Shown here: positions 1-64,000 of the stretch, one piece after another | How the letters are laid out: every line of letters starts with the position of its first letter | Numbering within the stretch: the first letter of the stretch is position 1 | NCBI RefSeq assembly: GCF_947258575.1 | Contig: NZ_CAMYIV010000002.1 | Coordinates: 1-64,000, forward strand | DNA length: 64,000 nt | Reading direction: 5' to 3' | Source: an uncultured Alcanivorax sp. | GTDB lineage: Bacteria > Pseudomonadota > Gammaproteobacteria > Pseudomonadales > Alcanivoracaceae | Program-made: the position numbers and the translations under genes | Notes under the pieces: generated by a model | Told to the model about the DNA's origin: nothing | What the model saw: only the letters and a program-made list of their open reading frames with translations | Database searches by the model: none

Positions 1-15
1 AATTCGCTGAATTCA

Positions 16-31
16 CCAATGATTAACTGTC
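16..31. repeat. Partial copy of the tRNA-Asn anticodon arm
   Basis: The 16 bases match positions 132-147 inside the adjacent tRNA-Asn gene with one mismatch (position 28 against 144). The copy covers the anticodon loop and part of the stem only. It lies just beyond the tRNA terminator. It may be a remnant of an integration event at the tRNA, or chance; no integrase is visible in the window. Confidence 0.45.
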
Positions 32-63
32 GACCGCAGGGCGACCCATCATTGGGGTAAAGA

Positions 64-94
64 AAAAGGGCTTACCCGATGGATAAGCCCTTTT
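64..94 (-). terminator. Rho-independent terminator of tRNA-Asn
   Basis: An 11-bp perfect stem (64-74 with 84-94) has a 9-base loop and A/T runs on both sides. It lies 7 bases beyond the 3' end of the minus-strand tRNA-Asn and would also work for transcripts entering from the plus side. Confidence 0.85.
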
Positions 95-100
95 CTTATT

Positions 101-176
101 TGGCTCCGCCTGCTGGGCTCGAACCAGCGACCCAATGATTAACAGTCATTTGCTCTACCAACTGAGCTAAGGCGGA
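101..176 (-). tRNA. tRNA-Asn (anticodon GTT)
   Basis: On the minus strand a 76-nt cloverleaf begins TCCGCC, has the D-arm sequence AGCTCAGTTGGTAGAGC, an anticodon loop CTGTTAA with GTT, a T-arm GGTTCGA, and ends GGCGGAGCCA with CCA encoded. Acceptor pairing is complete. A promoter lies directly upstream and a terminator directly downstream, so it can be a single transcription unit after aspC. Confidence 0.97.
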
Positions 177-192
177 ATGTCTTGAGGCGCGT

Positions 193-221
193 ATATTAGT
201 GACGCCTTCCGGGGTCGTCAA
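193..221 (-). promoter_or_regulatory. Sigma-70 promoter of tRNA-Asn
   Basis: Read on the minus strand, TTGACG (216-221) and TAATAT (193-198) are 17 bp apart. A GC-rich discriminator (ACGCGCC) follows, as is usual for stringently controlled tRNA promoters. A GC hairpin (CCGGGGT/ACCCCGG) overlapping the -35 box may help end aspC transcription. Confidence 0.75.
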
Positions 222-244
222 CACCCCGGAGGCGCGTTTGTTGC

Positions 245-1435
245 TTATTTAGCCAATGCTTGCTCAATGCGGCGCATGGCTTCTTTCAGCGTGTCCATGC
301 CAACGGCGAAGGACAGGCGCATGCAGCCGGGCGCGCCGAAGGCGGAACCGGGTACCAGCGCCACTTCCGCGGTTTCCAGCAGCAGGGCGGCCAGGTCGGT
401 GTCGGATTCCACGCCGTCCAGGTTGGCAATCGCTTCGGAGAAGTCCGGGAAGGCATAGAAGGTGCCGTCACCCTGGGCGCATTTCACGCCGGGCAGGGCA
501 TCCAGTGCCGCGGTGAGGTAGTCGTGGCGCTCTTTGAATGCCTTGACCATCTCGTCCACGCAGCCCTGATCGCCGGCCAGCGCGGCTTCTGCCGCTGCCT
601 GGCTGATGGAGGCCGGGTTGGAGGTGGACTGGGACTGGACCTTTTTCATGGCCGCAATCAGCTTCTGCGGGCCGCCGGCATAGCCGATGCGCCAGCCGGT
701 CATGGAGTAGGCCTTGGAAACGCCATTCATGACCACGGTGCGGTCGTACAGCTCCGGGCAGGCGTTGACGATGTTCACGAACGGCTTGCCGGTCCACAGG
801 ATGTGCTCGTACATGTCATCGGTGGCGATGATGATGTCCGGGTGCTTCTTCAGCACTTCACCCAGGGCCGCCAGCTCTTCGATGGAGTAGGCCATGCCGG
901 AGGGGTTGGACGGGCTGTTGATCACGAACAGGCGGGTTTTCGGCGTGATGGCCGCTTCCAGCTGTTCCGGGGTGATCTTGAAGCGGCTGTTCACGTCGGT
1001 TTCGAGTACCTTGGGAACACCGCCGGCAACCAGCACCATGTCCGGGTAGCTGACCCAATAGGGAGCAGGGATAATGGCTTCGTCGCCGTCGTTCAGCAGG
1101 GCCAGGGCCATGTTGAAGAAGGACTGCTTGCCGCCGCTGGACACCAGGATCTGGTTGGGCTCGTAGTCCAGGCTGTTGTCGCGCTTGAACTTGTCGATGA
1201 TGGCCTTTTTCAGGCCGGGAGTGCCGTCTACCGGGGTATATTTGGTCTTGCCGGCGTTGATCGCTTCAATGGCGGCTTGTTTGATATGATCCGGGGTATC
1301 GAAATCCGGCTCACCGGCACCCAGCCCAATAATGTCTTTTCCCTGTGCGCGAAGTTCACCGGCTTTGGCGGTGATGGCAAGGGTAGGGGACGGCTTGATG
1401 CGTTGTACGCGGTCGGAAAGGCTGATATCGGACAT
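245..1435 (-). CDS. aspC: Aspartate aminotransferase, class I PLP-dependent
   Basis: A 396-residue fold-type I aminotransferase, predicted to move the amino group between aspartate (or prephenate/aromatic substrates) and 2-oxoglutarate in the cytoplasm. Visible features are the N-terminal substrate segment with GAGEPDFDTP (40-49), the NSPSNPSG motif (about 173-180), the cofactor-contacting ATDDMYE (about 204-210), and the Schiff-base lysine Lys241 in NGVSKAYSMTGWRIGY. Length and motifs fit the AspC subgroup found in Gram-negative and thermophilic bacteria, some of which also act as prephenate aminotransferases. Start is ATG at 1435. It is transcribed towards tRNA-Asn. The family is certain; exact substrate preference is not visible. 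Confidence 0.92.
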   Translation of the reverse strand: MSDISLSDRVQRIKPSPTLAITAKAGELRAQGKDIIGLGAGEPDFDTPDHIKQAAIEAINAGKTKYTPVDGTPGLKKAIIDKFKRDNSLDYEPNQILVSSGGKQSFFNMALALLNDGDEAIIPAPYWVSYPDMVLVAGGVPKVLETDVNSRFKITPEQLEAAITPKTRLFVINSPSNPSGMAYSIEELAALGEVLKKHPDIIIATDDMYEHILWTGKPFVNIVNACPELYDRTVVMNGVSKAYSMTGWRIGYAGGPQKLIAAMKKVQSQSTSNPASISQAAAEAALAGDQGCVDEMVKAFKERHDYLTAALDALPGVKCAQGDGTFYAFPDFSEAIANLDGVESDTDLAALLLETAEVALVPGSAFGAPGCMRLSFAVGMDTLKEAMRRIEQALAK

Positions 1436-1606
1436 GCACTCCTCATTCGTCTAAAGAGTCGTATTGGCTGCGCTTTTGGCGCAGAAAGGGGCGTGTATTT
1501 TAGCGGGTCAGGGCTGAAATGTCCCGTATTTCCTTGTGGAGCCGGTGAGAGGTGGCGCGTCAACCGGGGCGCGGCTTGTAGGGCACGAGCTCTCTACAGA
1601 GCCTCT

Positions 1607-1817
1607 GTAGGAGTTCCCTTCCAGGGGACGAATCTGCGCAGGGCCTTTCAGGCCAGGTGAATACCGGCCGGACACTCTGCCATCATCCAAAACCTTCGCC
1701 CTTTGGGCGTTTCGCGCTGCGCGCGGTTCGTCCCTCGAGAGGAATTATTCGCTACGCTCACCCTTCGGGCCGCACGGAACTACGTGCGTTACTCCGCTAC
1801 GCTCCGTTCCTATAGGG
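1607..1817. repeat. Long REPIN-like element, copy A, in the aspC-uvrB gap
   Basis: The element opens with a REP-type head (CTGTAGGAG, palindrome, CGAA) at 1605-1634 and closes with the inverted head CCGTTCCTATAG. Positions 1745-1817 match 46334-46406 in 70 of 73 bases; that second copy has the same outer layout. The rest of the 554-bp gap between aspC and uvrB holds no ORF I believe and no LexA-like site before uvrB. Confidence 0.8.
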
Positions 1818-1989
1818 GTCTCGGCCTCGATTCGTTCAGCAAGCTGCATCTCCTACGGGGGAAATCCGGTGTTTCTGGCGTTGTTATTCCACCGCGCATT
1901 CACGCCGGCTCTGCTACACTATTTGCCGATTTTAAAACCATGATTTTGCTGCCTTCCTGGCTCGGGAGGGCGGCCACCAGGATATCTCC

Positions 1990-4008
1990 ATGTCCGACAG
2001 CCTTTTCAAGCTTCACTCCGATTACCAGCCTGCCGGTGATCAGCCGAAAGCCATTGCCCAGTTGATCGAAGGGATCGACGACGGCCTGGGTCACCAGACC
2101 CTGCTGGGGGTAACCGGGTCCGGCAAGACTTTCACCATGGCCAACGTGATCGAGCAGACCGGGCGGCCCACCATCATCATGGCGCCCAACAAGACGCTGG
2201 CGGCCCAGTTGTACGGGGAGTTCAAGGAGTTCTTCCCGGAGAATGCGGTGGAGTACTTCGTTTCCTATTACGACTACTACCAGCCGGAAGCCTATGTGCC
2301 GAGCTCGGATACCTTTATCGAAAAGGATGCCTCGGTGAACGAGCAGATCGAGCAGATGCGGCTGTCTGCCACCAAGGCCATTCTGGAGCGGCCGGACACC
2401 ATTATTGTGGCGACCGTGTCTGCCATTTACGGCCTGGGTGACCCGGCCAGCTACCACGCCATGGTGTTGCACCTGGTGCGCGGTGATCGCATCGACCAAC
2501 GCGAGCTGCTGCGGCGGCTGGCGGAGCTGCAGTACACCCGCAATGAAATGGATTTCCGGCGTGCCACCTACCGGGTGCGCGGCGATGTGATCGATATTTT
2601 TCCGGCGGAAGAGGAAAAAGAGGCGGTTCGCATCGAGCTGTTCGATGACGAGGTGGAAACCATCAGCATCTTCGATCCGCTCACCGGCGAGGTGCTCAAG
2701 CGGGTAGGGCGCATTACCGTCTATCCCAAGAGCCATTACGTGACGCCCCGGGAGACCGTGCTCAAGGCGATCGAGATGATCAAGGAAGAGCTCACTGAAC
2801 GGCTGGCCGAGCTCAAGGAACAGAACAAGCTGGTGGAAGCCCAGCGGCTGGAACAGCGGACCCGTTTCGACATCGAGATGCTGCAGGAACTGGGCTACTG
2901 CAACGGGGTGGAAAACTATTCCCGGCTGTTCTCCGGCCGGGCGCCGGGGGATGCGCCGCCGACCCTGTTTGATTACCTGCCGGAAAATGCCCTGCTGATC
3001 GCGGATGAGTCCCACGTGACCATTCCCCAGCTGGGTGCCATGTACAAGGGCGACCGTTCGCGCAAGGAAACCCTGGTGAGCTTCGGGTTCCGCCTGCCTT
3101 CTGCCATGGATAATCGGCCGCTGAAATTCGAGGAATGGGAGCGTCTGGCGCCGCAGATGGTGTTCGTGTCGGCCACGCCGGGCCCCTACGAGGCAAAATA
3201 CGCGGGCCAGGTGGTGGAGCAGGTGGTGCGGCCTACCGGCCTGGTGGACCCGCAGATCGAAATCCGCCCGGCGATTACCCAGGTGGACGACTTGCTGGGC
3301 GAGGCCAAGGAGGCCATCGCCAAGGAACAGCGGGTACTGGTGACCACGCTCACCAAGCGTATGGCCGAGGATCTCACCGAATACCTGAACGAACACGGCA
3401 TCAAGGTGCGCTATCTGCATTCGGACATCGACACGGTGGAGCGGGTGGAAATTATCCGCGACCTGCGGTTGGGCAAATTCGACGTGCTGGTGGGCATCAA
3501 CCTGCTGCGTGAGGGTCTGGATATGCCCGAGGTGGCACTGGTGGCCATTCTGGATGCGGACAAGGAGGGCTTCCTGCGCTCGGATCGCTCGCTGATCCAG
3601 ACCATTGGCCGGGCAGCGCGGAACGTGGATGGCCGTGCCATTCTCTATGCGGACAAGATGACCGGCTCCATGGAACGGGCCATCGATGAGACCAATCGAC
3701 GCCGCGAGAAGCAGGAAGCCTTCAACAAGGAGCACGGCATCACGCCGCAGAAGCTCAACAAGAAGGTCCGCGACATCATGGACGACAGCGGCGGTAGCCG
3801 TTTCGACCGCAAATACAAGGGCGACAAGGGCAAGAAGGTGGCCGAGTCAGCCTCGAAATACGAAGCCATGTCCCCGGCGGAAGTGGCCCGCGAAATCAAG
3901 GCCCTGGAAAACAAGATGATGGAGCACGCCAAGAACCTGGAATTCGAGGACGCGGCGGCGACACGGGACAGGATTCATCAGCTGCGCGAGCTTGGATTTA
4001 TGCGGTAA
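1990..4008 (+). CDS. uvrB: Excinuclease ABC subunit B (UvrB)
   Basis: UvrB is the helicase-like damage-verification subunit of nucleotide excision repair; it is loaded by UvrA and recruits UvrC. The 672 residues match the family length. Visible are Walker A GVTGSGKT (40-47), the beta-hairpin region [12 protein letters not shown] (about 92-103), the DExx-type LLIADESH box (about 336), helicase motif [11 protein letters not shown] (about 536), and a C-terminal UVR motif (about 630-665) that contacts UvrC. The ATG start follows a weak GGATATCTCC site. I see no CTGT-N8-ACAG LexA box upstream, so SOS control is not supported here. It converges on cysZ with a heptad-repeat element between. Confidence 0.98.
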
Positions 4009-4011
4009 AAG

Positions 4012-4166
4012 GCAATTAACAGTTAACAGTGAATAGTTAACAGCGACGCGGAGCAGGATTGGTTTGGCCTGAAACCTAAGAGGCCGCGCCCACAGGTTGG
4101 GCGCGGCCTCATTGTTTGAAGATGGCGGCAAGCGTAGCTCGCGCAGCTGTTAACTGTTAACTGTTC
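4012..4166. repeat. Heptad-bounded hairpin element E1 between uvrB and cysZ
   Basis: The left arm (about 4012-4043) is a run of 7-mers AATTAAC, AGTTAAC, AGTGAAT, AGTTAAC. The right arm (about 4140-4166) is the inverted version. In the middle is a 13-bp GC stem (4080-4110, GAGGCCGCGCCCA with its complement). It starts 4 bases after the uvrB stop and supplies the cysZ stop codon, so it can act as a bidirectional terminator. Related copies lie at 16519 and 18895. Confidence 0.85.
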
Positions 4167-4923
4167 CTTGTTCACTGAGCTCTTCCACCCAGATCAACGT
4201 CCCCGCGATCACAGCCACCGGCATGATGAACAGGTTCACCAGCGGCAGCATGGTCAGGCCCATGACCACGGCGCCGAAGGTGAGTACCAGCCAGCGTTTG
4301 CTTTTCAGGCGCTCCAGCATTACCTCAAAGGGCACCTGGCGGTTATCGGCGCCGAAGTCGATGTACTGCATGGCCAGCAGCCAGCCGGACCACAGGAACC
4401 AGATGGCCGAGGCGAACACGTTCACTACCGGGATGAAGTAGACCACCAGCACCACAAACAGAATCAGCACTGCCCGCCACAGCCAGTACCAGGTCTTGCG
4501 CAGTTCGCGCTTGAAAGTCCGCAGGATCATGGCCGGGATGGATTCGTCGGGCATGGGGTGGCCGGTGGTCTGGATGTCTACCTTTTCCGCCAGAAAGCCC
4601 ATGAAGGGGGCGGCGATCAACTGCACGCCGATGGAGAAGACGCTGGCAAACAGTGCCAGCAGCAGGACCCAGACCAGCAGAATGGCGGCGTCGACCAGGA
4701 AATGCAGGGCCCCGTTGAGGAAGCTCAACGACCCGGTCAGTGCCCAGTCCGCTGTGGCCGCAGCGATCCAGCCAGCGATCCAGCTGCCGCTGAGCCAGTA
4801 GAGGCCGCCGAACACCAGGATGTTGAAGATCAGAGGAATGATCACATAGGTTCGCAGCTCCCGGCTTTTCGCCATGGTGACACTGCGTTTGAGATAGCTG
4901 ATGGCGTCGGCAACTTGAGACAC
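4150..4923 (-). CDS. cysZ: CysZ/EI24 family membrane protein
   Basis: An inner-membrane protein of 257 residues in the EI24/CysZ family. CysZ in enterics takes up sulfate for cysteine synthesis. The N-terminal amphipathic stretch is followed by hydrophobic segments at about 27-47, 70-105, 155-180 and 200-240, and AAPFMGFLAEKVD (about 107-119) is a typical family segment. There are no cys genes beside it, so the sulfate role rests on family alone. The last residues TVNS and the TAA stop are encoded by the heptad-repeat arm of element E1, so the C-terminus has been replaced or extended by the element. Confidence 0.85.
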   Translation of the reverse strand: MSQVADAISYLKRSVTMAKSRELRTYVIIPLIFNILVFGGLYWLSGSWIAGWIAAATADWALTGSLSFLNGALHFLVDAAILLVWVLLLALFASVFSIGVQLIAAPFMGFLAEKVDIQTTGHPMPDESIPAMILRTFKRELRKTWYWLWRAVLILFVVLVVYFIPVVNVFASAIWFLWSGWLLAMQYIDFGADNRQVPFEVMLERLKSKRWLVLTFGAVVMGLTMLPLVNLFIMPVAVIAGTLIWVEELSEQGTVNS

Positions 4924-4945
4924 GGCAAATCCTTGGCTGTGAGAA

Positions 4946-5290
4946 AGCAGCTACAAGCTACAAGCAGACAGCGAAAAGGGAAAGCCCCTGCCGGCAAGTC
5001 TCATCCTCCCGTGCTCGTTGGAGCCTTGCTGGCAAGGTAAAGGGCTATCAGGGTCAGCCAGCCACCGTTTCCGGGTCACCGGTCCACTGTTGGAGCCTTG
5101 CTTGCAAGGCGAACGCCTTGACCGGGAGCTCTTTGCCTTGCGAGTAAGGCTCCAACGGGTGTCGGTGTAGGCAAGGGCTGGGCAGAGCGTGTGAACCGGG
5201 CCCGACTTTTGCACTTGTTTTCAATTCGCCTCCGACTTTGCAGGAGTCCATGCTTGCATGGCGAACCGCCCGGCGACGGCATGATCGCCA
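4946..5290. repeat. Repeat-filled gap between cysZ and smc
   Basis: The 566-bp divergent gap holds an NNNAGCT heptad array (4946-4973). It is followed by three copies of a palindromic unit TTGGAGCCTTGC-TTGCAAGG (5018-5037, 5090-5113, and inverted 5131-5155) and a further unit built on CCATGCTTGCATGGCGAA (about 5244-5262) with a partner near 5280. The units have REP-like shape: a fixed head, a stem, and a GCGAA tail. No credible ORF is present. The remaining 5291-5489 should hold the smc promoter but I cannot place it. Confidence 0.75.
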
Positions 5291-5489
5291 TGTAACCAGA
5301 GCGCCCGGAGGGGCTCGGCATTCTTGGCCTTATTGTAAACAGGGCGTTGCGGCTGATGAATTCAGTCCGGGTTGTCGCTAGACTTACCCCTTTTAATGCC
5401 CACGGTGCGCCGTAATCGCTTCAGGGGGCGGCGAAAATCCCTGTTTTCGCCCAATTTTTGGCCTGTTGGCCCGAGTTTAAGCAGACACT

Positions 5490-8400
5490 ATGCGACTGAA
5501 ATCCATAAAACTGGCCGGGTTCAAATCCTTTGTGGACCCTACCACCACCAATTTCCCGGAGAATCTCACCGCCGTGGTGGGGCCCAACGGGTGTGGGAAG
5601 TCCAATATCATTGATGCGGTCCGCTGGGTGATGGGGGAATCTTCCGCCAAGCACCTGCGTGGTGAGTCCATGGCGGACGTGATCTTCAATGGCTCCAATG
5701 CCCGCAAGCCTGTGGCCCAGGCCTCCATCGAGCTGATCTTCGATAACTCCGATGCCACTGTCACCGGCGAATACGGCAAGTTCAACGAGATCTCGGTGAA
5801 GCGCCAGGTCACCCGCGACGGCCAGTCCAACTATTTCCTCAACGGCACCAAGTGCCGGCGCAAGGACATTTCCGACATCTTCCTGGGCACCGGCCTGGGC
5901 CCGCGCAGCTACGCGATTATCGAGCAGGGGATGATTTCCCGTCTGATCGAAGCCAAGCCGGAAGAGCTGCGGGTCTATATCGAAGAAGCGGCAGGGATTT
6001 CCAAGTACAAGGCCCGCCGTCGCGAGACCGAAAACCGCATCCGCCGCACCCGGGAGAACCTGGAACGCCTCACCGATATCCGTGACGAGCTGGAGCGCCA
6101 GCTGGAGCGCCTCAGCCGTCAGGCCAGCGCGGCGGAAAAGTACAAGCAGTACAAGGAAGAGGAGCGCCTCAAGGGCGCCCAGCTCAAGGCGTTGCGCTGG
6201 AAGGGGCTGGATGGCCAGGTAAAGCAGCTCGACCACGTGATTGGCGAGCTGGATGTCTCCATGGAAGCCAAGGTGGCCGAGCAGCGCCATGTGGACGCAG
6301 AAGTGGAGCGCCTGCGTGAGAAGCACCACGAGGTGCAGGAACACTTCAACCAGGTGCAGCAGCATTTCTACGCCCTGGGCGCGGAAGTGGCGCGGCTGGA
6401 ACAGAGCATTCAACACCAGCGCGAGCGCAAGCAGCAGCTCTATGAAGAGCTGGACCAGATCAAGGCCAGCTGGCAGGAATCCGATGAACACCTGCGGGTG
6501 GACAGCGAGAAGGTGGCGGAACTGGATGCCATCCTCGCCGAGCGCGAGCCGGAGCTGGAGCTGATCAGTGAGCAGCAGGAAGCGTCCGCCGAGGCGTTGG
6601 CCCTGGCCGAAGAAACCATGCAGAACTGGCAGCAGGAGTGGGAAGAATTCAACGGCCAGTCCGGGGAATCCCGCCGCCAGGCCGAGGTGGAGCAGTCCCG
6701 CATTCAGCATCTGGAAAAATCCCAGGATCGCCTGAAAGAGCGGATCGAGCGCCTCAAGAAAGAACAGGAATCCCTGGATTCCGGTCCGCTGGCCCAGGAA
6801 ATGCGCCAGCTGGAAGAGCAGGTGGAACAATATCGCGGCCAGTCAGAAGAAAACGAACTGCGCAGCGAATCCCTGCAGGAAGACATCAACCGCATGCGCC
6901 GGGAAAACGGCGACCGGGGCCGTCAGCTGGACGAGGCCCGCGAGAAGCTGCAAACCCTGAAGGGCCGTCGTACCTCTCTGGAAGCCTTGCAAAAAGCCGC
7001 CATGGGCGATGATGGGGCGGTGAGCGACTGGCTCAACCGTCACGAGCTGGATGCCGAACCGCGCCTGGCCGATCAGGTGCAGGTAGACGAAGGGTGGGAA
7101 AAGGCCCTGGAAGCGGTGCTGGGTGACAGCATCCAGGCGGTGGCGATCAGCGGCCTGGACCAGGTCAGCGACTGGCTGGGCGATCTGTCCCATGGCCGCC
7201 TGGCCCTGTTCAGCCCGGCCTCGGTGAAGGGCTCAGGCAGCAAGGGCAAACTGCTCCGAGATCATGTACAGGGCCAGGTACCGGAAGGCCTGCTCGCCGG
7301 CGTCTATGTGGCGGATGACCTGAACGCCGCTCTGGCCCTGCGCGGGCAACTGGACGCTTACGAATCCGTGGTCACCCGTGACGGCATCTGCCTGGGCCCG
7401 GACTGGCTGAAAGTGGCCAAAGAGGAAGATCAGGAAGCCGGTATTCTCGAGCGCCGTCGCGAGCTGGAGCAACTGGAGGGCGAGATCGAGACCCTGCAGG
7501 CCACCGTGGACGACCTGAAAGAACAACTGGACAGCACCCGGGAACAGATCGGTGAACTGGAAGAAGAGCGCGAGGACGTGCAGCGCCAGGCCAGCCGCAT
7601 CAACCGGGAGCTGGGTGAGATCAATGCCCAGGTCAGCGCCCGCCAGGTGCGTCTGGAGCAGATCACCATGCGCCGTGAGCGTCTGGGCCGTGAGCTGGAA
7701 GAAGCCAATGAGCAGCACGCCCAGGAACAGGAACAGATGAAAGAGGCTCGGGGTGTGCTGGCAGAAGCGCTGGACGCCATGGAGGCCGACAGCGGTCAGC
7801 GTGAAGCCTTGCTGTCCCGCCGTGATGAGCTGCGCTTGCGTCTGGATGAGGCACGCCAGAAAGCCCGCCATGCCCGTGACCAGTCCCACCATCTGGCCAT
7901 GGAAGTGCAGGGCGCCCGCACTCAGGCGGATTCCCTGCGCCAGAATCTGAGCCGCCTGGAATCGCAGGTGCAGGCCCTGGCCGAGCGCAAGGCGCTGCTG
8001 GAAGAGCAGACCAACGAGGGCGACGAGCCGGGCACCGAGCTGCAGATGCAGCTGGAAGAGAAACTGGAAGTGCGCCTGGAAGCGGAGCACAAGCTCACCG
8101 AGGCCCGCCGTGAACTGGAAGCGGTGGACCACGAGATGCGTAACCTGGAAGGCCAGCGCGGCCAGTTCGAGCGCCAGGCCCAGGAAATCCGCAGCACCAT
8201 GGATCAGAAGCGGATGCAGTGGCAGGACCTGACCACCCGCCGCCAGACCGTGGCCGAGCAGCTGGGCGAGCACAACTTCGACTTGGACACCGTGCTGGAA
8301 AACCTGCCCGAGGAAGCCAACGAGCAGGAGTGGGCCCGGGAAATGGATATGATCGGCCAGCGTATTTCACGGTTGGGCCAGATCAACCTGGCGGCCATCG

Positions 8401-8987
8401 ACGAATACCAGCAGCAGTCCGAGCGCAAGAACTACCTGGACAGCCAGAACGCGGACCTGGAAGACGCGCTCAACACCCTGGAAAACGCCATTCGCAAGAT
8501 CGACCGGGAAACCCGGGCGCGCTTCAAGGAATACTTCGACCGCATCAACCGGGGCCTGCAGGAACTGTTCCCCAAGGTGTTCGGCGGCGGTCACGCCTAC
8601 CTGGAGCTCACCGGCGACGACCTGCTCGATACCGGTGTGACGATCATGGCGCGGCCCCCGGGCAAGCGCAACAGCACCATTCACCTGTTGTCAGGCGGGG
8701 AGAAGGCGTTGACCGCTTTGTCCCTGGTATTCAGTATCTTCCAGCTCAACCCGGCACCATTCTGTCTCCTCGATGAGGTGGATGCGCCGCTGGACGATGC
8801 GAACGTGGGGCGTTTCTGTAACCTGGTGTCGGAAATGTCCGCAAAAGTACAATTCATCTACATTACTCATAACAAGATTGCGATGGAGATGGCTGCTACC
8901 CTGATGGGGGTCACCATGCACGAGCCTGGTGTGTCCCGTCTGGTATCGGTCGATGTGGAAGAAGCTGCCGAAATGGCGGCTATGTAA
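5490..8987 (+). CDS. smc: Chromosome segregation ATPase SMC
   Basis: The core ATPase of the SMC-ScpAB condensin, which compacts and separates sister chromosomes. The 1165 residues have the expected order: Walker A GPNGCGKS (31-38) in the N-terminal half of the head, a long coiled coil (about 170-500), a hinge with FSPASVKGSGSKG (about 570-590) in its middle, a second coiled coil (about 650-1000), then the ABC signature LLSGGEKALTALSL (about 1065-1078) and Walker B FCLLDEVDAPLDD (about 1090-1102). It heads the smc-zipA-ligA group known from Pseudomonas and its relatives, which use SMC rather than MukB. Start is ATG after a gene-free gap. Confidence 0.98.
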   Translation: MRLKSIKLAGFKSFVDPTTTNFPENLTAVVGPNGCGKSNIIDAVRWVMGESSAKHLRGESMADVIFNGSNARKPVAQASIELIFDNSDATVTGEYGKFNEISVKRQVTRDGQSNYFLNGTKCRRKDISDIFLGTGLGPRSYAIIEQGMISRLIEAKPEELRVYIEEAAGISKYKARRRETENRIRRTRENLERLTDIRDELERQLERLSRQASAAEKYKQYKEEERLKGAQLKALRWKGLDGQVKQLDHVIGELDVSMEAKVAEQRHVDAEVERLREKHHEVQEHFNQVQQHFYALGAEVARLEQSIQHQRERKQQLYEELDQIKASWQESDEHLRVDSEKVAELDAILAEREPELELISEQQEASAEALALAEETMQNWQQEWEEFNGQSGESRRQAEVEQSRIQHLEKSQDRLKERIERLKKEQESLDSGPLAQEMRQLEEQVEQYRGQSEENELRSESLQEDINRMRRENGDRGRQLDEAREKLQTLKGRRTSLEALQKAAMGDDGAVSDWLNRHELDAEPRLADQVQVDEGWEKALEAVLGDSIQAVAISGLDQVSDWLGDLSHGRLALFSPASVKGSGSKGKLLRDHVQGQVPEGLLAGVYVADDLNAALALRGQLDAYESVVTRDGICLGPDWLKVAKEEDQEAGILERRRELEQLEGEIETLQATVDDLKEQLDSTREQIGELEEEREDVQRQASRINRELGEINAQVSARQVRLEQITMRRERLGRELEEANEQHAQEQEQMKEARGVLAEALDAMEADSGQREALLSRRDELRLRLDEARQKARHARDQSHHLAMEVQGARTQADSLRQNLSRLESQVQALAERKALLEEQTNEGDEPGTELQMQLEEKLEVRLEAEHKLTEARRELEAVDHEMRNLEGQRGQFERQAQEIRSTMDQKRMQWQDLTTRRQTVAEQLGEHNFDLDTVLENLPEEANEQEWAREMDMIGQRISRLGQINLAAIDEYQQQSERKNYLDSQNADLEDALNTLENAIRKIDRETRARFKEYFDRINRGLQELFPKVFGGGHAYLELTGDDLLDTGVTIMARPPGKRNSTIHLLSGGEKALTALSLVFSIFQLNPAPFCLLDEVDAPLDDANVGRFCNLVSEMSAKVQFIYITHNKIAMEMAATLMGVTMHEPGVSRLVSVDVEEAAEMAAM

Positions 8988-9045
8988 GGCAATCCGGTGC
9001 TCTCCGTAATGGTGGCACTTCAGCGCAAGCAAGGAAGATGAGGCA

Positions 9046-9969
9046 ATGGGCCTGAATCTGGAAACATTGATTGGCATTCTGGTTATTTTGATCCTGCTGA
9101 TCCTGGCGGACGGTGTCCGTCGTATGATCAAGGAACGGCAGGGTCGGCTGCGTATGCGTATCGACCCGCGTTACCGGGATGCTCAGGAAGACGAACCCGA
9201 GAAAAGCGATTACAACCCGGAGCTGATTGGCACCGCCCGTGTGGTACGTCGGGCCATGGAAATGGACTCGCAGGAGCGGGCTGACGCGCCGCCCACCATG
9301 ATGGAGCCGGACGAAGCCGTTACCGAAGAGATCCCCACCGCCGAACAACAGAACCTGTTCGACGGCGACAGGGAGCCCGAGCCGGTGGACGAGCCCAAGA
9401 CATACCGGGAACCGCCGAAACAACCGGAACCGCCCCGCGAGCCGCCGAAACCGGCAGTGGAGCAACGGCCTGTCGAGAAGAAACCGGTCGAGCGACCGCA
9501 GGAAAGAAAGACGGAGCGCCACCGCGAACCCCAGCCGGTGCTGGAAGTGATCGTGGTGCACCTGATTGCCCATCGTGGCGCGCCCTTTGCCGGTAACGAT
9601 CTGCTGCGATTGCTGCTGGAATCCGGCCTGCGTTACGGGCAGATGAACATCTTCCATCGGCATGTCACTCTGGATGGCCGCGATGAGCTGCAGTTTTCCA
9701 TGGCTAATGCGGTAGAGCCGGGCACCTTCGACCTGGACACCATGGAAGAGAAAACCTTTGCCGGTGTGACCTTCTTCCTGAAACTGCCGGGTGCCACGGA
9801 CGCTCTGGGTGCGCTGGACAAGATGCTGTCCATCTGCCGCCGCCTGGCCAGTGAGCTGGATGGTGACCTGAAAGACGAACAGCACAGTGTGCTGACCCCG
9901 CAGACCATGGAACATTTGCGCCAGCGGGTGCAGGAATTCGAACGTCGTCAGCGGGTGCCGAGCGCGTAA
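9046..9969 (+). CDS. zipA: Cell division protein ZipA
   Basis: ZipA anchors FtsZ filaments to the inner membrane at the division site. The 307 residues show an N-terminal membrane segment (LETLIGILVILILLILADGV, about 5-24), a basic juxtamembrane stretch, a charged linker rich in Pro, Glu and Arg (about 85-165) and a C-terminal FtsZ-binding domain (about 165-300) beginning LEVIVVHLIAHRG. It lies 58 bp after smc, consistent with one operon. An NNNAGCT heptad array begins 3 bases after its stop. Confidence 0.96.
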   Translation: MGLNLETLIGILVILILLILADGVRRMIKERQGRLRMRIDPRYRDAQEDEPEKSDYNPELIGTARVVRRAMEMDSQERADAPPTMMEPDEAVTEEIPTAEQQNLFDGDREPEPVDEPKTYREPPKQPEPPREPPKPAVEQRPVEKKPVERPQERKTERHREPQPVLEVIVVHLIAHRGAPFAGNDLLRLLLESGLRYGQMNIFHRHVTLDGRDELQFSMANAVEPGTFDLDTMEEKTFAGVTFFLKLPGATDALGALDKMLSICRRLASELDGDLKDEQHSVLTPQTMEHLRQRVQEFERRQRVPSA

Positions 9970-9971
9970 AA

Positions 9972-10005
9972 AGCAGCTACTAGCTTCGAGCTGCTAGCTG
10001 CGAGG
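9972..10005. repeat. NNNAGCT heptad array after zipA
   Basis: Consecutive 7-mers AGCAGCT, ACTAGCT, TCGAGCT, GCTAGCT and a degraded GCGAGGA unit begin directly after the zipA stop codon. Similar arrays occur at 4946, 13159 and 29316. Confidence 0.8.
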
Positions 10006-10030
10006 AAAAGCCGCACCGTTGCGGGCTGGA

Positions 10031-10114
10031 ACGTAGGGTGCACTGAGCCTACGCGAACTGCACCATGCAAAGGCCGGAAAGGTGCAGTTCGCTTGGGCTC
10101 AGTGCACCCTACGT
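10031..10114. repeat. Inverted repeat with GTAGGGTGC ends
   Basis: The outer arms ACGTAGGGTGCACTGAGCC and GGCTCAGTGCACCCTACGT are exact reverse complements over about 19 bp, with inner GCGAACTGCACC/GGTGCAGTTCGC arms. This looks like two REP units facing each other. A single degenerate half lies at 33841-33876. Confidence 0.85.
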
Positions 10115-10127
10115 TTATTACGGCACC

Positions 10128-10210
10128 GTAGGAGCGCCGCTTGAGGCGCGAACCGGTGGAAAGAAGGCAACACCGATACAGCGCCGGTTCGCGCCTCAAC
10201 CCGCCTCCTA
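10128..10210. repeat. REPIN (GTAGGAGCGCC family) before ligA
   Basis: A left REP with head GTAG and stem GCGCC..TTGA..GGCGC followed by GAA (10128-10153) faces a right REP (about 10187-10210), with about 35 bp between. GTAG-headed palindromes in facing pairs are the classic REPIN layout. The element lies directly upstream of the ligA ribosome-binding region. Confidence 0.8.
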
Positions 10211-10219
10211 AAAAGATAA

Positions 10220-13155
<2,936 letters not shown>

Positions 13156-13158
13156 GAG

Positions 13159-13276
13159 AGCAGCTTCTAGCTACGAGCTGGAAGCTAAATCAAAACCTTC
13201 CGGCGCTGTTTCGCGTTGATTCATTTAGCAACAAACTTGCCCGCGTTGCCGCTAGCAGCTCGCAGCTAGTCACTGC
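13159..13276. repeat. NNNAGCT heptad inverted element
   Basis: The left arm is AGCAGCT, TCTAGCT, ACGAGCT, GGAAGCT (13159-13186). The right arm (about 13248-13276) is the inverted equivalent with ACTAGCT, GCGAGCT, GCTAGCG. The spacer is about 60 bp. The element begins 3 bases after the stop of the SLT lipoprotein. It has the same plan as the AGTTAAC elements but different repeat bases. Confidence 0.8.
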
Positions 13277-13406
13277 CTTTTACCGCTGAACTGCCGTTTT
13301 TCCGGTCTTATCGGAATCCGGTCGGTTTGAATGTGGTTCGCTGTGAAAATGTGATCAGAAGCACAAAAAAGGTCTTTGCGGACCGATGGATTAAGGGGAA
13401 CACACT

Positions 13407-14087
13407 TTGCGTTTTGTATTCGGTCTGCTGCTGTGGGCAGGTGGGGCCATGGCCGCGTATGCCATGCAGGTGGACAAGGCCATTGTTCATTTTCCCGCCG
13501 ACAAATCACCGCGTCAGGATGTGGTCATCGGTAATCCCGGTGAGGAGCCCCTGTTTGTGGATGTGGGCATTCTTACCGTGAGTGATCCCGGTACCGATCG
13601 TGAGCAGCGCTTGCCGGTGAAGGATCCGGAGTCTGCGCCTTTAATTGCAACGCCACGACGGCTGATGGTGCCGCCGGGAGGAAGCCGCCGGGTGCGACTG
13701 GTGAATCTGGATGGTAATGGCGACATGGAGAAGGTCTACCGGGTAGATCTGAAGCCTGTGGCGCCGCCGGAGCAGATGGAGGGCACCGGAGTACGGGTGC
13801 TGGTGGGTTACCAGCTGCTGGTGTTTGTGGCCCCGTCGCAAAGCGGGGTGTCGCTGGAAGGCCAGCGCGATGGCAAGTCCCTGACGTTGACCAACAAGGG
13901 CAACGTCAATGTGCTGCTGCATGAAGGGGAGCAGTGCCCACCGAGCCCGTCGACCCAGCCCTGTCAGCCAGTGCAGGGGCGCCGCCTCTATCCGGGTAAC
14001 AGCGTTACCCTGGCATTACCCATGGATGCGCCGGTGCGTTTCAATCTCACCACTGCCGGTGAGACCCGGCAGCAGCGTTACCCCTGA
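13407..14087 (+). CDS. Periplasmic pilus assembly chaperone
   Basis: A 226-residue chaperone of a chaperone-usher pathway, expected to bind pilin subunits in the periplasm and pass them to the usher. A signal peptide (MRFVFGLLLWAGGAMAAYAM) precedes an immunoglobulin-like first domain with VDKAIVHFPADKSPRQDVVIGNPG. A P-P-G-G-S-R-R-V-R segment (about 90-98) corresponds to the basic groove strand. The start is TTG at 13407, chosen because AAGGGGAA lies correctly upstream and only this start gives a full signal peptide. A TG-only 14-bp gap separates it from the usher. The subclass (archaic/alternative rather than classical FimC type) is my inference from divergence. Confidence 0.82.
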   Translation: MRFVFGLLLWAGGAMAAYAMQVDKAIVHFPADKSPRQDVVIGNPGEEPLFVDVGILTVSDPGTDREQRLPVKDPESAPLIATPRRLMVPPGGSRRVRLVNLDGNGDMEKVYRVDLKPVAPPEQMEGTGVRVLVGYQLLVFVAPSQSGVSLEGQRDGKSLTLTNKGNVNVLLHEGEQCPPSPSTQPCQPVQGRRLYPGNSVTLALPMDAPVRFNLTTAGETRQQRYP

Positions 14088-14101
14088 TCGGAACGGTCGT
14101 C

Positions 14102-16534
14102 ATGGGCAAGCGTTGGCAGGTCGGGTGGATTGCCCTGCTGGTTGCTGTGCTGGCAGGACAGGCCATGGCGGCGGATTATGCGGTGCCGCCCGGGTTCGAA
14201 ACGCTAATGGAGCCGCAGGAAACCCTGGTGGATGTGTACTTCGGCGATCGCCTGGTGATGTCTACCCCTGCCCGTTATTCCCCTGAGGAAATCACCTTCC
14301 TGGAGCCGGATGCGTTGATCGGCGCCATGCCTCAGGTGAAACCGGAGCCCTGGCTGCTGGCGGTGCTGTCCACGCCGCTGGACCCCCACGGTGACAAGGT
14401 TTGTGTCAGCGAACACCAGCAGGACTGCGGTCTGATCGAGCCGAAAGTCGCCGGTGTGATTTTCGACGAGCAGCGCTTCCGGGCAGACCTGTTTATCCAC
14501 CCCAACTACCTGGACGCCCCGGAAGCGCTGGCGCCCCGTTATCTGCCTGAGCCCACAGAAACCCGCTGGGGCGGTGTGCAGAATCTGAGCTTCAGTCACG
14601 CAGGGAGTGCCGAAGGGGAGAACAACACCAGTTTGTTTGGCCGTAGCCTGGTAGGCCGGGGGGCCCAGTATGGCTTTGCCAACTGGGTCAGCACCGATGA
14701 GCAGTCCCTGTCGATTGATGAGCTGGGCTGGCAGCGCAACTACCCGGATCACCAGGTCACCGCCGGCCTGTTTCAGCCCAACAGTGACATGCTGACGGTG
14801 ATTGACCGCCAGCCGATCGCCGGGGTCGGTGTGTCCCGTTCGCTGGTGCGCCGTCAGGACCTTGAGGAAGCCTTTGCCACGTCCGTGGAAGTGTTCCTGT
14901 CATCGCGAAGCCGCATTGAGGTGTACAAGGATGGCCGCCTTTACGGCAGCCAGTTTCTGGAATCCGGGCGCCGCCGCCTGGAGACCGCCCGTCTGCCCAC
15001 CGGGGCCTACACGCTGGAATTGCGCATCACCGATGCCAATGGCAACACCCGCGTGGAAGAACAGTTTTTTGTGAAAAGTCGCCGTCTGGCGCCGCAGGGC
15101 GAGAAGTTGTGGTTCGCCCAGCTCGGCCAGGCAACGGCCTTCGCCCGTGACCAGGTGTTGCCGGAAGACAGACAGACCGCCCTCTTTATGACGGGTTTGC
15201 GCCAGCGTTTCGCGGATTCCTGGGGTGGCGGGGTGGCGATGGCGGCTACCGGTGAGCAGGCCTTGCTGGAAGTCAGTGGTGACTGGTTTTCCCGTTATTC
15301 CCAGCTATTTGCCAGCACCTTTGTGGAAAGTGAGGGTGGCAGTGGTTTTACCCTGCGCGGTAATGCCAACTTCAGGGACTTGCGCTTCCAGTTCGACAGC
15401 CAGCGGGTCTGGACTGACGATCCGGCCGTCTTCGATGTTGAGTTTGATGTAGAGGAGTATCGGCTGCTGCCTCGCTCTGTGCGCCGTGACAGCGCCGAGC
15501 TCTGGGTGCCGGCAGGGCGAGGGCAGCTGGTATTTTCCCATCGTCGCCAGCGACTGGGTCGTGCCAACGAACAGACCATCAGTTCGGCAGCCTATCTGCA
15601 TACCTTTCGGGTGGGCAGTGGTCAGGTGGTCAACCTGTCTGCAAGCCTGACGCGAAACGACGGTGACAATCAGATTCTGCTTGGCGCCAACTGGTTGATG
15701 ACCCGTCCGGACTGGCAGCATCAGGCCAACCTGGGCTGGGTTCAGGACGATGCGCCCGGTACCGAGGATGGGGTGAATGCCGCCTGGGCCAGTGCCTGGA
15801 ATGACCGGGACCGTTTTGATGCGGACCTGACGCTGGGGGCGGGGGTCAACTTTGATCCGGGTCGTCAGTCCGTGCTGCTCAACAGTGAATACGGCTCCCG
15901 CCATGGACGTGGTCGGGCCGATGTGGCCTTTAACGATTCCGACCGTGGTGGCCGCGATACCCTGACCAGCGTGCGTTATGACACCAGTCTGGTGATTGGT
16001 GATGGTGCCGCTCTGGGTGGTGAACAGCTGAATGATTCGGCGGTGCTGCTGAAGCTCGATGGCGCCGACGGCGCGTTATTCGACGTGCTGGTCGACGGAA
16101 ATCCGGAGATGGTGGTGAAGGGGGGGAGCTCGGCCACCCTGACGTTACCGGCCTATCAGGTACACAAGATCGCCCTGCGTGATCGCGGTACCGACTTTGT
16201 GAATCTGGATAGCACGCCCCGCGACGTGGTGCTGTACCCGGGCAATGTGGCGATGCTGGCCTGGGAGCTGCAAAGAGTGATGGTGGCCCTGGGGCGTCTG
16301 CAGGATAGCGAAGGCAATATCCTTTCCCGTGCCCGCATTCAGGGTCCCGGTTTCGACAATCTGGTATTCACCGACGAGGATGGCTACTTCCAGCTGGAAC
16401 TCCCGGAATCCAGTCTGGGCAGCCTTTATGTGGAAACCGCTGAAGGTCGCTGCACCCTGCAGACCGGGGCGGCGCAGATCCAGCACGGGGTGGCGCGGTT
16501 GGGGGCGGTGGTTTGTTCAGTTAACAGTGAATAG
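14102..16534 (+). CDS. Outer-membrane pilus usher
   Basis: An 810-residue usher, predicted to form the outer-membrane pore and polymerise subunits delivered by the chaperone. It has a signal peptide (to about residue 22), an N-terminal chaperone-docking region, a long beta-barrel region rich in alternating patterns (about 160-640), and C-terminal beta domains with a carboxypeptidase-regulatory-like segment (GPGFDNLVFTDEDGYFQLELP, split here for clarity, about 750-770). The length and form fit the TcfC/alternative usher group better than FimD. The final residues VNSE and TAG stop come from heptad element E2. Its subunit genes are on the opposite strand and converge on it. Confidence 0.8.
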   Translation: MGKRWQVGWIALLVAVLAGQAMAADYAVPPGFETLMEPQETLVDVYFGDRLVMSTPARYSPEEITFLEPDALIGAMPQVKPEPWLLAVLSTPLDPHGDKVCVSEHQQDCGLIEPKVAGVIFDEQRFRADLFIHPNYLDAPEALAPRYLPEPTETRWGGVQNLSFSHAGSAEGENNTSLFGRSLVGRGAQYGFANWVSTDEQSLSIDELGWQRNYPDHQVTAGLFQPNSDMLTVIDRQPIAGVGVSRSLVRRQDLEEAFATSVEVFLSSRSRIEVYKDGRLYGSQFLESGRRRLETARLPTGAYTLELRITDANGNTRVEEQFFVKSRRLAPQGEKLWFAQLGQATAFARDQVLPEDRQTALFMTGLRQRFADSWGGGVAMAATGEQALLEVSGDWFSRYSQLFASTFVESEGGSGFTLRGNANFRDLRFQFDSQRVWTDDPAVFDVEFDVEEYRLLPRSVRRDSAELWVPAGRGQLVFSHRRQRLGRANEQTISSAAYLHTFRVGSGQVVNLSASLTRNDGDNQILLGANWLMTRPDWQHQANLGWVQDDAPGTEDGVNAAWASAWNDRDRFDADLTLGAGVNFDPGRQSVLLNSEYGSRHGRGRADVAFNDSDRGGRDTLTSVRYDTSLVIGDGAALGGEQLNDSAVLLKLDGADGALFDVLVDGNPEMVVKGGSSATLTLPAYQVHKIALRDRGTDFVNLDSTPRDVVLYPGNVAMLAWELQRVMVALGRLQDSEGNILSRARIQGPGFDNLVFTDEDGYFQLELPESSLGSLYVETAEGRCTLQTGAAQIQHGVARLGAVVCSVNSE

Positions 16535-16680
16535 TTAACAGTGAATAGCTGCGCGTGAAAATTGGTTGTGTGTTGAAAACAAAGAGGCCGCGTCCAGAGT
16601 TTGGGCGCGGCCTCTTGGCGTTCAGAACCAACAAGCCGGTCCCGCGAAGCTGTTCACTATTCACTGTTAACTGTTCACTG
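16519..16680. repeat. Heptad-bounded hairpin element E2 between usher and tip subunit
   Basis: The left arm AGTTAAC, AGTGAAT, AGTTAAC, AGTGAAT (16519-16549) and the inverted right arm (about 16650-16680) flank a GC hairpin (16583-16615, AGAGGCCGCGTCCA with TGGGCGCGGCCTCT). It provides the usher's TAG stop and the TGA stop of the convergent tip-subunit gene, so both proteins end inside the element. Confidence 0.88.
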
Positions 16681-17583
16681 CATTTCAACCATGATCGTCA
16701 GCACGCCGCTGTGGGTGCCGGATGCAGTGGCGGCGCTCATATCGGTAGCGAGTACGTCAACGCTGACGGTGGCATTGTTGCTGGCGCCACCATTGCATTG
16801 TGGGTCGCCGCTGCGGCTGTTACCCATGCCGGGCAGGGGGATGCCGGCGGTGGCGGTCTGGGCGCCGTTGCCATCGTTCCAACTCACCGCATAGGGCACG
16901 CTGCTGCCAGCGGATATCAGCTCAAAGGCGCCGCCGTTGCCGCTGCCGGTGAGGGTAACCGCGTACTGGCCGCCATTGGCCTGGTAAACGCAAAGGGTTT
17001 CGGAGCGGGTAATATTGTTGTTGCCATCGAACGTCCCCAGGGCGATGTCATCGATCTGGGTGACCTGGATGGAGTTGGGGATGGTGATATCCACGCTGAC
17101 GGTGAAGTTGGCGGAAGACTTGCCCCTGCCTGAGTTGGTGGCGGTGAAATTGAACTGGCTAGTGTAGGTACCAGGGGGCACGGCCTGGATGTCTGTGCCA
17201 CTGGCATATACGTCCAGACGGGCGTTATTGCCGCCGGGGCAGTAACGCGCAGCACCAGTAAAGATTTCTGCGGTAGAGAGGTTTGGTTGCAGTGTCGCTG
17301 CTTGGCCACCGACAAGGTCGTCCCACGACAGCGTAACCGGAATGCTGTCGGCGCCGGAAACTACCTCAAAAGGGCCCTGAGCCTCGACGGCATAATCAAT
17401 CGGTGTGTTGCCTTGCGGATTGGGTTGCTGCACGGAGCTGACACACAGTTCAAAGCTGTGATTCAGATCGCCGCCGTTCCAGGTAAAGGTGGTAGTAAAG
17501 GCATTTGGATCGGTGCGGATGTGGGCCTGAGCATGTGCTGTGAAAAAAAGCAGCATGCTGCTTGCGATAATACGCAACCACAT
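16675..17583 (-). CDS. Predicted two-domain pilus tip subunit
   Basis: The 302-residue secreted protein has a signal peptide (MWLRIIASSMLLFFTAHAQA) and two beta-rich domains. The N-terminal domain (about 21-165) has two Cys. The C-terminal domain (about 170-302) starts DITIPNSIQVTQIDDIALG and ends TIMVEMQ; it resembles the neighbouring pilin in layout, Cys spacing and its closing beta strand. A two-domain subunit with a pilin-like second domain is the usual plan of a tip adhesin. It lies 70 bp after the pilin gene on the same strand. The ligand cannot be told from sequence. Its stop codon lies in element E2. Confidence 0.68.
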   Translation of the reverse strand: MWLRIIASSMLLFFTAHAQAHIRTDPNAFTTTFTWNGGDLNHSFELCVSSVQQPNPQGNTPIDYAVEAQGPFEVVSGADSIPVTLSWDDLVGGQAATLQPNLSTAEIFTGAARYCPGGNNARLDVYASGTDIQAVPPGTYTSQFNFTATNSGRGKSSANFTVSVDITIPNSIQVTQIDDIALGTFDGNNNITRSETLCVYQANGGQYAVTLTGSGNGGAFELISAGSSVPYAVSWNDGNGAQTATAGIPLPGMGNSRSGDPQCNGGASNNATVSVDVLATDMSAATASGTHSGVLTIMVEMQ

Positions 17584-17653
17584 AGGGTTCTCTTTATCGT
17601 AAAATTAGCACTATAGCAGATGGGCCGGGGTTTCCGGCCCATCTGTCTGGTGC

Positions 17654-18196
17654 TTATTCCGCAGTGATGATCACGGTCAGTGTATCGGTGTGATCGGTAG
17701 CAGTAGTGGCTGCACCCACCTGATTCTCCGTAGCACTGACGCCGAGGGCCACATTGGGGCCAGAGGTCTGGCAGTTGGCTTCGGTGGTATTGCTGCTCGT
17801 GAGGCCTGTTTCGGCGGTATCTTCGGTCAGCGTAGTCCCATCCCAGGTTACAGAATAGTTGACCTCACTGGTGCCGCCGTCACTCAGAGTGAAAGCGCCG
17901 CTGGTACCGGCTCCGTTAGCGTCATTGCTGCTCTGCGCCACGACGCCATAGCCACCGGCCAGATTACGGAACACGCACACGTTATCGGTGGCGGAAAAGC
18001 TGTTTCCCTGGTTGATGGTCATGTCGTTCATGTCGCTGATCTTGATCAGGTCTGGCACGTTCAGGGTAATCACGGCAGTACCAGTGGACGAGGCACTGGC
18101 GCCGGTTCCCATGCTGCCATCGGATGCAGCCATGGCCAGGCCGGAGGCAAGCAGGGCGCTGGAGAAGATAGCCGGTACAAAGAATTTGATTGTCAT
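17654..18196 (-). CDS. Predicted major pilin
   Basis: The 180-residue secreted protein has a signal peptide ending AMA (about residue 23). A Gly/Ala/Ser/Thr-rich segment follows, then a pilin-like beta domain: AVITLNVPDLIKISDMNDMT (about 43-62), one Cys pair (about 74 and 142) and a closing strand DTLTVIITAE. The C-terminal strand and domain order match the second domain of the adjacent 302-residue protein. It is encoded first, then the tip gene, opposite to the chaperone-usher genes. It is predicted to form the pilus shaft. No family name was recognised with certainty; a spore-coat-U or CS1-like pilin is possible. Confidence 0.65.
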   Translation of the reverse strand: MTIKFFVPAIFSSALLASGLAMAASDGSMGTGASASSTGTAVITLNVPDLIKISDMNDMTINQGNSFSATDNVCVFRNLAGGYGVVAQSSNDANGAGTSGAFTLSDGGTSEVNYSVTWDGTTLTEDTAETGLTSSNTTEANCQTSGPNVALGVSATENQVGAATTATDHTDTLTVIITAE

Positions 18197-18463
18197 GGTG
18201 TCATTCCCTTAAGCGGATGGACAAGAGTGTTATGTAAGCCTGGACAACCCCAATCGCGCCTCAGGCCTTATATTGAAAGCGATACTGCCATGTGTGCAGT
18301 GGAATGTGATCTGCATCTCGTTATTTATGCGATGGGCGGTGTCTCTGCTTTACTGATTTGCGTTCAGTACAGCAATTTCACGTGTTTCAACGATTTACCG
18401 CTCACAAAAGCGGATGGCTTTGCTAAAGTGCGGGTCAGATGAGCAGTGCAGTCAGGGGGCAGC

Positions 18464-18892
18464 TTGGATAACGAATCCATCGTTTACGGGTGTATAAAAC
18501 ATTTGCCGTTTGGCAGCTTGCAGGAACGCAAGACCCATTGCTTTCATAACCGCCGGGCCGTTCGCCAGCTCCCGCAGGCCGATGAATGGCCGTTCTTGTG
18601 CCGGGAAATGTTCTCTGTACCCGGCGATGACCTGATGGGAGGTACCTTCCAGACCCAGGTGATCCACTTCGGTATGTCCTACCGGGCGGTGGAGTATGAG
18701 TGGGAGCACTGGATCGCCAAGTTCGAATCCCTGCTCAAGAACATGTACTGGGTGAATGCGGTGGTACACCTGGAAACCGAGCTGTCCGGCTTCCACACTT
18801 TTGTCTGGGACAGTGCAGAAGTGTGCCATGAGCCTTCCGAGGCGCCGTTGAGAGTGCGTTGTGAGTGGGCGCGGGAAGGGGCGATCGCTTGA
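18464..18892 (+). CDS. Conserved-looking hypothetical protein
   Basis: I do not recognise this family. The likely start is TTG at 18464, because AGGGGG lies 7 bases upstream; a GTG at 18446 is in frame but has no such site. The 142-residue product has no signal peptide or membrane segment and is rich in Trp, Glu and His, with VIHFGMSYRAVEYEWEHW and FHTFVWDSAEVCHE in the C-terminal half. Codon use looks like its neighbours. It converges on yheU, separated by element E3, which begins 2 bases after the stop. Confidence 0.65.
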   Translation: MDNESIVYGCIKHLPFGSLQERKTHCFHNRRAVRQLPQADEWPFLCREMFSVPGDDLMGGTFQTQVIHFGMSYRAVEYEWEHWIAKFESLLKNMYWVNAVVHLETELSGFHTFVWDSAEVCHEPSEAPLRVRCEWAREGAIA

Positions 18893-18894
18893 AA

Positions 18895-19054
18895 GGCAGT
18901 TAATAGTGAATAGTTAATAGCGTCGCGGGCTGGTTTTTCAGGTTTTTGAAGCGCAAGAGGCCGCGTCCAGACTTTGGGCGCGGCCTCTTTCGTTTCAGAA
19001 CAATAAACGCGGTTTCGCGTAGCTGTTAACTATTCACTATTCACTGTTAACTGC
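18895..19054. repeat. Heptad-bounded hairpin element E3 before yheU
   Basis: The left arm AGTTAAT, AGTGAAT, AGTTAAT (18895-18921) and a longer inverted right arm (about 19020-19054) flank a hairpin (18955-18992, AAGAGGCCGCGTCCA with TGGGCGCGGCCTCTT). It ends transcription from both sides by its form and supplies VNSE plus the stop of yheU. Confidence 0.88.
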
Positions 19055-19279
19055 CTCATTAGCCTGCTCCTTGCCCATCACCGACACGCTCTCCGTCACC
19101 TCATCGAATACCACAAACGCTTCCTGTTTCTTTAGCTGATTGCGGACCTGCTCCACTTTGGTGGAGGTGGGGATTTCCTGATCACCGTAATCGGTGCCGT
19201 CTCGGGTGACGAACTCTTCGATCAGGTTGGTGAGGGTGTCGGGTGGGAGGTCTTTCCAGGGGACGATGATGGGAGGCAT
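19037..19279 (-). CDS. yheU: YheU family protein (UPF0270)
   Basis: A small cytoplasmic protein whose biochemical role is unknown. The sequence IIVPWKDLPPDTLTNLIEEF followed by VTRDGTDYG lines up with enterobacterial YheU ([27 protein letters not shown] from memory), which is the basis for the name. The start is set at ATG 19279 because it gives the family's short N-terminus (MPPIIVPW); an upstream ATG at 19303 would add 8 residues. The C-terminal AVNSE and stop are read from element E3, the same tail as the usher although the proteins are unrelated. Confidence 0.85.
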   Translation of the reverse strand: MPPIIVPWKDLPPDTLTNLIEEFVTRDGTDYGDQEIPTSTKVEQVRNQLKKQEAFVVFDEVTESVSVMGKEQANEAVNSE

Positions 19280-19308
19280 AAGATTCCATGTTGACTGAGG
19301 CATTTATT

Positions 19309-19388
19309 CCGTAGGAGCGGCGCTTGATCCGCGAGTGCTTCGGCAATATTGCTCCAAATGCTTCGCGGCTCAAGCGCCGCTCCTACGG
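19309..19388. repeat. REPIN (GTAGGAGCGGCG family)
   Basis: The arms CCGTAGGAGCGGCGCTTGA and TCAAGCGCCGCTCCTACGG face each other with about 40 bp between. The element fills the gap between yheU and the MAPEG gene. Confidence 0.85.
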
Positions 19389-19397
19389 AAAGGGTCT

Positions 19398-19799
19398 TCA
19401 AATCACCAGCAGCTGAATACCGGCACCCAGTATCACCAGCCAGGAGGTCACCACGCCCAGCTGGCGAGCCAGGTTGGCGCTGCTGCGGGGGATTAGCATG
19501 CCGTAGCTGTAGAGGGCTCGGCCGCCTACCAGCAGGATGCCGTAAAGGTGCAGGGCGGTACTGCCGCCGCCGTTGATTTCCAGCAGGGCCATGAGGATCA
19601 GCGCTAGCGGAATGTATTCAATGGTGTTGCCGTGGGCGCGGATGGCGCGGCTTACGTCCTTGTGGCCGCCATCGCCCAGGGAGACTTTCTTGCCCAGACG
19701 AAGACGCACCACGTTGGCGGCCAGGGCGATGATCAGGAAGCCGCTGAGGGCGGCGTAGAGGGCGGTAATCGGCAAGCTGACTAGGGTCATGGCATCCAC
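19398..19799 (-). CDS. MAPEG family membrane protein
   Basis: The 133-residue protein has four hydrophobic segments (about 8-28, 62-80, 82-97 and 112-131). The motif RAHGNTIEYIPLALILM (about 53-69) is typical of the MAPEG family (membrane-associated eicosanoid/glutathione metabolism), of the bacterial YecN-like type. Members are inner-membrane proteins, some with glutathione transferase or peroxidase activity; the role here is not shown. It overlaps the end of mnmC by 13 bp on the same strand, so it is probably co-transcribed. Confidence 0.82.
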   Translation of the reverse strand: MDAMTLVSLPITALYAALSGFLIIALAANVVRLRLGKKVSLGDGGHKDVSRAIRAHGNTIEYIPLALILMALLEINGGGSTALHLYGILLVGGRALYSYGMLIPRSSANLARQLGVVTSWLVILGAGIQLLVI

Positions 19800-21652
19800 T
19801 CGGGTTGTTTTTTGCGTTTGCGGACAATAAACCGGGCCGGGGCCAGGGCGTCAATCATTTCCTGATCCGTCGGTAGCGGCTGGCCACAGATCATGTCGGC
19901 GATCAGCTCCGCACACAAGGGGCTGCCGGTAATGCCGCGGCTGCCGTGGGCCACATTCAGGTAGAGCCCTTGTGCCGGGCGGTGGGGATTGTCCGTGGCC
20001 ACGGGCAACGGGCCGCACAGGGGGAGGAAATCGATGCTCTGGCAACGGAATGCCACACGCCGGTCGACGATCTGGATGTGGTCGCCACCCAGCTCCTGCC
20101 AGAGGGTGGGGAGGTAGTGCTTCAGCTGGGCCAGGTTTTCCGCATCGTCGCTGTCGGTGGCATGGGTGTGATCTTCGTGGAGCTTGAAGGTGGCGCCGAC
20201 GCAGTGCAGGTCGTTCAGGGCCGGGGTCAGGTAACCGCCATGACATTGGGCCTGTTGCCAGCGTCGGGATGCCTCGGTGGCCCGACAATAGCTCACCTGC
20301 CCCCGGATATGTTTGAGCGGTAACCAGCCCAGGCCAGGCAGGGACTCGCTTTGCCCGGCGGTACAGAGGACGACGGCATCGGCACTGAGCGTCTCCCCGT
20401 GTTCCAGCGTCACCCGCGCCGGGGCGCCTTCTTCCAGGGACACCACCCGGGCTGACAGCTGGCTGATGGCGGGGTGGTTGAGCAGATGCTGGCACCAGCG
20501 GTCCGGCCGCAGATAGCCGCCGCCGAGCAGTTGCACGGCATTATCGCCGTAGGGCTGAAGCAGCTCCTGTGGCCAGGCCCCGGTTGCCATGGCCTGCTCC
20601 AGCTTGTCCCGCTGGCGCTCATCCACGTAGTGCTGGATCACCCCGTTCAGGTTGCCGTCTTCCGGTTGTGCCGGGTATCCGTGGCGGTGCAACCAGCGCA
20701 GGGCGTGGCCGTAGCTTTGCTGATAGAAGCGGTTCTGGGAGGTGAGATGGGGGCTGGGGGTGCTGTAGACCACCCCGGCCAGGTTGCCGGACGCATGGTT
20801 GGCGACACCATCCGGGTCCAGCACCGTTACCCGGCAGCCCCGCTCGGCCAGGGCCCGGGCTGTGGTGGACCCGGCGAGCCCGGCACCGACGACCAGGATG
20901 TGCCCTGATGCCGGTGCGGGGTGGGGGGCTTGCAGGCCCTCGATCTCGCCAACCAACATATGCCGTTTGTGGCCGAAACCATCGCGCTTGTGCATGACAA
21001 AGCCGACCTCGGCCAATCCACGACGGACAACCCCGGCGGCCGTAAAAGTGGCCAGGGTGGTGCCGGGCCGACTCAGTCTGGCCAGTTGGGCGAACAGTTC
21101 TGGCTGCCACATGTCCGGGTTGCGGGCCGGGGCAAAGCCGTCCAGGAACCAGGCATCCATCGGGTGGTGGAATTGTGGCCACAACGCCAGGGCATCGCCA
21201 TGGAGCAGGGTCAGCTGCACACGAGGGTGCAGCTGAAGACGGTGAAAGCCCGGTGCGGGTGCCGGATACTCTGTCAGCAAGGTGTCTGCCAGAGAGGAAA
21301 GGGCAGGCCAGTGAGCCAGGGCCCTGGCCAGATCCGCTTTGCATAGCGGGTGCTTTTCCACGGAGATCAGGTGCAGCCGGGTGCTGTCCGGGGCATGTTC
21401 CAGAAAATCCCGCGCTGCCAGCAGGCAATTCAGACCGGTACCGAAGCCGGTTTCACCGATAACGAAAGTAGCGCCGGCGGCCATTGCCCGGAAGCGCTCC
21501 GGCAGTCGGTTGCCCTGCAGAAACACGTAATCGCTCTCGGCCATGCCGTCCTGACGGGAGAAATAGGGATCGTCAAAATCCACCGCCACCGGGGTGGTCT
21601 CTTGCCAGTCAACGATGGCCGGCTGGATGGGGGAGAAGGTTGGGGGTGTCAT
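19787..21652 (-). CDS. mnmC: Bifunctional tRNA wobble-uridine enzyme MnmC
   Basis: MnmC finishes 5-methylaminomethyl-2-thiouridine in tRNA: an FAD-dependent oxidase removes the carboxymethyl group and a methyltransferase then methylates the amine. The 621 residues hold both parts. The N-terminal methyltransferase (about 1-235) has FVIGETGFGTGLNCL (about 62-76) and AWFLDGFAPARNPDMW (about 173-188). The C-terminal DAO-type oxidase begins with the FAD motif ILVVGAGLAGSTTARALAERG-type GxGxxG (about 250) and runs to the end. Length fits the fused enzyme of gammaproteobacteria. Downstream it overlaps the MAPEG gene. Confidence 0.96.
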   Translation of the reverse strand: MTPPTFSPIQPAIVDWQETTPVAVDFDDPYFSRQDGMAESDYVFLQGNRLPERFRAMAAGATFVIGETGFGTGLNCLLAARDFLEHAPDSTRLHLISVEKHPLCKADLARALAHWPALSSLADTLLTEYPAPAPGFHRLQLHPRVQLTLLHGDALALWPQFHHPMDAWFLDGFAPARNPDMWQPELFAQLARLSRPGTTLATFTAAGVVRRGLAEVGFVMHKRDGFGHKRHMLVGEIEGLQAPHPAPASGHILVVGAGLAGSTTARALAERGCRVTVLDPDGVANHASGNLAGVVYSTPSPHLTSQNRFYQQSYGHALRWLHRHGYPAQPEDGNLNGVIQHYVDERQRDKLEQAMATGAWPQELLQPYGDNAVQLLGGGYLRPDRWCQHLLNHPAISQLSARVVSLEEGAPARVTLEHGETLSADAVVLCTAGQSESLPGLGWLPLKHIRGQVSYCRATEASRRWQQAQCHGGYLTPALNDLHCVGATFKLHEDHTHATDSDDAENLAQLKHYLPTLWQELGGDHIQIVDRRVAFRCQSIDFLPLCGPLPVATDNPHRPAQGLYLNVAHGSRGITGSPLCAELIADMICGQPLPTDQEMIDALAPARFIVRKRKKQPEWMP

Positions 21653-21783
21653 CGCGAGCCGGGATTGGTCTGCTGTTGGTGCCTGTAGGGAAGGCAGGAT
21701 ACCTTGCGGGTCTCACCATTAACAGGCATGGAGGCTGGGGTGAGATAGCGCCAGCAACGATTCGCAGGCTCGGACCGGGTTTA

Positions 21784-22449
21784 TCAGCTGCCAACTGCCT
21801 TCTGTGCCGCCTTGAACTCGGCCAGCGCCCGTTTGCCATGCTGCAGCAGCCAGCGGGGACTCTGCTGGTAGCTGGCATTGTTGATGCGGATGTAAACACC
21901 ATCGATCAGCGTTACCAGCAGGGACTGGTTCTGGATCGGCCTTCCCTTTTCCACCCAGCGCATTTGTGCCTGGGCGGAGGGCTGACCCTCCAGATCCAGC
22001 AGGGTTTCGCTGAGGATGGTCAAGGCATTGGCGCTGTCTTGCAGGGCCTGGTTCACCCGTCTTTGTCGTACCTCGCTGTAGTAACTGGCGACAGCACGCT
22101 GTGCCGGCATGTTATCCCAGCCCGCAGGCAGGCCGCTGAGGGTCAGCGATAACTGTTCTTTTTTATCTTCGCTTCGATAGTGCAGGGTGCGACCCCGTTG
22201 GGTACTGATTTCCCCGTCCAGTTTCAGACCGGCCAGGTGCTGGGGAGCCTGGAAGTGCGACAGGTCCACGGCCTGGGCGGTTGGCGTCACCGGCAGGCGT
22301 TGTTGGTCGCTTGATTCAGTGCTGAGTTTTGGCAGCTTCAGGGCCGTGGGGGGTTGCTCCCGGTTGGGCTGTGTGGCGCAAGAAACCAGGCCCAGCACAG
22401 CGATCAGCGGCAACAGATAGCAAACTTTTACATTCATCTTTGTCATCAT
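21784..22449 (-). CDS. Hypothetical lipoprotein
   Basis: I do not recognise the family. The product (about 222 residues from the ATG at 22449) carries a short basic start, a hydrophobic segment and the lipobox LVSC (NVKVCYLLPLIAVLGLVSC), so it should be a lipoprotein. The rest is a mixed alpha/beta domain with no obvious catalytic motif; it includes LKLDGEISTQRGRTLHYRSED and LLVTLIDGVYIRINNASY. The start is uncertain: ATGs at 22446 and 22437 also keep the signal. It is divergent from the hybrid kinase, with about 96 bp between. Confidence 0.7.
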   Translation of the reverse strand: MMTKMNVKVCYLLPLIAVLGLVSCATQPNREQPPTALKLPKLSTESSDQQRLPVTPTAQAVDLSHFQAPQHLAGLKLDGEISTQRGRTLHYRSEDKKEQLSLTLSGLPAGWDNMPAQRAVASYYSEVRQRRVNQALQDSANALTILSETLLDLEGQPSAQAQMRWVEKGRPIQNQSLLVTLIDGVYIRINNASYQQSPRWLLQHGKRALAEFKAAQKAVGS

Positions 22450-22545
22450 GAGGCAAGGTGTTCCGGGTTTTCCTGATGTGGCGGCGATTTTCTGGTGGCA
22501 CAATACAAGTTACCCGATGAGGATACCCTTTATAGGGAAAGGCGG

Positions 22546-25104
22546 ATGGAAAAACCATCACATAACGGTATGCGCACTGGCGTTGCAATGGCATTGCTGT
22601 TTGCCATTATTACCGTCCCCTTTGCGATTGCGTCTTTCCTGATGGTTCAACACCGTCTGGATCTGCTGTCGGGTTACAAGACCATGCAGGGCGATCTCAG
22701 GTTGTTCGAAAGTGGTCTGGCTGCCTTTTCGCCCCTGGATGACATGCGTGACCTGGCTCCGGTGATGATTCATACCCAGCATCCGGAGATCGTGTCCCGC
22801 TTTGAACTTAGCGGGGCGAGAGCGGACAGCCGCTTACAGGCCTTTCTGGAGCAGGTGCGTGAACGGGATATTCCCGGCCTGAATGATCAGGCAGGGCTGC
22901 TCAGCGAAACCTGGTCTGGCCTGACGGTGAAAACCGGGATTCCCCTGGAAGACGTGGCGGGCCCCTACGATAACGTCAATCGCATTGCCCAGCGTCTGGG
23001 CAATGCCCTTTCCTCAGTACTGATCGCTTCGGATATGTCTGTGGGGGAGGGGTTGGAGCCCAATGAAGTGTTGTCCCTGACGCTGGGCTCGTTTCGTCAG
23101 GCACAAAATGACATCGGGTTGATTCGTGCCCTGGCGCTTTATGTCAGCCAGCGTGGAGGATACCTGGGGGATAACGACGCCCGTCGTCTGGAAAATGCCT
23201 GGCAGCGTCTGCAGCAGCAGCTCTCGGTCATCGACAGCGAGATCAAGGCGCTGTCCGCGAGAACCGGCGCCATTGAGCTGCAACAGCAGTGGCGACTGGT
23301 GAAGGACGAACTGCAACGGTTTCTATTATGGTCTGAACAAGAGCTGATTCTGGCGCCCCGGGTCCAGGTAAGCTGGGAACAGGCCTACGATCGCAGCCGC
23401 CACGCCATGCAGTCCCTGGATGGCTTGTCTGACAACCTGGTAGAGCTGTCAGTACAGTTGGTAGAGCACACTCGCCAGGAGAAACTGCGAGGCAGCATTT
23501 TCCTGATGCTGGCGGTGCTGTTGCTCTACGCCCTGGTGTTGGGTTTGGCGCTGCTGGTTTACCGCTCCAATTCCCGCGCCATCAGTGCTCGGGCAGAAAG
23601 TCTGGCCAAGGGGCAGTTCCTTGCTCGCATGAGCCATGAAATTCGTACTCCCCTCAATGGGGTGATCGGTCTGGCAGAGCTGTTACGTGAAACCGACCCT
23701 ACGCCCCGACAGCAGGAATACATCAGCCTGATCGACAGTGCCGGGCGCACCCTCACCGCGCTTATCAATGATGTACTCGATTTCGCCAAGATCGAGGCCG
23801 GCAAATTGCAGTTGGTGGAAGAGCCGTTTGATCTGCCCCTGCTGATGGCCGAGTGCGCCCAGATGTTCAATCTGCCCGCCAGTGATAACGGAACCCTGGT
23901 GCTGCTCGATATGGACAGCAATATGCCTTCCCGGGTGGTGGGTGATCCTACCCGCCTGCGCCAGGTGCTGATCAACCTGTTGGGCAATGCGGTCAAATTC
24001 ACCCGTAACGGCAGAGTGGTACTGTCTCTGGCCTATCGTCAGGTGAGTCATGAACAGCCCTTGTTCAGCTTTGCCGTGACCGATACCGGCATTGGCCTCA
24101 GCCAGGAAGAGCAAGCCCGGTTGTTTCAGCATTTTGCCCAGGCCTCGGCGGATACGGCGAAACGCTTTGGCGGTACGGGGCTGGGATTGTCGATCAGCCG
24201 TGAACTGGTGGCCCTGATGGGGGCAGACATCCGTGTGGAAAGTGCCCCCGGTAAGGGGGCTCGTTTCAGCTTCAGCGTTCAGATGCCAGCGGACAAGGGG
24301 GATGTGCCCACGATGGAGCAGGAGGCGCCACCGGCCTGGTTGTGGGATGTGCAGGGCAATCTGGCGGACTGGATGCTGGCGGATCGGCGGTTTCAGGCGG
24401 TTCAGCGGGTCAGTAACAGCTCGCAACTGGCGGCGCTGGGATCACTGGAAGGGGCTGGGGTTCTGTTGATCAACGGTATGCCTGACCGGGATCTGTTGGA
24501 AGAAACCCTGCAGCTGGTGCGCCTCAGTCAGGTGCCACTGCAGATTCTGCTGCTTACCGGGATGCGCTCGCACGCTCCCGACTGGCTGCCCCCACAGGTG
24601 CATTTGCTGCGGCGGTCGGTGCTCACAGTCAATGAACTCAAGCAGTTACTGGGTCGACAGATGCCCAGTAGTATTCCGATTATTTCACAGGTGGAAGGGG
24701 AAGAAGCCGTTGCCGCACTGCGGGTGCTGGTGGTGGAGGACAACCCGGTGAACCAGATGGTGACAAAGGGGTATCTGGAGCGGCTGGGAATCAGCCTGAT
24801 TCATATTGCCGAGGATGGCGCCCGTGCGCTGGACATGTTCCAGGACGCTGCGGGTGCTTATGACCTGGTACTGATGGACCTGGACATGCCGGTGATGGAC
24901 GGGTTCACCAGTGCCGGGCGAATGCGCGATTGTGAAGAACGCGAACACTGGCCTCCTTGCCAGATTCTTGCGCTGAGCGCCCATGCGGTATCCGAGCTGG
25001 GAGGGCGGGTACAGCGATCAGGAATGAACGGCCAGTTGATCAAACCGCTTTCTTTGACCGCTATGCGAGATGCCATTTCTCGGTACATGGACATCAAGGC
25101 GTGA
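22546..25104 (+). CDS. Hybrid sensor histidine kinase
   Basis: The product has 852 residues from the ATG at 22546, which follows AGGGAAAGG; a GTG at 22495 would overlap the divergent promoter. Order: membrane segment (about 15-38), a helical periplasmic sensor region (about 39-315), a second membrane segment (about 318-340), HisKA with phospho-acceptor His364 in RMSHEIRTPLNG, HATPase (NLLGNAVKFT, DTGIGL, GGTGLGLSI), a degenerate receiver-like region, and a receiver with LVVEDNPVN and Asp778 in LVLMDLDMPVMDG. No HPt domain is fused, so phosphate must pass to a separate partner not seen here. The signal is unknown. Confidence 0.9.
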   Translation: MEKPSHNGMRTGVAMALLFAIITVPFAIASFLMVQHRLDLLSGYKTMQGDLRLFESGLAAFSPLDDMRDLAPVMIHTQHPEIVSRFELSGARADSRLQAFLEQVRERDIPGLNDQAGLLSETWSGLTVKTGIPLEDVAGPYDNVNRIAQRLGNALSSVLIASDMSVGEGLEPNEVLSLTLGSFRQAQNDIGLIRALALYVSQRGGYLGDNDARRLENAWQRLQQQLSVIDSEIKALSARTGAIELQQQWRLVKDELQRFLLWSEQELILAPRVQVSWEQAYDRSRHAMQSLDGLSDNLVELSVQLVEHTRQEKLRGSIFLMLAVLLLYALVLGLALLVYRSNSRAISARAESLAKGQFLARMSHEIRTPLNGVIGLAELLRETDPTPRQQEYISLIDSAGRTLTALINDVLDFAKIEAGKLQLVEEPFDLPLLMAECAQMFNLPASDNGTLVLLDMDSNMPSRVVGDPTRLRQVLINLLGNAVKFTRNGRVVLSLAYRQVSHEQPLFSFAVTDTGIGLSQEEQARLFQHFAQASADTAKRFGGTGLGLSISRELVALMGADIRVESAPGKGARFSFSVQMPADKGDVPTMEQEAPPAWLWDVQGNLADWMLADRRFQAVQRVSNSSQLAALGSLEGAGVLLINGMPDRDLLEETLQLVRLSQVPLQILLLTGMRSHAPDWLPPQVHLLRRSVLTVNELKQLLGRQMPSSIPIISQVEGEEAVAALRVLVVEDNPVNQMVTKGYLERLGISLIHIAEDGARALDMFQDAAGAYDLVLMDLDMPVMDGFTSAGRMRDCEEREHWPPCQILALSAHAVSELGGRVQRSGMNGQLIKPLSLTAMRDAISRYMDIKA

Positions 25105-25387
25105 GGTATTCGAGAAAATCCTGAAAGGGGAGAGGCATCAAGGGTGCCAGTGTTACCAGTAACCCCAGTGTCATCAGCACCAGGAGTTCCAGGCGCCAGG
25201 CCCGATGACGCCGCCATCCATGAAAACACAGAGCCACGGCGGTCAGAACCACGCCGGCATGGAAACTGGCCATGCTCACCAGTTGCCACTGCACATCCTG
25301 TAAAGCCAGCATCACTCCACATAGCATCAGAAGCAGGGCTCCGCAGGTCAGGGCATTGGCGGAGTCATGCTTGCGGAAAGCGGGCAT
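25094..25387 (-). CDS. Small hypothetical membrane protein
   Basis: The 97-residue product from ATG 25387 (TTGGAG 8 bases upstream) is not recognised. It has three hydrophobic segments (about 13-31, 36-54 and 65-84). The C-terminal end overlaps the last 11 bp of the histidine kinase gene, tail to tail. No motif suggests a function. Confidence 0.6.
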   Translation of the reverse strand: MPAFRKHDSANALTCGALLLMLCGVMLALQDVQWQLVSMASFHAGVVLTAVALCFHGWRRHRAWRLELLVLMTLGLLVTLAPLMPLPFQDFLEYLTP

Positions 25388-25621
25388 ATCGATATCTCCA
25401 ATCGTGCAAGTGATCTTGTTTGATAGCCTAAGCAATAGTTATGCCTGTTTTGTCAGAGATTCTAGGAAGGATTAATGACTGCCGTATGAAGCCAGAATAT
25501 TGCATTTCGTCACTTTTTTGCCATCTTTATGTGTGAGGGTGGTTAACTTATGTAGTGTTTAATTCGTATAATCCGCCTCTGACGATTGTGTCTTCCGGGT
25601 TTTGGGATAGAGGGTTCCTGC

Positions 25622-26068
25622 ATGCGTTATTTGTCTTTTGTCCTGTTTGTCGTGCTGGCGCTGCCGGCCCATGCACAAATCAGTAGCGGCATGAGCGAGC
25701 GGCTGTGTCTGGCGGCGAGCCAGGAGAGTGCTTTCGGCGCCCTGGTCGATGATTTGATTGAAAGCGATGAGCTGGCGCTAACCTCCGGTGAGCAAGTGCT
25801 CTCATTGTCCTGCCAGGATGGCAGCAGCGTGCTGGAAAAGATGGTGCTGGCCCGTCAGGCAGAGAATCTGGAGTACGCAGTGATTGACCTGGGCCTTAAC
25901 CTGAGCGCCTCCCAGGTAGCGCTCCATGGGCAGACCCTGCCCCTGAAAGAAGCCCTTCGGCGCCTTGGCGAGCAGGGTGACAGCGACGTTCAGGATTTTG
26001 TGCAAAGCTACCTGAGCGACCTGGCCGACGAAGATTTCAACCCGAACCTGCGGATCAGCCTGAAGTAA
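25622..26068 (+). CDS. Hypothetical exported protein
   Basis: The 148-residue product starts at ATG 25622, after AGAGGG, with a clear signal peptide (MRYLSFVLFVVLALPAHA-QI). The mature part is acidic, with two Cys (LCLA and LSCQ), and mostly helical. I do not recognise the family. It stands alone, followed at once by a palindromic repeat. Confidence 0.65.
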   Translation: MRYLSFVLFVVLALPAHAQISSGMSERLCLAASQESAFGALVDDLIESDELALTSGEQVLSLSCQDGSSVLEKMVLARQAENLEYAVIDLGLNLSASQVALHGQTLPLKEALRRLGEQGDSDVQDFVQSYLSDLADEDFNPNLRISLK

Positions 26069-26085
26069 GGCAAATTCTGGCTTTG

Positions 26086-26156
26086 CTGTGGGAGCGGTCG
26101 TTCGACCGCGACCCTTGCCCGAAGCTATCGCGGTCGAACGACGGCTCCCACAGAGA
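26086..26156. repeat. Palindromic repeat CTGTGGGAGC..GCTCCCACAG
   Basis: Two facing REP-like units, GGGAGCGGTCGTTCGACCGCG and its inverted partner (split at their own palindromes GGTCG-TTCGACC), form an almost complete inverted repeat of 71 bp. The head GTGGGAGC is a variant of the GTAGGAGC head seen elsewhere in the window. Confidence 0.8.
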
Positions 26157-26255
26157 ACTGAAGGGGCTGCACTGATTGCGATCTGTGTTGTCCCCATTTC
26201 TACCCACCGGTATCACCCGCTATAATTCGCCCCGCATTGTGATACCGGAACCCCT

Positions 26256-26987
26256 ATGTCTGATCAGCAGGATCGCATTTACGCCACGGCGCACCAGCAG
26301 GTGACCCGTTTCTCGTTCGATGACACCGTGGTGCGTGTCTTCCCGGACATGATTCGCCGCTCTGTGCCCGGCTACCCCACTATCATTGACATGATAGGGG
26401 TGCTGGCGGCTCGTTATGCCCAGCCGGATACCTGCCTCTATGATCTCGGCTGCTCTCTGGGTGCAGCGACCACGGCCATGGCAACGCTAACGGCAGATCA
26501 GGGCAACCGGTTGATTGCCGTGGATAATTCTGCGGCCATGATTCGTCAGGCCAGCACACTGATTGCGCAAACCGGGCAAAGCGAGCGGGTCAGTCTGCTG
26601 GAGGGCGATGTGGCCAGCATGGATTTCGAGCCGTGCTCCATGGCGGTGCTCAATTTCACCTTGCAGTTCATCGCCCCGGACAAGCGCGACGCCCTGATCC
26701 AGCGCCTTGCCGACGCTACCGTCCCTGGCGGGATTCTGGTGCTGTCGGAAAAGATCCGCTTTGCCGATGATGCGGAGAATGCCCTGCAGACCGAGCTGCA
26801 CCATGCCTTCAAGCGTAACAATGGTTATTCGGATCTGGAGATCAGCCAGAAACGCACCGCGCTGGAAAACGTGCTGATACCGGAAACCCTGGCGGATCAT
26901 GAAGCACGCCTGCGCCAGGCGGGTTATCGGGAGATCCATGTCTGGTTCCGCTGCTTCAATTTCATCTCTCTGCTGGCGGTGCGCTGA
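26256..26987 (+). CDS. cmoA: Carboxy-SAM synthase CmoA
   Basis: CmoA converts S-adenosylmethionine and prephenate into carboxy-SAM, the donor for cmo5U at the wobble position of tRNA. The 243 residues have the class I methyltransferase motif [18 protein letters not shown] (about 66-83), [15 protein letters not shown] (about 89-103) and the later VLNFTLQFI, all as in the family. It overlaps the cmoB start (TGATG), the standard cmoAB arrangement. Confidence 0.96.
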
Positions 26988-27955
26988 TGCTGAAGGATTA
27001 TCTGCAGCAGTGCGACACCGCGCTGCGGGAACTCTATGCCCAGCCCCAGCGGGACACGCTAATGGCCCTGTGCCGGCAGCGCCTGCTGGACAAGCCCCAT
27101 GGTGATTTGCCCCGCTGGATGGCAGCGCTCAACGCGCTGCCCGAGGGGCCGGCGGACTGTGATTTCGCGGCGGATAGCCTACGCATTGGAAAGCCCGGTG
27201 AGGTTGATCCGGCAGTCGTGAAAGGCGCCCTGGAGGGATTGATTCCCTGGCGTAAGGGGCCCTTTAATTTCTTCGGCGTGCAGATCGACACCGAGTGGCA
27301 CTCTGACTGGAAGTGGCAGCGGGTGGCGCCGCATTTGTCACCCCTGGCCGGGCGGCGTGTGCTGGATGTGGGTTGCGGCAGCGGCTATCACTGTTGGCGA
27401 ATGGCGGCGGCCGGTGCACAGCAGGTGGTGGGTATCGATCCGACCATCCTGTTTCTGGTGCAGTACCTGGCGGTGCGCCGCTTTTCGCCTTCCACCGCGG
27501 TCTGGTTTCTGCCGTTGCGGATGGAAGAGTTGCCGACGCAGACGGAGAATTTCGATACGGTGTTTTCCATGGGCGTGCTCTACCATCGCCGTTCCCCGCT
27601 GGATCACCTGCTGGAACTGAAAGCGGTGTTGAGCGAAGGGGGAGAGCTGGTGCTGGAAACCCTGGTGGTGGAGGGTGATGCACAGACCGTGCTGATGCCC
27701 GAGGACCGTTACGCGGCGATGCGCAATGTGTTTTTCCTGCCTTCCGTGGCGATGCTCGAGCGCTGGCTACAGCGCTGTGGTTTTGTGGATATTCGCTGTG
27801 TGGATGAGAGCGATACTACGGTTGAAGAGCAGCGAGCCACGGACTGGATGCGGTTCCAGTCGTTACCGGATTTTCTGGACGCGGACGACCCGACCCTGAC
27901 CCGGGAAGGTTATCCAGCGCCTCGCCGGGCCGTGCTCATTGCCCGCAAACCCTGA
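26987..27955 (+). CDS. cmoB: tRNA U34 carboxymethyltransferase CmoB
   Basis: CmoB uses carboxy-SAM to make 5-carboxymethoxyuridine at U34 of tRNAs. The 322 residues show [23 protein letters not shown] (split: substrate helix about 87-109), the SAM motif [15 protein letters not shown] (about 125-139) and [13 protein letters not shown] (about 192-204). It is translationally coupled to cmoA. Confidence 0.96.
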
Positions 27956-28086
27956 CCTGCTGTGCAAGCCAGAGATAGAGAAAATCCTTACCATAAAAGC
28001 GCATAGCATTCTTTGCCCAATGACTGAGGCAGGAGGGGCGGTCTTTGCAGGGCGCGATGAGCGCAGCGGCAATATTGTCACTCTTT

Positions 28087-28779
28087 TCAGATCGCCTTCG
28101 CCTGGGTCGATGCTTCCAGTAACTGATCTACCAGCTTTAGCCTCAGACGTTCATCCAGAACGGATAAGGCAGGAGACAGCACTTCCATGAGCGAGGTCTG
28201 ATCGGTGTCATTGGCCAACTCGAGCAGCTGCCGGGACAGTTGGCCGGTTGCCTCGGGGGCGGATTGCAGCGCGGCCAGTTGTTTGTGTGCTGATCCACTC
28301 AATGCAATATGAGTCGTTTCCGTGGTGTCTTCCAGGGTATTGAATGCCCGATTAAGCAGCTGCACCACGCCTTCCTCTTCCCGTTGGCTGGCACAATGCA
28401 CGCCGATGCGTGTCGGCAGGGAAATGAAGAACTCATCCAGCTCGAATTCCTGGCTGCTGAACCACTGTTGTAGGCGTTGCGCCATTGCCATGGCGCCGTC
28501 CACGGCGGTGGCCGGCAAGACTACGAACAGGGATTGCCCTGACTGGCAGCTCACCAGACCGTCTTCACAGCGTTTGGTGGCATGCATTTGATGCAGAACT
28601 TTTGCAAGCAGGCGTTGAATTCGCTCGGCACCGATATCCGCCTTGACGGATCCCAGCTCCTGAAATCGGATAGCGAGAATGCTGAGGGGCTGCTGATGTC
28701 GCCGACACAGAGACATCGCCTGGTGAATCATCTGCTGGCTATGGCTGCTTGTGCTGCTGCTGGTTGTCACGGCAGTCAT
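28087..28779 (-). CDS. Degenerate GGDEF-like domain protein
   Basis: The 230-residue product starts at ATG 28779 with GAGG upstream. The N-terminal half resembles a diguanylate-cyclase fold: LSILAIRFQELGSVKADIGAER (split, about 33-54), LLAKVLHQMH, then SCQSGQSLFVVLPATAVDGAMAMAQRLQQWF (split, about 98-128). Where an active enzyme has GGDEF there is SGQSL, so catalysis is not expected. The C-terminal region is helical. A role as an effector or scaffold is possible but unproven; the assignment rests on the fold pattern alone. Confidence 0.6.
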   Translation of the reverse strand: MTAVTTSSSTSSHSQQMIHQAMSLCRRHQQPLSILAIRFQELGSVKADIGAERIQRLLAKVLHQMHATKRCEDGLVSCQSGQSLFVVLPATAVDGAMAMAQRLQQWFSSQEFELDEFFISLPTRIGVHCASQREEEGVVQLLNRAFNTLEDTTETTHIALSGSAHKQLAALQSAPEATGQLSRQLLELANDTDQTSLMEVLSPALSVLDERLRLKLVDQLLEASTQAKAI

Positions 28780-28995
28780 TGGGTACCTCGGGACCACACA
28801 TTAAGATGACGTTCCATTCGTGGGAGCGTGTACGGGCTCTTAACAGTGGGCATCCTTTCCCTTGGTTTTTACTCTAATCAATTCCCTTGGGGTGGGCATT
28901 GCGCGCATACTTTATTTAACAACATTGTCTTGCTCTGTTACCAAAACCGGTTGTTAATCAGCCAATTAGAGCGGATGGAAAGAAGGAGTGAGGAC

Positions 28996-29319
28996 ATGTC
29001 CATAATCTGGGTGATCGCGACGGCGGTGTTGAGCTCGGCCATGACACTGGCGGTGGTGGCGCTTTGGGGGCGTTTCTACTTTCAGCCGCGGTTGCGTGAC
29101 AACATGCAAAAAGAGCTGGATGAGCAGGTGGAAAAAGCCGCTGAGGTGCTTTCTTCGCGGGTGGAAGAGGGAGTGCGCCGCGGCCTGGTGGATGGCGTCC
29201 GTAATCTTGATACCCGGGAAGTGCTGGAAGGCGCCAGCCGCAGCCTGGCCCGTTCCAGCGCGGAGCTGGTCGGCGAACGCCTCGGGCAGATTTTTGGTGC
29301 ACCGAAGAAGAATCGATAG
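28996..29319 (+). CDS. Small single-span membrane protein A
   Basis: The 107-residue product starts at ATG 28996, 8 bases after AAGGAG. One membrane segment (about 3-27, IIWVIATAVLSSAMTLAVVALW) is followed by RFYFQPRLRDNMQKEL and a charged coiled-coil tail. The layout (one span, an FYxxPxLR-type turn, an amphipathic helix, then REVLEGASRSLARS) is shared with the product at 31751. Function unknown. The TAG stop lies in an NNNAGCT heptad (GATAGCTACGAGCT). Confidence 0.7.
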   Translation: MSIIWVIATAVLSSAMTLAVVALWGRFYFQPRLRDNMQKELDEQVEKAAEVLSSRVEEGVRRGLVDGVRNLDTREVLEGASRSLARSSAELVGERLGQIFGAPKKNR

Positions 29320-29398
29320 CTACGAGCTACACGGGTTGGATAGGGCAAGCCAGAGATATCTACGAAGCTGCTGTAGGAGCGGCGCTTGAGCCGCGAAC
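29316..29398. repeat. Short NNNAGCT array and single REP
   Basis: A short AGCT heptad run (29316-29331) covers the stop codon of the preceding gene. A lone REP unit, CTGTAGGAGCGGCGCTTGAG followed by CCGCGAA, is at 29371-29398; no facing partner is evident. Confidence 0.7.
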
Positions 29399-29510
29399 CT
29401 TGCACAGCAAGGATATCGCCCGCAGGGCGATCAGGAATCTCTGCGCTCGACAGGTTCCAGAAAGAACGATAGGCCTTGGCCTAACCCGCCTCGCAGCTCA
29501 TCGTTCAGTG

Positions 29511-30266
29511 CTACAGCCTGCCCCTGGCGGGAAGCAGTCGAGCCAGCAGGAAGGCAATACCAAGGCTGAGCATGGCGAGGGACAACACATCCTGCTGCAA
29601 TGCCTGCAAGGTGGTTTCCCACAGTGAGGAGGCCTTGAGTAGCGACAGCAGAATCAGCAGGGTACCGGTGAGGGTGAAGAACTGGTCCAGCTTGCGAGCT
29701 CGTCGTAATTCGCCGCGCAGGTGACGCAGCTCCTCGAGGATGTCTTCCTGAATCAGCTGCTGACGAGCCACCTGTTCTGCCAGTTCTCCGACTTGCTGAG
29801 GCAGGGTGGCCAGTTTCTCCAGCCACACTGGGTCTTCACGGCGCAGCAGGTCGAGCAACTCCTTGAGCCGGACATGGTCGTCGAGCCAGTTGCGAACCAG
29901 TGGCCACAGGCTGAAATTTTCAATCAGGTCGGTGAGCTGGGCGATTTGCCTGTCGCTGCCGGTAACGCGCAGGGATTCATGATCGGTCAGTGGCTCGCTG
30001 GCAAACAGCCAGTGCACCATAGCTCCCATAGGGCCGCGGACACGGATATCCACGTTGCCTTCGTAGTCGGTCAGCAGCTCCACGCCATCTTCATAGATCA
30101 GCACATAGAGCACCCAGAGCGGGCGCTCAGCACGAATCCGCACGACAGTGCCGTGCAGAGCGGCTAACCTGTCGCGGCCGGGCTGGCTACCTGTGAGCGC
30201 TTGATTGAGCGCGCTCTCCAAACCACCAAGCACAATCAGCTGGGGAAAACTACCGGTCTGAGGCAT
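29511..30266 (-). CDS. SCP2/UbiJ-like protein with C-terminal membrane anchor
   Basis: From ATG 30266 the product is about 251 residues; a TTG at 30332 would add 22. The first 105 residues (LESALNQALTG, LAALHGTVVRIRAERP, VDIRVRGPMGAMVHWLF) match the SCP2 pattern of UbiJ, a ubiquinone-biosynthesis accessory factor that binds lipid. Beyond it lie a charged coiled coil (about 130-195) and two hydrophobic segments (about 197-212 and 223-242). UbiJ of enterics is soluble and lies next to ubiE and ubiB; neither is here. This looks like a separate membrane-tethered lipid-binding protein. Confidence 0.7.
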   Translation of the reverse strand: MPQTGSFPQLIVLGGLESALNQALTGSQPGRDRLAALHGTVVRIRAERPLWVLYVLIYEDGVELLTDYEGNVDIRVRGPMGAMVHWLFASEPLTDHESLRVTGSDRQIAQLTDLIENFSLWPLVRNWLDDHVRLKELLDLLRREDPVWLEKLATLPQQVGELAEQVARQQLIQEDILEELRHLRGELRRARKLDQFFTLTGTLLILLSLLKASSLWETTLQALQQDVLSLAMLSLGIAFLLARLLPARGRL

Positions 30267-30530
30267 AAGTGACGGAAAATCCTGTCCTGAAATGGGGCCG
30301 CGCTGTCGCTTCGGGTCCCGATTTGTTGCCAAAAATTACGTTATCTTGCTTATATTTAGGGTGCCAGCTACCTATACTAGGCACTTTTATAATAAAGGGC
30401 ACCTCCCATGATAGGTTGCTGCCTTAAAACGACATTGGCTTTTTAGACCGGGATTGGCGAAAGCGGGATATGTTTGTCTTGGCACTGTCGCGTTACAGTG
30501 CATAAGCCCTTGGAGGGGAGTTGTTTTTCA

Positions 30531-31751
30531 ATGCTGGAATCATTGCTTTCGTACCCGGACTTCTGGAAGTACGTCAGTATACCTTTTATCGCCGGTGCCG
30601 TAGGGTGGATCACCAACTGGATGGCCGTCAAAATGACGTTCTATCCACTGGAATTCATTGGTATTCGGCCCATTTTCGGCTGGCAGGGGATCATTCCCTC
30701 CAAGGTCGAGAAGATGGCAGGTATAGTTGTCGACAAGGCCCTTTCCAAACTGGGCAGTCTGGACGAGTTCTTTCGCGAGATGGAGCCGGAAAAGATATCC
30801 GCCCACCTCACCCGCACCATCCAGCTACGAATTGAAGAGTACACCGACGAGGTGATGACCGAGCGCAATGCTGTGCTCTGGGAGAATCTGCCTCTGTTGG
30901 TGCGCAAGCGTGTCTACGCCCGCGCACGCCGGGCAATTCCAGCGGTCATGGACAATGTGGTTGATGACATCAGCCGCAATCTGGACAGCCTGGTGGACAT
31001 GAAGCACATGGTCATCACCCAGATGAGCGAAGACAAAGCGCTCATGGTGCAGATGTTCCAGGAAGTGGGTGATCCTGAATTTCGTTTCATTACCAATTCC
31101 GGTTTCTACTTCGGTTTCCTGTTCGGTCTGATTCAGGTGCCGGTGTTCATCTTTGTGCCGGAAAACTGGGTGCTGCCGTTCTTTGGTTTTATCGTTGGTA
31201 TTGCCACCAACTGGCTGGCTCTCAACCTGATTTTCCGACCGCTCAATCCGGTGAAAATCGGCCCTTTCCGCATTCAGGGGCTGTTCCTGAAGCGGCAGAA
31301 GGATGTGGCCGAATCCTTCGCGCGCCTTGCGACGGATGAAGTGATCACCCTACGCAATATCATGTACCAGGTGGTTAACGGCCCCCGTGGAGATCGCACC
31401 AAGGCCCTGATCAAACGCCATCTCAAGCCACTGCTCAATGGTGGTGTGGTGCGCACGGCTGCCCAGTTGACGGTGGGCCCTGAGGGTTACGCGGATCTCA
31501 AGAAAGCGGTAGAAGACAAAGCAGTGGATCTTGCCGTGGAGCCGTTTGAAGATCAGGGCTTCAACAAAGAGCGGGGCCTGATTGTCGAGAGGCTCATGGC
31601 TGAACGGATGCAGGCGCTCAGCTCGGAAGAATTCCAGGACCTGCTGCGGCCGGCCTTCCAGGAAGATGAGTGGATTCTGATCGTGGTAGGCGGCTTTCTG
31701 GGTGCCATGGCCGGGGTCGGGCAGCTGCTGTTCATGTTCGGAGCGGCCTGA
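30531..31751 (+). CDS. DUF445 family membrane protein
   Basis: The 406-residue product starts at ATG 30531. The N-terminal segment IPFIAGAVGWITNWMAVKM (about 16-34) and the paired central stretch with FIVGIATNWLALNLIF (about 219-234) are the two halves of the DUF445 repeat. A final membrane segment lies near the C-terminus (ILIVVGGFLGAMAGVGQLLF). Members are membrane proteins of unknown role. The stop overlaps the next gene's ATG, so the two are coupled. Confidence 0.85.
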   Translation: MLESLLSYPDFWKYVSIPFIAGAVGWITNWMAVKMTFYPLEFIGIRPIFGWQGIIPSKVEKMAGIVVDKALSKLGSLDEFFREMEPEKISAHLTRTIQLRIEEYTDEVMTERNAVLWENLPLLVRKRVYARARRAIPAVMDNVVDDISRNLDSLVDMKHMVITQMSEDKALMVQMFQEVGDPEFRFITNSGFYFGFLFGLIQVPVFIFVPENWVLPFFGFIVGIATNWLALNLIFRPLNPVKIGPFRIQGLFLKRQKDVAESFARLATDEVITLRNIMYQVVNGPRGDRTKALIKRHLKPLLNGGVVRTAAQLTVGPEGYADLKKAVEDKAVDLAVEPFEDQGFNKERGLIVERLMAERMQALSSEEFQDLLRPAFQEDEWILIVVGGFLGAMAGVGQLLFMFGAA

Positions 31752-32068
31752 TGGAAACGCTGCAGATAGATATAGCCACTCTGGGGTGGCTGCTGTTTGC
31801 AGCGGCGGGAGCGTCTTCTCTGCTGACCCTGACCCTCATGGGCTTGATTGGCCATTTTTATCTGGGGCCCAAAATTGAACGCAAGGTGGATCGCCGTCTT
31901 GAAGAGGGTGCCAACCAGTTGGAAGAGCGCCTGAGGAAGCGGATTGTCGATCTGCTTACCGGCCGCTCCCGGGAAGTGATCCGCAACAGCGCCCGGGATC
32001 TGGCCCGGGGCATGGGCCTGATCGGCAATCGGCGGCCGGATGATAATGATGATCTGGATGAACAGTAG
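31751..32068 (+). CDS. Small single-span membrane protein B
   Basis: The 105-residue product overlaps the DUF445 gene by 1 bp (TGATG). One membrane segment (about 10-34) is followed by GHFYLGPKIERKVDRRLEEG and a charged helical tail ending in NDDLDEQ. Its layout matches the product at 28996: a short periplasmic start, a single span, FYxxPxxxx, then a coiled coil with REVIRNSARDLARG near the end. Function unknown; the coupling suggests it works with the DUF445 protein. Confidence 0.75.
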   Translation: METLQIDIATLGWLLFAAAGASSLLTLTLMGLIGHFYLGPKIERKVDRRLEEGANQLEERLRKRIVDLLTGRSREVIRNSARDLARGMGLIGNRRPDDNDDLDEQ

Positions 32069-32233
32069 CCTGATCTGATGAGAAATTGATCACATAAACG
32101 ATCATTGAGCAATTGTCAGACAAACCTGTGCAAACCTGCTTTACTACCCCCCTATAATTTACTCCTTCGCGTTGATGCCGTTGCTTGTTGCTGCGCTGCA
32201 TCTGCTCGTGGAATTACCTTCGGAGTTTGGATC

Positions 32234-32698
32234 ATGTCCGACGATAAGCAGAACGAAAAAGAAGAGCGGAATCCTAGCCCGCTGAAGGCTCTTAGTGGAG
32301 CTTCACGAGATATTCGCAAGTATACCCACCAGATCTGGCTTGCCGGTCTGGGGGCGTTCGCACGGGCCGAGGAAGAGGGTAGCGGCTTTTTTGATGCCCT
32401 GGTTGAAGCAGGCCGAGAAGTGGAACGTCACACCAAGGACAAGACCGAGTCCCGGGTGGAAGAGATTAAGGAACGGGTTCGCCATCATACCGGCGAGACC
32501 ATGGACAAGATGGAGAAGGCCTTCGACGATCGCCTGAACAAGGCGTTGTCCCGCTTGGGGCTCCCCAACAAACGGGAAGTCGAAGAGCTGGAGAAACGGG
32601 TTCACGAGCTTACCAGTGCACTGAGCAAAGCCGAGGAAGATGTCAGTGCTTCCTCTGAATCCGACACTCCAAAACGCCGCAGCCGCAAGAAGAGCTGA
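32234..32698 (+). CDS. Phasin family protein (PHA granule-associated)
   Basis: Phasins coat polyhydroxyalkanoate granules. The 154 residues from ATG 32234 have the phasin core IRKYTHQIWLAGLGAFARAEEEG (split, about 29-51), amphipathic helices to about residue 110, a short coiled coil with REVEELEKRVHEL (about 113-126), and a small basic tail PKRRSRKKS. The tail is much shorter than in PhaF, so it is closer to PhaI. No PHA synthase gene is in the window. A strong terminator follows. Confidence 0.85.
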   Translation: MSDDKQNEKEERNPSPLKALSGASRDIRKYTHQIWLAGLGAFARAEEEGSGFFDALVEAGREVERHTKDKTESRVEEIKERVRHHTGETMDKMEKAFDDRLNKALSRLGLPNKREVEELEKRVHELTSALSKAEEDVSASSESDTPKRRSRKKS

Positions 32699-32752
32699 GG
32701 CGTCCAAACAGTGTTGTAGCGCACACCGCTAACCCCTTAGTGGTGTCTTTTG

Positions 32753-32782
32753 ACGGGTACCCCCTTGGTACCCGTTTTTTTT
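32753..32782 (+). terminator. Terminator after the phasin gene
   Basis: A 9-bp perfect stem (ACGGGTACC with GGTACCCGT) has a 5-base loop and is followed by eight T residues. Confidence 0.9.
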
Positions 32783-32984
32783 ATGTTCGAAATAAGCTCT
32801 CTCGCGACGAAGCGTCGCCCAGGCAGGATATCCATAGGTACAGACGCTCTGTCTCAGTGACCGTTGGTGAGGGATGCTTTCATCGCGGGTGCGGCCCTGA
32901 TTGACTCGGAACGACTGTGCCACGCTGTCACCCTTGGTAACGTCTTCATGCCCCAATTTTGTTCACAGGTTTCTGTCAATGGGC

Positions 32985-33603
32985 TTTTTCTGCAATAAAA
33001 TATGACAAACCCGTGAATAGCTCATAAAAAACAGCGTAACTACATGAAATATAATGAATTTATTGATTGGTTAAAAAATGGGCATGTCGTCAATAGCCGT
33101 GAAAAACCGGTGAGATAGGGCGGTTGTGTACCGGCTATGCACAGGGTTATCCACAGCTTCTGTGGAAAAGAATTCAGAAGTTAGGATTGTGCCGATGTGT
33201 GGTAATGATCGGCTAGCTGAACGGCCTGCTTACGACAAGAAAATGGCGTTTTTACACAAGGCTGTTATCGGACGCATGCAACTGGCTGTCATCCGGTTGT
33301 CACCTGGCATGGCTAAAAAATCACCGCTAAGTTGCTGAGAATAATAAGATTTACGATATGTGTAATTATCCACCATTAAGTGAGAAAGGCCTTTTGCCGG
33401 GGGCTACAGACGGTTCTTCTCAGCTTTTCCACAATTTTATCCACAGAATTTGTGAGTAATCCCCTGTGATTGTGCTGATGCGCTCCGAGAGTTGAGGAAA
33501 GTGTCAATCCCTGTCCTGGTGGAAAATCATGCAAACAGCTGAAGTGCTTGCTATAAGAGGGCTGTAGAGTGTTTTCCTGAGGTCCTGCACAGAGTTGTCC
33601 ACA
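32985..33603. other. Candidate replication origin / DnaA-box cluster
   Basis: A 1.35-kb stretch (32699-34045) carries no credible gene. Within it an AT-rich segment (about 32990-33085) is followed by a cluster of DnaA boxes: TTATCCACA at 33147 and 33437 (perfect); TTTTCCACA at 33425 and, inverted, at 33161; TTATCCACC at 33366; TTGTCCACA at 33595. Six near-consensus boxes in about 460 bp beside AT-rich DNA is the plan of an oriC. Against this, dnaA, dnaN, gidA and rpmH are absent, and gene direction on the two sides does not diverge from it. A DnaA-titrating locus is the main alternative. Confidence 0.55.
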
Positions 33604-33840
33604 GAGCATGGGGATAGTTGTTGGGGTGTGGAAGAATTATCTCTGTTGTGCGTTGGTGCAGGACGTTGTCCAGCGCGGCTGGTTATGGGGGTGGGGTTTG
33701 TGTTGCGAGACGTCTGCCAAAGGCAAATTGCTCTCCCGGGTGCCGCGTGAGCGAGGAGAATAACGTGCTGCATGATTCCTCTCCCTCAAGGCCGAGATGA
33801 GTCTCTAAATGGCCGCAAGCACCGGCGGCTTCCTGGATGT

Positions 33841-33876
33841 GGTGTGCAGTTCGCCTTGGGCCCAGTGCACACTACG
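33841..33876. repeat. Single unit of the GTAGGGTGC inverted repeat family
   Basis: GTGTGCAGTTCGCCTTGGGC followed by CCAGTGCACACTACG resembles the right arm of the element at 10031-10114. No left arm is present. Confidence 0.65.
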
Positions 33877-33996
33877 CAATGCGTGGCGTCGGTGATCCAG
33901 ATCTGAGGTTCGGTATCCGAAAGGGGGCGAGGGGCAAGACGCTCGAATTCTTACCCGGGAGCGGGTCGTTTGCGTTCCCGCTAGTCCATGATGAAC

Positions 33997-34031
33997 AAAA
34001 AAAAAGGGTGCCCGAAGGCACCCCTTTTTTT
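33997..34031 (-). terminator. Terminator of the atu-region acyl-CoA synthetase
   Basis: Nine A residues, a 7-bp stem GGGTGCC-CGAA-GGCACCC and seven T residues make a bidirectional terminator 14 bases beyond the stop of the minus-strand gene. Confidence 0.9.
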
Positions 34032-34045
34032 CAGCAAGAGAAAGA

Positions 34046-35875
34046 TCAGAAACGGTGCTCGCCGTTATCGATGCTTTCCTGACTCTCCTTGTCCAGCTGC
34101 TGGTAGCAGTTGGCCTTGGGAAGCAATACGTAGACCGCATTGTCCTGCTGGCTCAGGTCGTACTTCTGCTCTTTCAGTTTGTTCTTCTGGTGCTTGAAGG
34201 TGCCAGTGGTCTCCATGGCCTGCTCGTTGATACGCAGGAACACGGGAATGGCGTAATGGGGCAGCTCACGCTTCAGGTAGGCACACAGCCCCTGGAAGTC
34301 GAATTCGCTGTGGTGGCAGGTCAGGCGAACCTGTGCCATGCCGGCCCGGCCATTGGTGTTGGGGATTTCTACCCCGTAGACCACGGACTCCTGAATGCCG
34401 TCATAGCCATCCAGAATCTGCTCTACTTCGGTGGTGGACACGTTTTCGCCTTTCCAGCGGAAGGTGTCACCCAGACGGTCCACGAACTGCGCATGGCGGA
34501 AGCCGATATCGCGCATCATGTCACCGGTGTTGAACCAGGCATCGCCTTTCTTGAAGACGTCACGGAAGATGGACTTCTCGGTCTTCTCCGGGTCGGTGTA
34601 ACCGTCGAACGGCGTCTTGTCGGTGATCTCGCCGAGCATCAGGCCGGATTCGCCTTTGCCCACCTTGATCATGTTGCCATTGCTGTCGCGTACCGGCTCG
34701 TCCCGTTCCTTGTCGTATTTGACGATGGCATAGCTGACCGGAGAGAAACCTACGGTGTTGTCGAAGTTGAACACATTGGTAAAGGCCACGTTGCCTTCGG
34801 AAGAGGCATACAGCTCTACCACGCGGTCAATGCCGAAACGATCCTTGAACTCTTTCCAGATGCTCGGGCGCAGGCCGTTGCCGACAATGGTATGAACCTT
34901 GTTGTCCTGGTCGTTGGGCTTTTCCGGTTGTTCGTGCAGGTAGCGACACAGTTCGCCCACATAACCGAACGCGGTACAGCCGTGGCGGCGGATATCTTCC
35001 CAGAAGCCGCTGGCGGAGAACTTGCGCGCCAGTACCAGTGTGCCGGCAGGGGCCAGCACAGACGCCCAGCAGATGACCATGCCGGTGGCGTGGTAGAAGG
35101 GCAGGGTAGTGTAAAGGCGATCGTCAGCGTTAAGACGCACCGCTGAATAACCGAAGCCACCGTAGGCTTTTTCCCAGCGACCGTGGTTGAACACTACGGC
35201 CTTGGGCAGGCCAGTGGTGCCGGAGGTATAAATATAGAACAGCGGATCGCGCAGGAAAGTCTGCTTGCTGGAAGCCGGGTTCTCGCTGGAGCAGTCCTTG
35301 ATTTCGCTGGCCAGGTTCTTGTAGCTGGCGGGAGCCTCACCCGGGTTTTCCAGAGTGTCCTGGTCGGCGAAGAAAAAGAAATTGTCCTTCAGGTCCAGGT
35401 CGCCACGGATCTCTTCCACGGCGTCTACCAATTCCTCACCAATAATGGCGGCCTTGGGTTTCACCAGATTGAAAGAATGGACCAGTACCTTGCCACGCTG
35501 GGAAGTATTGATCAGCGCAGCGCAGACGCCCAGTTTTGCACAGGCGGCTACAGTGACGAGCAGTTCCGGGCGGTTTTCGATGTTGACGGCGATAGTGTCG
35601 CCTTTTTTCAGGCCGATGGAGGCCAGGTAATCTGCCAGTCGGTTAGCCCAGGCATTGAACTGCTTGTAGGTAAGCTCGGTGTCTTCGTAGATCAGGGCGG
35701 CGCCGTTGGGGTTCATGCCGGTGGCTCGCTCGATGGCCATGCCCAGCCCCAGAGGCTTGGTCGTGTCAGTGATCTTGGCCATCCGCGAGCCCTTGATCAG
35801 GCCTGGCAGATTGCTGACCACCTCGGGAACCTTGGACAGAAGCTTGGGCAACGTGATGATGTCGGCGTTGCTCAT
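34046..35875 (-). CDS. Long-chain acyl-CoA synthetase, FATP/ACSVL type
   Basis: It activates fatty acids, or here possibly terpenoid acids such as citronellate and geranate, to CoA thioesters. From ATG 35875 (GGAG 8 bases before) the product is 609 residues. The AMP-binding motif YIYTSGTTGLPKAV (about 206-219), GNGLRPSIW (about 317) and the later FVDRLGDTFRWKGENV (about 466) mark an adenylate-forming enzyme of the FATP branch. It is downstream of atuF on the same strand, with about 300 bp between, and could fill the AtuH role. That role is inferred from position; a general fatty-acid substrate is equally possible. Confidence 0.82.
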   Translation of the reverse strand: MSNADIITLPKLLSKVPEVVSNLPGLIKGSRMAKITDTTKPLGLGMAIERATGMNPNGAALIYEDTELTYKQFNAWANRLADYLASIGLKKGDTIAVNIENRPELLVTVAACAKLGVCAALINTSQRGKVLVHSFNLVKPKAAIIGEELVDAVEEIRGDLDLKDNFFFFADQDTLENPGEAPASYKNLASEIKDCSSENPASSKQTFLRDPLFYIYTSGTTGLPKAVVFNHGRWEKAYGGFGYSAVRLNADDRLYTTLPFYHATGMVICWASVLAPAGTLVLARKFSASGFWEDIRRHGCTAFGYVGELCRYLHEQPEKPNDQDNKVHTIVGNGLRPSIWKEFKDRFGIDRVVELYASSEGNVAFTNVFNFDNTVGFSPVSYAIVKYDKERDEPVRDSNGNMIKVGKGESGLMLGEITDKTPFDGYTDPEKTEKSIFRDVFKKGDAWFNTGDMMRDIGFRHAQFVDRLGDTFRWKGENVSTTEVEQILDGYDGIQESVVYGVEIPNTNGRAGMAQVRLTCHHSEFDFQGLCAYLKRELPHYAIPVFLRINEQAMETTGTFKHQKNKLKEQKYDLSQQDNAVYVLLPKANCYQQLDKESQESIDNGEHRF

Positions 35876-36176
35876 AGGATCTCCATTAGTCTGTGTTCTT
35901 GGAAGGCGCCCAGGCACAAAACACCACAGGATGAGTCGATACAGGCCAGTCATTCGATCACGGCATGTAAGCGGTTATCCGAAGGCTGTTCAGCCGGGAA
36001 CCCAGTATTGGCAAGCGGGCGCTTACCTTAACCGTAGCACCAGGGCAGGGCAAGAGCCTTGCCCGGCCGCAGTGCCAGGGCAGATTGCGGCGGTCCGTTT
36101 TGGCCTTATCTGCCCGGTGCAAACTATTGAATCACAGTGGAGTGTCCCTCTCCGTTCGTAAAATGTCATTGACGGA

Positions 36177-38132
36177 TTATGACTCCGGGTTGTCCGCCTT
36201 GATGCTGACCAGTAGTTGCTGGCGTTTCACTTGACTGCCAACCGCTAGATCCGCTGATTCCACGGTGCCATCACAGTCCGCCTTGAGACTATGCTCCATC
36301 TTCATGGCTTCCATGATTACCAGCACCTGCCCCCGCTGCACGGCCTCACCGGCCTTCGCGCATACCTCGATCACTGCGCCATCCATGGGCGCGCGGATCT
36401 GGCCGGAGCCGGCCTGATCGCTGGCGCCCGCTGCGCTATGGGTAGCATCCTCGAAACAGACGCTGTGGCCTTGGCATTGCAGCCAGCTTTGCTTGCCATC
36501 CTGGAACATCTGGTAGCGCTGGCGAATGCCGTCAATGCTGGCCAGGCCCGGGCCCAGAGGCTCGATGTGGTGGTTGTTCTCGCCGACCATCAGCTCGGCA
36601 TGGTCATCGCGATAGCGGATATATACGGTTTGTTCGTGTTCACCACAGCGAAGCTGGACCGGTTGAGCCCCCAGGGTGCTGGAGTGCCAGCCACGTAGCT
36701 CGGCTGCCGGTGTCTCCACTTCACAGCGGAGCAGGGCGGCCAGGGCCCAGAGTTGGCTGGAAGGAGCCTCGCCGGCCATGCTGGCGTCGTCGGCAAAGTC
36801 CTGCCCAATGAATGCCGTGGTCGCTTCGCCCTGGGCAAATACCGGGTGACGCAGAATAGCGGCCAGGAAGGTCCGGTTATCCCGGACTCCCATCAATACG
36901 GTGTCCTCCACAGCACGGATCAGGCGTCGCCGGGCGTCTTCACGGCTATCGCCCACGGCAATGATCTTGGCCAGCATGGGGTCATAGTGGCTGCCCACCT
37001 CATAGCCTTCCGTCAGGCCGTGGTCGATGCGCACGCCATCGCCGCTGGCTGGCTGCCAGCACAGTACCGGGCCGGTCTGCGGCATGTAATTCTGCGCCGG
37101 GTCTTCCGCGTACAGGCGCACCTCCATGGCATGGCCGGTGAGCGTGACTTGGTCCTGGCTCAAGGGCAGGGGCTCGCCGCGAGCGACTTTGATCTGCCAG
37201 GCCACCAGGTCCAGGCCGGTGACCAACTCGGTAACCGGATGCTCCACCTGCAGGCGGGTGTTCATTTCCAGGAAGAAGAAATCACCTTCCGGCGCCAGCA
37301 GAAACTCCACCGTGCCGGCCCCCACATAGTTGCAGGCCTTGGCGGCATTGACCGCGGCTTCGCCCATTTGTTGGCGCAGGGCCTCGTCCACGGCCGGAGA
37401 GGGGGCCTCTTCCACCACCTTCTGGTGGCGACGTTGTATCGAACAGTCCCGCTCACCCAGATGGATAACGTTGCCATGGCGGTCGCCGAATACCTGGATT
37501 TCCACATGGCGTGGTTGCATTACGGCGCGCTCCAGAATCAACTCGTCGCTGCCGAAGGCACTTTTCGCTTCCTGCCGGGCGCTTTTCAGCTGGGCGGAAA
37601 TCTCGCTGGCATCGGTGACCACGCGCATGCCACGGCCGCCACCGCCGGCACTGGCCTTGATCATCAGCGGCAGGCCGATGCGTTCGGCTTCCTGCAGCAG
37701 GGTGGCGTCGCTTTGGTCTTCGCCTTCGTAGCCGGGAATGCAGGGCACGCCGGCTTCGATCATGGCGATCTTGGACAGGCGCTTGGAGCCCATCAAGTGG
37801 ATGGCATCTTCATCGGGGCCGATAAAGGTGATACCGGCATCCTTGCAGGCCTTGGAAAACCCGGCGTTTTCAGACAGAAAGCCATAGCCGGGATGCACCG
37901 CATCGGCGCCTGTCTTGCGACAGGCATCCAGCAGGGCATCCACATTCAGGTAGGAGGCGCTGGCCAGTGCCGGGCCTACACAGACGGCTTCGTCGGCCAG
38001 TTGGACGTGACGGGCACCGCCATCCGGCTCGGAATAGACCGCCACGGTCCGGTAGCCCAGAGACTGGGCAGTGGCGATAACCCGGCAGGCAATCTCGCCA
38101 CGGTTGGCAATCAGGATTTTTTCAAAGCTCAT
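36177..38132 (-). CDS. atuF: Geranyl-CoA carboxylase alpha (biotin) subunit
   Basis: The biotin carboxylase plus biotin carrier of an acyl-CoA carboxylase, paired with the carboxyltransferase at 40701. The 651 residues hold the biotin carboxylase domain (IANRGEIACRV, about 8-18), ATP-grasp with KASAGGGGRGMR (about 159-170), and a C-terminal carrier with EAMKMEHS whose biotinylated Lys is 611. The same enzyme type serves methylcrotonyl-CoA (LiuD) and geranyl-CoA (AtuF). The atuA and atuB neighbours point to geranyl-CoA and citronellol/geraniol breakdown, as in Pseudomonas; substrate choice is inferred from context. Confidence 0.82.
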   Translation of the reverse strand: MSFEKILIANRGEIACRVIATAQSLGYRTVAVYSEPDGGARHVQLADEAVCVGPALASASYLNVDALLDACRKTGADAVHPGYGFLSENAGFSKACKDAGITFIGPDEDAIHLMGSKRLSKIAMIEAGVPCIPGYEGEDQSDATLLQEAERIGLPLMIKASAGGGGRGMRVVTDASEISAQLKSARQEAKSAFGSDELILERAVMQPRHVEIQVFGDRHGNVIHLGERDCSIQRRHQKVVEEAPSPAVDEALRQQMGEAAVNAAKACNYVGAGTVEFLLAPEGDFFFLEMNTRLQVEHPVTELVTGLDLVAWQIKVARGEPLPLSQDQVTLTGHAMEVRLYAEDPAQNYMPQTGPVLCWQPASGDGVRIDHGLTEGYEVGSHYDPMLAKIIAVGDSREDARRRLIRAVEDTVLMGVRDNRTFLAAILRHPVFAQGEATTAFIGQDFADDASMAGEAPSSQLWALAALLRCEVETPAAELRGWHSSTLGAQPVQLRCGEHEQTVYIRYRDDHAELMVGENNHHIEPLGPGLASIDGIRQRYQMFQDGKQSWLQCQGHSVCFEDATHSAAGASDQAGSGQIRAPMDGAVIEVCAKAGEAVQRGQVLVIMEAMKMEHSLKADCDGTVESADLAVGSQVKRQQLLVSIKADNPES

Positions 38133-38177
38133 TGTGGTTCCTTACCGGTGTTTGGGCCCGGTGGTCGTGATGCTTTT

Positions 38178-38322
38178 TCACCACAGAGGGCACAGAGTTC
38201 GCAGAGAAAAAACAATCTGATTCGGTTGCGCTTCAAGTGCCCACGCTCCCGAAGTCCCTCGGTGTTTTGTCTGCTTATGGTTTTACTCAGTGAACTCTGT
38301 GTCCTCTGTGGTAAATCAATCT
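38178..38322. repeat. CCACAGAGG inverted repeat between atuF and atuE
   Basis: The arms CACCACAGAGGGCACAGAG (from 38180) and CTCTGTGTCCTCTGTGGTAA (38294-38313) face each other with about 95 bp between. Repeats of this CCACAGAGGACACAGAG form are known from many unrelated genomes. The element fills the atuF-atuE gap. Confidence 0.8.
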
Positions 38323-38323
38323 T

Positions 38324-39133
38324 TTAGTTGTTCCAGGACGCAGGGCGTTTTTGTACGAACGCCATGGTGCCTTCCTGGCCTTCTTCGCTGTTCACGGCGG
38401 CGGCGAAATCCTTCGCCGCCTGGTCCAGCAACACCTCCATGGGTTCATGGCCCACGTTCAGCACCAGCTGTTTGGTCACCCGGTTGGCATGGGGTGCGCA
38501 TTTGCGCACCGCTTTCAGGGTGTCTTGCAGCAGGACATCCAGGCCGTCTGCGTCAGCTGCCACTTCGTGAACGATGCCCAGTCGCCGGGCTTCTTCGCCC
38601 TGGAAGCGGATGCCGGTGAGGGCCAGCCGCCGGGCCTGGGTCAGGCCGATGCGCTCTACGACAAAGGGGGCGATCTGGGCGGGAATCACCCCCAGGCCGG
38701 TTTCCGGCAGGCCGAAGGTGGCGCCAGTGTGAGCGATGGCCACATCGGAGATGCAGGCCAGACCAAACCCGCCGCCCAGTACCGCGCCTTCCAGCACGGT
38801 AATCAGCACCTGGGGCTGATGATTAGCGGCGGTGATCATTTCCCCGAAACGGCGATTCAGTTTCTCAAAGGCATCGCTGTCGCCGCTGGCAGCCTGCTGG
38901 CGTGCGCCGGCCATATCCTTGATATCGCCGCCGGCACAGAAGTGACCTCCAGCGCCACGCAGCACGATGGCGCGCACGCCGGTGTCATCCTTCACCGCTT
39001 CGAACACCGCCATCAACTCGTTGACCATGGTCAGACTCATGGCGTTGCGGCTGTCGGGGCGGTTCAGGGTGATATGCAGAACCGGGCCGTCCTGGTTCAG
39101 CTGTAAGGTGTCTGTTTTCGGTAGCGTCATCAT
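38324..39133 (-). CDS. atuE: Isohexenylglutaconyl-CoA hydratase
   Basis: A crotonase-family hydratase of 269 residues, predicted to hydrate the product of geranyl-CoA carboxylase. The oxyanion-hole segments are RDSRNAMSL-type (about 24-34), AGGHFCAGGDIKDM (about 61-74) and VLGGGFGLACISDVAIA (about 115-131), with a catalytic-type Glu in LPETGLGVIP. Order after the carboxylase and acyl-CoA dehydrogenase genes matches atuE. The close relative LiuC (methylglutaconyl-CoA hydratase) cannot be excluded by sequence alone. Confidence 0.8.
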   Translation of the reverse strand: MMTLPKTDTLQLNQDGPVLHITLNRPDSRNAMSLTMVNELMAVFEAVKDDTGVRAIVLRGAGGHFCAGGDIKDMAGARQQAASGDSDAFEKLNRRFGEMITAANHQPQVLITVLEGAVLGGGFGLACISDVAIAHTGATFGLPETGLGVIPAQIAPFVVERIGLTQARRLALTGIRFQGEEARRLGIVHEVAADADGLDVLLQDTLKAVRKCAPHANRVTKQLVLNVGHEPMEVLLDQAAKDFAAAVNSEEGQEGTMAFVQKRPASWNN

Positions 39134-39162
39134 GCGCTCCTCTCAACATGTCTACAGGGCCG

Positions 39163-39323
39163 CTGTAGGAGCGCCGCTTGAGGCGCGAACAGAATATGAG
39201 TTGCGAGGCGCGAGTTACGAGGCCCGAAAACCTGAAACACGATGGTTCGGTTGTGCATTTCGCTTCTCGTAACTCGCTTCTCGCTCCTGGGTTTTCGCGG
39301 CTCAAGCGCCGCTCCTACAGCGG
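39163..39323. repeat. REPIN with NNNCGAG heptads inside, between atuE and atuD
   Basis: The outer facing REPs (CTGTAGGAGCGCCGCTTGAG at 39163 and its partner ending at 39323) enclose two inverted runs of 7-mers with CGAG, such as TTGCGAG, GCGCGAG, TTACGAG on the left and AAGCGAG, TTACGAG in the reverse sense on the right. It is a nested element: REPIN outside, heptad array inside. Confidence 0.8.
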
Positions 39324-39350
39324 GCAGTATTCCGGGGCCGGGGTGTCCTG

Positions 39351-40508
39351 TTATTTTTTCTTGCCCGGCAGGATATCCATGGTCTTGCAGATAATGCCCA
39401 GCATGACTTCGTCGGCGCCGCCGCCGATGGAGCCCAGACGGCCATCGCGGTAGAGCTGGCCGGCGGGGTTGTCCCACATGAAGCCGTTGCCGCCCCAGTA
39501 CTGCAGGCAGCCATCGGCTACTTCTCGGCTCAGACGACCGACTTTCAGTTTGGCCATGGACGCCAGCTGCAGCACATCCTTGCCGTTGATGTACATCTCG
39601 CAGGCCCGGTAGGTGAGGGCGCGCAGGGATTCCACTTCGGTTTGCAGTTCGGCCAGGCGGAAGTGCACGGTCTGGTTGTCGATCAGCGGCATGCCGAACA
39701 CCTGACGGTCCTTGGCGTAGGCGATGGTTTCGTCAATCACGTGCTGCATGCCCATCAGGCTGTTGGCGGCGGCGAACAGACGCTCTTCCTGGAACTGCAT
39801 CATCTGCATCATGAAGCCCATGCCTTCCTGGCCGACCAGGTTGCGCTGGGGCACGCGCACGTTGTCGAAGAACACCTGGGCGGTTTCCGAGGAGCGCATG
39901 CCCAGCTTGTGCAGGGGTTTGTCCACGGTGATGCCAGCGGCGTCTTTCGGCACGATGATCAAAGACTTGTTCATGTGCGGCTTGCCGTCTGAGGTCTGCG
40001 CAAGCAGGCAGAACCAATCAGCGCTGGGGGAGTTGGTGATCCACATCTTGGTGCCGTTGATCACGTAGTCGTCGCCGTCCTTGGTGGCAGTGGTCTTGAT
40101 AGCGGCCACATCGGAACCCGCATGCGGTTCGGACACGGCGATGGAGGCCACCATGTCACCGGCAATGGCCGGTGCAAGATAATTCTGACGCAGTTCGTCG
40201 GAACCGAAACGGGCCAGGGCCGGGGTGGCCATGTCGGTCTGTACCCCGGTGGAAAGCGGAACACCACCACAGTGAGTGCGGCCCATCTCTTCGGCCATCA
40301 CCATGCCATAGGAGTAATCCAGCCCCATGCCACCGAACTCGACCGGCTTGGTCACACCGAGCAGACCCAGATCGCCCATTTTCTTGAACACCTCATGGAT
40401 GGGAAAGCGCCCGGCTTCTTCCCATTCCTTGACGTGGGGGTTCAGTTCTTTCTCGACAAAGTTGCGGACTGTGCGGCGCAGTTCTTCGTGTTCTTGAGTG
40501 AAAAGCAT
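39351..40508 (-). CDS. atuD: Citronellyl-CoA dehydrogenase
   Basis: An FAD-dependent acyl-CoA dehydrogenase of 385 residues, predicted to turn citronellyl-CoA into geranyl-CoA. Signature segments are IAVSEPHAGSDVAAIKT (about 122-138), WITNSPSADWFCLLAQT (about 154-170), QVFGMPLIDNQ (about 272-282) and the C-terminal LQYWGGNGFMWDNPAGQLYRD (split, about 335-355). Position between the carboxylase beta gene and atuE fits atuD. A general acyl-CoA dehydrogenase is the alternative. Confidence 0.8.
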   Translation of the reverse strand: MLFTQEHEELRRTVRNFVEKELNPHVKEWEEAGRFPIHEVFKKMGDLGLLGVTKPVEFGGMGLDYSYGMVMAEEMGRTHCGGVPLSTGVQTDMATPALARFGSDELRQNYLAPAIAGDMVASIAVSEPHAGSDVAAIKTTATKDGDDYVINGTKMWITNSPSADWFCLLAQTSDGKPHMNKSLIIVPKDAAGITVDKPLHKLGMRSSETAQVFFDNVRVPQRNLVGQEGMGFMMQMMQFQEERLFAAANSLMGMQHVIDETIAYAKDRQVFGMPLIDNQTVHFRLAELQTEVESLRALTYRACEMYINGKDVLQLASMAKLKVGRLSREVADGCLQYWGGNGFMWDNPAGQLYRDGRLGSIGGGADEVMLGIICKTMDILPGKKK

Positions 40509-40586
40509 GGGAAGCGTCCTGTTTTGTTCAATGAAGTACGTTGTGTTCTGTTGTGCCTGTGCTACCTGGCGATGCCGGTGCGTGAA

Positions 40587-40698
40587 TTAATAATTAATAG
40601 TGAATAGTTAATAACGAGACCCCTTTGAGGCCTTTCGTTTGGTGAAAACGGGATGGGGTTTTCACGTTATTAACTATTAATTCTTAATTATTAATTGC
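40587..40698. repeat. Heptad-bounded element E4, degenerate, between atuD and atuC
   Basis: A/T-rich arms of 7-mers (ATTAATA, ATTAATA, GTGAATA, GTTAATA) are inverted at about 40665-40698. The middle lacks the GAGGCCGCG hairpin and instead has GTGAAAAC..GGTTTTCAC. Unlike E1-E3 it lies between genes in the same direction; the right arm ends 2 bases short of the atuC stop. Confidence 0.75.
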
Positions 40699-40700
40699 CT

Positions 40701-42311
40701 CTAAAGTCTTGCCACCCCGAACGCATTCGGGTGCAGTTCGCGATGTTGGGCGTCGGCGCAGATGTCCAGGGCATAGGCGACCACGCGGCGGGTGTCGCGG
40801 GGGTCGATGATGCCGTCGTCCCATAGCCGGGCCGTGCCGTAGAGCGCGGTGGACTGGCTGTCGAGTTTCTGGGCGGTGGTCTGCTGGAGCATGTCGAGCA
40901 CCTTCTCGTCCGGCTCAATGCCGTTGGCGCGCTGTTTGGCTTCGGCCACGATGCGCAGCACCATGCCGGCCTGCTGGCCACCCATGACGGCAACTTTGGA
41001 GTTGGGCCAGGCAAAGATGAAGCGCGGATCGAGACCGCGGCCGCACATGGCGTAGTTGCCTGCGCCGTAGGAGCCACCGACGACGATGGAGATCTTCGGC
41101 ACCCGGGCGTTGGCCACGGCCTGCAGCATTTTCGAACCGTGCTTGATGACGCCGTTCTGTTCCGCGTCGGTGCCCACCATGAAGCCGGTGGTGTTGTGAA
41201 GGAACAGTAATGGTCGACGGGTCTGGTCGCAGAGCTGGATGAACTGGGCGGCCTTGGCAGCGCCTCGCGGGGTGATCGGGCCATTGTTGCCGATGATGCC
41301 CACGGGCTTGCCTTCGATGGTGCTCCAGCCGCACACGGTGGCGCTGTCCCAGTCGTTCTTGAAATCCAGGAAATCGGAGCTGTCGGCGATGCGGGCAATG
41401 ATCTCGCGCACGTCGTAGGGTTTCTTGGCGTCGGCGGGTACCACACCGAGCAATTCCTCGGCATCGTAGCGGGGCGGTTCGATCTCGTCGCTAGCCGGTG
41501 CTGCCCGGCGCCAGCCCAGCAGCTTGACCAGATCCCGGGCCTGACGAATGCCGTCCGCATCGTTTTCCGCCAGGTATTCGGCGGTGCCGGCGGTGCCGGC
41601 GTGCATTTCGGCGCCACCCAGTTCTTCATCGGTGGCGATTTCGCCGGTGGCGGCTTTCAGCAGCGGAGGGCCGGCCAGGAACATCTTGGCGCGCTCGCGG
41701 ACCACTACCACGTAGTCAGACAGGCCTGGCTGATAGGCGCCACCGGCGGTGGCGTTGCCGTGTACCACGGTGATCTGCGGAATGCCGGCAGCGGACAGCC
41801 GTGCCTGGTTGGCAAAAGTGCGGGCGCCGTCCACGAACACTTCTGCCGCATAGTTCAGATTGGCGCCGCCGGATTCCACCAGGCTCACCACCGGCAGCTT
41901 GTTTTCCATGGCGATGCGCTGCAGGCGCAGGGTTTTATGCAGGCCAGAGGGCGAAATGGTGCCGCCCTTGATGGCGGAATTGGAGGCAGTAACCAGGCAA
42001 CGAACGCCGGACACATAGCCGATGCCGGCAATGGTGCCGCCGCCGGCTTCGGTGCCGTCCTTGTCGTCGTGCATCTTGTAGCCGGCCAGGTTCATCAGGC
42101 TCAGGAATGGCGAGCCGGTGTCCAGCAGGCGCGAGATACGCTCGTGGGGTAGCAGCTGGCCGCGTTTCTCGAATTTGGCACGCTTGCCTTCGGCGGTATC
42201 CACCACGGCCTGCTCAATGGCGCGGAACTCTTCCACGGCGGCCAGCAGAGCGTCGCGGTTCTGTTGGTATTCCTCGCTGTTCGGGTCCAGTGCGGATTCA
42301 ATGACTGACAT
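40701..42311 (-). CDS. atuC: Geranyl-CoA carboxylase beta (carboxyltransferase) subunit
   Basis: The 536-residue carboxyltransferase partner of AtuF. Visible are GGGTIAGIGYVSGVRCLVTASNS (split, about 92-114), YVVVVRERAKMFLAGPPLLKAATGE (split, about 201-225), and the C-terminal AGNYAMCGRGLDPRFIFAWPNSK with GGQQAG (about 421-450) typical of the methylcrotonyl/geranyl-CoA carboxylase branch. Its ATG overlaps the atuB stop by 1 base, so the two are coupled. Confidence 0.84.
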   Translation of the reverse strand: MSVIESALDPNSEEYQQNRDALLAAVEEFRAIEQAVVDTAEGKRAKFEKRGQLLPHERISRLLDTGSPFLSLMNLAGYKMHDDKDGTEAGGGTIAGIGYVSGVRCLVTASNSAIKGGTISPSGLHKTLRLQRIAMENKLPVVSLVESGGANLNYAAEVFVDGARTFANQARLSAAGIPQITVVHGNATAGGAYQPGLSDYVVVVRERAKMFLAGPPLLKAATGEIATDEELGGAEMHAGTAGTAEYLAENDADGIRQARDLVKLLGWRRAAPASDEIEPPRYDAEELLGVVPADAKKPYDVREIIARIADSSDFLDFKNDWDSATVCGWSTIEGKPVGIIGNNGPITPRGAAKAAQFIQLCDQTRRPLLFLHNTTGFMVGTDAEQNGVIKHGSKMLQAVANARVPKISIVVGGSYGAGNYAMCGRGLDPRFIFAWPNSKVAVMGGQQAGMVLRIVAEAKQRANGIEPDEKVLDMLQQTTAQKLDSQSTALYGTARLWDDGIIDPRDTRRVVAYALDICADAQHRELHPNAFGVARL

Positions 42312-43180
42312 TACAGGTCCTTGAAGACATCGGGGGTGGTGGCACGGTGGAAGCCGTCAAACGGCTTGCTCTTGTCGTGGTCGGGCAGCGGGAAGATCGC
42401 CACATTGCCCTGGCTGGCGGCGCCGTCGATGCGCAGGGTGTCGCCGCTGATAAAGGCGGCGGCGTCGCTGAGCAGGAAGCAGATGGCGCCGGACACTTCC
42501 GATTCGTTGCCCATGCGCTTGAGCGGTACGGCGGCGCGCAGGGTTTTCAGGGTCTGCTTGAAGCCTTCCGGGTAGGTGTCCATGCCGCTGGACATGATCC
42601 AGCCCGGGGCCACGGCGTTGACGCGCACCCCGCAGCTGCCCCATTCGTAGGAGGCGGTCTGGGTGAAGTTGACCATGCCGGCCCGGGCGGCGCCGGAGTG
42701 GCCCATGCCGGGCATGCCGCCCCACATGTCGGCGACGATGTTGACGATGGCGCCGCCGTTGCGGTTCATGCCCTGGGTGAACACTTCCCGGGCCATCAGG
42801 AAGCCGCCGGTGAGGTTGGTGCGCACCACGGTTTCCCAGCCTTTCTGGTTGATCAGCGCCAGTGGCGAGGGGAACTGGCCGCCGGCGTTGTTGACCAGGC
42901 CGTGAACTACCTCGACGGCTTTGTAGATCTCGGCAACGGTGGCCTTGACCACCTCTTCGTCACGGATGTCGCAAGTGAAGCCGATGGCCTGGCCGCCGTC
43001 TTCCTCGATCTCCGCCGCCACGGCATCCAGTTTTTCCTGCTTGCGACCGACCAATACCACGCGGGCCCCAAGGGAAGCCAGTTCATGGGCGGTGCAGCGG
43101 CCGATGCCGGAGCCACCGCCGGTGACGATGATGTTCTGGCCGGCAAACAGGTCGGGCTTGAATACGGAACGGTATGACAT
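42311..43180 (-). CDS. atuB: Short-chain dehydrogenase, citronellol/citronellal type
   Basis: The 289-residue SDR has the cofactor motif IVTGGGSGIGRCTAHELA (about 18-35), NNAGGQFPSP (about 97-106) and a Ser/Tyr/Lys region where HSGAARAGMVNFTQTASYEW (about 160-179) stands. The usual YxxxK is replaced by a variant (SGAARAG), which occurs in dienoyl-CoA reductase-like SDRs. In the atu model AtuB oxidises citronellol. The altered motif makes reduction of an enoyl-CoA a real alternative. Confidence 0.72.
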   Translation of the reverse strand: MSYRSVFKPDLFAGQNIIVTGGGSGIGRCTAHELASLGARVVLVGRKQEKLDAVAAEIEEDGGQAIGFTCDIRDEEVVKATVAEIYKAVEVVHGLVNNAGGQFPSPLALINQKGWETVVRTNLTGGFLMAREVFTQGMNRNGGAIVNIVADMWGGMPGMGHSGAARAGMVNFTQTASYEWGSCGVRVNAVAPGWIMSSGMDTYPEGFKQTLKTLRAAVPLKRMGNESEVSGAICFLLSDAAAFISGDTLRIDGAASQGNVAIFPLPDHDKSKPFDGFHRATTPDVFKDL

Positions 43181-43207
43181 TGTCGTTAATCCTTGGTTTG
43201 TTCATTC

Positions 43208-43290
43208 CTTGTGGGAAGCGATGCTTGCATCGCGAATAACGTTGACTGCTGTTAACGCCGATTCGTCATGCACAGCATGACTTCCCACAA
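43208..43290. repeat. Palindromic repeat between atuB and atuA
   Basis: GTGGGAAGCGATGCTTGCATCGCGAA on the left (two pieces: head GTGGGAAG, stem GCGATGCTTGCATCGC) faces ATTCGTCATGCACAGCATGACTTCCCAC on the right. The head GTGGGAAG/CTTCCCAC is another REP-like class. Confidence 0.8.
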
Positions 43291-43295
43291 CATCA

Positions 43296-45083
43296 TCAAT
43301 TGTCAGTCAGTGTCTTGGCGATTTCTTCACTCACTTTCACCGGCATATCCAACAACTGCTGCGCAAACGCCTTGCCCTGCGGGTCAATGCGCAGGGAGGC
43401 AATGCCCCCGCCGCCCAGGGCATTCTTCAGCAGGAAGTTAAAGGCATTCATGCCCGGCAGTGACCAGCGGCTGACGCTGCCGGTGTCCGGGTCGAGCACG
43501 TGCTGCATATAGTCGGCCACGGCGTCTTCCGTCAGGGCGGCATTGATGTACGGCAGGTATTCCGGCTGGCGGGCGATGACGCCAATATTGGCGTGGTTGC
43601 CCTTGTCGCCACTTCGCGCCCAGGCCAGTTTGATCAGTGGCACGGCCACCTCGCCGGTAGCGATGTCGCCCCGGTTGTCTTCTGGCAGGGTGTTGGCATC
43701 AAACGGTGTACCGGCCGGGATGGTCACCGGCAAGGTGTCGCCGCCCAGGTCCACGGTAACCGGAATGCTGTTCTTGCTGACCAGGGTGGAGAACAGACGA
43801 ATGCGCGGAAACGGCTTGGGGCGTCCGCCTACCAGGCCGGACAGTCCCGGTGCCATGCCGGTGGCGGCCTGAGCAATTTCTCTGGCAAACAACCCCAGGG
43901 CTTTCTTGTCATCGTGCAGAGCGCCGATCTTGACCACCACTTCGCGGGTGTCACCGCGACGGGCCTGGGCGCCATAGGTGGTTTCGCTGCCGAGAATTTC
44001 CACGCTGGTCTCGCGCATGGGTGCCATGCCCAGTTGCTTGAACAGGCCGGCCACCTTTTTCAGGATGGCGTCGGCGACCACCTGGCCTTTCTGCGGAGCG
44101 TCGATGCCGCCCATCAGGAAGGAGGCGGTGATGCGATTGCCGTCCGGGTAGGTGGCGGAGACTTTGTAGCTGTCGGTGGGGGGCAGGCCCTGGGCGCCAC
44201 TGACGCGAACCCGGTTGTCGCCGACCTGTTCCAGTTCTACTTGGGTAAAGTCACAGACCACGTCGGGCAGCATGTAGGCACGGGGGTCGCCGATTTCATA
44301 AACGATCTGCTCTCCGACGGTGGCCGTGTTGACCAGGCCACCGGTATTGTCAGGCTTGGTAATGACGAAGTGACCGTCCGCAAAACATTCGGCAATGGGA
44401 AAGCCCATGTTGTGGAAGTCAGGCACATCGCGCCAGTCGGTGAAGTTGCCGCCGGTGCATTGGGCGCCGCATTCGATCACATGGCCGGCCAGGGAGCCCT
44501 GGGCCAGTTTGTCGTAATCGTCTTCAGCCCAGCCGAATTCGTGCATCAGGGGGCCCAGTACCACGGCGGAATCTGCGATGCGGCCGGTGAGCACGATATC
44601 GGCGCCGGCATCCAGAGCTGCCTTGATGGGCAGGGCGCCCAGGTAGGCATTCATGGTGACTGTCATGGGGGGCAGGGGAGCGCCTGTGTCCATTTCCGTC
44701 ACATCGGCAAAGTCGTTGCGGCGCGGGTTCAGGTCGTCGCCTTCTACCAGGGCGATTTTCATCTCGATCCCGGCGGCCTCGAACACCTTCTCCAGGGCCT
44801 CCCGGCAGGCGCGGGGGTTTACCCCACCGGCATTACTGACCACCTTGATGTTCTTTGCTTTGATATCCTTGGCCAGCGGCGCCATGACATTATTGACGAA
44901 GTCGTGGGCGTAACCGGCGCTGGGGTCCTTCATGCGGGCCCCGGCCATGATCGACAGGGTGACCTCGGCCAGATAGTCGAACACCAGATAATCGATCGCG
45001 GCCTGCTTGACCAGCTGGAAGGCGGCGCTGTTGGTATCGCCCCAGAATCCGGCGGCACAGCCGATGCGAACGGGCTCGGTCAT
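43296..45083 (-). CDS. atuA: Acyclic terpene utilisation protein AtuA (DUF1446)
   Basis: AtuA proteins are needed for growth on citronellol and geraniol in Pseudomonas; their reaction is not defined. The 595-residue product starts at ATG 45083 (TGGAG 6 bases before). The N-terminal DUF1446 part has [15 protein letters not shown] (about 7-21), [21 protein letters not shown] (split, about 77-97) and [19 protein letters not shown] (about 165-183). The C-terminal AtuA-ferredoxin-fold part follows with [20 protein letters not shown] (about 489-508). It is the first gene after the operator and the best marker that the cluster is atu rather than liu. Confidence 0.85.
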
Positions 45084-45100
45084 GGTGGCTCCATTTGCGT

Positions 45101-45141
45101 GTATAAGCGTGGTCTCGTAAGCTACCAAGCAAGCGCTTGGT
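45101..45141 (-). promoter_or_regulatory. atuA promoter with overlapping palindromic operator
   Basis: On the minus strand TTGGTA (45123-45128) and TTATAC (45101-45106) are 16 bp apart, 18 bases before the atuA ATG. A perfect 7-bp inverted repeat with 4-bp spacer, ACCAAGC-AAGC-GCTTGGT (45124-45141), covers the -35 box. TetR-family repressors bind operators of this form, and a TetR gene lies divergently upstream. Confidence 0.72.
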
Positions 45142-45183
45142 TTGTAAAGAGCCAGATGTCTTGCTGAGCATTTATTCGAAGCC

Positions 45184-45307
45184 GCTGTAGGAGCGCCGCT
45201 TGAGGCGCGAAGGGCTTTGCAGAGATGCGAGTCGCGAGCAGCGAATGGCGGAACTCGCTTCCTGCAATTCGAGCCTGTGTGGTTCGCGCCCCAAGCGGCG
45301 CTCCTAG
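45184..45307. repeat. REPIN with CGAG heptads upstream of the atu operon
   Basis: CTGTAGGAGCGCCGCTTGAG (45184) faces GGTTCGCGCCCCAAGCGGCG with CTCCTAGG (to 45307). Between them are CGAG-type 7-mers (ATGCGAG, TCGCGAG, CAGCGAA) and an inverted GAACTCGCTT. It sits between the operator and the TetR gene. Confidence 0.75.
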
Positions 45308-45399
45308 GGGGTTTTTAGTGGGAGCATGGTGATTGTGCTGCGCTTGCAGCGTGCGTCCTGTAATCGGGATAATGCGGGGATACAAAAAAGAGGATACCA

Positions 45400-45996
45400 A
45401 TGGCTGAGTCACTGGCAATTAATGGAATCGATGATTCTCCCCGCGGGCGCCTGCTCAGTGCGGCGGCCCACCTGTTTCGCGACAAGGGCTTTGATCGCAC
45501 CACGGTAAGGGATATCGCTGCGTCCGTGGGCATCCAGAGCGGCTCCATCTTCCATCATTTCAAGAGTAAGGAAGATATCCTTTTTGCGGTGATGGAAGAG
45601 GTGATCCAGTTCAATACGGATCGCCTGCGCCGGGCTATTGCAGCTGAAGTCTCACCGAAGGGGCAACTGCGGGCACTGATCCGTGCGGAACTGCAGTCTA
45701 TTGTCGGCGATACCGCTGAAGCCATGACCGTGCTGGTGACAGAGTGGCGTTGTCTCGGTGAGGACAGGCAGCGCAAAGCCCTGGAGTTGCGCGCCATCTA
45801 TGAGCAACTGTGGCTTGATGCACTCAATGCGCTACATACGCAGGGGGCGTTCCGGGATGATCCCTTCATCGTTCGCCGCCTGCTCACCGGTATGACAGGC
45901 TGGGCGCCCAACTGGTTTGATCGGGACGGTTCCCTGACCCTGGATGACCTGGCGGACATTATTCTGGCTCGTGTGGTGGGTGAGCATGATCGGTAA
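45400..45996 (+). CDS. atuR: TetR family regulator, probable AtuR
   Basis: The 198-residue repressor-type protein has an N-terminal TetR DNA-binding domain: LLSAAAHLFRDKGFDRTTVRDIAASVGIQSGSIFHHFKSKEDIL (split, about 18-61; helix-turn-helix about 37-56). A helical ligand domain follows. It is divergent from atuA, which carries a fitting operator. In Pseudomonas AtuR represses atuABCDEF until an acyl-CoA intermediate appears. The symbol rests on position and family, not on sequence identity. Confidence 0.72.
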   Translation: MAESLAINGIDDSPRGRLLSAAAHLFRDKGFDRTTVRDIAASVGIQSGSIFHHFKSKEDILFAVMEEVIQFNTDRLRRAIAAEVSPKGQLRALIRAELQSIVGDTAEAMTVLVTEWRCLGEDRQRKALELRAIYEQLWLDALNALHTQGAFRDDPFIVRRLLTGMTGWAPNWFDRDGSLTLDDLADIILARVVGEHDR

Positions 45997-46180
45997 TGCC
46001 ATCGGCTGGGGACAGAGCGGGTACTCCATTATCGAGGAAGGAGAGCTTAACCGTCAGACCTGGGCGCTGGATGTGCATCATTACCTGATTGCCAAACCGA
46101 GCGGGCAGGCGGTACCGGGCAGATTCACCCTGGAGCAGGCAAAGGCGAAGATTGAGGCGCTGGAGGCGGAAGAAAGCTGA
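45986..46180 (+). CDS. Small hypothetical protein
   Basis: The 64-residue product starts at ATG 45986, overlapping the TetR gene by 11 bp, and begins MIGNAIGWGQSGYSIIEEGE. It ends in a helical LEQAKAKIEALEAEES tail. I do not recognise it. The overlap and matching codon use suggest it is real and co-expressed with the regulator. Confidence 0.5.
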   Translation: MIGNAIGWGQSGYSIIEEGELNRQTWALDVHHYLIAKPSGQAVPGRFTLEQAKAKIEALEAEES

Positions 46181-46203
46181 AACGGCAAGCTGCCTAGCCG
46201 CTT

Positions 46204-46406
46204 GTAGGAGCTCATGCTTGCCCCCTCGGGCGACCAGGTCTGTCGGGCTTCGACAGCTTCTTCTTTGGGATCGGGAGCAACGGCCGGCACCGCCTTTTCC
46301 TCGCTGTGGCTCGGTTCGCCATGCAAGCATGGGTTATTCGCTTCGCTCACCCTTCGGGCCGCGCGGAACTACGTGCGTTACTCCGCTACGCTCCGTTCCT
46401 ACAGGG
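46204..46406. repeat. Long REPIN-like element, copy B
   Basis: It opens GTAGGAGCTCATGCTTGC and closes CCGTTCCTACAG, enclosing the 73-bp block 46334-46406 shared with 1745-1817 (70 of 73 identical) and a CATGCAAGCATGGG arm that pairs with the opening. The length is close to copy A. Confidence 0.8.
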
Positions 46407-46475
46407 CTATTCTGTGCAAGATTTGCCCGTTCCGCCCATTTTCTAGGCAAACGGACTTTTTTCTGCAAAAAGCCG

Positions 46476-46503
46476 TTGACACCCCCGGCCCAATCCCTAA
46501 AAT
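46476..46503 (+). promoter_or_regulatory. Sigma-70 promoter of tRNA-Val/tRNA-Asp
   Basis: TTGACA (46476-46481) and TAAAAT (46498-46503) are 16 bp apart, with a GGCGCCC discriminator. tRNA-Val begins 25 bases after the -10 box. Confidence 0.85.
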
Positions 46504-46527
46504 GGCGCCCACTTCGCAGCGCGATGC

Positions 46528-46603
46528 GGGTGGTTAGCTCAGCTGGGAGAGCATCTGCCTTACAAGCAGAGGGTCGGCGGTTCGATCCCGTCACCACCCA
46601 CCA
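46528..46603 (+). tRNA. tRNA-Val (anticodon TAC)
   Basis: A 76-nt cloverleaf: GGGTGGT acceptor with ACCACCC, D-arm GCTCAGCTGGGAGAGC, anticodon loop CTTACAA with TAC, T-arm GGTTCGATCCC, and encoded CCA. It is followed 34 bases later by tRNA-Asp. Confidence 0.97.
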
Positions 46604-46637
46604 TATTTTGTAAGTGAAGAGTTCCGTAAGGAAAAGT

Positions 46638-46714
46638 GGAGCGGTAGTTCAGTTGGTTAGAATACCGGCCTGTCACGCCGGGGGTCGCGGGTTCGAGTCC
46701 CGTCCGCTCCGCCA
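46638..46714 (+). tRNA. tRNA-Asp (anticodon GTC)
   Basis: A 77-nt cloverleaf: GGAGCGG acceptor with CCGCTCC, D-arm GTTCAGTTGGTTAGAAT, anticodon loop CTGTCAC with GTC, T-arm GGTTCGAGTCC, and encoded CCA. It shares the promoter at 46476 with tRNA-Val, and a terminator follows. Confidence 0.97.
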
Positions 46715-46726
46715 CTATTCAGCATT

Positions 46727-46755
46727 AAAGGCTCCCATTTATGGGGGCCTTTTTT
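46727..46755 (+). terminator. Terminator after tRNA-Asp
   Basis: A 12-bp stem with one G-T pair (AAAGGCTCCCAT with ATGGGGGCCTTT) and a T tract, 12 bases after the tRNA. Confidence 0.85.
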
Positions 46756-46941
46756 GTTTCTGCTCCCCTGTCATCCTTTGTCTGACGCCTGATCTATTGC
46801 GGCTGTGCGTTGTGCCTTGCTCTGTTTTATTGCATTCGACGTCGAGCATCAGGCGTGATGCCTTCTATTTCATGAACTTGTCACCTAAACCCTGTCTAAT
46901 TTCAGGCCCACAACACTGAAAAAGACAAGGAGGGCAAGCAA

Positions 46942-47046
46942 ATGGAAGACTATCTGGAAGAGCGACTGGAAGAGAAGCAGCTGATGGAATGCCTGGAAGA
47001 GTGGCAGGAAGAAGACAGCTGGGTGGACGACGGAGAGGAGCTCTGA
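46942..47046 (+). CDS. Acidic 34-residue microprotein
   Basis: This ORF encodes MEDYLEERLEEKQLMECLEE followed by a second half ending in WVDDGEEL: 34 residues of which about half are Glu or Asp, with one Cys. An excellent ribosome-binding site (AAGGAGG) lies 8 bases before the ATG, better than most genes here. It should form an acidic amphipathic helix. It lies between the tRNA terminator and the coiled-coil gene at 47383. No family recognised; the strong site and clean reading frame are the evidence. Confidence 0.6.
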   Translation: MEDYLEERLEEKQLMECLEEWQEEDSWVDDGEEL

Positions 47047-47382
47047 TTCCTCTCCGTACCACCCCTCTCTGATTTTCCAGTCTCCATCCCTATCTGTTAA
47101 TCCTTCGCGGTTTGATCCTACCCCCCCCCTTCAATACACATTGATTCTGGCAACGTGATGCCGTTATTGGTCTTCGTCAGCTGCTTTGCGGCATAGTAAT
47201 GGGCGTATTTTCGTATGCTTTTTTTTTACTGCCATTCAGGTCACACTCTTTTATTAGGGGCTGACTATAATTGGCAGCACCCTGATTTTGCCGTCGCTAC
47301 TGTGTTTTCTGGATCTTGCAGGGAGTGATGTTGTGGCGAGTCAGTGGCCAACTACAATAATTCTCAAGGGAAGGAAGGACAC
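47047..47382. other. Gene-free gap before the coiled-coil protein
   Basis: 336 bases with no ORF I can support. It holds a run of nine C (47121-47129) and a run of nine T (47219-47227), which could vary in length by slippage. A possible promoter for the next gene (TATAAT at about 47266) is visible, but its -35 box is unclear. Confidence 0.4.
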
Positions 47383-48759
47383 ATGCCTCTATCCTCCGTG
47401 ACGTCCGAAGCGATTCTGTTTTTTGATCATCGGGGCATTACCAAAAGCATGCTGTATGCGGATTTTGAGGCGATCCTCGATGGCATGGTGGGTGTGCCGG
47501 AATTTGCAGATAAGGAAGTTCGCGGTGCCTACTGCCTGGTGAATGGTCAGTTACGGGTACGTTCGCTGGTCCTTTTTACGATCGATTTTGATGAAGACGG
47601 CATGGCCGACACCACCTGGAATGTGCCGCTGCGCCATCTGGCAGAACATGCCGGGCAGGGGCCGGATATGGGGGCCGGGCCGATTCGTCTGGCCTGCCGC
47701 AGCCAGTGTCCGGTGGCCTGGCACCAGGATCAGATGTGGGATCCGGGCATGAAGCCGGGAGCCAACGACTTTATCGCCATTCGCGACACCATTCGTGAGC
47801 GCGGTCCGAAACTGGGGCTGGAAATCGATGACGAGCTGGATTCGACCCCTGCCGCTGCCCCGCCAGTCATTGGTGCCGAAACGGCAGCGCCCACCATTGC
47901 CCCGGACGATGACGAGAGCAAGAAAGAGGCCGATGAAGAAAGGGTGCGACTGGCTCGCATTATCAAGGAGCTGCGCCTGCGGGTACAGACACTGGAAAAT
48001 TCCCAGTCCGAAGAAGTGGGCCAACTCCGCTACGCCGCTCAGCAAAAGGAGGAAATCCTCAATGCTCAGCTGGAAAAGGTTCTGGGCCAGTTCAAGACGC
48101 TCAAGTCCCAGAATGGGGCGTTGCGTGAACAGAATGATTCTCTCAAGGCTCAGGTGGTCTCACTGACTCAGAGCCTGGAGGAGCAGAGCCACCAAAGCCA
48201 GACTCAGGGCAGCGAACTGGAAGTGCTTACCGAACAGTACAAGCTGGCACTGGAGCAGCGAATCGAGGAGGAACGGGCGAAGCTTTCCGAGCAGATCCAT
48301 GCCAAGGAAATGGATGTGCTGACCCGCGATGATCTGATTAACCAGCTCAAGGAGGAACTGGGCGAGCTAAAACGAAATCGGGTGAAGGAAGCCAGCACTG
48401 GAGCCCAGAAGATGCTGGAAAAACTGGAAAATCTCGGCCTCAGCTTTATCGCCTTCCACCCCGGTGCGGGGCATATTTCCATTTCGGCCGATCAGATCGG
48501 CAGTTACATGGAAAATCCAGTGGCTTTCGCTGCGCGTAAATGTCTCGTCACTGAAGATCACTACCGGGCCTGGCTGGCCCATTATGAAAATCCCGTGTGC
48601 CAGGTATCGGTGGGCTCTGATCAACAGCCCTGCGGTAAGCGAGTGATCCGGGTGGAAGTGCCTAACCAGTTCAAACCCGGCGTCTCCGACTGCAATGCCA
48701 ATCGTTGTCCAAACTGTCGCAACGACTCGGCGATCGATAACGTGCTGCGCTTTCGCTGA
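47383..48759 (+). CDS. Coiled-coil protein with Cys-rich C-terminus
   Basis: The family is not recognised. The 458-residue product starts at ATG 47383, just after AAGGAAGGA; a GTG at 47344 is less likely. Order: a globular N-terminal domain (about 1-145) with LFFDHRGITKSMLYADFE and LVLFTIDFDEDGMADTTW, a low-complexity acidic linker (about 147-180), a coiled coil (about 180-345), and a C-terminal domain (about 350-458) with Cys in CQVSVGSDQQPC and CNANRCPNC, a possible zinc site. No signal or membrane segment. It precedes the cNMP/rhodanese gene on the same strand by 110 bp. Confidence 0.75.
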   Translation: MPLSSVTSEAILFFDHRGITKSMLYADFEAILDGMVGVPEFADKEVRGAYCLVNGQLRVRSLVLFTIDFDEDGMADTTWNVPLRHLAEHAGQGPDMGAGPIRLACRSQCPVAWHQDQMWDPGMKPGANDFIAIRDTIRERGPKLGLEIDDELDSTPAAAPPVIGAETAAPTIAPDDDESKKEADEERVRLARIIKELRLRVQTLENSQSEEVGQLRYAAQQKEEILNAQLEKVLGQFKTLKSQNGALREQNDSLKAQVVSLTQSLEEQSHQSQTQGSELEVLTEQYKLALEQRIEEERAKLSEQIHAKEMDVLTRDDLINQLKEELGELKRNRVKEASTGAQKMLEKLENLGLSFIAFHPGAGHISISADQIGSYMENPVAFAARKCLVTEDHYRAWLAHYENPVCQVSVGSDQQPCGKRVIRVEVPNQFKPGVSDCNANRCPNCRNDSAIDNVLRFR

Positions 48760-48869
48760 TAAACAGATGTGACTCAGTGCCACTTCACTGAAAAATGGTA
48801 GGTTTTTTGCATTATCTACGCTGAAAGCATGATGTTGTTGTCACAATAAGAACACCGGGAGCGGCAGTT

Positions 48870-49943
48870 ATGGCACAGGAATCCATTGATAAAAGCCTTT
48901 TACAGACCTTTGTGCCAGTGAATGCGCTGTCTGGAGACCAGCTGGACTGGCTCCTGGATCAGCAGGAGGTGTGCCGTTATTCGTCAGGAGATGCCCTTTT
49001 TTCGCTTGGCGACAAGGACAACACCACCATCTATCTGCTCAGCGGCAAGGTAGAGCTTACCGATGAAGCGGGCAAAACCCGTACCGTCAGTGCCGGAGAT
49101 ACCGCATCCTGGCATCCGCTGGAGCATGCCCAGCCCCGCCGCAGTACGGCTCGGGCTCTGACCGAAGTCAGTGTGGTCCGCTTTGACAGCTTTCGGCTGG
49201 ACACCATTCTTTCCTGGGACCAGTCTGCCGGTTACGTGATTCTCGATATCAACGCCAACTCCGCTTATCAGAATGATCGGGAGTGGATGATTCGACTGCT
49301 TAAATCCAAGCTGTTTCATCGGGTACCGCCCAGTAATATTCTGGAAATCTTCCGGCGCCTGAAGGCTCATCGCCACAAGCAAGGGGATGTGATTATCCGC
49401 CAGGGTGAGGCAGCAGACTGTTGCTACATTCTCAAGGAAGGCGTCTGTGAGGTGGCCATCAGTATGGGCGACAATGCCCCAACCCCCGTGGCCATGCTGG
49501 AAGAAGGGCAGTGGTTCGGCGAAGAGGCGCTGCTTTCCGGCAAGCCCCGTAATGCCACGGTGACCATGGCTACCGACGGGGTCTTGATGAAACTGGAGCG
49601 TCAGGACTTTGATGCCCTGCTGCGCGAGCCGATCATCAACACCATGCCCGCTGAGGATGTATTGGGCGCCGCAGAAAAGGGCGCCTGGTGGCTGGATGTG
49701 CGTACCAGCGATGAATTCGACCAGGAGCACCTGGTGGGCGCCACCAATATGCCGCTGAATGTATTACGGCTGAAATCCCGCCTGTTGGACCCCAGCAAGA
49801 CCTATATTGCCTACTGTGATACCGGTCGACGTAGCGCCACAGCCGCTTTTCTGTTAAAAAACGCCGGCTTGGACGTAATCGTTCTGGATGGCGGCCTGAA
49901 TGCCAATGCTGCTAACCTGAACGAGTACCTGACACAGGCCTGA
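48870..49943 (+). CDS. Double cyclic-nucleotide-binding / rhodanese fusion protein
   Basis: The 357 residues carry two cNMP-binding-like domains and a rhodanese. The first (about 15-120) is divergent. The second (about 140-255) has the typical GDVIIRQGEAADCCYILKEG (about 171-190) and GQWFGEEALLSGKPRNATV (about 212-230) of the phosphate-binding cassette. The rhodanese (about 268-350) has WLDVRTSDEF, HLVGATNMPL and the active-site loop YCDTGRRSATAAF with its Cys. There is no helix-turn-helix, so it is not a CRP-type regulator. Control of a sulfur-transfer or persulfide reaction by a nucleotide is the inference. Confidence 0.85.
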   Translation: MAQESIDKSLLQTFVPVNALSGDQLDWLLDQQEVCRYSSGDALFSLGDKDNTTIYLLSGKVELTDEAGKTRTVSAGDTASWHPLEHAQPRRSTARALTEVSVVRFDSFRLDTILSWDQSAGYVILDINANSAYQNDREWMIRLLKSKLFHRVPPSNILEIFRRLKAHRHKQGDVIIRQGEAADCCYILKEGVCEVAISMGDNAPTPVAMLEEGQWFGEEALLSGKPRNATVTMATDGVLMKLERQDFDALLREPIINTMPAEDVLGAAEKGAWWLDVRTSDEFDQEHLVGATNMPLNVLRLKSRLLDPSKTYIAYCDTGRRSATAAFLLKNAGLDVIVLDGGLNANAANLNEYLTQA

Positions 49944-50021
49944 ATCCGCGGCTGCCATGCAGCAATCACGGATTCGGGCCAGGGTGGTCGCTCACCGGAT
50001 GGAGGGCGAGCCCTTCACCGG

Positions 50022-50951
50022 ATGCAGCTGCGGCTGCCCAGGATTCGTGTGGCGCAAGAGACTTTTAGCAATAAATTCCGCAATATCGGCTTGATTGCCC
50101 GTTCCGAAAGTGAACAGGCGCTGTATTCACTGCGCCAGTTGATTCACTTTCTCAACGGGCGTGACTGTACCGTTATCCTCGACAAGAACATCGCCGGCAG
50201 CCTGCCAGAAATGGGCCTGCAAGCGGCATCTGCCACGCAGATGGGTGAAGCCTGTGATCTGGTTATTGTGGTCGGTGGCGATGGCAGCCTGCTGGGCGCC
50301 GCCCGTACACTGGCCCGTTTTGATGTGCCGGTGCTGGGCGTCAACCGGGGTCACCTGGGGTTTCTCACTGACATCCTTCCCTCCGAAATCGAAAGCCGGG
50401 TGGGGCAGGTGCTGGACGGTGAGTACACCACTGAAAAGCGGTTCCTGCTCGATCTGGAAGTACGCCGGGGCAAGACCGTGGTGGGCGAGGGCTGCGCCCT
50501 GAATGATATCGTGCTGCTCTCCGGTGACAGTGTCCACATGATCGATTTCGAGCTGGTGATCGATGGCCATTTTGTCTATGGCCAGCGCTCCGATGGCCTG
50601 ATCATCTCCACCCCCACCGGTTCCACGGCCTATGCGCTGTCCGGCGGGGGCCCCATCATGCATCCCAAGCTGGATGCCATGGTGATGGTGCCGCTCAATC
50701 CGCATACCCTTACCAGCCGCCCGCTGGTGGTGGCCGGGGACAGCGAGATCAAGATTCATATCACCACCGAAAAGGTCCGACCACTGGTCAGCTGCGACGG
50801 CACCGCCGGGATTCGCCTGCAGGTGGACGATGTAATCGCCATTCGCAAGAAGCCCCATCGTTTGCATTTGATCCACCCGCCTGGCCATGATTTCTACCAG
50901 GCCTGTCGCTCCAAGCTGGGCTGGAGTACCCGCCCCGGTGACAGCAGCTGA
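50022..50951 (+). CDS. nadK: NAD kinase
   Basis: It phosphorylates NAD+ to NADP+ in the cytoplasm. The 309 residues contain the GGDG loop in LVIVVGGDGSLLGAAR (about 81-96), NRGHLGFLTD (about 108-117), and TPTGSTAYALSGGGPI (about 194-209), the defining motifs. Start ATG 50022 is used; a GTG at 50049 would give a more typical N-terminus (about 300 residues) and has AGGA near it. A short heptad run follows the gene. Confidence 0.95.
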   Translation: MQLRLPRIRVAQETFSNKFRNIGLIARSESEQALYSLRQLIHFLNGRDCTVILDKNIAGSLPEMGLQAASATQMGEACDLVIVVGGDGSLLGAARTLARFDVPVLGVNRGHLGFLTDILPSEIESRVGQVLDGEYTTEKRFLLDLEVRRGKTVVGEGCALNDIVLLSGDSVHMIDFELVIDGHFVYGQRSDGLIISTPTGSTAYALSGGGPIMHPKLDAMVMVPLNPHTLTSRPLVVAGDSEIKIHITTEKVRPLVSCDGTAGIRLQVDDVIAIRKKPHRLHLIHPPGHDFYQACRSKLGWSTRPGDSS

Positions 50952-50963
50952 AACCCCGTTGAT

Positions 50964-50987
50964 AGTTAACAGTGAATAGTTAATAGC
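50964..50987. repeat. Solo AGTTAAC heptad arm after nadK
   Basis: AGTTAAC, AGTGAAT, AGTTAAT, AGC begins 13 bases after the nadK stop. No GC hairpin or inverted arm is evident, so it is a half-element of the E1-E3 family. Confidence 0.75.
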
Positions 50988-51095
50988 TACAGGCAAACAG
51001 CGGCTTCCCTGTATCCGTCCCAGACTAGCCAGGCCGGAAACGGGCGTAAGCCCACCCCCGCCGAACTGGCGGGGTGCCTCAAACGAGTGAATGTC

Positions 51096-51368
51096 ATGAC
51101 CTACCAAAGCTTTAATGACCTGATCGCCGCCATGACGCAGGAAGTCTGTGACAACATGCGCCGCGCTATTGAAACCGGCAAGTGGGCGGATGGTCGGCCG
51201 CTGAGCCGTGAGCAGCGTGAAACCTGCCTCCAGGCGGTGATTGCCTGGGAGGCAAAGAACCTGCCAGAGGAGCAGCGCTCAGGCTACATGGAGCAGCAGT
51301 GCAAGAGTGGCAAGGACGAGCCAGAGGAGCAGCCGGTTACCCTGCGCGCCCCGGATCGTTTGCAGTAG
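51096..51368 (+). CDS. yeaC: YeaC family protein (DUF1315)
   Basis: The 90-residue product from ATG 51096 has FNDLIAAMTQEVCDNMRRAI, then ETGKWADGRPLSREQRETCLQAVIAWEAKNL (split), which matches YeaC of Escherichia coli in order and key residues (GKWxDGxxL). A GTG at 51087 is in frame. The function is unknown. It follows nadK on the same strand. Confidence 0.82.
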   Translation: MTYQSFNDLIAAMTQEVCDNMRRAIETGKWADGRPLSREQRETCLQAVIAWEAKNLPEEQRSGYMEQQCKSGKDEPEEQPVTLRAPDRLQ

Positions 51369-51623
51369 CCAGACCGCCCGTCCCACGGGCGGTGACTGGC
51401 GGGTCGTCGCCCGGATACCGCCTGTCGGACCAACGTCAAGCTTTTCCTGCCAAAGACCGTTGGTGCTCTTCCAAACATACTGTATTCTTCCTAGGTGACA
51501 ACTGTACTGTGTAAGTTAGCCGGCCTAGATTCGGCGCACGCGGACGATGTCTTTCTGGCTGCGTTATGGGAGATTGCGGCGCAGGCAGAAATAAAAAAGA
51601 TAACAAACGGTTTGGGAGAACCC

Positions 51624-53981
51624 ATGCATATCTATAAGAAAGTACTGCCTGCGGCAGTGGCCCTGGCACTGGCGGCCTGTGGTGGCGGCAGTGATACCGT
51701 CCCTGATCAAAGTGAGGGTGCTGCCCAAATCGGGACTTTTCCCCGTTTTGACCCCCTGGCATCTGATCTGCCCCTTAACACTGATCTAATCTTTGCAGCG
51801 GCCGCCACTTCTGACGGCACTGCCAACGTCGGGACTCCTACCAATGCGGTGGAGGCTGCACTCAATGATCTGGATGGGTTTTCCACGACAGCGTATTTCG
51901 ACATTGGATTTGCTGGTGGTTCAATTGATGCCAGCACTGTCTGTGCGCTTGGTGATGCCTGCGTCCCCAATGTTTTCCTGATTCCGTTGAACAGCAATGG
52001 TGACGCACTGGATCCGGCAAACGTGGATCCTATGAATCCGGTAAATGCTGAGCAGATCCCCGGTTTCATTGCTTCAGTAGAATCTCTGGATGGCGGCACG
52101 GATAACGTTCTCCGTATTACCCCTGCGGAGCCAATGCTGGCTAAAACCAAGTATCTGGTTTTCGTGACGGATGGCATTCTCGATACGGATGGCGATCCGA
52201 TTACTCCATCAAGCTCTTATCAGACTCTGGGGGAAAACGAGCCTGCTCTGACCTCCGCGTTGCAGCCTGTTCGCACTGCTGTGCAAGGGTGGGAGGCGAT
52301 CGCTTCCGGCTTTCTTGCCCAGGCTTTGGAGCTTGATGTGGATGCGGCTCGTGATTCTGTGGTGATTTCCTATACATTTACCACTACTGATCCGGTAACT
52401 CCATTGGTTGCCATGGGGGCTCCCCGTGGCGCAATTGCGCAAACCCTGATTAATGGTGGTGCGGCACCAGGTGATGCAGTAACGGCGGCCAACAACCTGG
52501 AGAACGGAGGGCTACTGAGCACGCCGAAAGAGAGAACGATTGACGTAAATGCGGCAACCGGTCTGGATTTCTCGGCACTGACTGCCGGGCAGCTGGCTGC
52601 CGGAATTGGTACGCTTTACACCGGTAGCATTTCGTTGCCTTATTACCTGTCAGCGCCTGCTGCGCCTACAGATTTCAGCTTCCTGCAAAAAACCTGGAAT
52701 GCGGACCAGGTGCTGGGCTCTCAGGTAGGACCGGGTATTCCGCCCGCAGATATTGACGGTTCTTACAATGTGACTTACCGCTTCCCCTTTGCCGCAGAGA
52801 GCGGTGAAGAGTTGGTGCCGCTTCAGGTTACTCTGCCGAACCCGGCTACTGCTCCGGCAGAACTGATGGGCGCTACCTGTGCCAATGTTCGTGATAACAC
52901 GGGTTACCCTGTTGTCATTTATGTCCATGGCATCACTAGCGATCGTACGTCCGTTATGGCGCTGGGGCACACACTGGCATCCAAGTGTGTCTCCACCGTA
53001 GCAATTGACCTGCCGGTACATGGTGTGCCCGCCAACAGTGCTTTTGCAGCGGCGTTGAATGTGGAAAATAGTGCACTTATCCCTTTCTCCACCCTATACG
53101 GCGAAGATCTCCACGAGCGCCATTTCAATGTGGTTCAGGATGCTACGGGTAATCCTGCCCTGATGAACTTTGATACACCAACAGCACTTGATGGTTCTGG
53201 TGCCTGGTTTATCAATCTGGCCAGCCTCGGGAACACTCGCGATAACATGCGTCAGTCGGTGATGGATCTGATGAACCTGAATGCCAGCCTACAGGCAATC
53301 AGCGATCTGGATATTGCCACCAATGGCACGCTGGATACCGATAATGTGACTGTCGTGGGCGCTTCATTGGGTGCGATCGTCGGGTCTGTGTTTACCACCG
53401 TGAATCAGATAGCGATTGGTAACGACATGAATTTTGGTAGCAACCTGAATCCGATTAAAGGCTTGGTAGCGTCGGTAGGGGGGACACAGCTGACCCAGAT
53501 ACTTAACAACTCCCAGACGTTTGCCCCGCGTATTCAGGCAGGCCTGGCAGCTAATGGTGTCAATGTTGGTACCAGTAACTACGAAAAATTCCTCTATGCT
53601 GCACAAAGCACAGTAGCCTCTGGTGACCCGGTGAATTTTGCCGAAACCCTTGGAACACTTGGTGTGCCGGTGCTGATTCAGCAGGTGAATGGTGACATGG
53701 TGGTGCCGAATGGCGATCCGGCACTGCCGTTGATGGGGACAGAGGCGTTGGCTTCACTAACGGGTGCAACCCAGTTTGGCCCTGGTGCCGCTAATGTGAC
53801 CGCCACACCGGGCTACGTGAAAATGACAGCAGGTGGGCATGGCTCGCTGCTGACACCGTCTGGCGGTGCGCCGCAGGTTACTGCAGAAATGCAGGCCCAG
53901 GTAGTCAGCTTTGTGTTGTCCTCAGGTGCACAGGTGGGCATAGGTACCCAGGCGCCTGGAGATGTGGAAGCTACTCCGTAA
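51624..53981 (+). CDS. Pla-1/cef (VolA-like) extracellular lipase lipoprotein
   Basis: The 785-residue product starts at ATG 51624 (GGGAG 5 bases before) with a lipoprotein signal (VALALAACGGGSD, Cys about 18). The central alpha/beta-hydrolase part has YVHGITSDRTSVMALG (about 432-447) and the nucleophile elbow VVGASLGAIVG with Ser581. A late His in TAGGHGSLLTP (about 735) suits the triad. Layout and length fit the Pla-1/cef family; VolA of Vibrio, a member, is a surface lysophospholipase that frees fatty acids for import. A role in supplying fatty acids is inferred. Its terminator follows. Confidence 0.82.
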   Translation: MHIYKKVLPAAVALALAACGGGSDTVPDQSEGAAQIGTFPRFDPLASDLPLNTDLIFAAAATSDGTANVGTPTNAVEAALNDLDGFSTTAYFDIGFAGGSIDASTVCALGDACVPNVFLIPLNSNGDALDPANVDPMNPVNAEQIPGFIASVESLDGGTDNVLRITPAEPMLAKTKYLVFVTDGILDTDGDPITPSSSYQTLGENEPALTSALQPVRTAVQGWEAIASGFLAQALELDVDAARDSVVISYTFTTTDPVTPLVAMGAPRGAIAQTLINGGAAPGDAVTAANNLENGGLLSTPKERTIDVNAATGLDFSALTAGQLAAGIGTLYTGSISLPYYLSAPAAPTDFSFLQKTWNADQVLGSQVGPGIPPADIDGSYNVTYRFPFAAESGEELVPLQVTLPNPATAPAELMGATCANVRDNTGYPVVIYVHGITSDRTSVMALGHTLASKCVSTVAIDLPVHGVPANSAFAAALNVENSALIPFSTLYGEDLHERHFNVVQDATGNPALMNFDTPTALDGSGAWFINLASLGNTRDNMRQSVMDLMNLNASLQAISDLDIATNGTLDTDNVTVVGASLGAIVGSVFTTVNQIAIGNDMNFGSNLNPIKGLVASVGGTQLTQILNNSQTFAPRIQAGLAANGVNVGTSNYEKFLYAAQSTVASGDPVNFAETLGTLGVPVLIQQVNGDMVVPNGDPALPLMGTEALASLTGATQFGPGAANVTATPGYVKMTAGGHGSLLTPSGGAPQVTAEMQAQVVSFVLSSGAQVGIGTQAPGDVEATP

Positions 53982-54002
53982 TCCGGTTCCCATCCCTGTA
54001 TC

Positions 54003-54033
54003 ACAACACCCCGCTTCTGCGGGGTGTTGTCGT
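54003..54033 (+). terminator. Terminator after the lipase gene
   Basis: A 12-bp perfect stem (ACAACACCCCGC with GCGGGGTGTTGT) has a 4-base loop and is followed by CGTTTA. Confidence 0.8.
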
Positions 54034-54085
54034 TTAGGGCAAGTGTCTAATATGGACGGCAACAGAAACGCAGCAGGAGTCATGC

Positions 54086-56698
54086 ATGGAAACCGCGCAT
54101 AGTGCAGTCAAGACCACGCGATTGGAAGAGTATCAGCCTCCAGTCTATCTGGTGGACGAAGTGGTTCTGGATGTGGATATCCATGATGGTGTGACGACAG
54201 TTACCAGTACGCTGTCGCTCCAACATAACCCGGCTTCTCCGGTCCCGGCGGGAGAGATGAGTTTCAATGGCGAGGGGCTTGTCCTGCGCTCGTTGGTCCT
54301 GGACGGTGTTGTGCTTGAAGAGGAGAGGTACGAGTACAGGGATTCTCAGTTGATTGTCAGGGGGCTGCCTGAATGTTGCCAATTGACGTCGATTGTAGAT
54401 ATCGAACCGGAAAAAAATACCGCACTCGACGGACTCTACCGCTCCAACGGCATGTACTGCACGCAGTGCGAGGCGGAAGGCTTCCGCCGTATCACCTTTT
54501 TCCCGGATCGCCCGGATGTGCTGGCCCGGTTTACCACTACAGTGCGGGCTGACAAGAAGCGCTATCCGTTGCTGCTATCCAACGGTAACCCGGTAGAGCA
54601 GGGCGAAGAGGGCGATCGCCACTGGGTGACCTGGGAAGACCCGTTCCCGAAACCCTGCTATCTGTTTGCGCTGGTGGCCGGTGATCTGGCCTGTCTGGAG
54701 GACAGCTATACCACCGGTTCTGGTCGTCAGGTGTCGCTGCGTCTTTATGCAGAGCACCGCGATCTGGACAAGCTGGACCACGCCATGCTGTCGCTGAAGA
54801 ATGCCATGCGTTGGGATGAAGACAGCTACGGGCGTGAGTACGATCTGGATATCTACATGATCGTGGCAGTAAGCCATTTCAATATGGGGGCCATGGAAAA
54901 CAAGGGCCTCAATATCTTCAATACTTCCTGTGTGCTGGCTCACCCGTCTACTACCACCGATGCCGGTTTTCAGCGGGTGGAGTCCGTGGTGGCCCATGAA
55001 TACTTCCATAACTGGTCGGGAAACCGGGTCACCTGCCGGGACTGGTTTCAGCTCAGTCTCAAGGAAGGGTTTACCGTATTTCGTGACCAGCAGTTTTCTG
55101 CGGACATGAACTCCGCCGCCGTGCAACGGGTGGAGAATGTGGATTTTCTGGTCAACCATCAGTTCCCGGAAGATCAGGGGCCAATGGCCCATCCTGTTCG
55201 CCCTGCGCAATACCAGAAAATCGATAATTTCTACACGCTGACGATCTATGAAAAGGGCGCCGAAATTGTCCGTATGCAGTATCACCTGCTAGGGGCCGAT
55301 GATTTTCGTCGCGCTACGGATCTTTACTTCGATCGGTTTGATGGTCAGGCCGTCACCTGTGATGACTTTGTTGCCTGTATGGAGGAGATCTCCGGGCGAG
55401 ATCTGACTCAGTTCAAGCGCTGGTACAGCCAGGCCGGTACGCCGGTGCTGACTGTGACGGATCGCCTTGAGAACGGCCGGTACCAGCTCTCCTTCCGCCA
55501 ACACACCCCCCCGACACCAGGGCAGGCTGAGAAGCAGGCGCTGATGATCCCGGTGCGTCTGGCCTTATTGGACGAAGCTGGTGAGCCGTTGCCGCTGGAT
55601 GAGCAGGGCAATCGCGAGAAGGTCATTATTCTCGACAGGGAAGAGCAGATCCTCAGTTTTGATGCTGAAGGGCCGGTTACCCCTTCCCTGTTGCGGGGCT
55701 TTTCTGCGCCGGTGGTGCTCGACTACGCCTTCGACCATGACCAGCTAACCCGTCTGCTGGCCTACGACAGTGATGGCTACTGTCGCTGGAGTGCTGCCCA
55801 GCGGCTTTACTTCTCCGCGCTGGATCGTCTGGTGAACGGGACTGGCGACGCAGCCGCCGAGGCGCAAGCACTGGTGCCGGTATTGGAGCAAGTGATCGGT
55901 CGGGCTGATGAGGATCCGGCCCAAGCTGCTCTGTTGCTGTCATTACCTGGCGAAGTGGCCCTTGGAGACAGGCATGCGCCTCTGGACCCTGGCGGCGTCC
56001 ATGCTGCCCACCGTGCCATGAAGCAGGCCTTGGGCAAGGCATTGCAGAGTCACTGGCTGTCACTGGCTGAGAATCTGATTGCAACCGAGCTGGAGATGGA
56101 TGGTCGGGCCATGGGGCGCCGCCAGTTGCGCAATCTGGCACTGGATTACCTGGCAGCGTCCGGTCATCCGGAAGCGCCACGATTGGCAGCAGAACTGTTT
56201 GAATTGCCGTTATGCATGACCGAAGAACTGGCCGCACTGCGGGTGCTGGTGCATTACGATTTAGCCGGCGCCGATCAGGCTCTGTCCCAGTTCGCTGAAC
56301 GCTGGTCAGATGAGGCCCTGGTAATGGATCAGTGGTTTGCCGTCCAGGCGGCGACTCCGGGGCCGGCCAGCTTGTCCAGAATAGAGGCACTGATGAGCCA
56401 TTCTGCTTTTGACTGGACAGTACCGAATCGGGTGCGAGCCTTGCTGGGTACTCTCGCAAATGGCAACCCGTCTGCCTTCCATTCTCCCGACGGCGAAGGC
56501 TACCGCCTTTTCGCGGCAGCATTGAGTCGGCTAGATGGGATTAACCCCCAGATTGCTGCCCGGCTGGCCAATGCGGCCGCGCGTCTGTCAAAGCTGGAGC
56601 CCGGGCGCCGCAAGCAGCTAGCGTCGGCCCTGGAGCGAGTGGAAAAGGATGCCTCGGACAATCTCAGCGAGGTCCTTGGGCGGATTTTGGCTGTTTGA
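54086..56698 (+). CDS. pepN: Aminopeptidase N
   Basis: A cytoplasmic M1-family zinc aminopeptidase of 870 residues that removes N-terminal residues from peptides. The exopeptidase motif GAMENKG (about 268-274), the zinc site HEYFHNWSGNRVTCRDWFQLSLKEG (split) with His304, His308 and Glu327, and a Tyr-bearing C-terminal part are all as in PepN of proteobacteria. It follows the lipase terminator as a separate unit. Confidence 0.97.
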   Translation: METAHSAVKTTRLEEYQPPVYLVDEVVLDVDIHDGVTTVTSTLSLQHNPASPVPAGEMSFNGEGLVLRSLVLDGVVLEEERYEYRDSQLIVRGLPECCQLTSIVDIEPEKNTALDGLYRSNGMYCTQCEAEGFRRITFFPDRPDVLARFTTTVRADKKRYPLLLSNGNPVEQGEEGDRHWVTWEDPFPKPCYLFALVAGDLACLEDSYTTGSGRQVSLRLYAEHRDLDKLDHAMLSLKNAMRWDEDSYGREYDLDIYMIVAVSHFNMGAMENKGLNIFNTSCVLAHPSTTTDAGFQRVESVVAHEYFHNWSGNRVTCRDWFQLSLKEGFTVFRDQQFSADMNSAAVQRVENVDFLVNHQFPEDQGPMAHPVRPAQYQKIDNFYTLTIYEKGAEIVRMQYHLLGADDFRRATDLYFDRFDGQAVTCDDFVACMEEISGRDLTQFKRWYSQAGTPVLTVTDRLENGRYQLSFRQHTPPTPGQAEKQALMIPVRLALLDEAGEPLPLDEQGNREKVIILDREEQILSFDAEGPVTPSLLRGFSAPVVLDYAFDHDQLTRLLAYDSDGYCRWSAAQRLYFSALDRLVNGTGDAAAEAQALVPVLEQVIGRADEDPAQAALLLSLPGEVALGDRHAPLDPGGVHAAHRAMKQALGKALQSHWLSLAENLIATELEMDGRAMGRRQLRNLALDYLAASGHPEAPRLAAELFELPLCMTEELAALRVLVHYDLAGADQALSQFAERWSDEALVMDQWFAVQAATPGPASLSRIEALMSHSAFDWTVPNRVRALLGTLANGNPSAFHSPDGEGYRLFAAALSRLDGINPQIAARLANAAARLSKLEPGRRKQLASALERVEKDASDNLSEVLGRILAV

Positions 56699-56913
56699 TG
56701 CGAATCGACTACAAGATGAAAAAATAGTGATGACTGGCTGGTCGTTAAATGTACACTGAGGGGGGATTTCTTTTTCGTCCCGATATGTAAGAATTAAGAC
56801 TTAGTCTGGGTAGTGGTGTGCATCGGGGAGAATGATGGGACCGATGATACAACGGGAGAAGCCGCTGCCCGGGCAAGAACAATAAAGCCATGCATGGCAA
56901 TTCGGAGAGCTAC

Positions 56914-58884
56914 ATGAATAATAATCCCCTGCGCAAAACCAGGTTAGCGATGGCTGTTGCTGGTGCTGCAGCCCTTACCAGCTTGTCACTTCCTGCCTCT
57001 GCAATTCAGCTTCAATTCGATAACCCTGACTGGACCGGTCGACTGGATACTGCCTTGTCCGTCGGTGCGTTGTTCCGCACAGAAGGGCAGGACCGGATGT
57101 TGGCGGCCAACGAAGATGTGGTTGACATGACCCTTAAAGGTTATGGCTCCCAGGTCAACAAGAACGATGCCAACAACAACTTTGACACTGGTCTGGCGTC
57201 TCTGGTCTACAAGATCACCCCGGAGATGGAGCTGAACTGGCAGGGGCGTTATGGCATGTTCGTCCGTGCCACCGCGTTCCACGATGAGCAGATCATGGGC
57301 GGTGGTCATGATGGTGGCGCTCTGATGAAATCGGGTCCCTTCGTGCCGGGTAACGGGTTTACCCGTTATGCCACATACTCCGATTATGCCAACAACGGTA
57401 TCGGTGACGATTTCAACAGTGATGCAGAGCGCTATGCGGGTCAGCGTGCTCGTATGCTGGATGCCTATGTGTGGGGGAGTTTCGATCTGTTCGAGAAGCC
57501 CTTGAACGTGCGTCTGGGTCAGCAGGTCATCAACTGGGGTGAAGCGCTGTTTATTCAGGGTGGCGTTAACACTGCCAACTACTTTGATCTCAATGCGCTG
57601 CGCTTGCCGGGCTCTGAAATCAAGGAAGCCCTGTTGCCACTGGATAGCTTGTACTTTTCCTACGGCCTGACCTTTAACGCGACACTGGAAGGTTTCTACC
57701 AGTTCGAGTGGGAAAATTCCGAAGATGCGCCAGCGGGCACCTACTTCTCCACTCATGATGCATTCCCGGGCAGGGGTGCTGACAACGTGATTATTGATGG
57801 TCGTGTCGTGGCTCTGGGGGCTGGTGCACCGGGTCTGGAAAATGCGTTCGCTGCCTACACGGCTCAGTTTGGTCCTGGCTACGAGTACGAAGCCACTCAG
57901 GTAACGGTTGATCGGATTCGTGATGAAGACGCGAAGGATAATGGCCAGTTTGGTTTGGCCTATCGCTATTTTGCCGAAGCCCTGAACGGTACGGAATTCG
58001 CGCTTTACTATACCCGCACTCATGCACGTACGCCTGTGGTGGGTTCCCGCATCAACAAGATCAACACCTCCGGCCTGGCGGGTGTGCCGGAAACCATTGA
58101 CACCACCGAATACCAGATGGCCTATGTGGAAGACCAGGACATGTTCGGTGCCAGCTTCAACACTGTCGTCGGCACCATGTCTCTGGCGGGCGAACTGGCG
58201 TACCGCCCCAAGCGATCCATTATCAATGAAATCGGCGACAACCTGATCCAGTCTCTGGCTGGCGCAGCAGCAAATCCGGCCCCAACCCTGGGTGATCTGA
58301 CTCCGCACTGTGTGCGGGCAGAGCTTGGTGGTAGCTGCCTGAGTTCCAACACGGCGGTGCAGGAAGGTCAGCTCTATTACTTCTACGACGAAGTGGAAAG
58401 CTATAACGGCTCCCTGGTCAGCATTTTCAACTTCGGGCCGACCTGGGGAACCGATGGTTTGATCGCGCTGCTTGAACTTGGCGTTGAGCACATCGAAGGC
58501 CTGGAAAACCCGGAACTGGAATATAACTCCACTGCTGCCATTCTTGGTTCCGAGGCCCAGATTCTGAGCCCGGATGATCCCAATAAATATAATCTGGATG
58601 ATACATCCTGGGGTTATCGTGCGGTCCTGAAGGCGGATTACAACAATATTTTCGCCGGTATTTCCATGAGCCCGAGCGTGCGGATTGCCCACGATGTAAG
58701 TGGCAATTCACCAATCGGTGGTAACTTCATGGAAGACCGCAAAGCCGCTACCCTGGGGCTGGATTTTGTGTACCTGAACAACCTGGAAGTGGGCATGTCT
58801 GCCACCAGCTTCTGGGGCGCCAAATATTCCAACAAACTGGCGGACCGGAACAACGCTTCGGTTTCTGTTAAGTACTCTTTTTAA
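56914..58884 (+). CDS. DUF1302 family predicted outer-membrane barrel
   Basis: The 656-residue product starts at ATG 56914 (GGAGAG before it); the signal peptide is MNNNPLRKTRLAMAVAGAAA and ends SLPASA. The body begins IQLQFDNPDWTGRLDTALSVGALFR, then alternating aromatic and polar stretches, and ends VSVKYSF with a terminal Phe, as in outer-membrane barrels. DUF1302 members stand next to DUF1329 genes widely in proteobacteria. It is first of a four-gene same-strand cluster; a transport or secretion role is inferred from the set. Confidence 0.8.
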   Translation: MNNNPLRKTRLAMAVAGAAALTSLSLPASAIQLQFDNPDWTGRLDTALSVGALFRTEGQDRMLAANEDVVDMTLKGYGSQVNKNDANNNFDTGLASLVYKITPEMELNWQGRYGMFVRATAFHDEQIMGGGHDGGALMKSGPFVPGNGFTRYATYSDYANNGIGDDFNSDAERYAGQRARMLDAYVWGSFDLFEKPLNVRLGQQVINWGEALFIQGGVNTANYFDLNALRLPGSEIKEALLPLDSLYFSYGLTFNATLEGFYQFEWENSEDAPAGTYFSTHDAFPGRGADNVIIDGRVVALGAGAPGLENAFAAYTAQFGPGYEYEATQVTVDRIRDEDAKDNGQFGLAYRYFAEALNGTEFALYYTRTHARTPVVGSRINKINTSGLAGVPETIDTTEYQMAYVEDQDMFGASFNTVVGTMSLAGELAYRPKRSIINEIGDNLIQSLAGAAANPAPTLGDLTPHCVRAELGGSCLSSNTAVQEGQLYYFYDEVESYNGSLVSIFNFGPTWGTDGLIALLELGVEHIEGLENPELEYNSTAAILGSEAQILSPDDPNKYNLDDTSWGYRAVLKADYNNIFAGISMSPSVRIAHDVSGNSPIGGNFMEDRKAATLGLDFVYLNNLEVGMSATSFWGAKYSNKLADRNNASVSVKYSF

Positions 58885-58891
58885 TTTTTTC

Positions 58892-58911
58892 CGGGCCGGG
58901 TTTCCGGCCCG
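58892..58911 (+). terminator. Intercistronic hairpin between the DUF1302 and DUF1329 genes
   Basis: An 8-bp stem CGGGCCGG-GTTT-CCGGCCCG lies 7 bases after the stop, with only GTTTATTC behind it. It may reduce rather than stop transcription into the following gene, or protect the upstream mRNA. Confidence 0.6.
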
Positions 58912-58929
58912 TTTATTCGGAGAGCAATC

Positions 58930-60336
58930 ATGTTGAAGAAATTGACCGCCATGGGCAGCGCGCTTGCGCTGTCACTGAGCGTAGCGGCCAATGTGCAGGC
59001 TGCCGTGTCCGCGCAAGAAGCGGCAAAGTTGGGTAAATCCCTGACTCCGTTCGGGGCTGACGTCAAAGGTAACGGGAAAGCCGTTTCCACTGGCCTTGGC
59101 ATTCCGGACTGGACCGGTGGTATCCAGAAGAAGGATATCCCCAAGGAATATACCCGCCCCGGCCAGCACCACCCGGACCCTTTCAAAAATGACAAGGTAG
59201 TGTTCACCATCACCGCCCAGAACCTGTCCAAGTATGCGGACAAGGTGCCTGAGGGTGTGCAGGGTATGCTGAAAACCTACCCGGATACTTTTAAACTCAA
59301 TGTCTACCCGAGCCGTCGCTCTACCTCCGCACCGCAATGGGTTTACGACAATACCAAGAGCAATGCTACCAAGGCTTCGTTGGCAGAAACCGGTGTTAAC
59401 AACGCATTCGGCGGGATTCCTTTCCCGATTCTGAGTGGTAGCAACGAAGACAAGGCCCAGCAGGCGATCTGGAACCATATCCTGCGGTGGCGCGGTCTGT
59501 ACGTGGTGCGTCGTGCTTCAGAAGTGGCGGTGCAGCGTAACGGTGCCTACTCCCTGATCACTTCTCAGCAGGAAGTGTACTTCCGTTACTACGATCCCAA
59601 GTACAACTTCGACAGCCTGGACAACATCATTTTCTACTACCTGTCCTTCACCAAGGCGCCGGCACGTCTGGCCGGTGGGGCGGTGCTGGTTCATGAAATG
59701 CTGGACCAGAAGAAAATGCCGCGTCAGGCCTGGGGTTATAACGCCGGCCAGCGTCGTGTTCGTCGTGCTCCCAACCTGGCTTACGACACCCCGATCGCTG
59801 CAGCCGACGGCCTGCGTACTGCCGATGACACCGATATGTATAACGGTGCACCGGACAAGTACAACTGGAAGCTGGTTCATGAAAAGCCGGTGGAAATGTT
59901 TATCCCCTACAACAACTACAAGATGGACAGCCCGGATGTGAAATACGAAACCCTGCTGCAACAGGGCCACGTGAATTCGGACTACCAGCGTTGGGAGCTG
60001 CACCGTGTATGGGTAGTGGAAGCGAACCTGAAGGAAGGTGAGCGCCATATCTACGAGAAGCGTCGCTTCTACATTGATGCGGATTCCTGGCAGATCGCCG
60101 CCATCGACCAGTATGACCGTCGTGATGAGCTGTGGCGTGTAAGCCTTGCCTACATCAAGAACTACTACGAAGTACCGACCCAGTGGACCGCTCTGGACAC
60201 CTTCCATGATCTGCGGGCCCAGCGGTACCACGTACAGTTCCTGGATAACGAAGAACCGTCCATTCTGGATTACAGCCAGCCGGTACCGGATGACCGCTAC
60301 TTCCATCCGGCCGCCCTGCGCCGCCGTGGACGGTAA
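58930..60336 (+). CDS. DUF1329 periplasmic protein (LolB-like fold)
   Basis: The 468-residue product has a signal peptide (MLKKLTAMGSALALSLSVAA, cleavage after QA). The mature part starts VSAQEAAKLGKSLTPFGAD, and further on has KVVFTITAQNLSKYADKVPEGVQGML (split), typical of DUF1329. The family is placed with the LolA/LolB-type lipid-carrying fold, so it could move a lipid or hydrophobic compound across the periplasm. It ends in PPALRRRGR-like basic residues. It follows the DUF1302 gene by 45 bp. Confidence 0.8.
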   Translation: MLKKLTAMGSALALSLSVAANVQAAVSAQEAAKLGKSLTPFGADVKGNGKAVSTGLGIPDWTGGIQKKDIPKEYTRPGQHHPDPFKNDKVVFTITAQNLSKYADKVPEGVQGMLKTYPDTFKLNVYPSRRSTSAPQWVYDNTKSNATKASLAETGVNNAFGGIPFPILSGSNEDKAQQAIWNHILRWRGLYVVRRASEVAVQRNGAYSLITSQQEVYFRYYDPKYNFDSLDNIIFYYLSFTKAPARLAGGAVLVHEMLDQKKMPRQAWGYNAGQRRVRRAPNLAYDTPIAAADGLRTADDTDMYNGAPDKYNWKLVHEKPVEMFIPYNNYKMDSPDVKYETLLQQGHVNSDYQRWELHRVWVVEANLKEGERHIYEKRRFYIDADSWQIAAIDQYDRRDELWRVSLAYIKNYYEVPTQWTALDTFHDLRAQRYHVQFLDNEEPSILDYSQPVPDDRYFHPAALRRRGR

Positions 60337-60452
60337 TGACAAGAAAAGGCTGACCGTTTAACGGCAGCACTGGCAACGCGACCGGGACGCCCATGGCCCC
60401 CGGTCGTTTTGCACTCGGCTCGGCAAACGAGCCTTCGGGAAGAGATGGGACA

Positions 60453-61544
60453 ATGAAAAAAACACTTTTGCTGGCTGCTGCAGCCATGCTGTCTGCCCCT
60501 TTGCAGGCACAGTTTATTGATAGCAAATCGCCGCTGGTTACAGCCAACAACTATCTGGACCTGGCCAATGCCAATGGCCGGATTGTGGCAGTGGGTGACC
60601 GCGGCAAAATTCTTTACTCCGATGATGATGGGGACCACTGGCAGGCCGCCAAAACGCCTGAAGAGGTGCTTCTGACAGCGGTTTGTTTTGCGGATGCCCG
60701 CAACGGCTGGGCCGTGGGCCACGATGCCGTGGTACTGGGTACCCGTGATGGCGGAGAAAGCTGGACGCTTCAGTACAGTGATCCGCTGGGTGGCAGCGAT
60801 GATAGCGAACCCGCTGATGAGAGCATGGATGATCTGTCCATGGACGATATCTATGGCGACCCCTATGAGGACGATGCCTACGGGGATGACCTCTACAGCG
60901 ATGATCCCTACGAGGAAATCGCTGCTGCACCTGTTGATACCTCCGGCGCGCCGCTACTGGATGTGCACTGTGAAAGCCGTGACAAAGCCGTGGCAGTGGG
61001 TGGCTATGGCTACTATCTGGAAACTTCCAACGGCGGCGATACCTGGAAAAAACGAACTGCTGCACTGAGTAATAATGATGGCTGGCACCTGTACGGCTAT
61101 GCGGCCGCTCCTGCCAGCAGCGATCGCTATCTGGTTGGTGAAAAAGGCGTCATCTTTCGCTCTGCTGACAAGGGCCAGAACTGGGAGGCACTGACCAGCC
61201 CCTATGAAGGCACCCTGTTCGGTGCCACCCCGATATCCGATTACCAGGTGCTGGTTTACGGCCTGCAAGGCAATGTGTGGTTAACCGCCAATCGCGGCAG
61301 TAGCTGGGTCAAGGTGCCCACCAAGCTGACCCGTGGTGTGAATGACGGCACGGTACTGGACGACGGCACCGTGGTGCTGGTGACCAATGCCGGCGGTATT
61401 CTCACCAGCCATGATGGTGGTCAAACCTTCTCCCTGCGGTTCCTTCCGGACCGTGAATCCATCTCCGCAATTTTGCCCCGAAAAGCGGGCGGCGTTCTTG
61501 TCGCCGGCCAGGGCGGAGTGCGCGTGATTGAAGACGTAAAATAA
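60453..61544 (+). CDS. YCF48-type beta-propeller protein with acidic insert
   Basis: The 363-residue exported protein starts at ATG 60453; the signal peptide is MKKTLLLAAAAMLSAPLQA. Repeats with GWAVGHDAVVLGTRDGGESW (about 88-107), YLVGEKGVIFRSADKGQNW (about 226-244) and similar lines are BNR/YCF48 blades. Between the first blades is an insert of about 45 residues, rich in Asp, Glu and Tyr (DDLYSDDPYEE, about 113-157), not typical of the family. YCF48 proteins help assemble membrane complexes in plastids; here it may chaperone the barrel or the RND pump. Third gene of the four-gene set. Confidence 0.78.
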   Translation: MKKTLLLAAAAMLSAPLQAQFIDSKSPLVTANNYLDLANANGRIVAVGDRGKILYSDDDGDHWQAAKTPEEVLLTAVCFADARNGWAVGHDAVVLGTRDGGESWTLQYSDPLGGSDDSEPADESMDDLSMDDIYGDPYEDDAYGDDLYSDDPYEEIAAAPVDTSGAPLLDVHCESRDKAVAVGGYGYYLETSNGGDTWKKRTAALSNNDGWHLYGYAAAPASSDRYLVGEKGVIFRSADKGQNWEALTSPYEGTLFGATPISDYQVLVYGLQGNVWLTANRGSSWVKVPTKLTRGVNDGTVLDDGTVVLVTNAGGILTSHDGGQTFSLRFLPDRESISAILPRKAGGVLVAGQGGVRVIEDVK

Positions 61545-61554
61545 GGGGCACAGC

Positions 61555-63936
61555 ATGTCAGGTCGTATTTCCAAAACCATTGCCGGCGGGCTGTTTTCCA
61601 TTCGTCCCGTTGTGCTGCTGCTGTTTATTGCAGCGACTGTCTTCCTAGGCTTTCAGGCCAGCAAGATTCAGCTTAATACCGATATCCGAAAGATGGTCCC
61701 GCTGGGTCACCCTTATATCCAGAACTTTCTGGAACACAAGGATGATATGAGCCTGGGCAACGATGTACGTGTCATCGTTGCAGAAACCCAGAGTGACGAC
61801 ATTTTCAATCCCGAGTACATGACCGCCCTGAAGGAAATCACCGATGAGGTGTTTGCTCTGGATGGTGTGGATCCCAGCAAGATCAGTTCCCTCTGGACCA
61901 GCAATGTACGCTGGAATGAGGTAACCGAGCAGGGCTTCCAGGGTGGTGAAGTGATTCCTGCCGGCTACGATGGCAGCGACGAGACGCTCGAAGACCTGCG
62001 CACCAATGTGCTTCGGTCTGGCCAGGTTGGCCGTCTGGTGGCGGATAACTTCCAGTCCAGTGTGGTGCATGCCCATTTGCTGGATGCGCTGGGTGAAAAC
62101 GGCGTAGATATTCCCGTGCTGGCAGCACGTCTGGAGGAGATTCGCGCTACCTATCAGGAAAAGTACCCCAACGTTCGTATTCATATCGTCGGCCTGGCCA
62201 AAAAAGCCGGGGATGTGATGGCCGCAGCAGAAGAAGTAGCCATGTTCTTCTTCTTCACTCTGGCTTTGATTGCGGTACTGCTGCTGTTTGATACTCGCTG
62301 TTTGCGCAGTGCAATGACAGTGACCGTCTGCTCTTTTGTGGCGGTTATCTGGCAGTTGGGGATTGTCAGTACGCTGGGCTTCACCATCGACCCCTATTCC
62401 ATGCTGGTGCCGTTCCTGGTGTTTGCCATTGCGGTGTCCCATGGTGTGCAGATCGTCAACACCCTGGCGAACTACGCGGCAGAAGGGCAGACCCCGCTGG
62501 ATGCGGCGCGTAATACTTTCCAGTCCTTGTATGTACCGGGCATGGTGGCGCTGGTGTCAGATGCCATTGGTTTCCTGACGCTCTATATCATCGATGTAGG
62601 TGTGATCCGGGAACTGGCCATGGCGGCCAGTATCGGGGTGGCGGTGATCATCATCACCAACCTGATTGTAGTGCCGATGGTGCTTTCCTACCTGGGCGTG
62701 AGCGGTGCATCAGTGCGCAAGATTCAGGCGGGAGAGAAGAAAGATCACCCGCTGGCCGGCTTGTTTGCCCGCTTTACCCGTAAGCCTTTGGCGGCCCTCT
62801 CCATTGTGATTGCCGTGGCCGGTTACGGGGTTGGCATCTATATGAGCCAGGATCTGAAAATCGGTGACCTGGACAAAGGGGCGCCTGAGCTCTGGCCGGA
62901 CCCGTGTGAAGAAATGGATTGCCCGCGCGGTTATGAACCCAAGCCCCGCTATCGCTATAACCACGACGTGAATTTCCTGGTGTCCAACTACTCTGTCAGT
63001 GCGGATGTGCTGGTGGTGATGGGCAAGACGCCGGTGGAGTCCTGTAACACTTATCCCGCCATGCAGACCGTGGATGATTTGTCATGGACCCTGCGCAATG
63101 TGGATGGGGTGCAGGATGTGGTTACCATTGCGTCGGCAACCAAGCTGATTTCCACCAACATGAATGAAGGCTCCCTGAAATGGGCCACCATTTCCCGGGA
63201 TCAGTACGCGCTCAACAATGTCATGAGCTTCATGCCGGACAGCCTCTACAATCTGGACTGTTCCCTGGCACCGGTATATGTGTTCCTTGATGACCACAAG
63301 GCGGAAACTCTGGATCGCGTCACCGCAGCGGTGGCCGATTTTGCCGAGAAGCGCAACAACGAAGAGGTCATCGAGTTCAAGCTGGCGTCAGGCAATGCCG
63401 GTGTGGAAGCTGCCACCAACCAGACTATCGAGGCCAACCAGTATCCCATGCTCGCCCTGGTGTACGCGGTGGTATCGATTCTGGTGCTGATCGCCTTCCG
63501 CTCCATTCGTGCGGTGATTTGTATCATCGTGCCGCTGGGGCTGACTTCCATCCTCTGTCAGGCACTGATGGCGCATCTGGGTATTGGCGTGAAAGTGGCA
63601 ACACTACCGGTGATTGCCCTGGGTGTCGGTATCGGCGTGGATTACGGTATTTATATCTACAGCAAGCTGGCCCACTACCTGAAACAGGGCATGGATCTGG
63701 AAGCTGCCTACAGGGAAACCCTCAAGACCACAGGCAAGGCGGTGGCCTTTACCGGCATCACCCTGGCCGTGGGCGTGATCTTCTGGGCATTCAGTTCCAT
63801 CAAGTTCCAGGCGGATATGGGGATCCTGCTGACCTTCATGTTCCTGTGGAACATGATTGGCGCCCTGTGGCTGCTGCCCGCTCTGGGCTGCTTCCTGCTC
63901 AAGCCTGATGCGGCCCGCGCTCGTCAGAACAGCTAA
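61555..63936 (+). CDS. RND/MMPL-type transporter
   Basis: The 793-residue inner-membrane protein has membrane segments at about 17-35, then two clusters of five or six (about 221-385 and 628-780), with the large periplasmic domain between about 40-215 and again 425-620. DPYSMLVPFLVFAIAVSHGVQIVNTL (split, about 280-305) and the mirrored VGIGVDYGIYIYSKL (about 690-704) are the RND-fold charged helices. The periplasmic domain 2 has two Cys in DPCEEMDCPRG. MMPL-type RND proteins move lipids (hopanoids, mycolates). Last of the four-gene set, 10 bp after the YCF48 gene, with a terminator behind. Confidence 0.85.
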   Translation: MSGRISKTIAGGLFSIRPVVLLLFIAATVFLGFQASKIQLNTDIRKMVPLGHPYIQNFLEHKDDMSLGNDVRVIVAETQSDDIFNPEYMTALKEITDEVFALDGVDPSKISSLWTSNVRWNEVTEQGFQGGEVIPAGYDGSDETLEDLRTNVLRSGQVGRLVADNFQSSVVHAHLLDALGENGVDIPVLAARLEEIRATYQEKYPNVRIHIVGLAKKAGDVMAAAEEVAMFFFFTLALIAVLLLFDTRCLRSAMTVTVCSFVAVIWQLGIVSTLGFTIDPYSMLVPFLVFAIAVSHGVQIVNTLANYAAEGQTPLDAARNTFQSLYVPGMVALVSDAIGFLTLYIIDVGVIRELAMAASIGVAVIIITNLIVVPMVLSYLGVSGASVRKIQAGEKKDHPLAGLFARFTRKPLAALSIVIAVAGYGVGIYMSQDLKIGDLDKGAPELWPDPCEEMDCPRGYEPKPRYRYNHDVNFLVSNYSVSADVLVVMGKTPVESCNTYPAMQTVDDLSWTLRNVDGVQDVVTIASATKLISTNMNEGSLKWATISRDQYALNNVMSFMPDSLYNLDCSLAPVYVFLDDHKAETLDRVTAAVADFAEKRNNEEVIEFKLASGNAGVEAATNQTIEANQYPMLALVYAVVSILVLIAFRSIRAVICIIVPLGLTSILCQALMAHLGIGVKVATLPVIALGVGIGVDYGIYIYSKLAHYLKQGMDLEAAYRETLKTTGKAVAFTGITLAVGVIFWAFSSIKFQADMGILLTFMFLWNMIGALWLLPALGCFLLKPDAARARQNS

Positions 63937-63966
63937 CTGACGCGCTGGTTTCTGTTGGTTATTTTC

Positions 63967-63993
63967 AAGCCCGGCTCTGCCGGGCTTTTTTTT
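63967..63993 (+). terminator. Terminator of the four-gene envelope cluster
   Basis: An 8-bp stem AGCCCGGC-TCT-GCCGGGCT is followed by eight T residues, ending the cluster about 30 bases after the RND stop. Confidence 0.9.
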
Positions 63994-64000
63994 GTTGTTC

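Follow-up and report, generated by a model that had tools for sequence, protein, structure and literature searches.

Word-typed heptad elements with terminator-like hairpins behind stop codons in Alcanivorax and their replacement at fixed gene ends

The window analysed here, a stretch of 64,000 nucleotides (positions 1 to 64,000 of contig NZ_CAMYIV010000002.1), comes from a genome of Alcanivorax, a marine, oil-degrading genus, and the genome is close to A. jadensis. Three elements in the window are built on one shared plan, as the original prediction had stated, and all their parts were found at or a few bases off the positions given there. Element 1 (4014-4176) starts with a left heptad arm of the AGTKAAY class (4014-4043, + strand) 5 nt past the stop of uvrB (UvrB by Pfam), continues with a GC hairpin, GAGGCCGCGCCCA-CAGGT-TGGGCGCGGCCTC (4080-4110), that is terminator-like on both strands in a simple scan, and ends with a right arm (4147-4176, - strand) that encloses the stop of a CysZ-like gene (4150-4923, - strand). 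The left arm of element 2 (whole element 16519-16679; arm 16519-16548, +) provides the stop codon for the gene at 14102-16534, its GC hairpin is at 16584-16614 and its right arm (16650-16679, -) encloses the stop of the gene at 16675-17556 (-). Element 3 (18898-19052) has a left arm of three heptads (18898-18920, +) 5 nt past the stop of the gene at 18446-18892, a GC hairpin at 18957-18987 and a right arm (19023-19052, -) enclosing the stop of a UPF0270 gene (19037-19279, -).

A fourth copy without the GC hairpin, predicted at 40587, was also found and has another core (40585-40696). Its outer arm, with the word AATTAAT (40585-40614, +), lies at the promoter end of the following gene and its second arm (40667-40696, -) directly behind the stop of a carboxyltransferase gene (40701-42311, -), and a lone arm (50957-50986, +) lies 5 nt past the stop of an NAD kinase gene (50022-50951, +). 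The original prediction had placed this copy between co-directional genes and had listed the lone arm beside it; both exist, and one arm of the fourth copy and the lone arm follow gene ends like the others. Heptad arrays with other words were present 5 nt past a stop codon at 9975-10004 (+; AGCTACT AGCTTCG AGCTGCT AGCTGCG AG) and 6 nt past a stop codon at 13162-13188 (+; AGCTTCT AGCTACG AGCTGGA AGCTAA), the latter with a reversed partner at 13251-13274 (-).

The complete element is about 161 bp long. An arm of four 7-bp repeats is followed by a CGCG box, a spacer, the GC hairpin and a further spacer, and the inverted arm closes the element. When up to 3 mismatches were allowed, the heptad pattern matched 24 times in the window compared with 0.01 expected, and genome-wide the heptad tile gave 239+229 matches versus 11+4 for the reversed control, while the hairpin pattern gave 30+23 strand-wise matches in the whole genome versus 0 for its control. 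With up to 2 mismatches allowed, the hairpin half matched 9 times within the window, which is not above shuffles (6.5), and its exact matches numbered 6, all of them in elements 1-3. With a covariance model built from 10 copies, at least 150 strand-wise matches were obtained in the whole genome, and merging by hand gave about 78 places among the matches listed. The element was present in 17/17 genomes of the genus and in 5/5 of another genus. Rfam 15, above gathering score, returned three tRNAs in the window and no match to the element, and carriage on plasmids or phages was rejected as a candidate after a distant blastn search with element 2 (which may leave out near records) gave no match.

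The orientation of the flanking genes was compared with the genomic background, as had been proposed as a check, and the copies were enriched at convergent junctions. The 66 copies with a hairpin were distributed as 41 convergent, 24 co-directional and 1 divergent, given a convergent background of about 10%, and in an unbiased sample the element was present at 12/42 convergent junctions compared with 13/313 other junctions (Fisher p = 2.7e-6). The statement that the elements sit exactly between convergent genes holds as an enrichment. Arms facing a gene 3' end were located at -30 to +20 nt from its stop in 111/113 cases, versus 7/35 for arms facing gene starts on the same comparison, and the stop codon was inside the arm in 69/113 of the arms that face gene ends. 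Lone arms were found behind single gene ends. The anchor of the elements is the stop codon rather than convergence as such.

Both core halves, CCGCG and CGCGG, were present in 57 of the 66 two-arm copies whose core measures 85-112 nt; this is the unforced count, since in the hairpin table the search pattern itself imposed the five core pairs, which are uninformative on conservation. GGCCGCG and CGCGGCC were both intact in 49/66 two-arm copies, and 57 distinct loops were found among 61 hairpins. With both strands pooled, the tails behind the stem averaged 4.37 T of 9 and the spacer 1.07, and at least 5 T of 9 were found in 58/114 tails versus 1/114 in the spacer. The tail pairs 16-18 were formed in only 51-56% of copies, and by the stricter, simple scan only element 1 of elements 1-3 passed as a terminator. 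A stable GC hairpin (z -8.9 for the fold of the whole element 2, 16516-16682; z -9.2 for hairpin 3, fold of 18940-19000) and a T-rich tail directly after the stem on both strands are thus features that the elements have in common with intrinsic (Rho-independent) bidirectional terminators, as is the position at gene ends. In contrast to such terminators, the stem here keeps its letters and not pairing alone (49/66). Judged from these features the elements look like bidirectional intrinsic terminators, and the predicted two-way function is supported by the tails on both strands, termination itself being deduced from sequence.

The repeat originally described (AGTTAAC/AGTGAAT) is present, but it is one of several heptad words: the word varies among copies and includes AGTKAAY, AATTAAT, AGTTGAC, AATTGAT and others. 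Word statistics were calculated on 116 element rows after duplicates had been removed from 293. The two arms of one copy belonged to the same word class in 91/95 cases compared with 41.1 expected (maximum 54 in 5000 permutations), and one mixed-word copy, L212, carries GAC on the left and AT on the right. Five heptad columns are 96-98% conserved and two are nearly free, and no correlation exists between the free letters of one arm and those of the other. The arms mostly contain four heptads, and the copies have a core in common. Period 7 was also observed upstream of 5/166 gene starts in genome G005.

Orthologous junctions were compared between species in 32 pairs with flanks at least 86.5% identical, a cut chosen after inspecting the table. 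The same word and the same core were kept in 10 pairs, both were different in 21, the word differed around a like core in 1 (L077:8259 versus A. jadensis, core likeness 0.75) and no pair had the same word with an unlike core. The 48 pairs below the cut comprised 22 with the same word and an unlike core, 26 with a different word and an unlike core and 0 alike; we read the same-word pairs as spacer divergence, but swaps between cassettes of one word could be concealed among them, or word and core could be less tightly linked. For the 21 replaced pairs flank identity was 0.916 both in the 50 bp next to the element and at a distance of 350-400 bp (aligned columns only), and in one of them the flanks were 98.4% identical. 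Given that the identity of the flanks does not fall off towards the element and that word and core change together, this indicated that whole units are replaced in place. In ordered convergent comparisons the other genome carried an element at 32/45 sites, a REPIN at 12 and something else at 1, compared with 13/69 occupied among sites where the first genome was without an element; the co-directional comparisons with an element gave 0/2. The description of the element as portable agrees with near-identical copies at unrelated sites (core identity of 0.90 at two such sites of one MAG, where the likeness stops at the arm ends). However, it is not simply portable, because the sites themselves are for the most part conserved from species to species and it is their occupant that changes. 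No clean empty site was found when the window was compared by eye with genomes G005 and G002. At the sole empty-site candidate, 21653-21783, the own genome keeps a heptad remnant in our reading.

The term MITE-like fits the elements in that they are short (about 161 bp), non-coding and dispersed at many places (about 78 listed) and have terminal inverted repeats in the form of the 30-bp heptad arms, but target-site duplication is absent: direct repeats of at least 5 nt were observed 5 times (n = 147) compared with 2.5 expected from permutation, none beyond chance. Some transposon families make no target-site duplication. A genome-wide search for Y1_Tnp identified two Y1 (RAYT-type) genes, both adjoining REPIN-type repeats (GTAGGAG-type or GTAGGGTG-type), and no heptads were found in the flanking stretches examined, so that neither gene is flanked by the repeat of the element and a RAYT was rejected as its mover. 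No related autonomous element with a transposase was noticed among the arms listed. The claim that no transposase explains the elements holds only for the Y1 family, the one searched.

These findings make it probable that the elements are a MITE/REPIN-like, word-typed family of bidirectional terminator cassettes, which are replaced as whole units behind stop codons. The dispersed, short, non-coding palindromic cassettes would then constitute one family, in which the strong GC hairpin with T-rich tails on two strands could serve both neighbouring genes as an intrinsic terminator. Each end would consist of four 7-bp iterons with one word that types the cassette, and the iterons may be bound by a word-specific protein, which would be a recombination factor or else the transposase of an autonomous relative as yet unseen. 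Cassettes are located directly behind stop codons, often providing the stop, presumably since a terminator is tolerated and of use there. The comparison between species shows that a resident cassette is swapped whole for another one, with another word and another core, or for a REPIN, leaving the flanks unchanged, and this might occur by conversion from another copy or by insertion of a new copy and subsequent loss of the resident one. A wider idea, which we put forward as speculative and rather unlikely, is that Alcanivorax gene ends are fixed slots for whole-unit exchange of the ~161-bp terminator cassettes, that the eight-fold 7-nt word at the cassette ends is an address code for a word-specific exchange protein and that word families compete for slots with each other and with REPINs.

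It is also quite possible, if not what we expect, that these are host-owned terminators at ancient sites, which never transpose and are homogenised by ectopic gene conversion, the copies overwriting each other via stem and arm homology. Such conversion would account for the stability of addresses (32/45 convergent comparisons occupied), for replacement without flank change and without target duplication, for two like cores 2 kb apart (L104, 0.87) and for mixed-word copies such as L212, which could be half conversions. However, likely donors are few, given that 40/2145 own-genome core pairs reach 0.75 and the best 0.87, arms of different words have only part of their letters in common, and the first spread to the roughly 78 places listed would still have to be explained.

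Three other explanations concern the arms. Pairing of the arms with each other as RNA or DNA (in a cruciform, an RNase III site or 3'-end protection) is suggested by their inverted arrangement with a common word and by the fold of element 2 (-85.5 kcal/mol, z -8.9), but in the main word class the mismatch was 6.04 versus 5.97 permuted in the own genome (p = 0.63) and 5.26 versus 5.46 permuted for all copies in the sample (p = 0.19), and lone arms occur at single gene ends. Since the free letters of the arms are uncorrelated, without covariation, arm pairing is not the conserved property and was rejected as improbable. The many gene stops inside arms (69/113) and the closure of all three frames by 68% of AGTKAAY arms would be expected if the arms were all-frame stop-codon arrays, serving as a translational fail-safe behind gene ends, and PMC4679880 notes a three-frame property of forward TAACTGA repeats. 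The same value (0.68) was obtained after shuffling the free letters, however, all frames are closed by only 18% of arms of the AGTTGAC class, and the gene-end words AGCTACG, AGTTGCA and ACGTCGG, if repeated perfectly, by their letters contain no stop codon. On the shuffle test and the AGTTGAC class we rejected three-frame stop arrays as the selected function, and we give this explanation hardly any chance. Finally, the arrays might have arisen by replication slippage at gene ends, where any word could be amplified: in a word-free test of an unbiased 320 kb, strict period 7 was found at 15/162 gene ends and periods 4-6 and 8-12 at none, and PMC4692102 cites an excess of heptamers across many bacterial genomes. 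Against this, one word is found at tens of sites, mostly four-fold and with a common core, and slippage does not leave five fixed columns together with two free ones, which makes slippage improbable.

A gene end is expected to keep its terminator or to alter it mutation by mutation; here the putative terminators change as cassettes while the flanking genes stay the same. If the elements are word-typed cassettes, the word code would offer a direct handle on a protein reading the word, and a testable angle on the heptamer excess reported in bacterial intergenic DNA.

The combination of element features was not found in the open-access literature, where none of the 20 titles listed of 907 papers matching sequence words dealt with such repeats. 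This agrees with its having been called undescribed, but gene-end heptads and convergent-biased MITE-like repeats have been published separately, according to the accessible portions of PMC4692102 and PMC2718517. The MITE-like intergenic repeats of Pseudomonas fluorescens (PMC2718517, 2009) are inverted repeats around a core with a clear convergent (tail-to-tail) bias and a proposed terminator role, and the portion of that report available to us makes no mention of heptad iterons, word classes, stop anchoring or fixed-site replacement. Gene-end heptamer repeats in Xanthomonas and Nostoc (PMC4692102, 2015) have the G-rich word GGGAATC, were studied for G-quadruplexes and, within the text available, are reported without hairpin core, word classes or replacement; the present elements similarly have, on the coding strand, tandem 7-nt repeats no more than ~50 bp past the stop (111/113), but their words (AGTKAAY, AATTAAT, AGTTGAC, AATTGAT) are not G-rich or quadruplex-forming. 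TAACTGA direct repeats of Beggiatoaceae, cyanobacteria and Bacteroidetes (PMC4679880, 2015) are also intergenic heptamers with a related word, whose forward repeats give stops in three frames, but in the main species they mostly precede start codons instead of following stops, and they are direct arrays for which the text available describes no hairpin core. REPINs and the REP-RAYT system, like the heptad elements, are short, palindromic, dispersed units, and REPs have been linked to termination and gyrase (PMC2817692, available in part). Unlike REPINs, which have two inverted REP hairpins with GTAG-type heads, the elements have 7-bp iterons at their ends and one central hairpin. In this genus, REPIN-type repeats and heptad elements occupy the same slots at gene ends.

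The three elements at 4014-4176, 16519-16679 and 18898-19052 (elements 1-3) were found to share one plan, as had been claimed, with the same ordered parts in all three: after a heptad arm and its CNNCGCG-type box comes a GC hairpin with a spacer on either side, then a CGCGNNG-type box and an inverted arm. The arms consisted of four 7-bp repeats (heptads) plus AG, about 30 bp, the left arm of element 3 having three heptads. The copy at 40585-40696 carried the word (heptad letters) AATTAAT and a different core, and the lone arm at 50957-50986 was preceded by the NAD kinase gene. In the whole 3.5-Mb genome (13 contigs) heptad tiles gave 468 matches vs 15 for the reversed pattern (up to 3 mismatches), and a covariance model trained on 10 copies detected at least about 78 element places. 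Stretches fetched around matches held 74 paired copies, most with a core of about 97-109 bp, and 33 lone arms.

Gene orientation was called with our own simple gene finder. Of the 66 hairpin copies in the fetched stretches, 41 lay at convergent and 24 at co-directional junctions and 1 at a divergent one, compared with 48, 319 and 115 arm-free junctions, respectively; eight copies with other or degenerate cores were distributed 1, 5 and 2. These stretches were selected around matches; in an unbiased sample (320 kb of genome G005, 80 kb of A. jadensis T9, a close congener of the own genome, and the window) 12/42 convergent junctions carried arms vs 13/313 others. The claimed placement exactly between convergent genes therefore held as an excess over background, but not for the 25 other hairpin copies; what the arm is tied to is the stop codon. 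Arms lay within -30 to +20 nt of the stop in 111 of the 113 cases where they faced a gene 3' end (stop inside the arm in 69, arm at 0 to +9 nt in 40) and in 7/35 where they faced a gene start. The unbiased sample held 38 arms; 32 of them had a gene of the same direction no more than 3 kb away, and 28 of these 32 were at -27 to +29. Among the lone arms 31 were placeable and 28 of these had the facing gene reading towards the arm, with its stop at -34 to +7 nt in 27. Convergent junctions carry two arms because two gene ends are present there.

Words were compared in 116 non-redundant two-arm copies from fetched Alcanivorax DNA, the arms being classed by heptad columns 2 and 5 (AGTKAAY, AATKAAT, AGTKGAY and AATKGAN). 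The class was equal in both arms of 91/95 copies with both arms classable, with 41.1 expected by chance and a maximum of 54 in 5000 permutations. In the main class (57 copies) five heptad columns were 96-98% conserved and columns 4 and 7 were nearly free, with no correlation between arms in the free letters. Pairing of one arm with the other is argued against by these uncorrelated letters, and the pattern of five fixed and two free columns argues for each heptad being recognised by something that would read five of the seven letters. A word-free test found a strict period of 7 behind 15/162 gene ends and also ahead of 5/166 gene starts in G005, and periods 4-6 and 8-12 at 0/162 gene ends; the gene-end arrays included at least seven words, e.g. 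AGCTACG, ACGTCGG and AGCTACA. Seven other genomes, sampled at 60 kb each for six and at 40 kb for the last, gave no gene-end array in this test, a small sample given that two of the seven, G015 (which we take to be A. borkumensis SK2) and G029, carry model matches elsewhere.

Two-arm copies whose core measured 85-112 nt numbered 66; CCGCG and CGCGG halves were both present at hairpin spacing in 57 of them, and GGCCGCG and CGCGGCC were both intact in 49. Among 61 hairpins picked for an exact match to CCGCG-N13-CGCGG with an arm close by, which fixed five core pairs by choice, the next five outer pairs were formed in 93-98% and four inner pairs in 87-93%; in some stem pairs both bases had changed (CG replaced by TA or AT), and loops were distinct in 57/61. 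The nine bases past the stem contained on average 4.37 T vs 1.07 in a spacer control stretch (both strands pooled), and at least five T were found in 58/114 tails vs 1/114 controls, the commonest tails being TTGCGTTTC (19/122) and TTTGCTTTC (5/122). Since the tails are T-rich while pairs 16-18, which would join both tails, were formed in only 51-56% of copies, they fit T runs kept for two-way termination better than symmetry as such. A stricter terminator scan of positions 1-20000 flagged element 1 alone among elements 1-3. Judged from sequence, the elements appear to work like a MITE/REPIN-type repeat doubling as a putative bidirectional terminator.

At the uvrB/cysZ junction an element was present in 9 of the 15 genus genomes with a hit, in four word classes, and in G011 the right part of the element was duplicated around REPIN-type repeats (REP-type palindromic units); the other six genomes had a half element fused to a REPIN (1), a REPIN alone (4) or none of these (1). 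Most named loci were fetched by the hairpin, so that element presence is biased upwards. The 107 junction-by-genome comparisons that could be made covered 42 of the 74 own-genome copies, with different words and unlike cores in 55, same/unlike in 24, same/like in 8 and different/like in 2 (like, 0.75 or more), one arm only in 10 and no arms in 8 (4 of them REPIN). A core was present in both genomes in 80 comparisons. The flanks were at least 86.5% identical, a cut chosen after the table was seen, in 32 of these, comprising 10 same/like, 21 different/unlike, 1 different/like (L077:8259, 0.75) and 0 same/unlike pairs, like here being 0.73 or more (95th percentile of own-genome core pairs, 0.729). 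Below the cut 26 were different/unlike, 22 same/unlike and none alike, and we read this as spacers diverged beyond comparison. Flanks of the 21 replaced pairs had an identity of 0.916 both in the first 50 bp and at 350-400 bp (aligned columns only) and the swap therefore brings no flanking DNA along. The clearest case was own-genome contig C8 against A. jadensis, where both flanks were near-identical right to the edges of the element, and at L080 one resident copy was inverted in place in G005.

Slots were also surveyed in seven stretches of 64-120 kb by ordered comparisons, each pair being counted both ways. Convergent junctions with an element in one genome had an element in the other in 32/45 cases (words differing in 23/32), and in the remaining 13 the place was taken by a REPIN motif (12) or by something different (1); those without an element in the first genome had one in the other in 13/69, and co-directional junctions with an element were occupied in 0/2. 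At the G005 orthologue of own-genome C2:169806 an insertion of about 11.6 kb (L182 6400-18000, C1 ~396400-408000) separated a left AATTAAT arm from a full AGTKAAY element.

One MAG carried cores 0.90 identical at two unrelated sites, the likeness stopping at the outer arm ends, and other cross-site pairs reached 0.83-0.87; we take this as evidence for a dispersed unit, spread by transposition or by conversion. High copy number and inverted ends are shared with MITEs (short non-autonomous repeats), but no target duplication was seen at the elements. REPIN identity was rejected, both REPIN features tested having failed; the Y1 (RAYT-type) transposases present adjoin other repeats, and element 2 had no match in plasmid or phage records. 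A convergent bias of MITE-like repeats is already described in PMC2718517, and gene-end heptamers in PMC4692102 and PMC4679880. The original statement that the combination is undescribed is half right: the components are each in print, and in the open-access literature searched we found no paper joining the two, nor any open-access description of Alcanivorax heptad elements.

In a search of 57 genomes (best 50 candidates at most scored per genome, stricter filters, E <= 1e-5), the model matched 17/17 genomes of the genus (own genome counted), 5/5 from another genus in the same family and 1/1 from a third, with no match in the other 34. Among the matches listed in a hairpin-pattern scan of named records, most were from Alcanivorax and Alloalcanivorax and unrelated taxa contributed the remainder, with one hit each.

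Repeats of REPIN type (GTAGGAGCGCCGCTTGAGGCGCGAA and similar) use the same gene-end slots, in the window at 19280-19397, 39134-39350 and 45084-45399 and also at uvrB/cysZ orthologues, and a heptad-armed core (GAGTTAC word) was nested inside the REPIN at 39134-39350. A second REPIN type at 9970-10240 was similar to the GTAGGGTG(C)CACTGAGCC...GGCGAACTGCACC-type repeats flanking a Y1 transposase gene on both sides in L319 (own-genome C10). A second arm class, without GC hairpin and with a CGAAAA-, CGGAAAA- or CTAA-type continuation replacing CNNCGCG, was observed in L083, L085, L086, L091, L093, L095, L125, L128, L134 and L135. Single arms had grown to 7-11 heptads, mostly AGTGAAC, in L128 (9649-9806), L132 (4011-4208) and L177 (~19135-19220, G005), with the appearance of ordinary slippage of one word.
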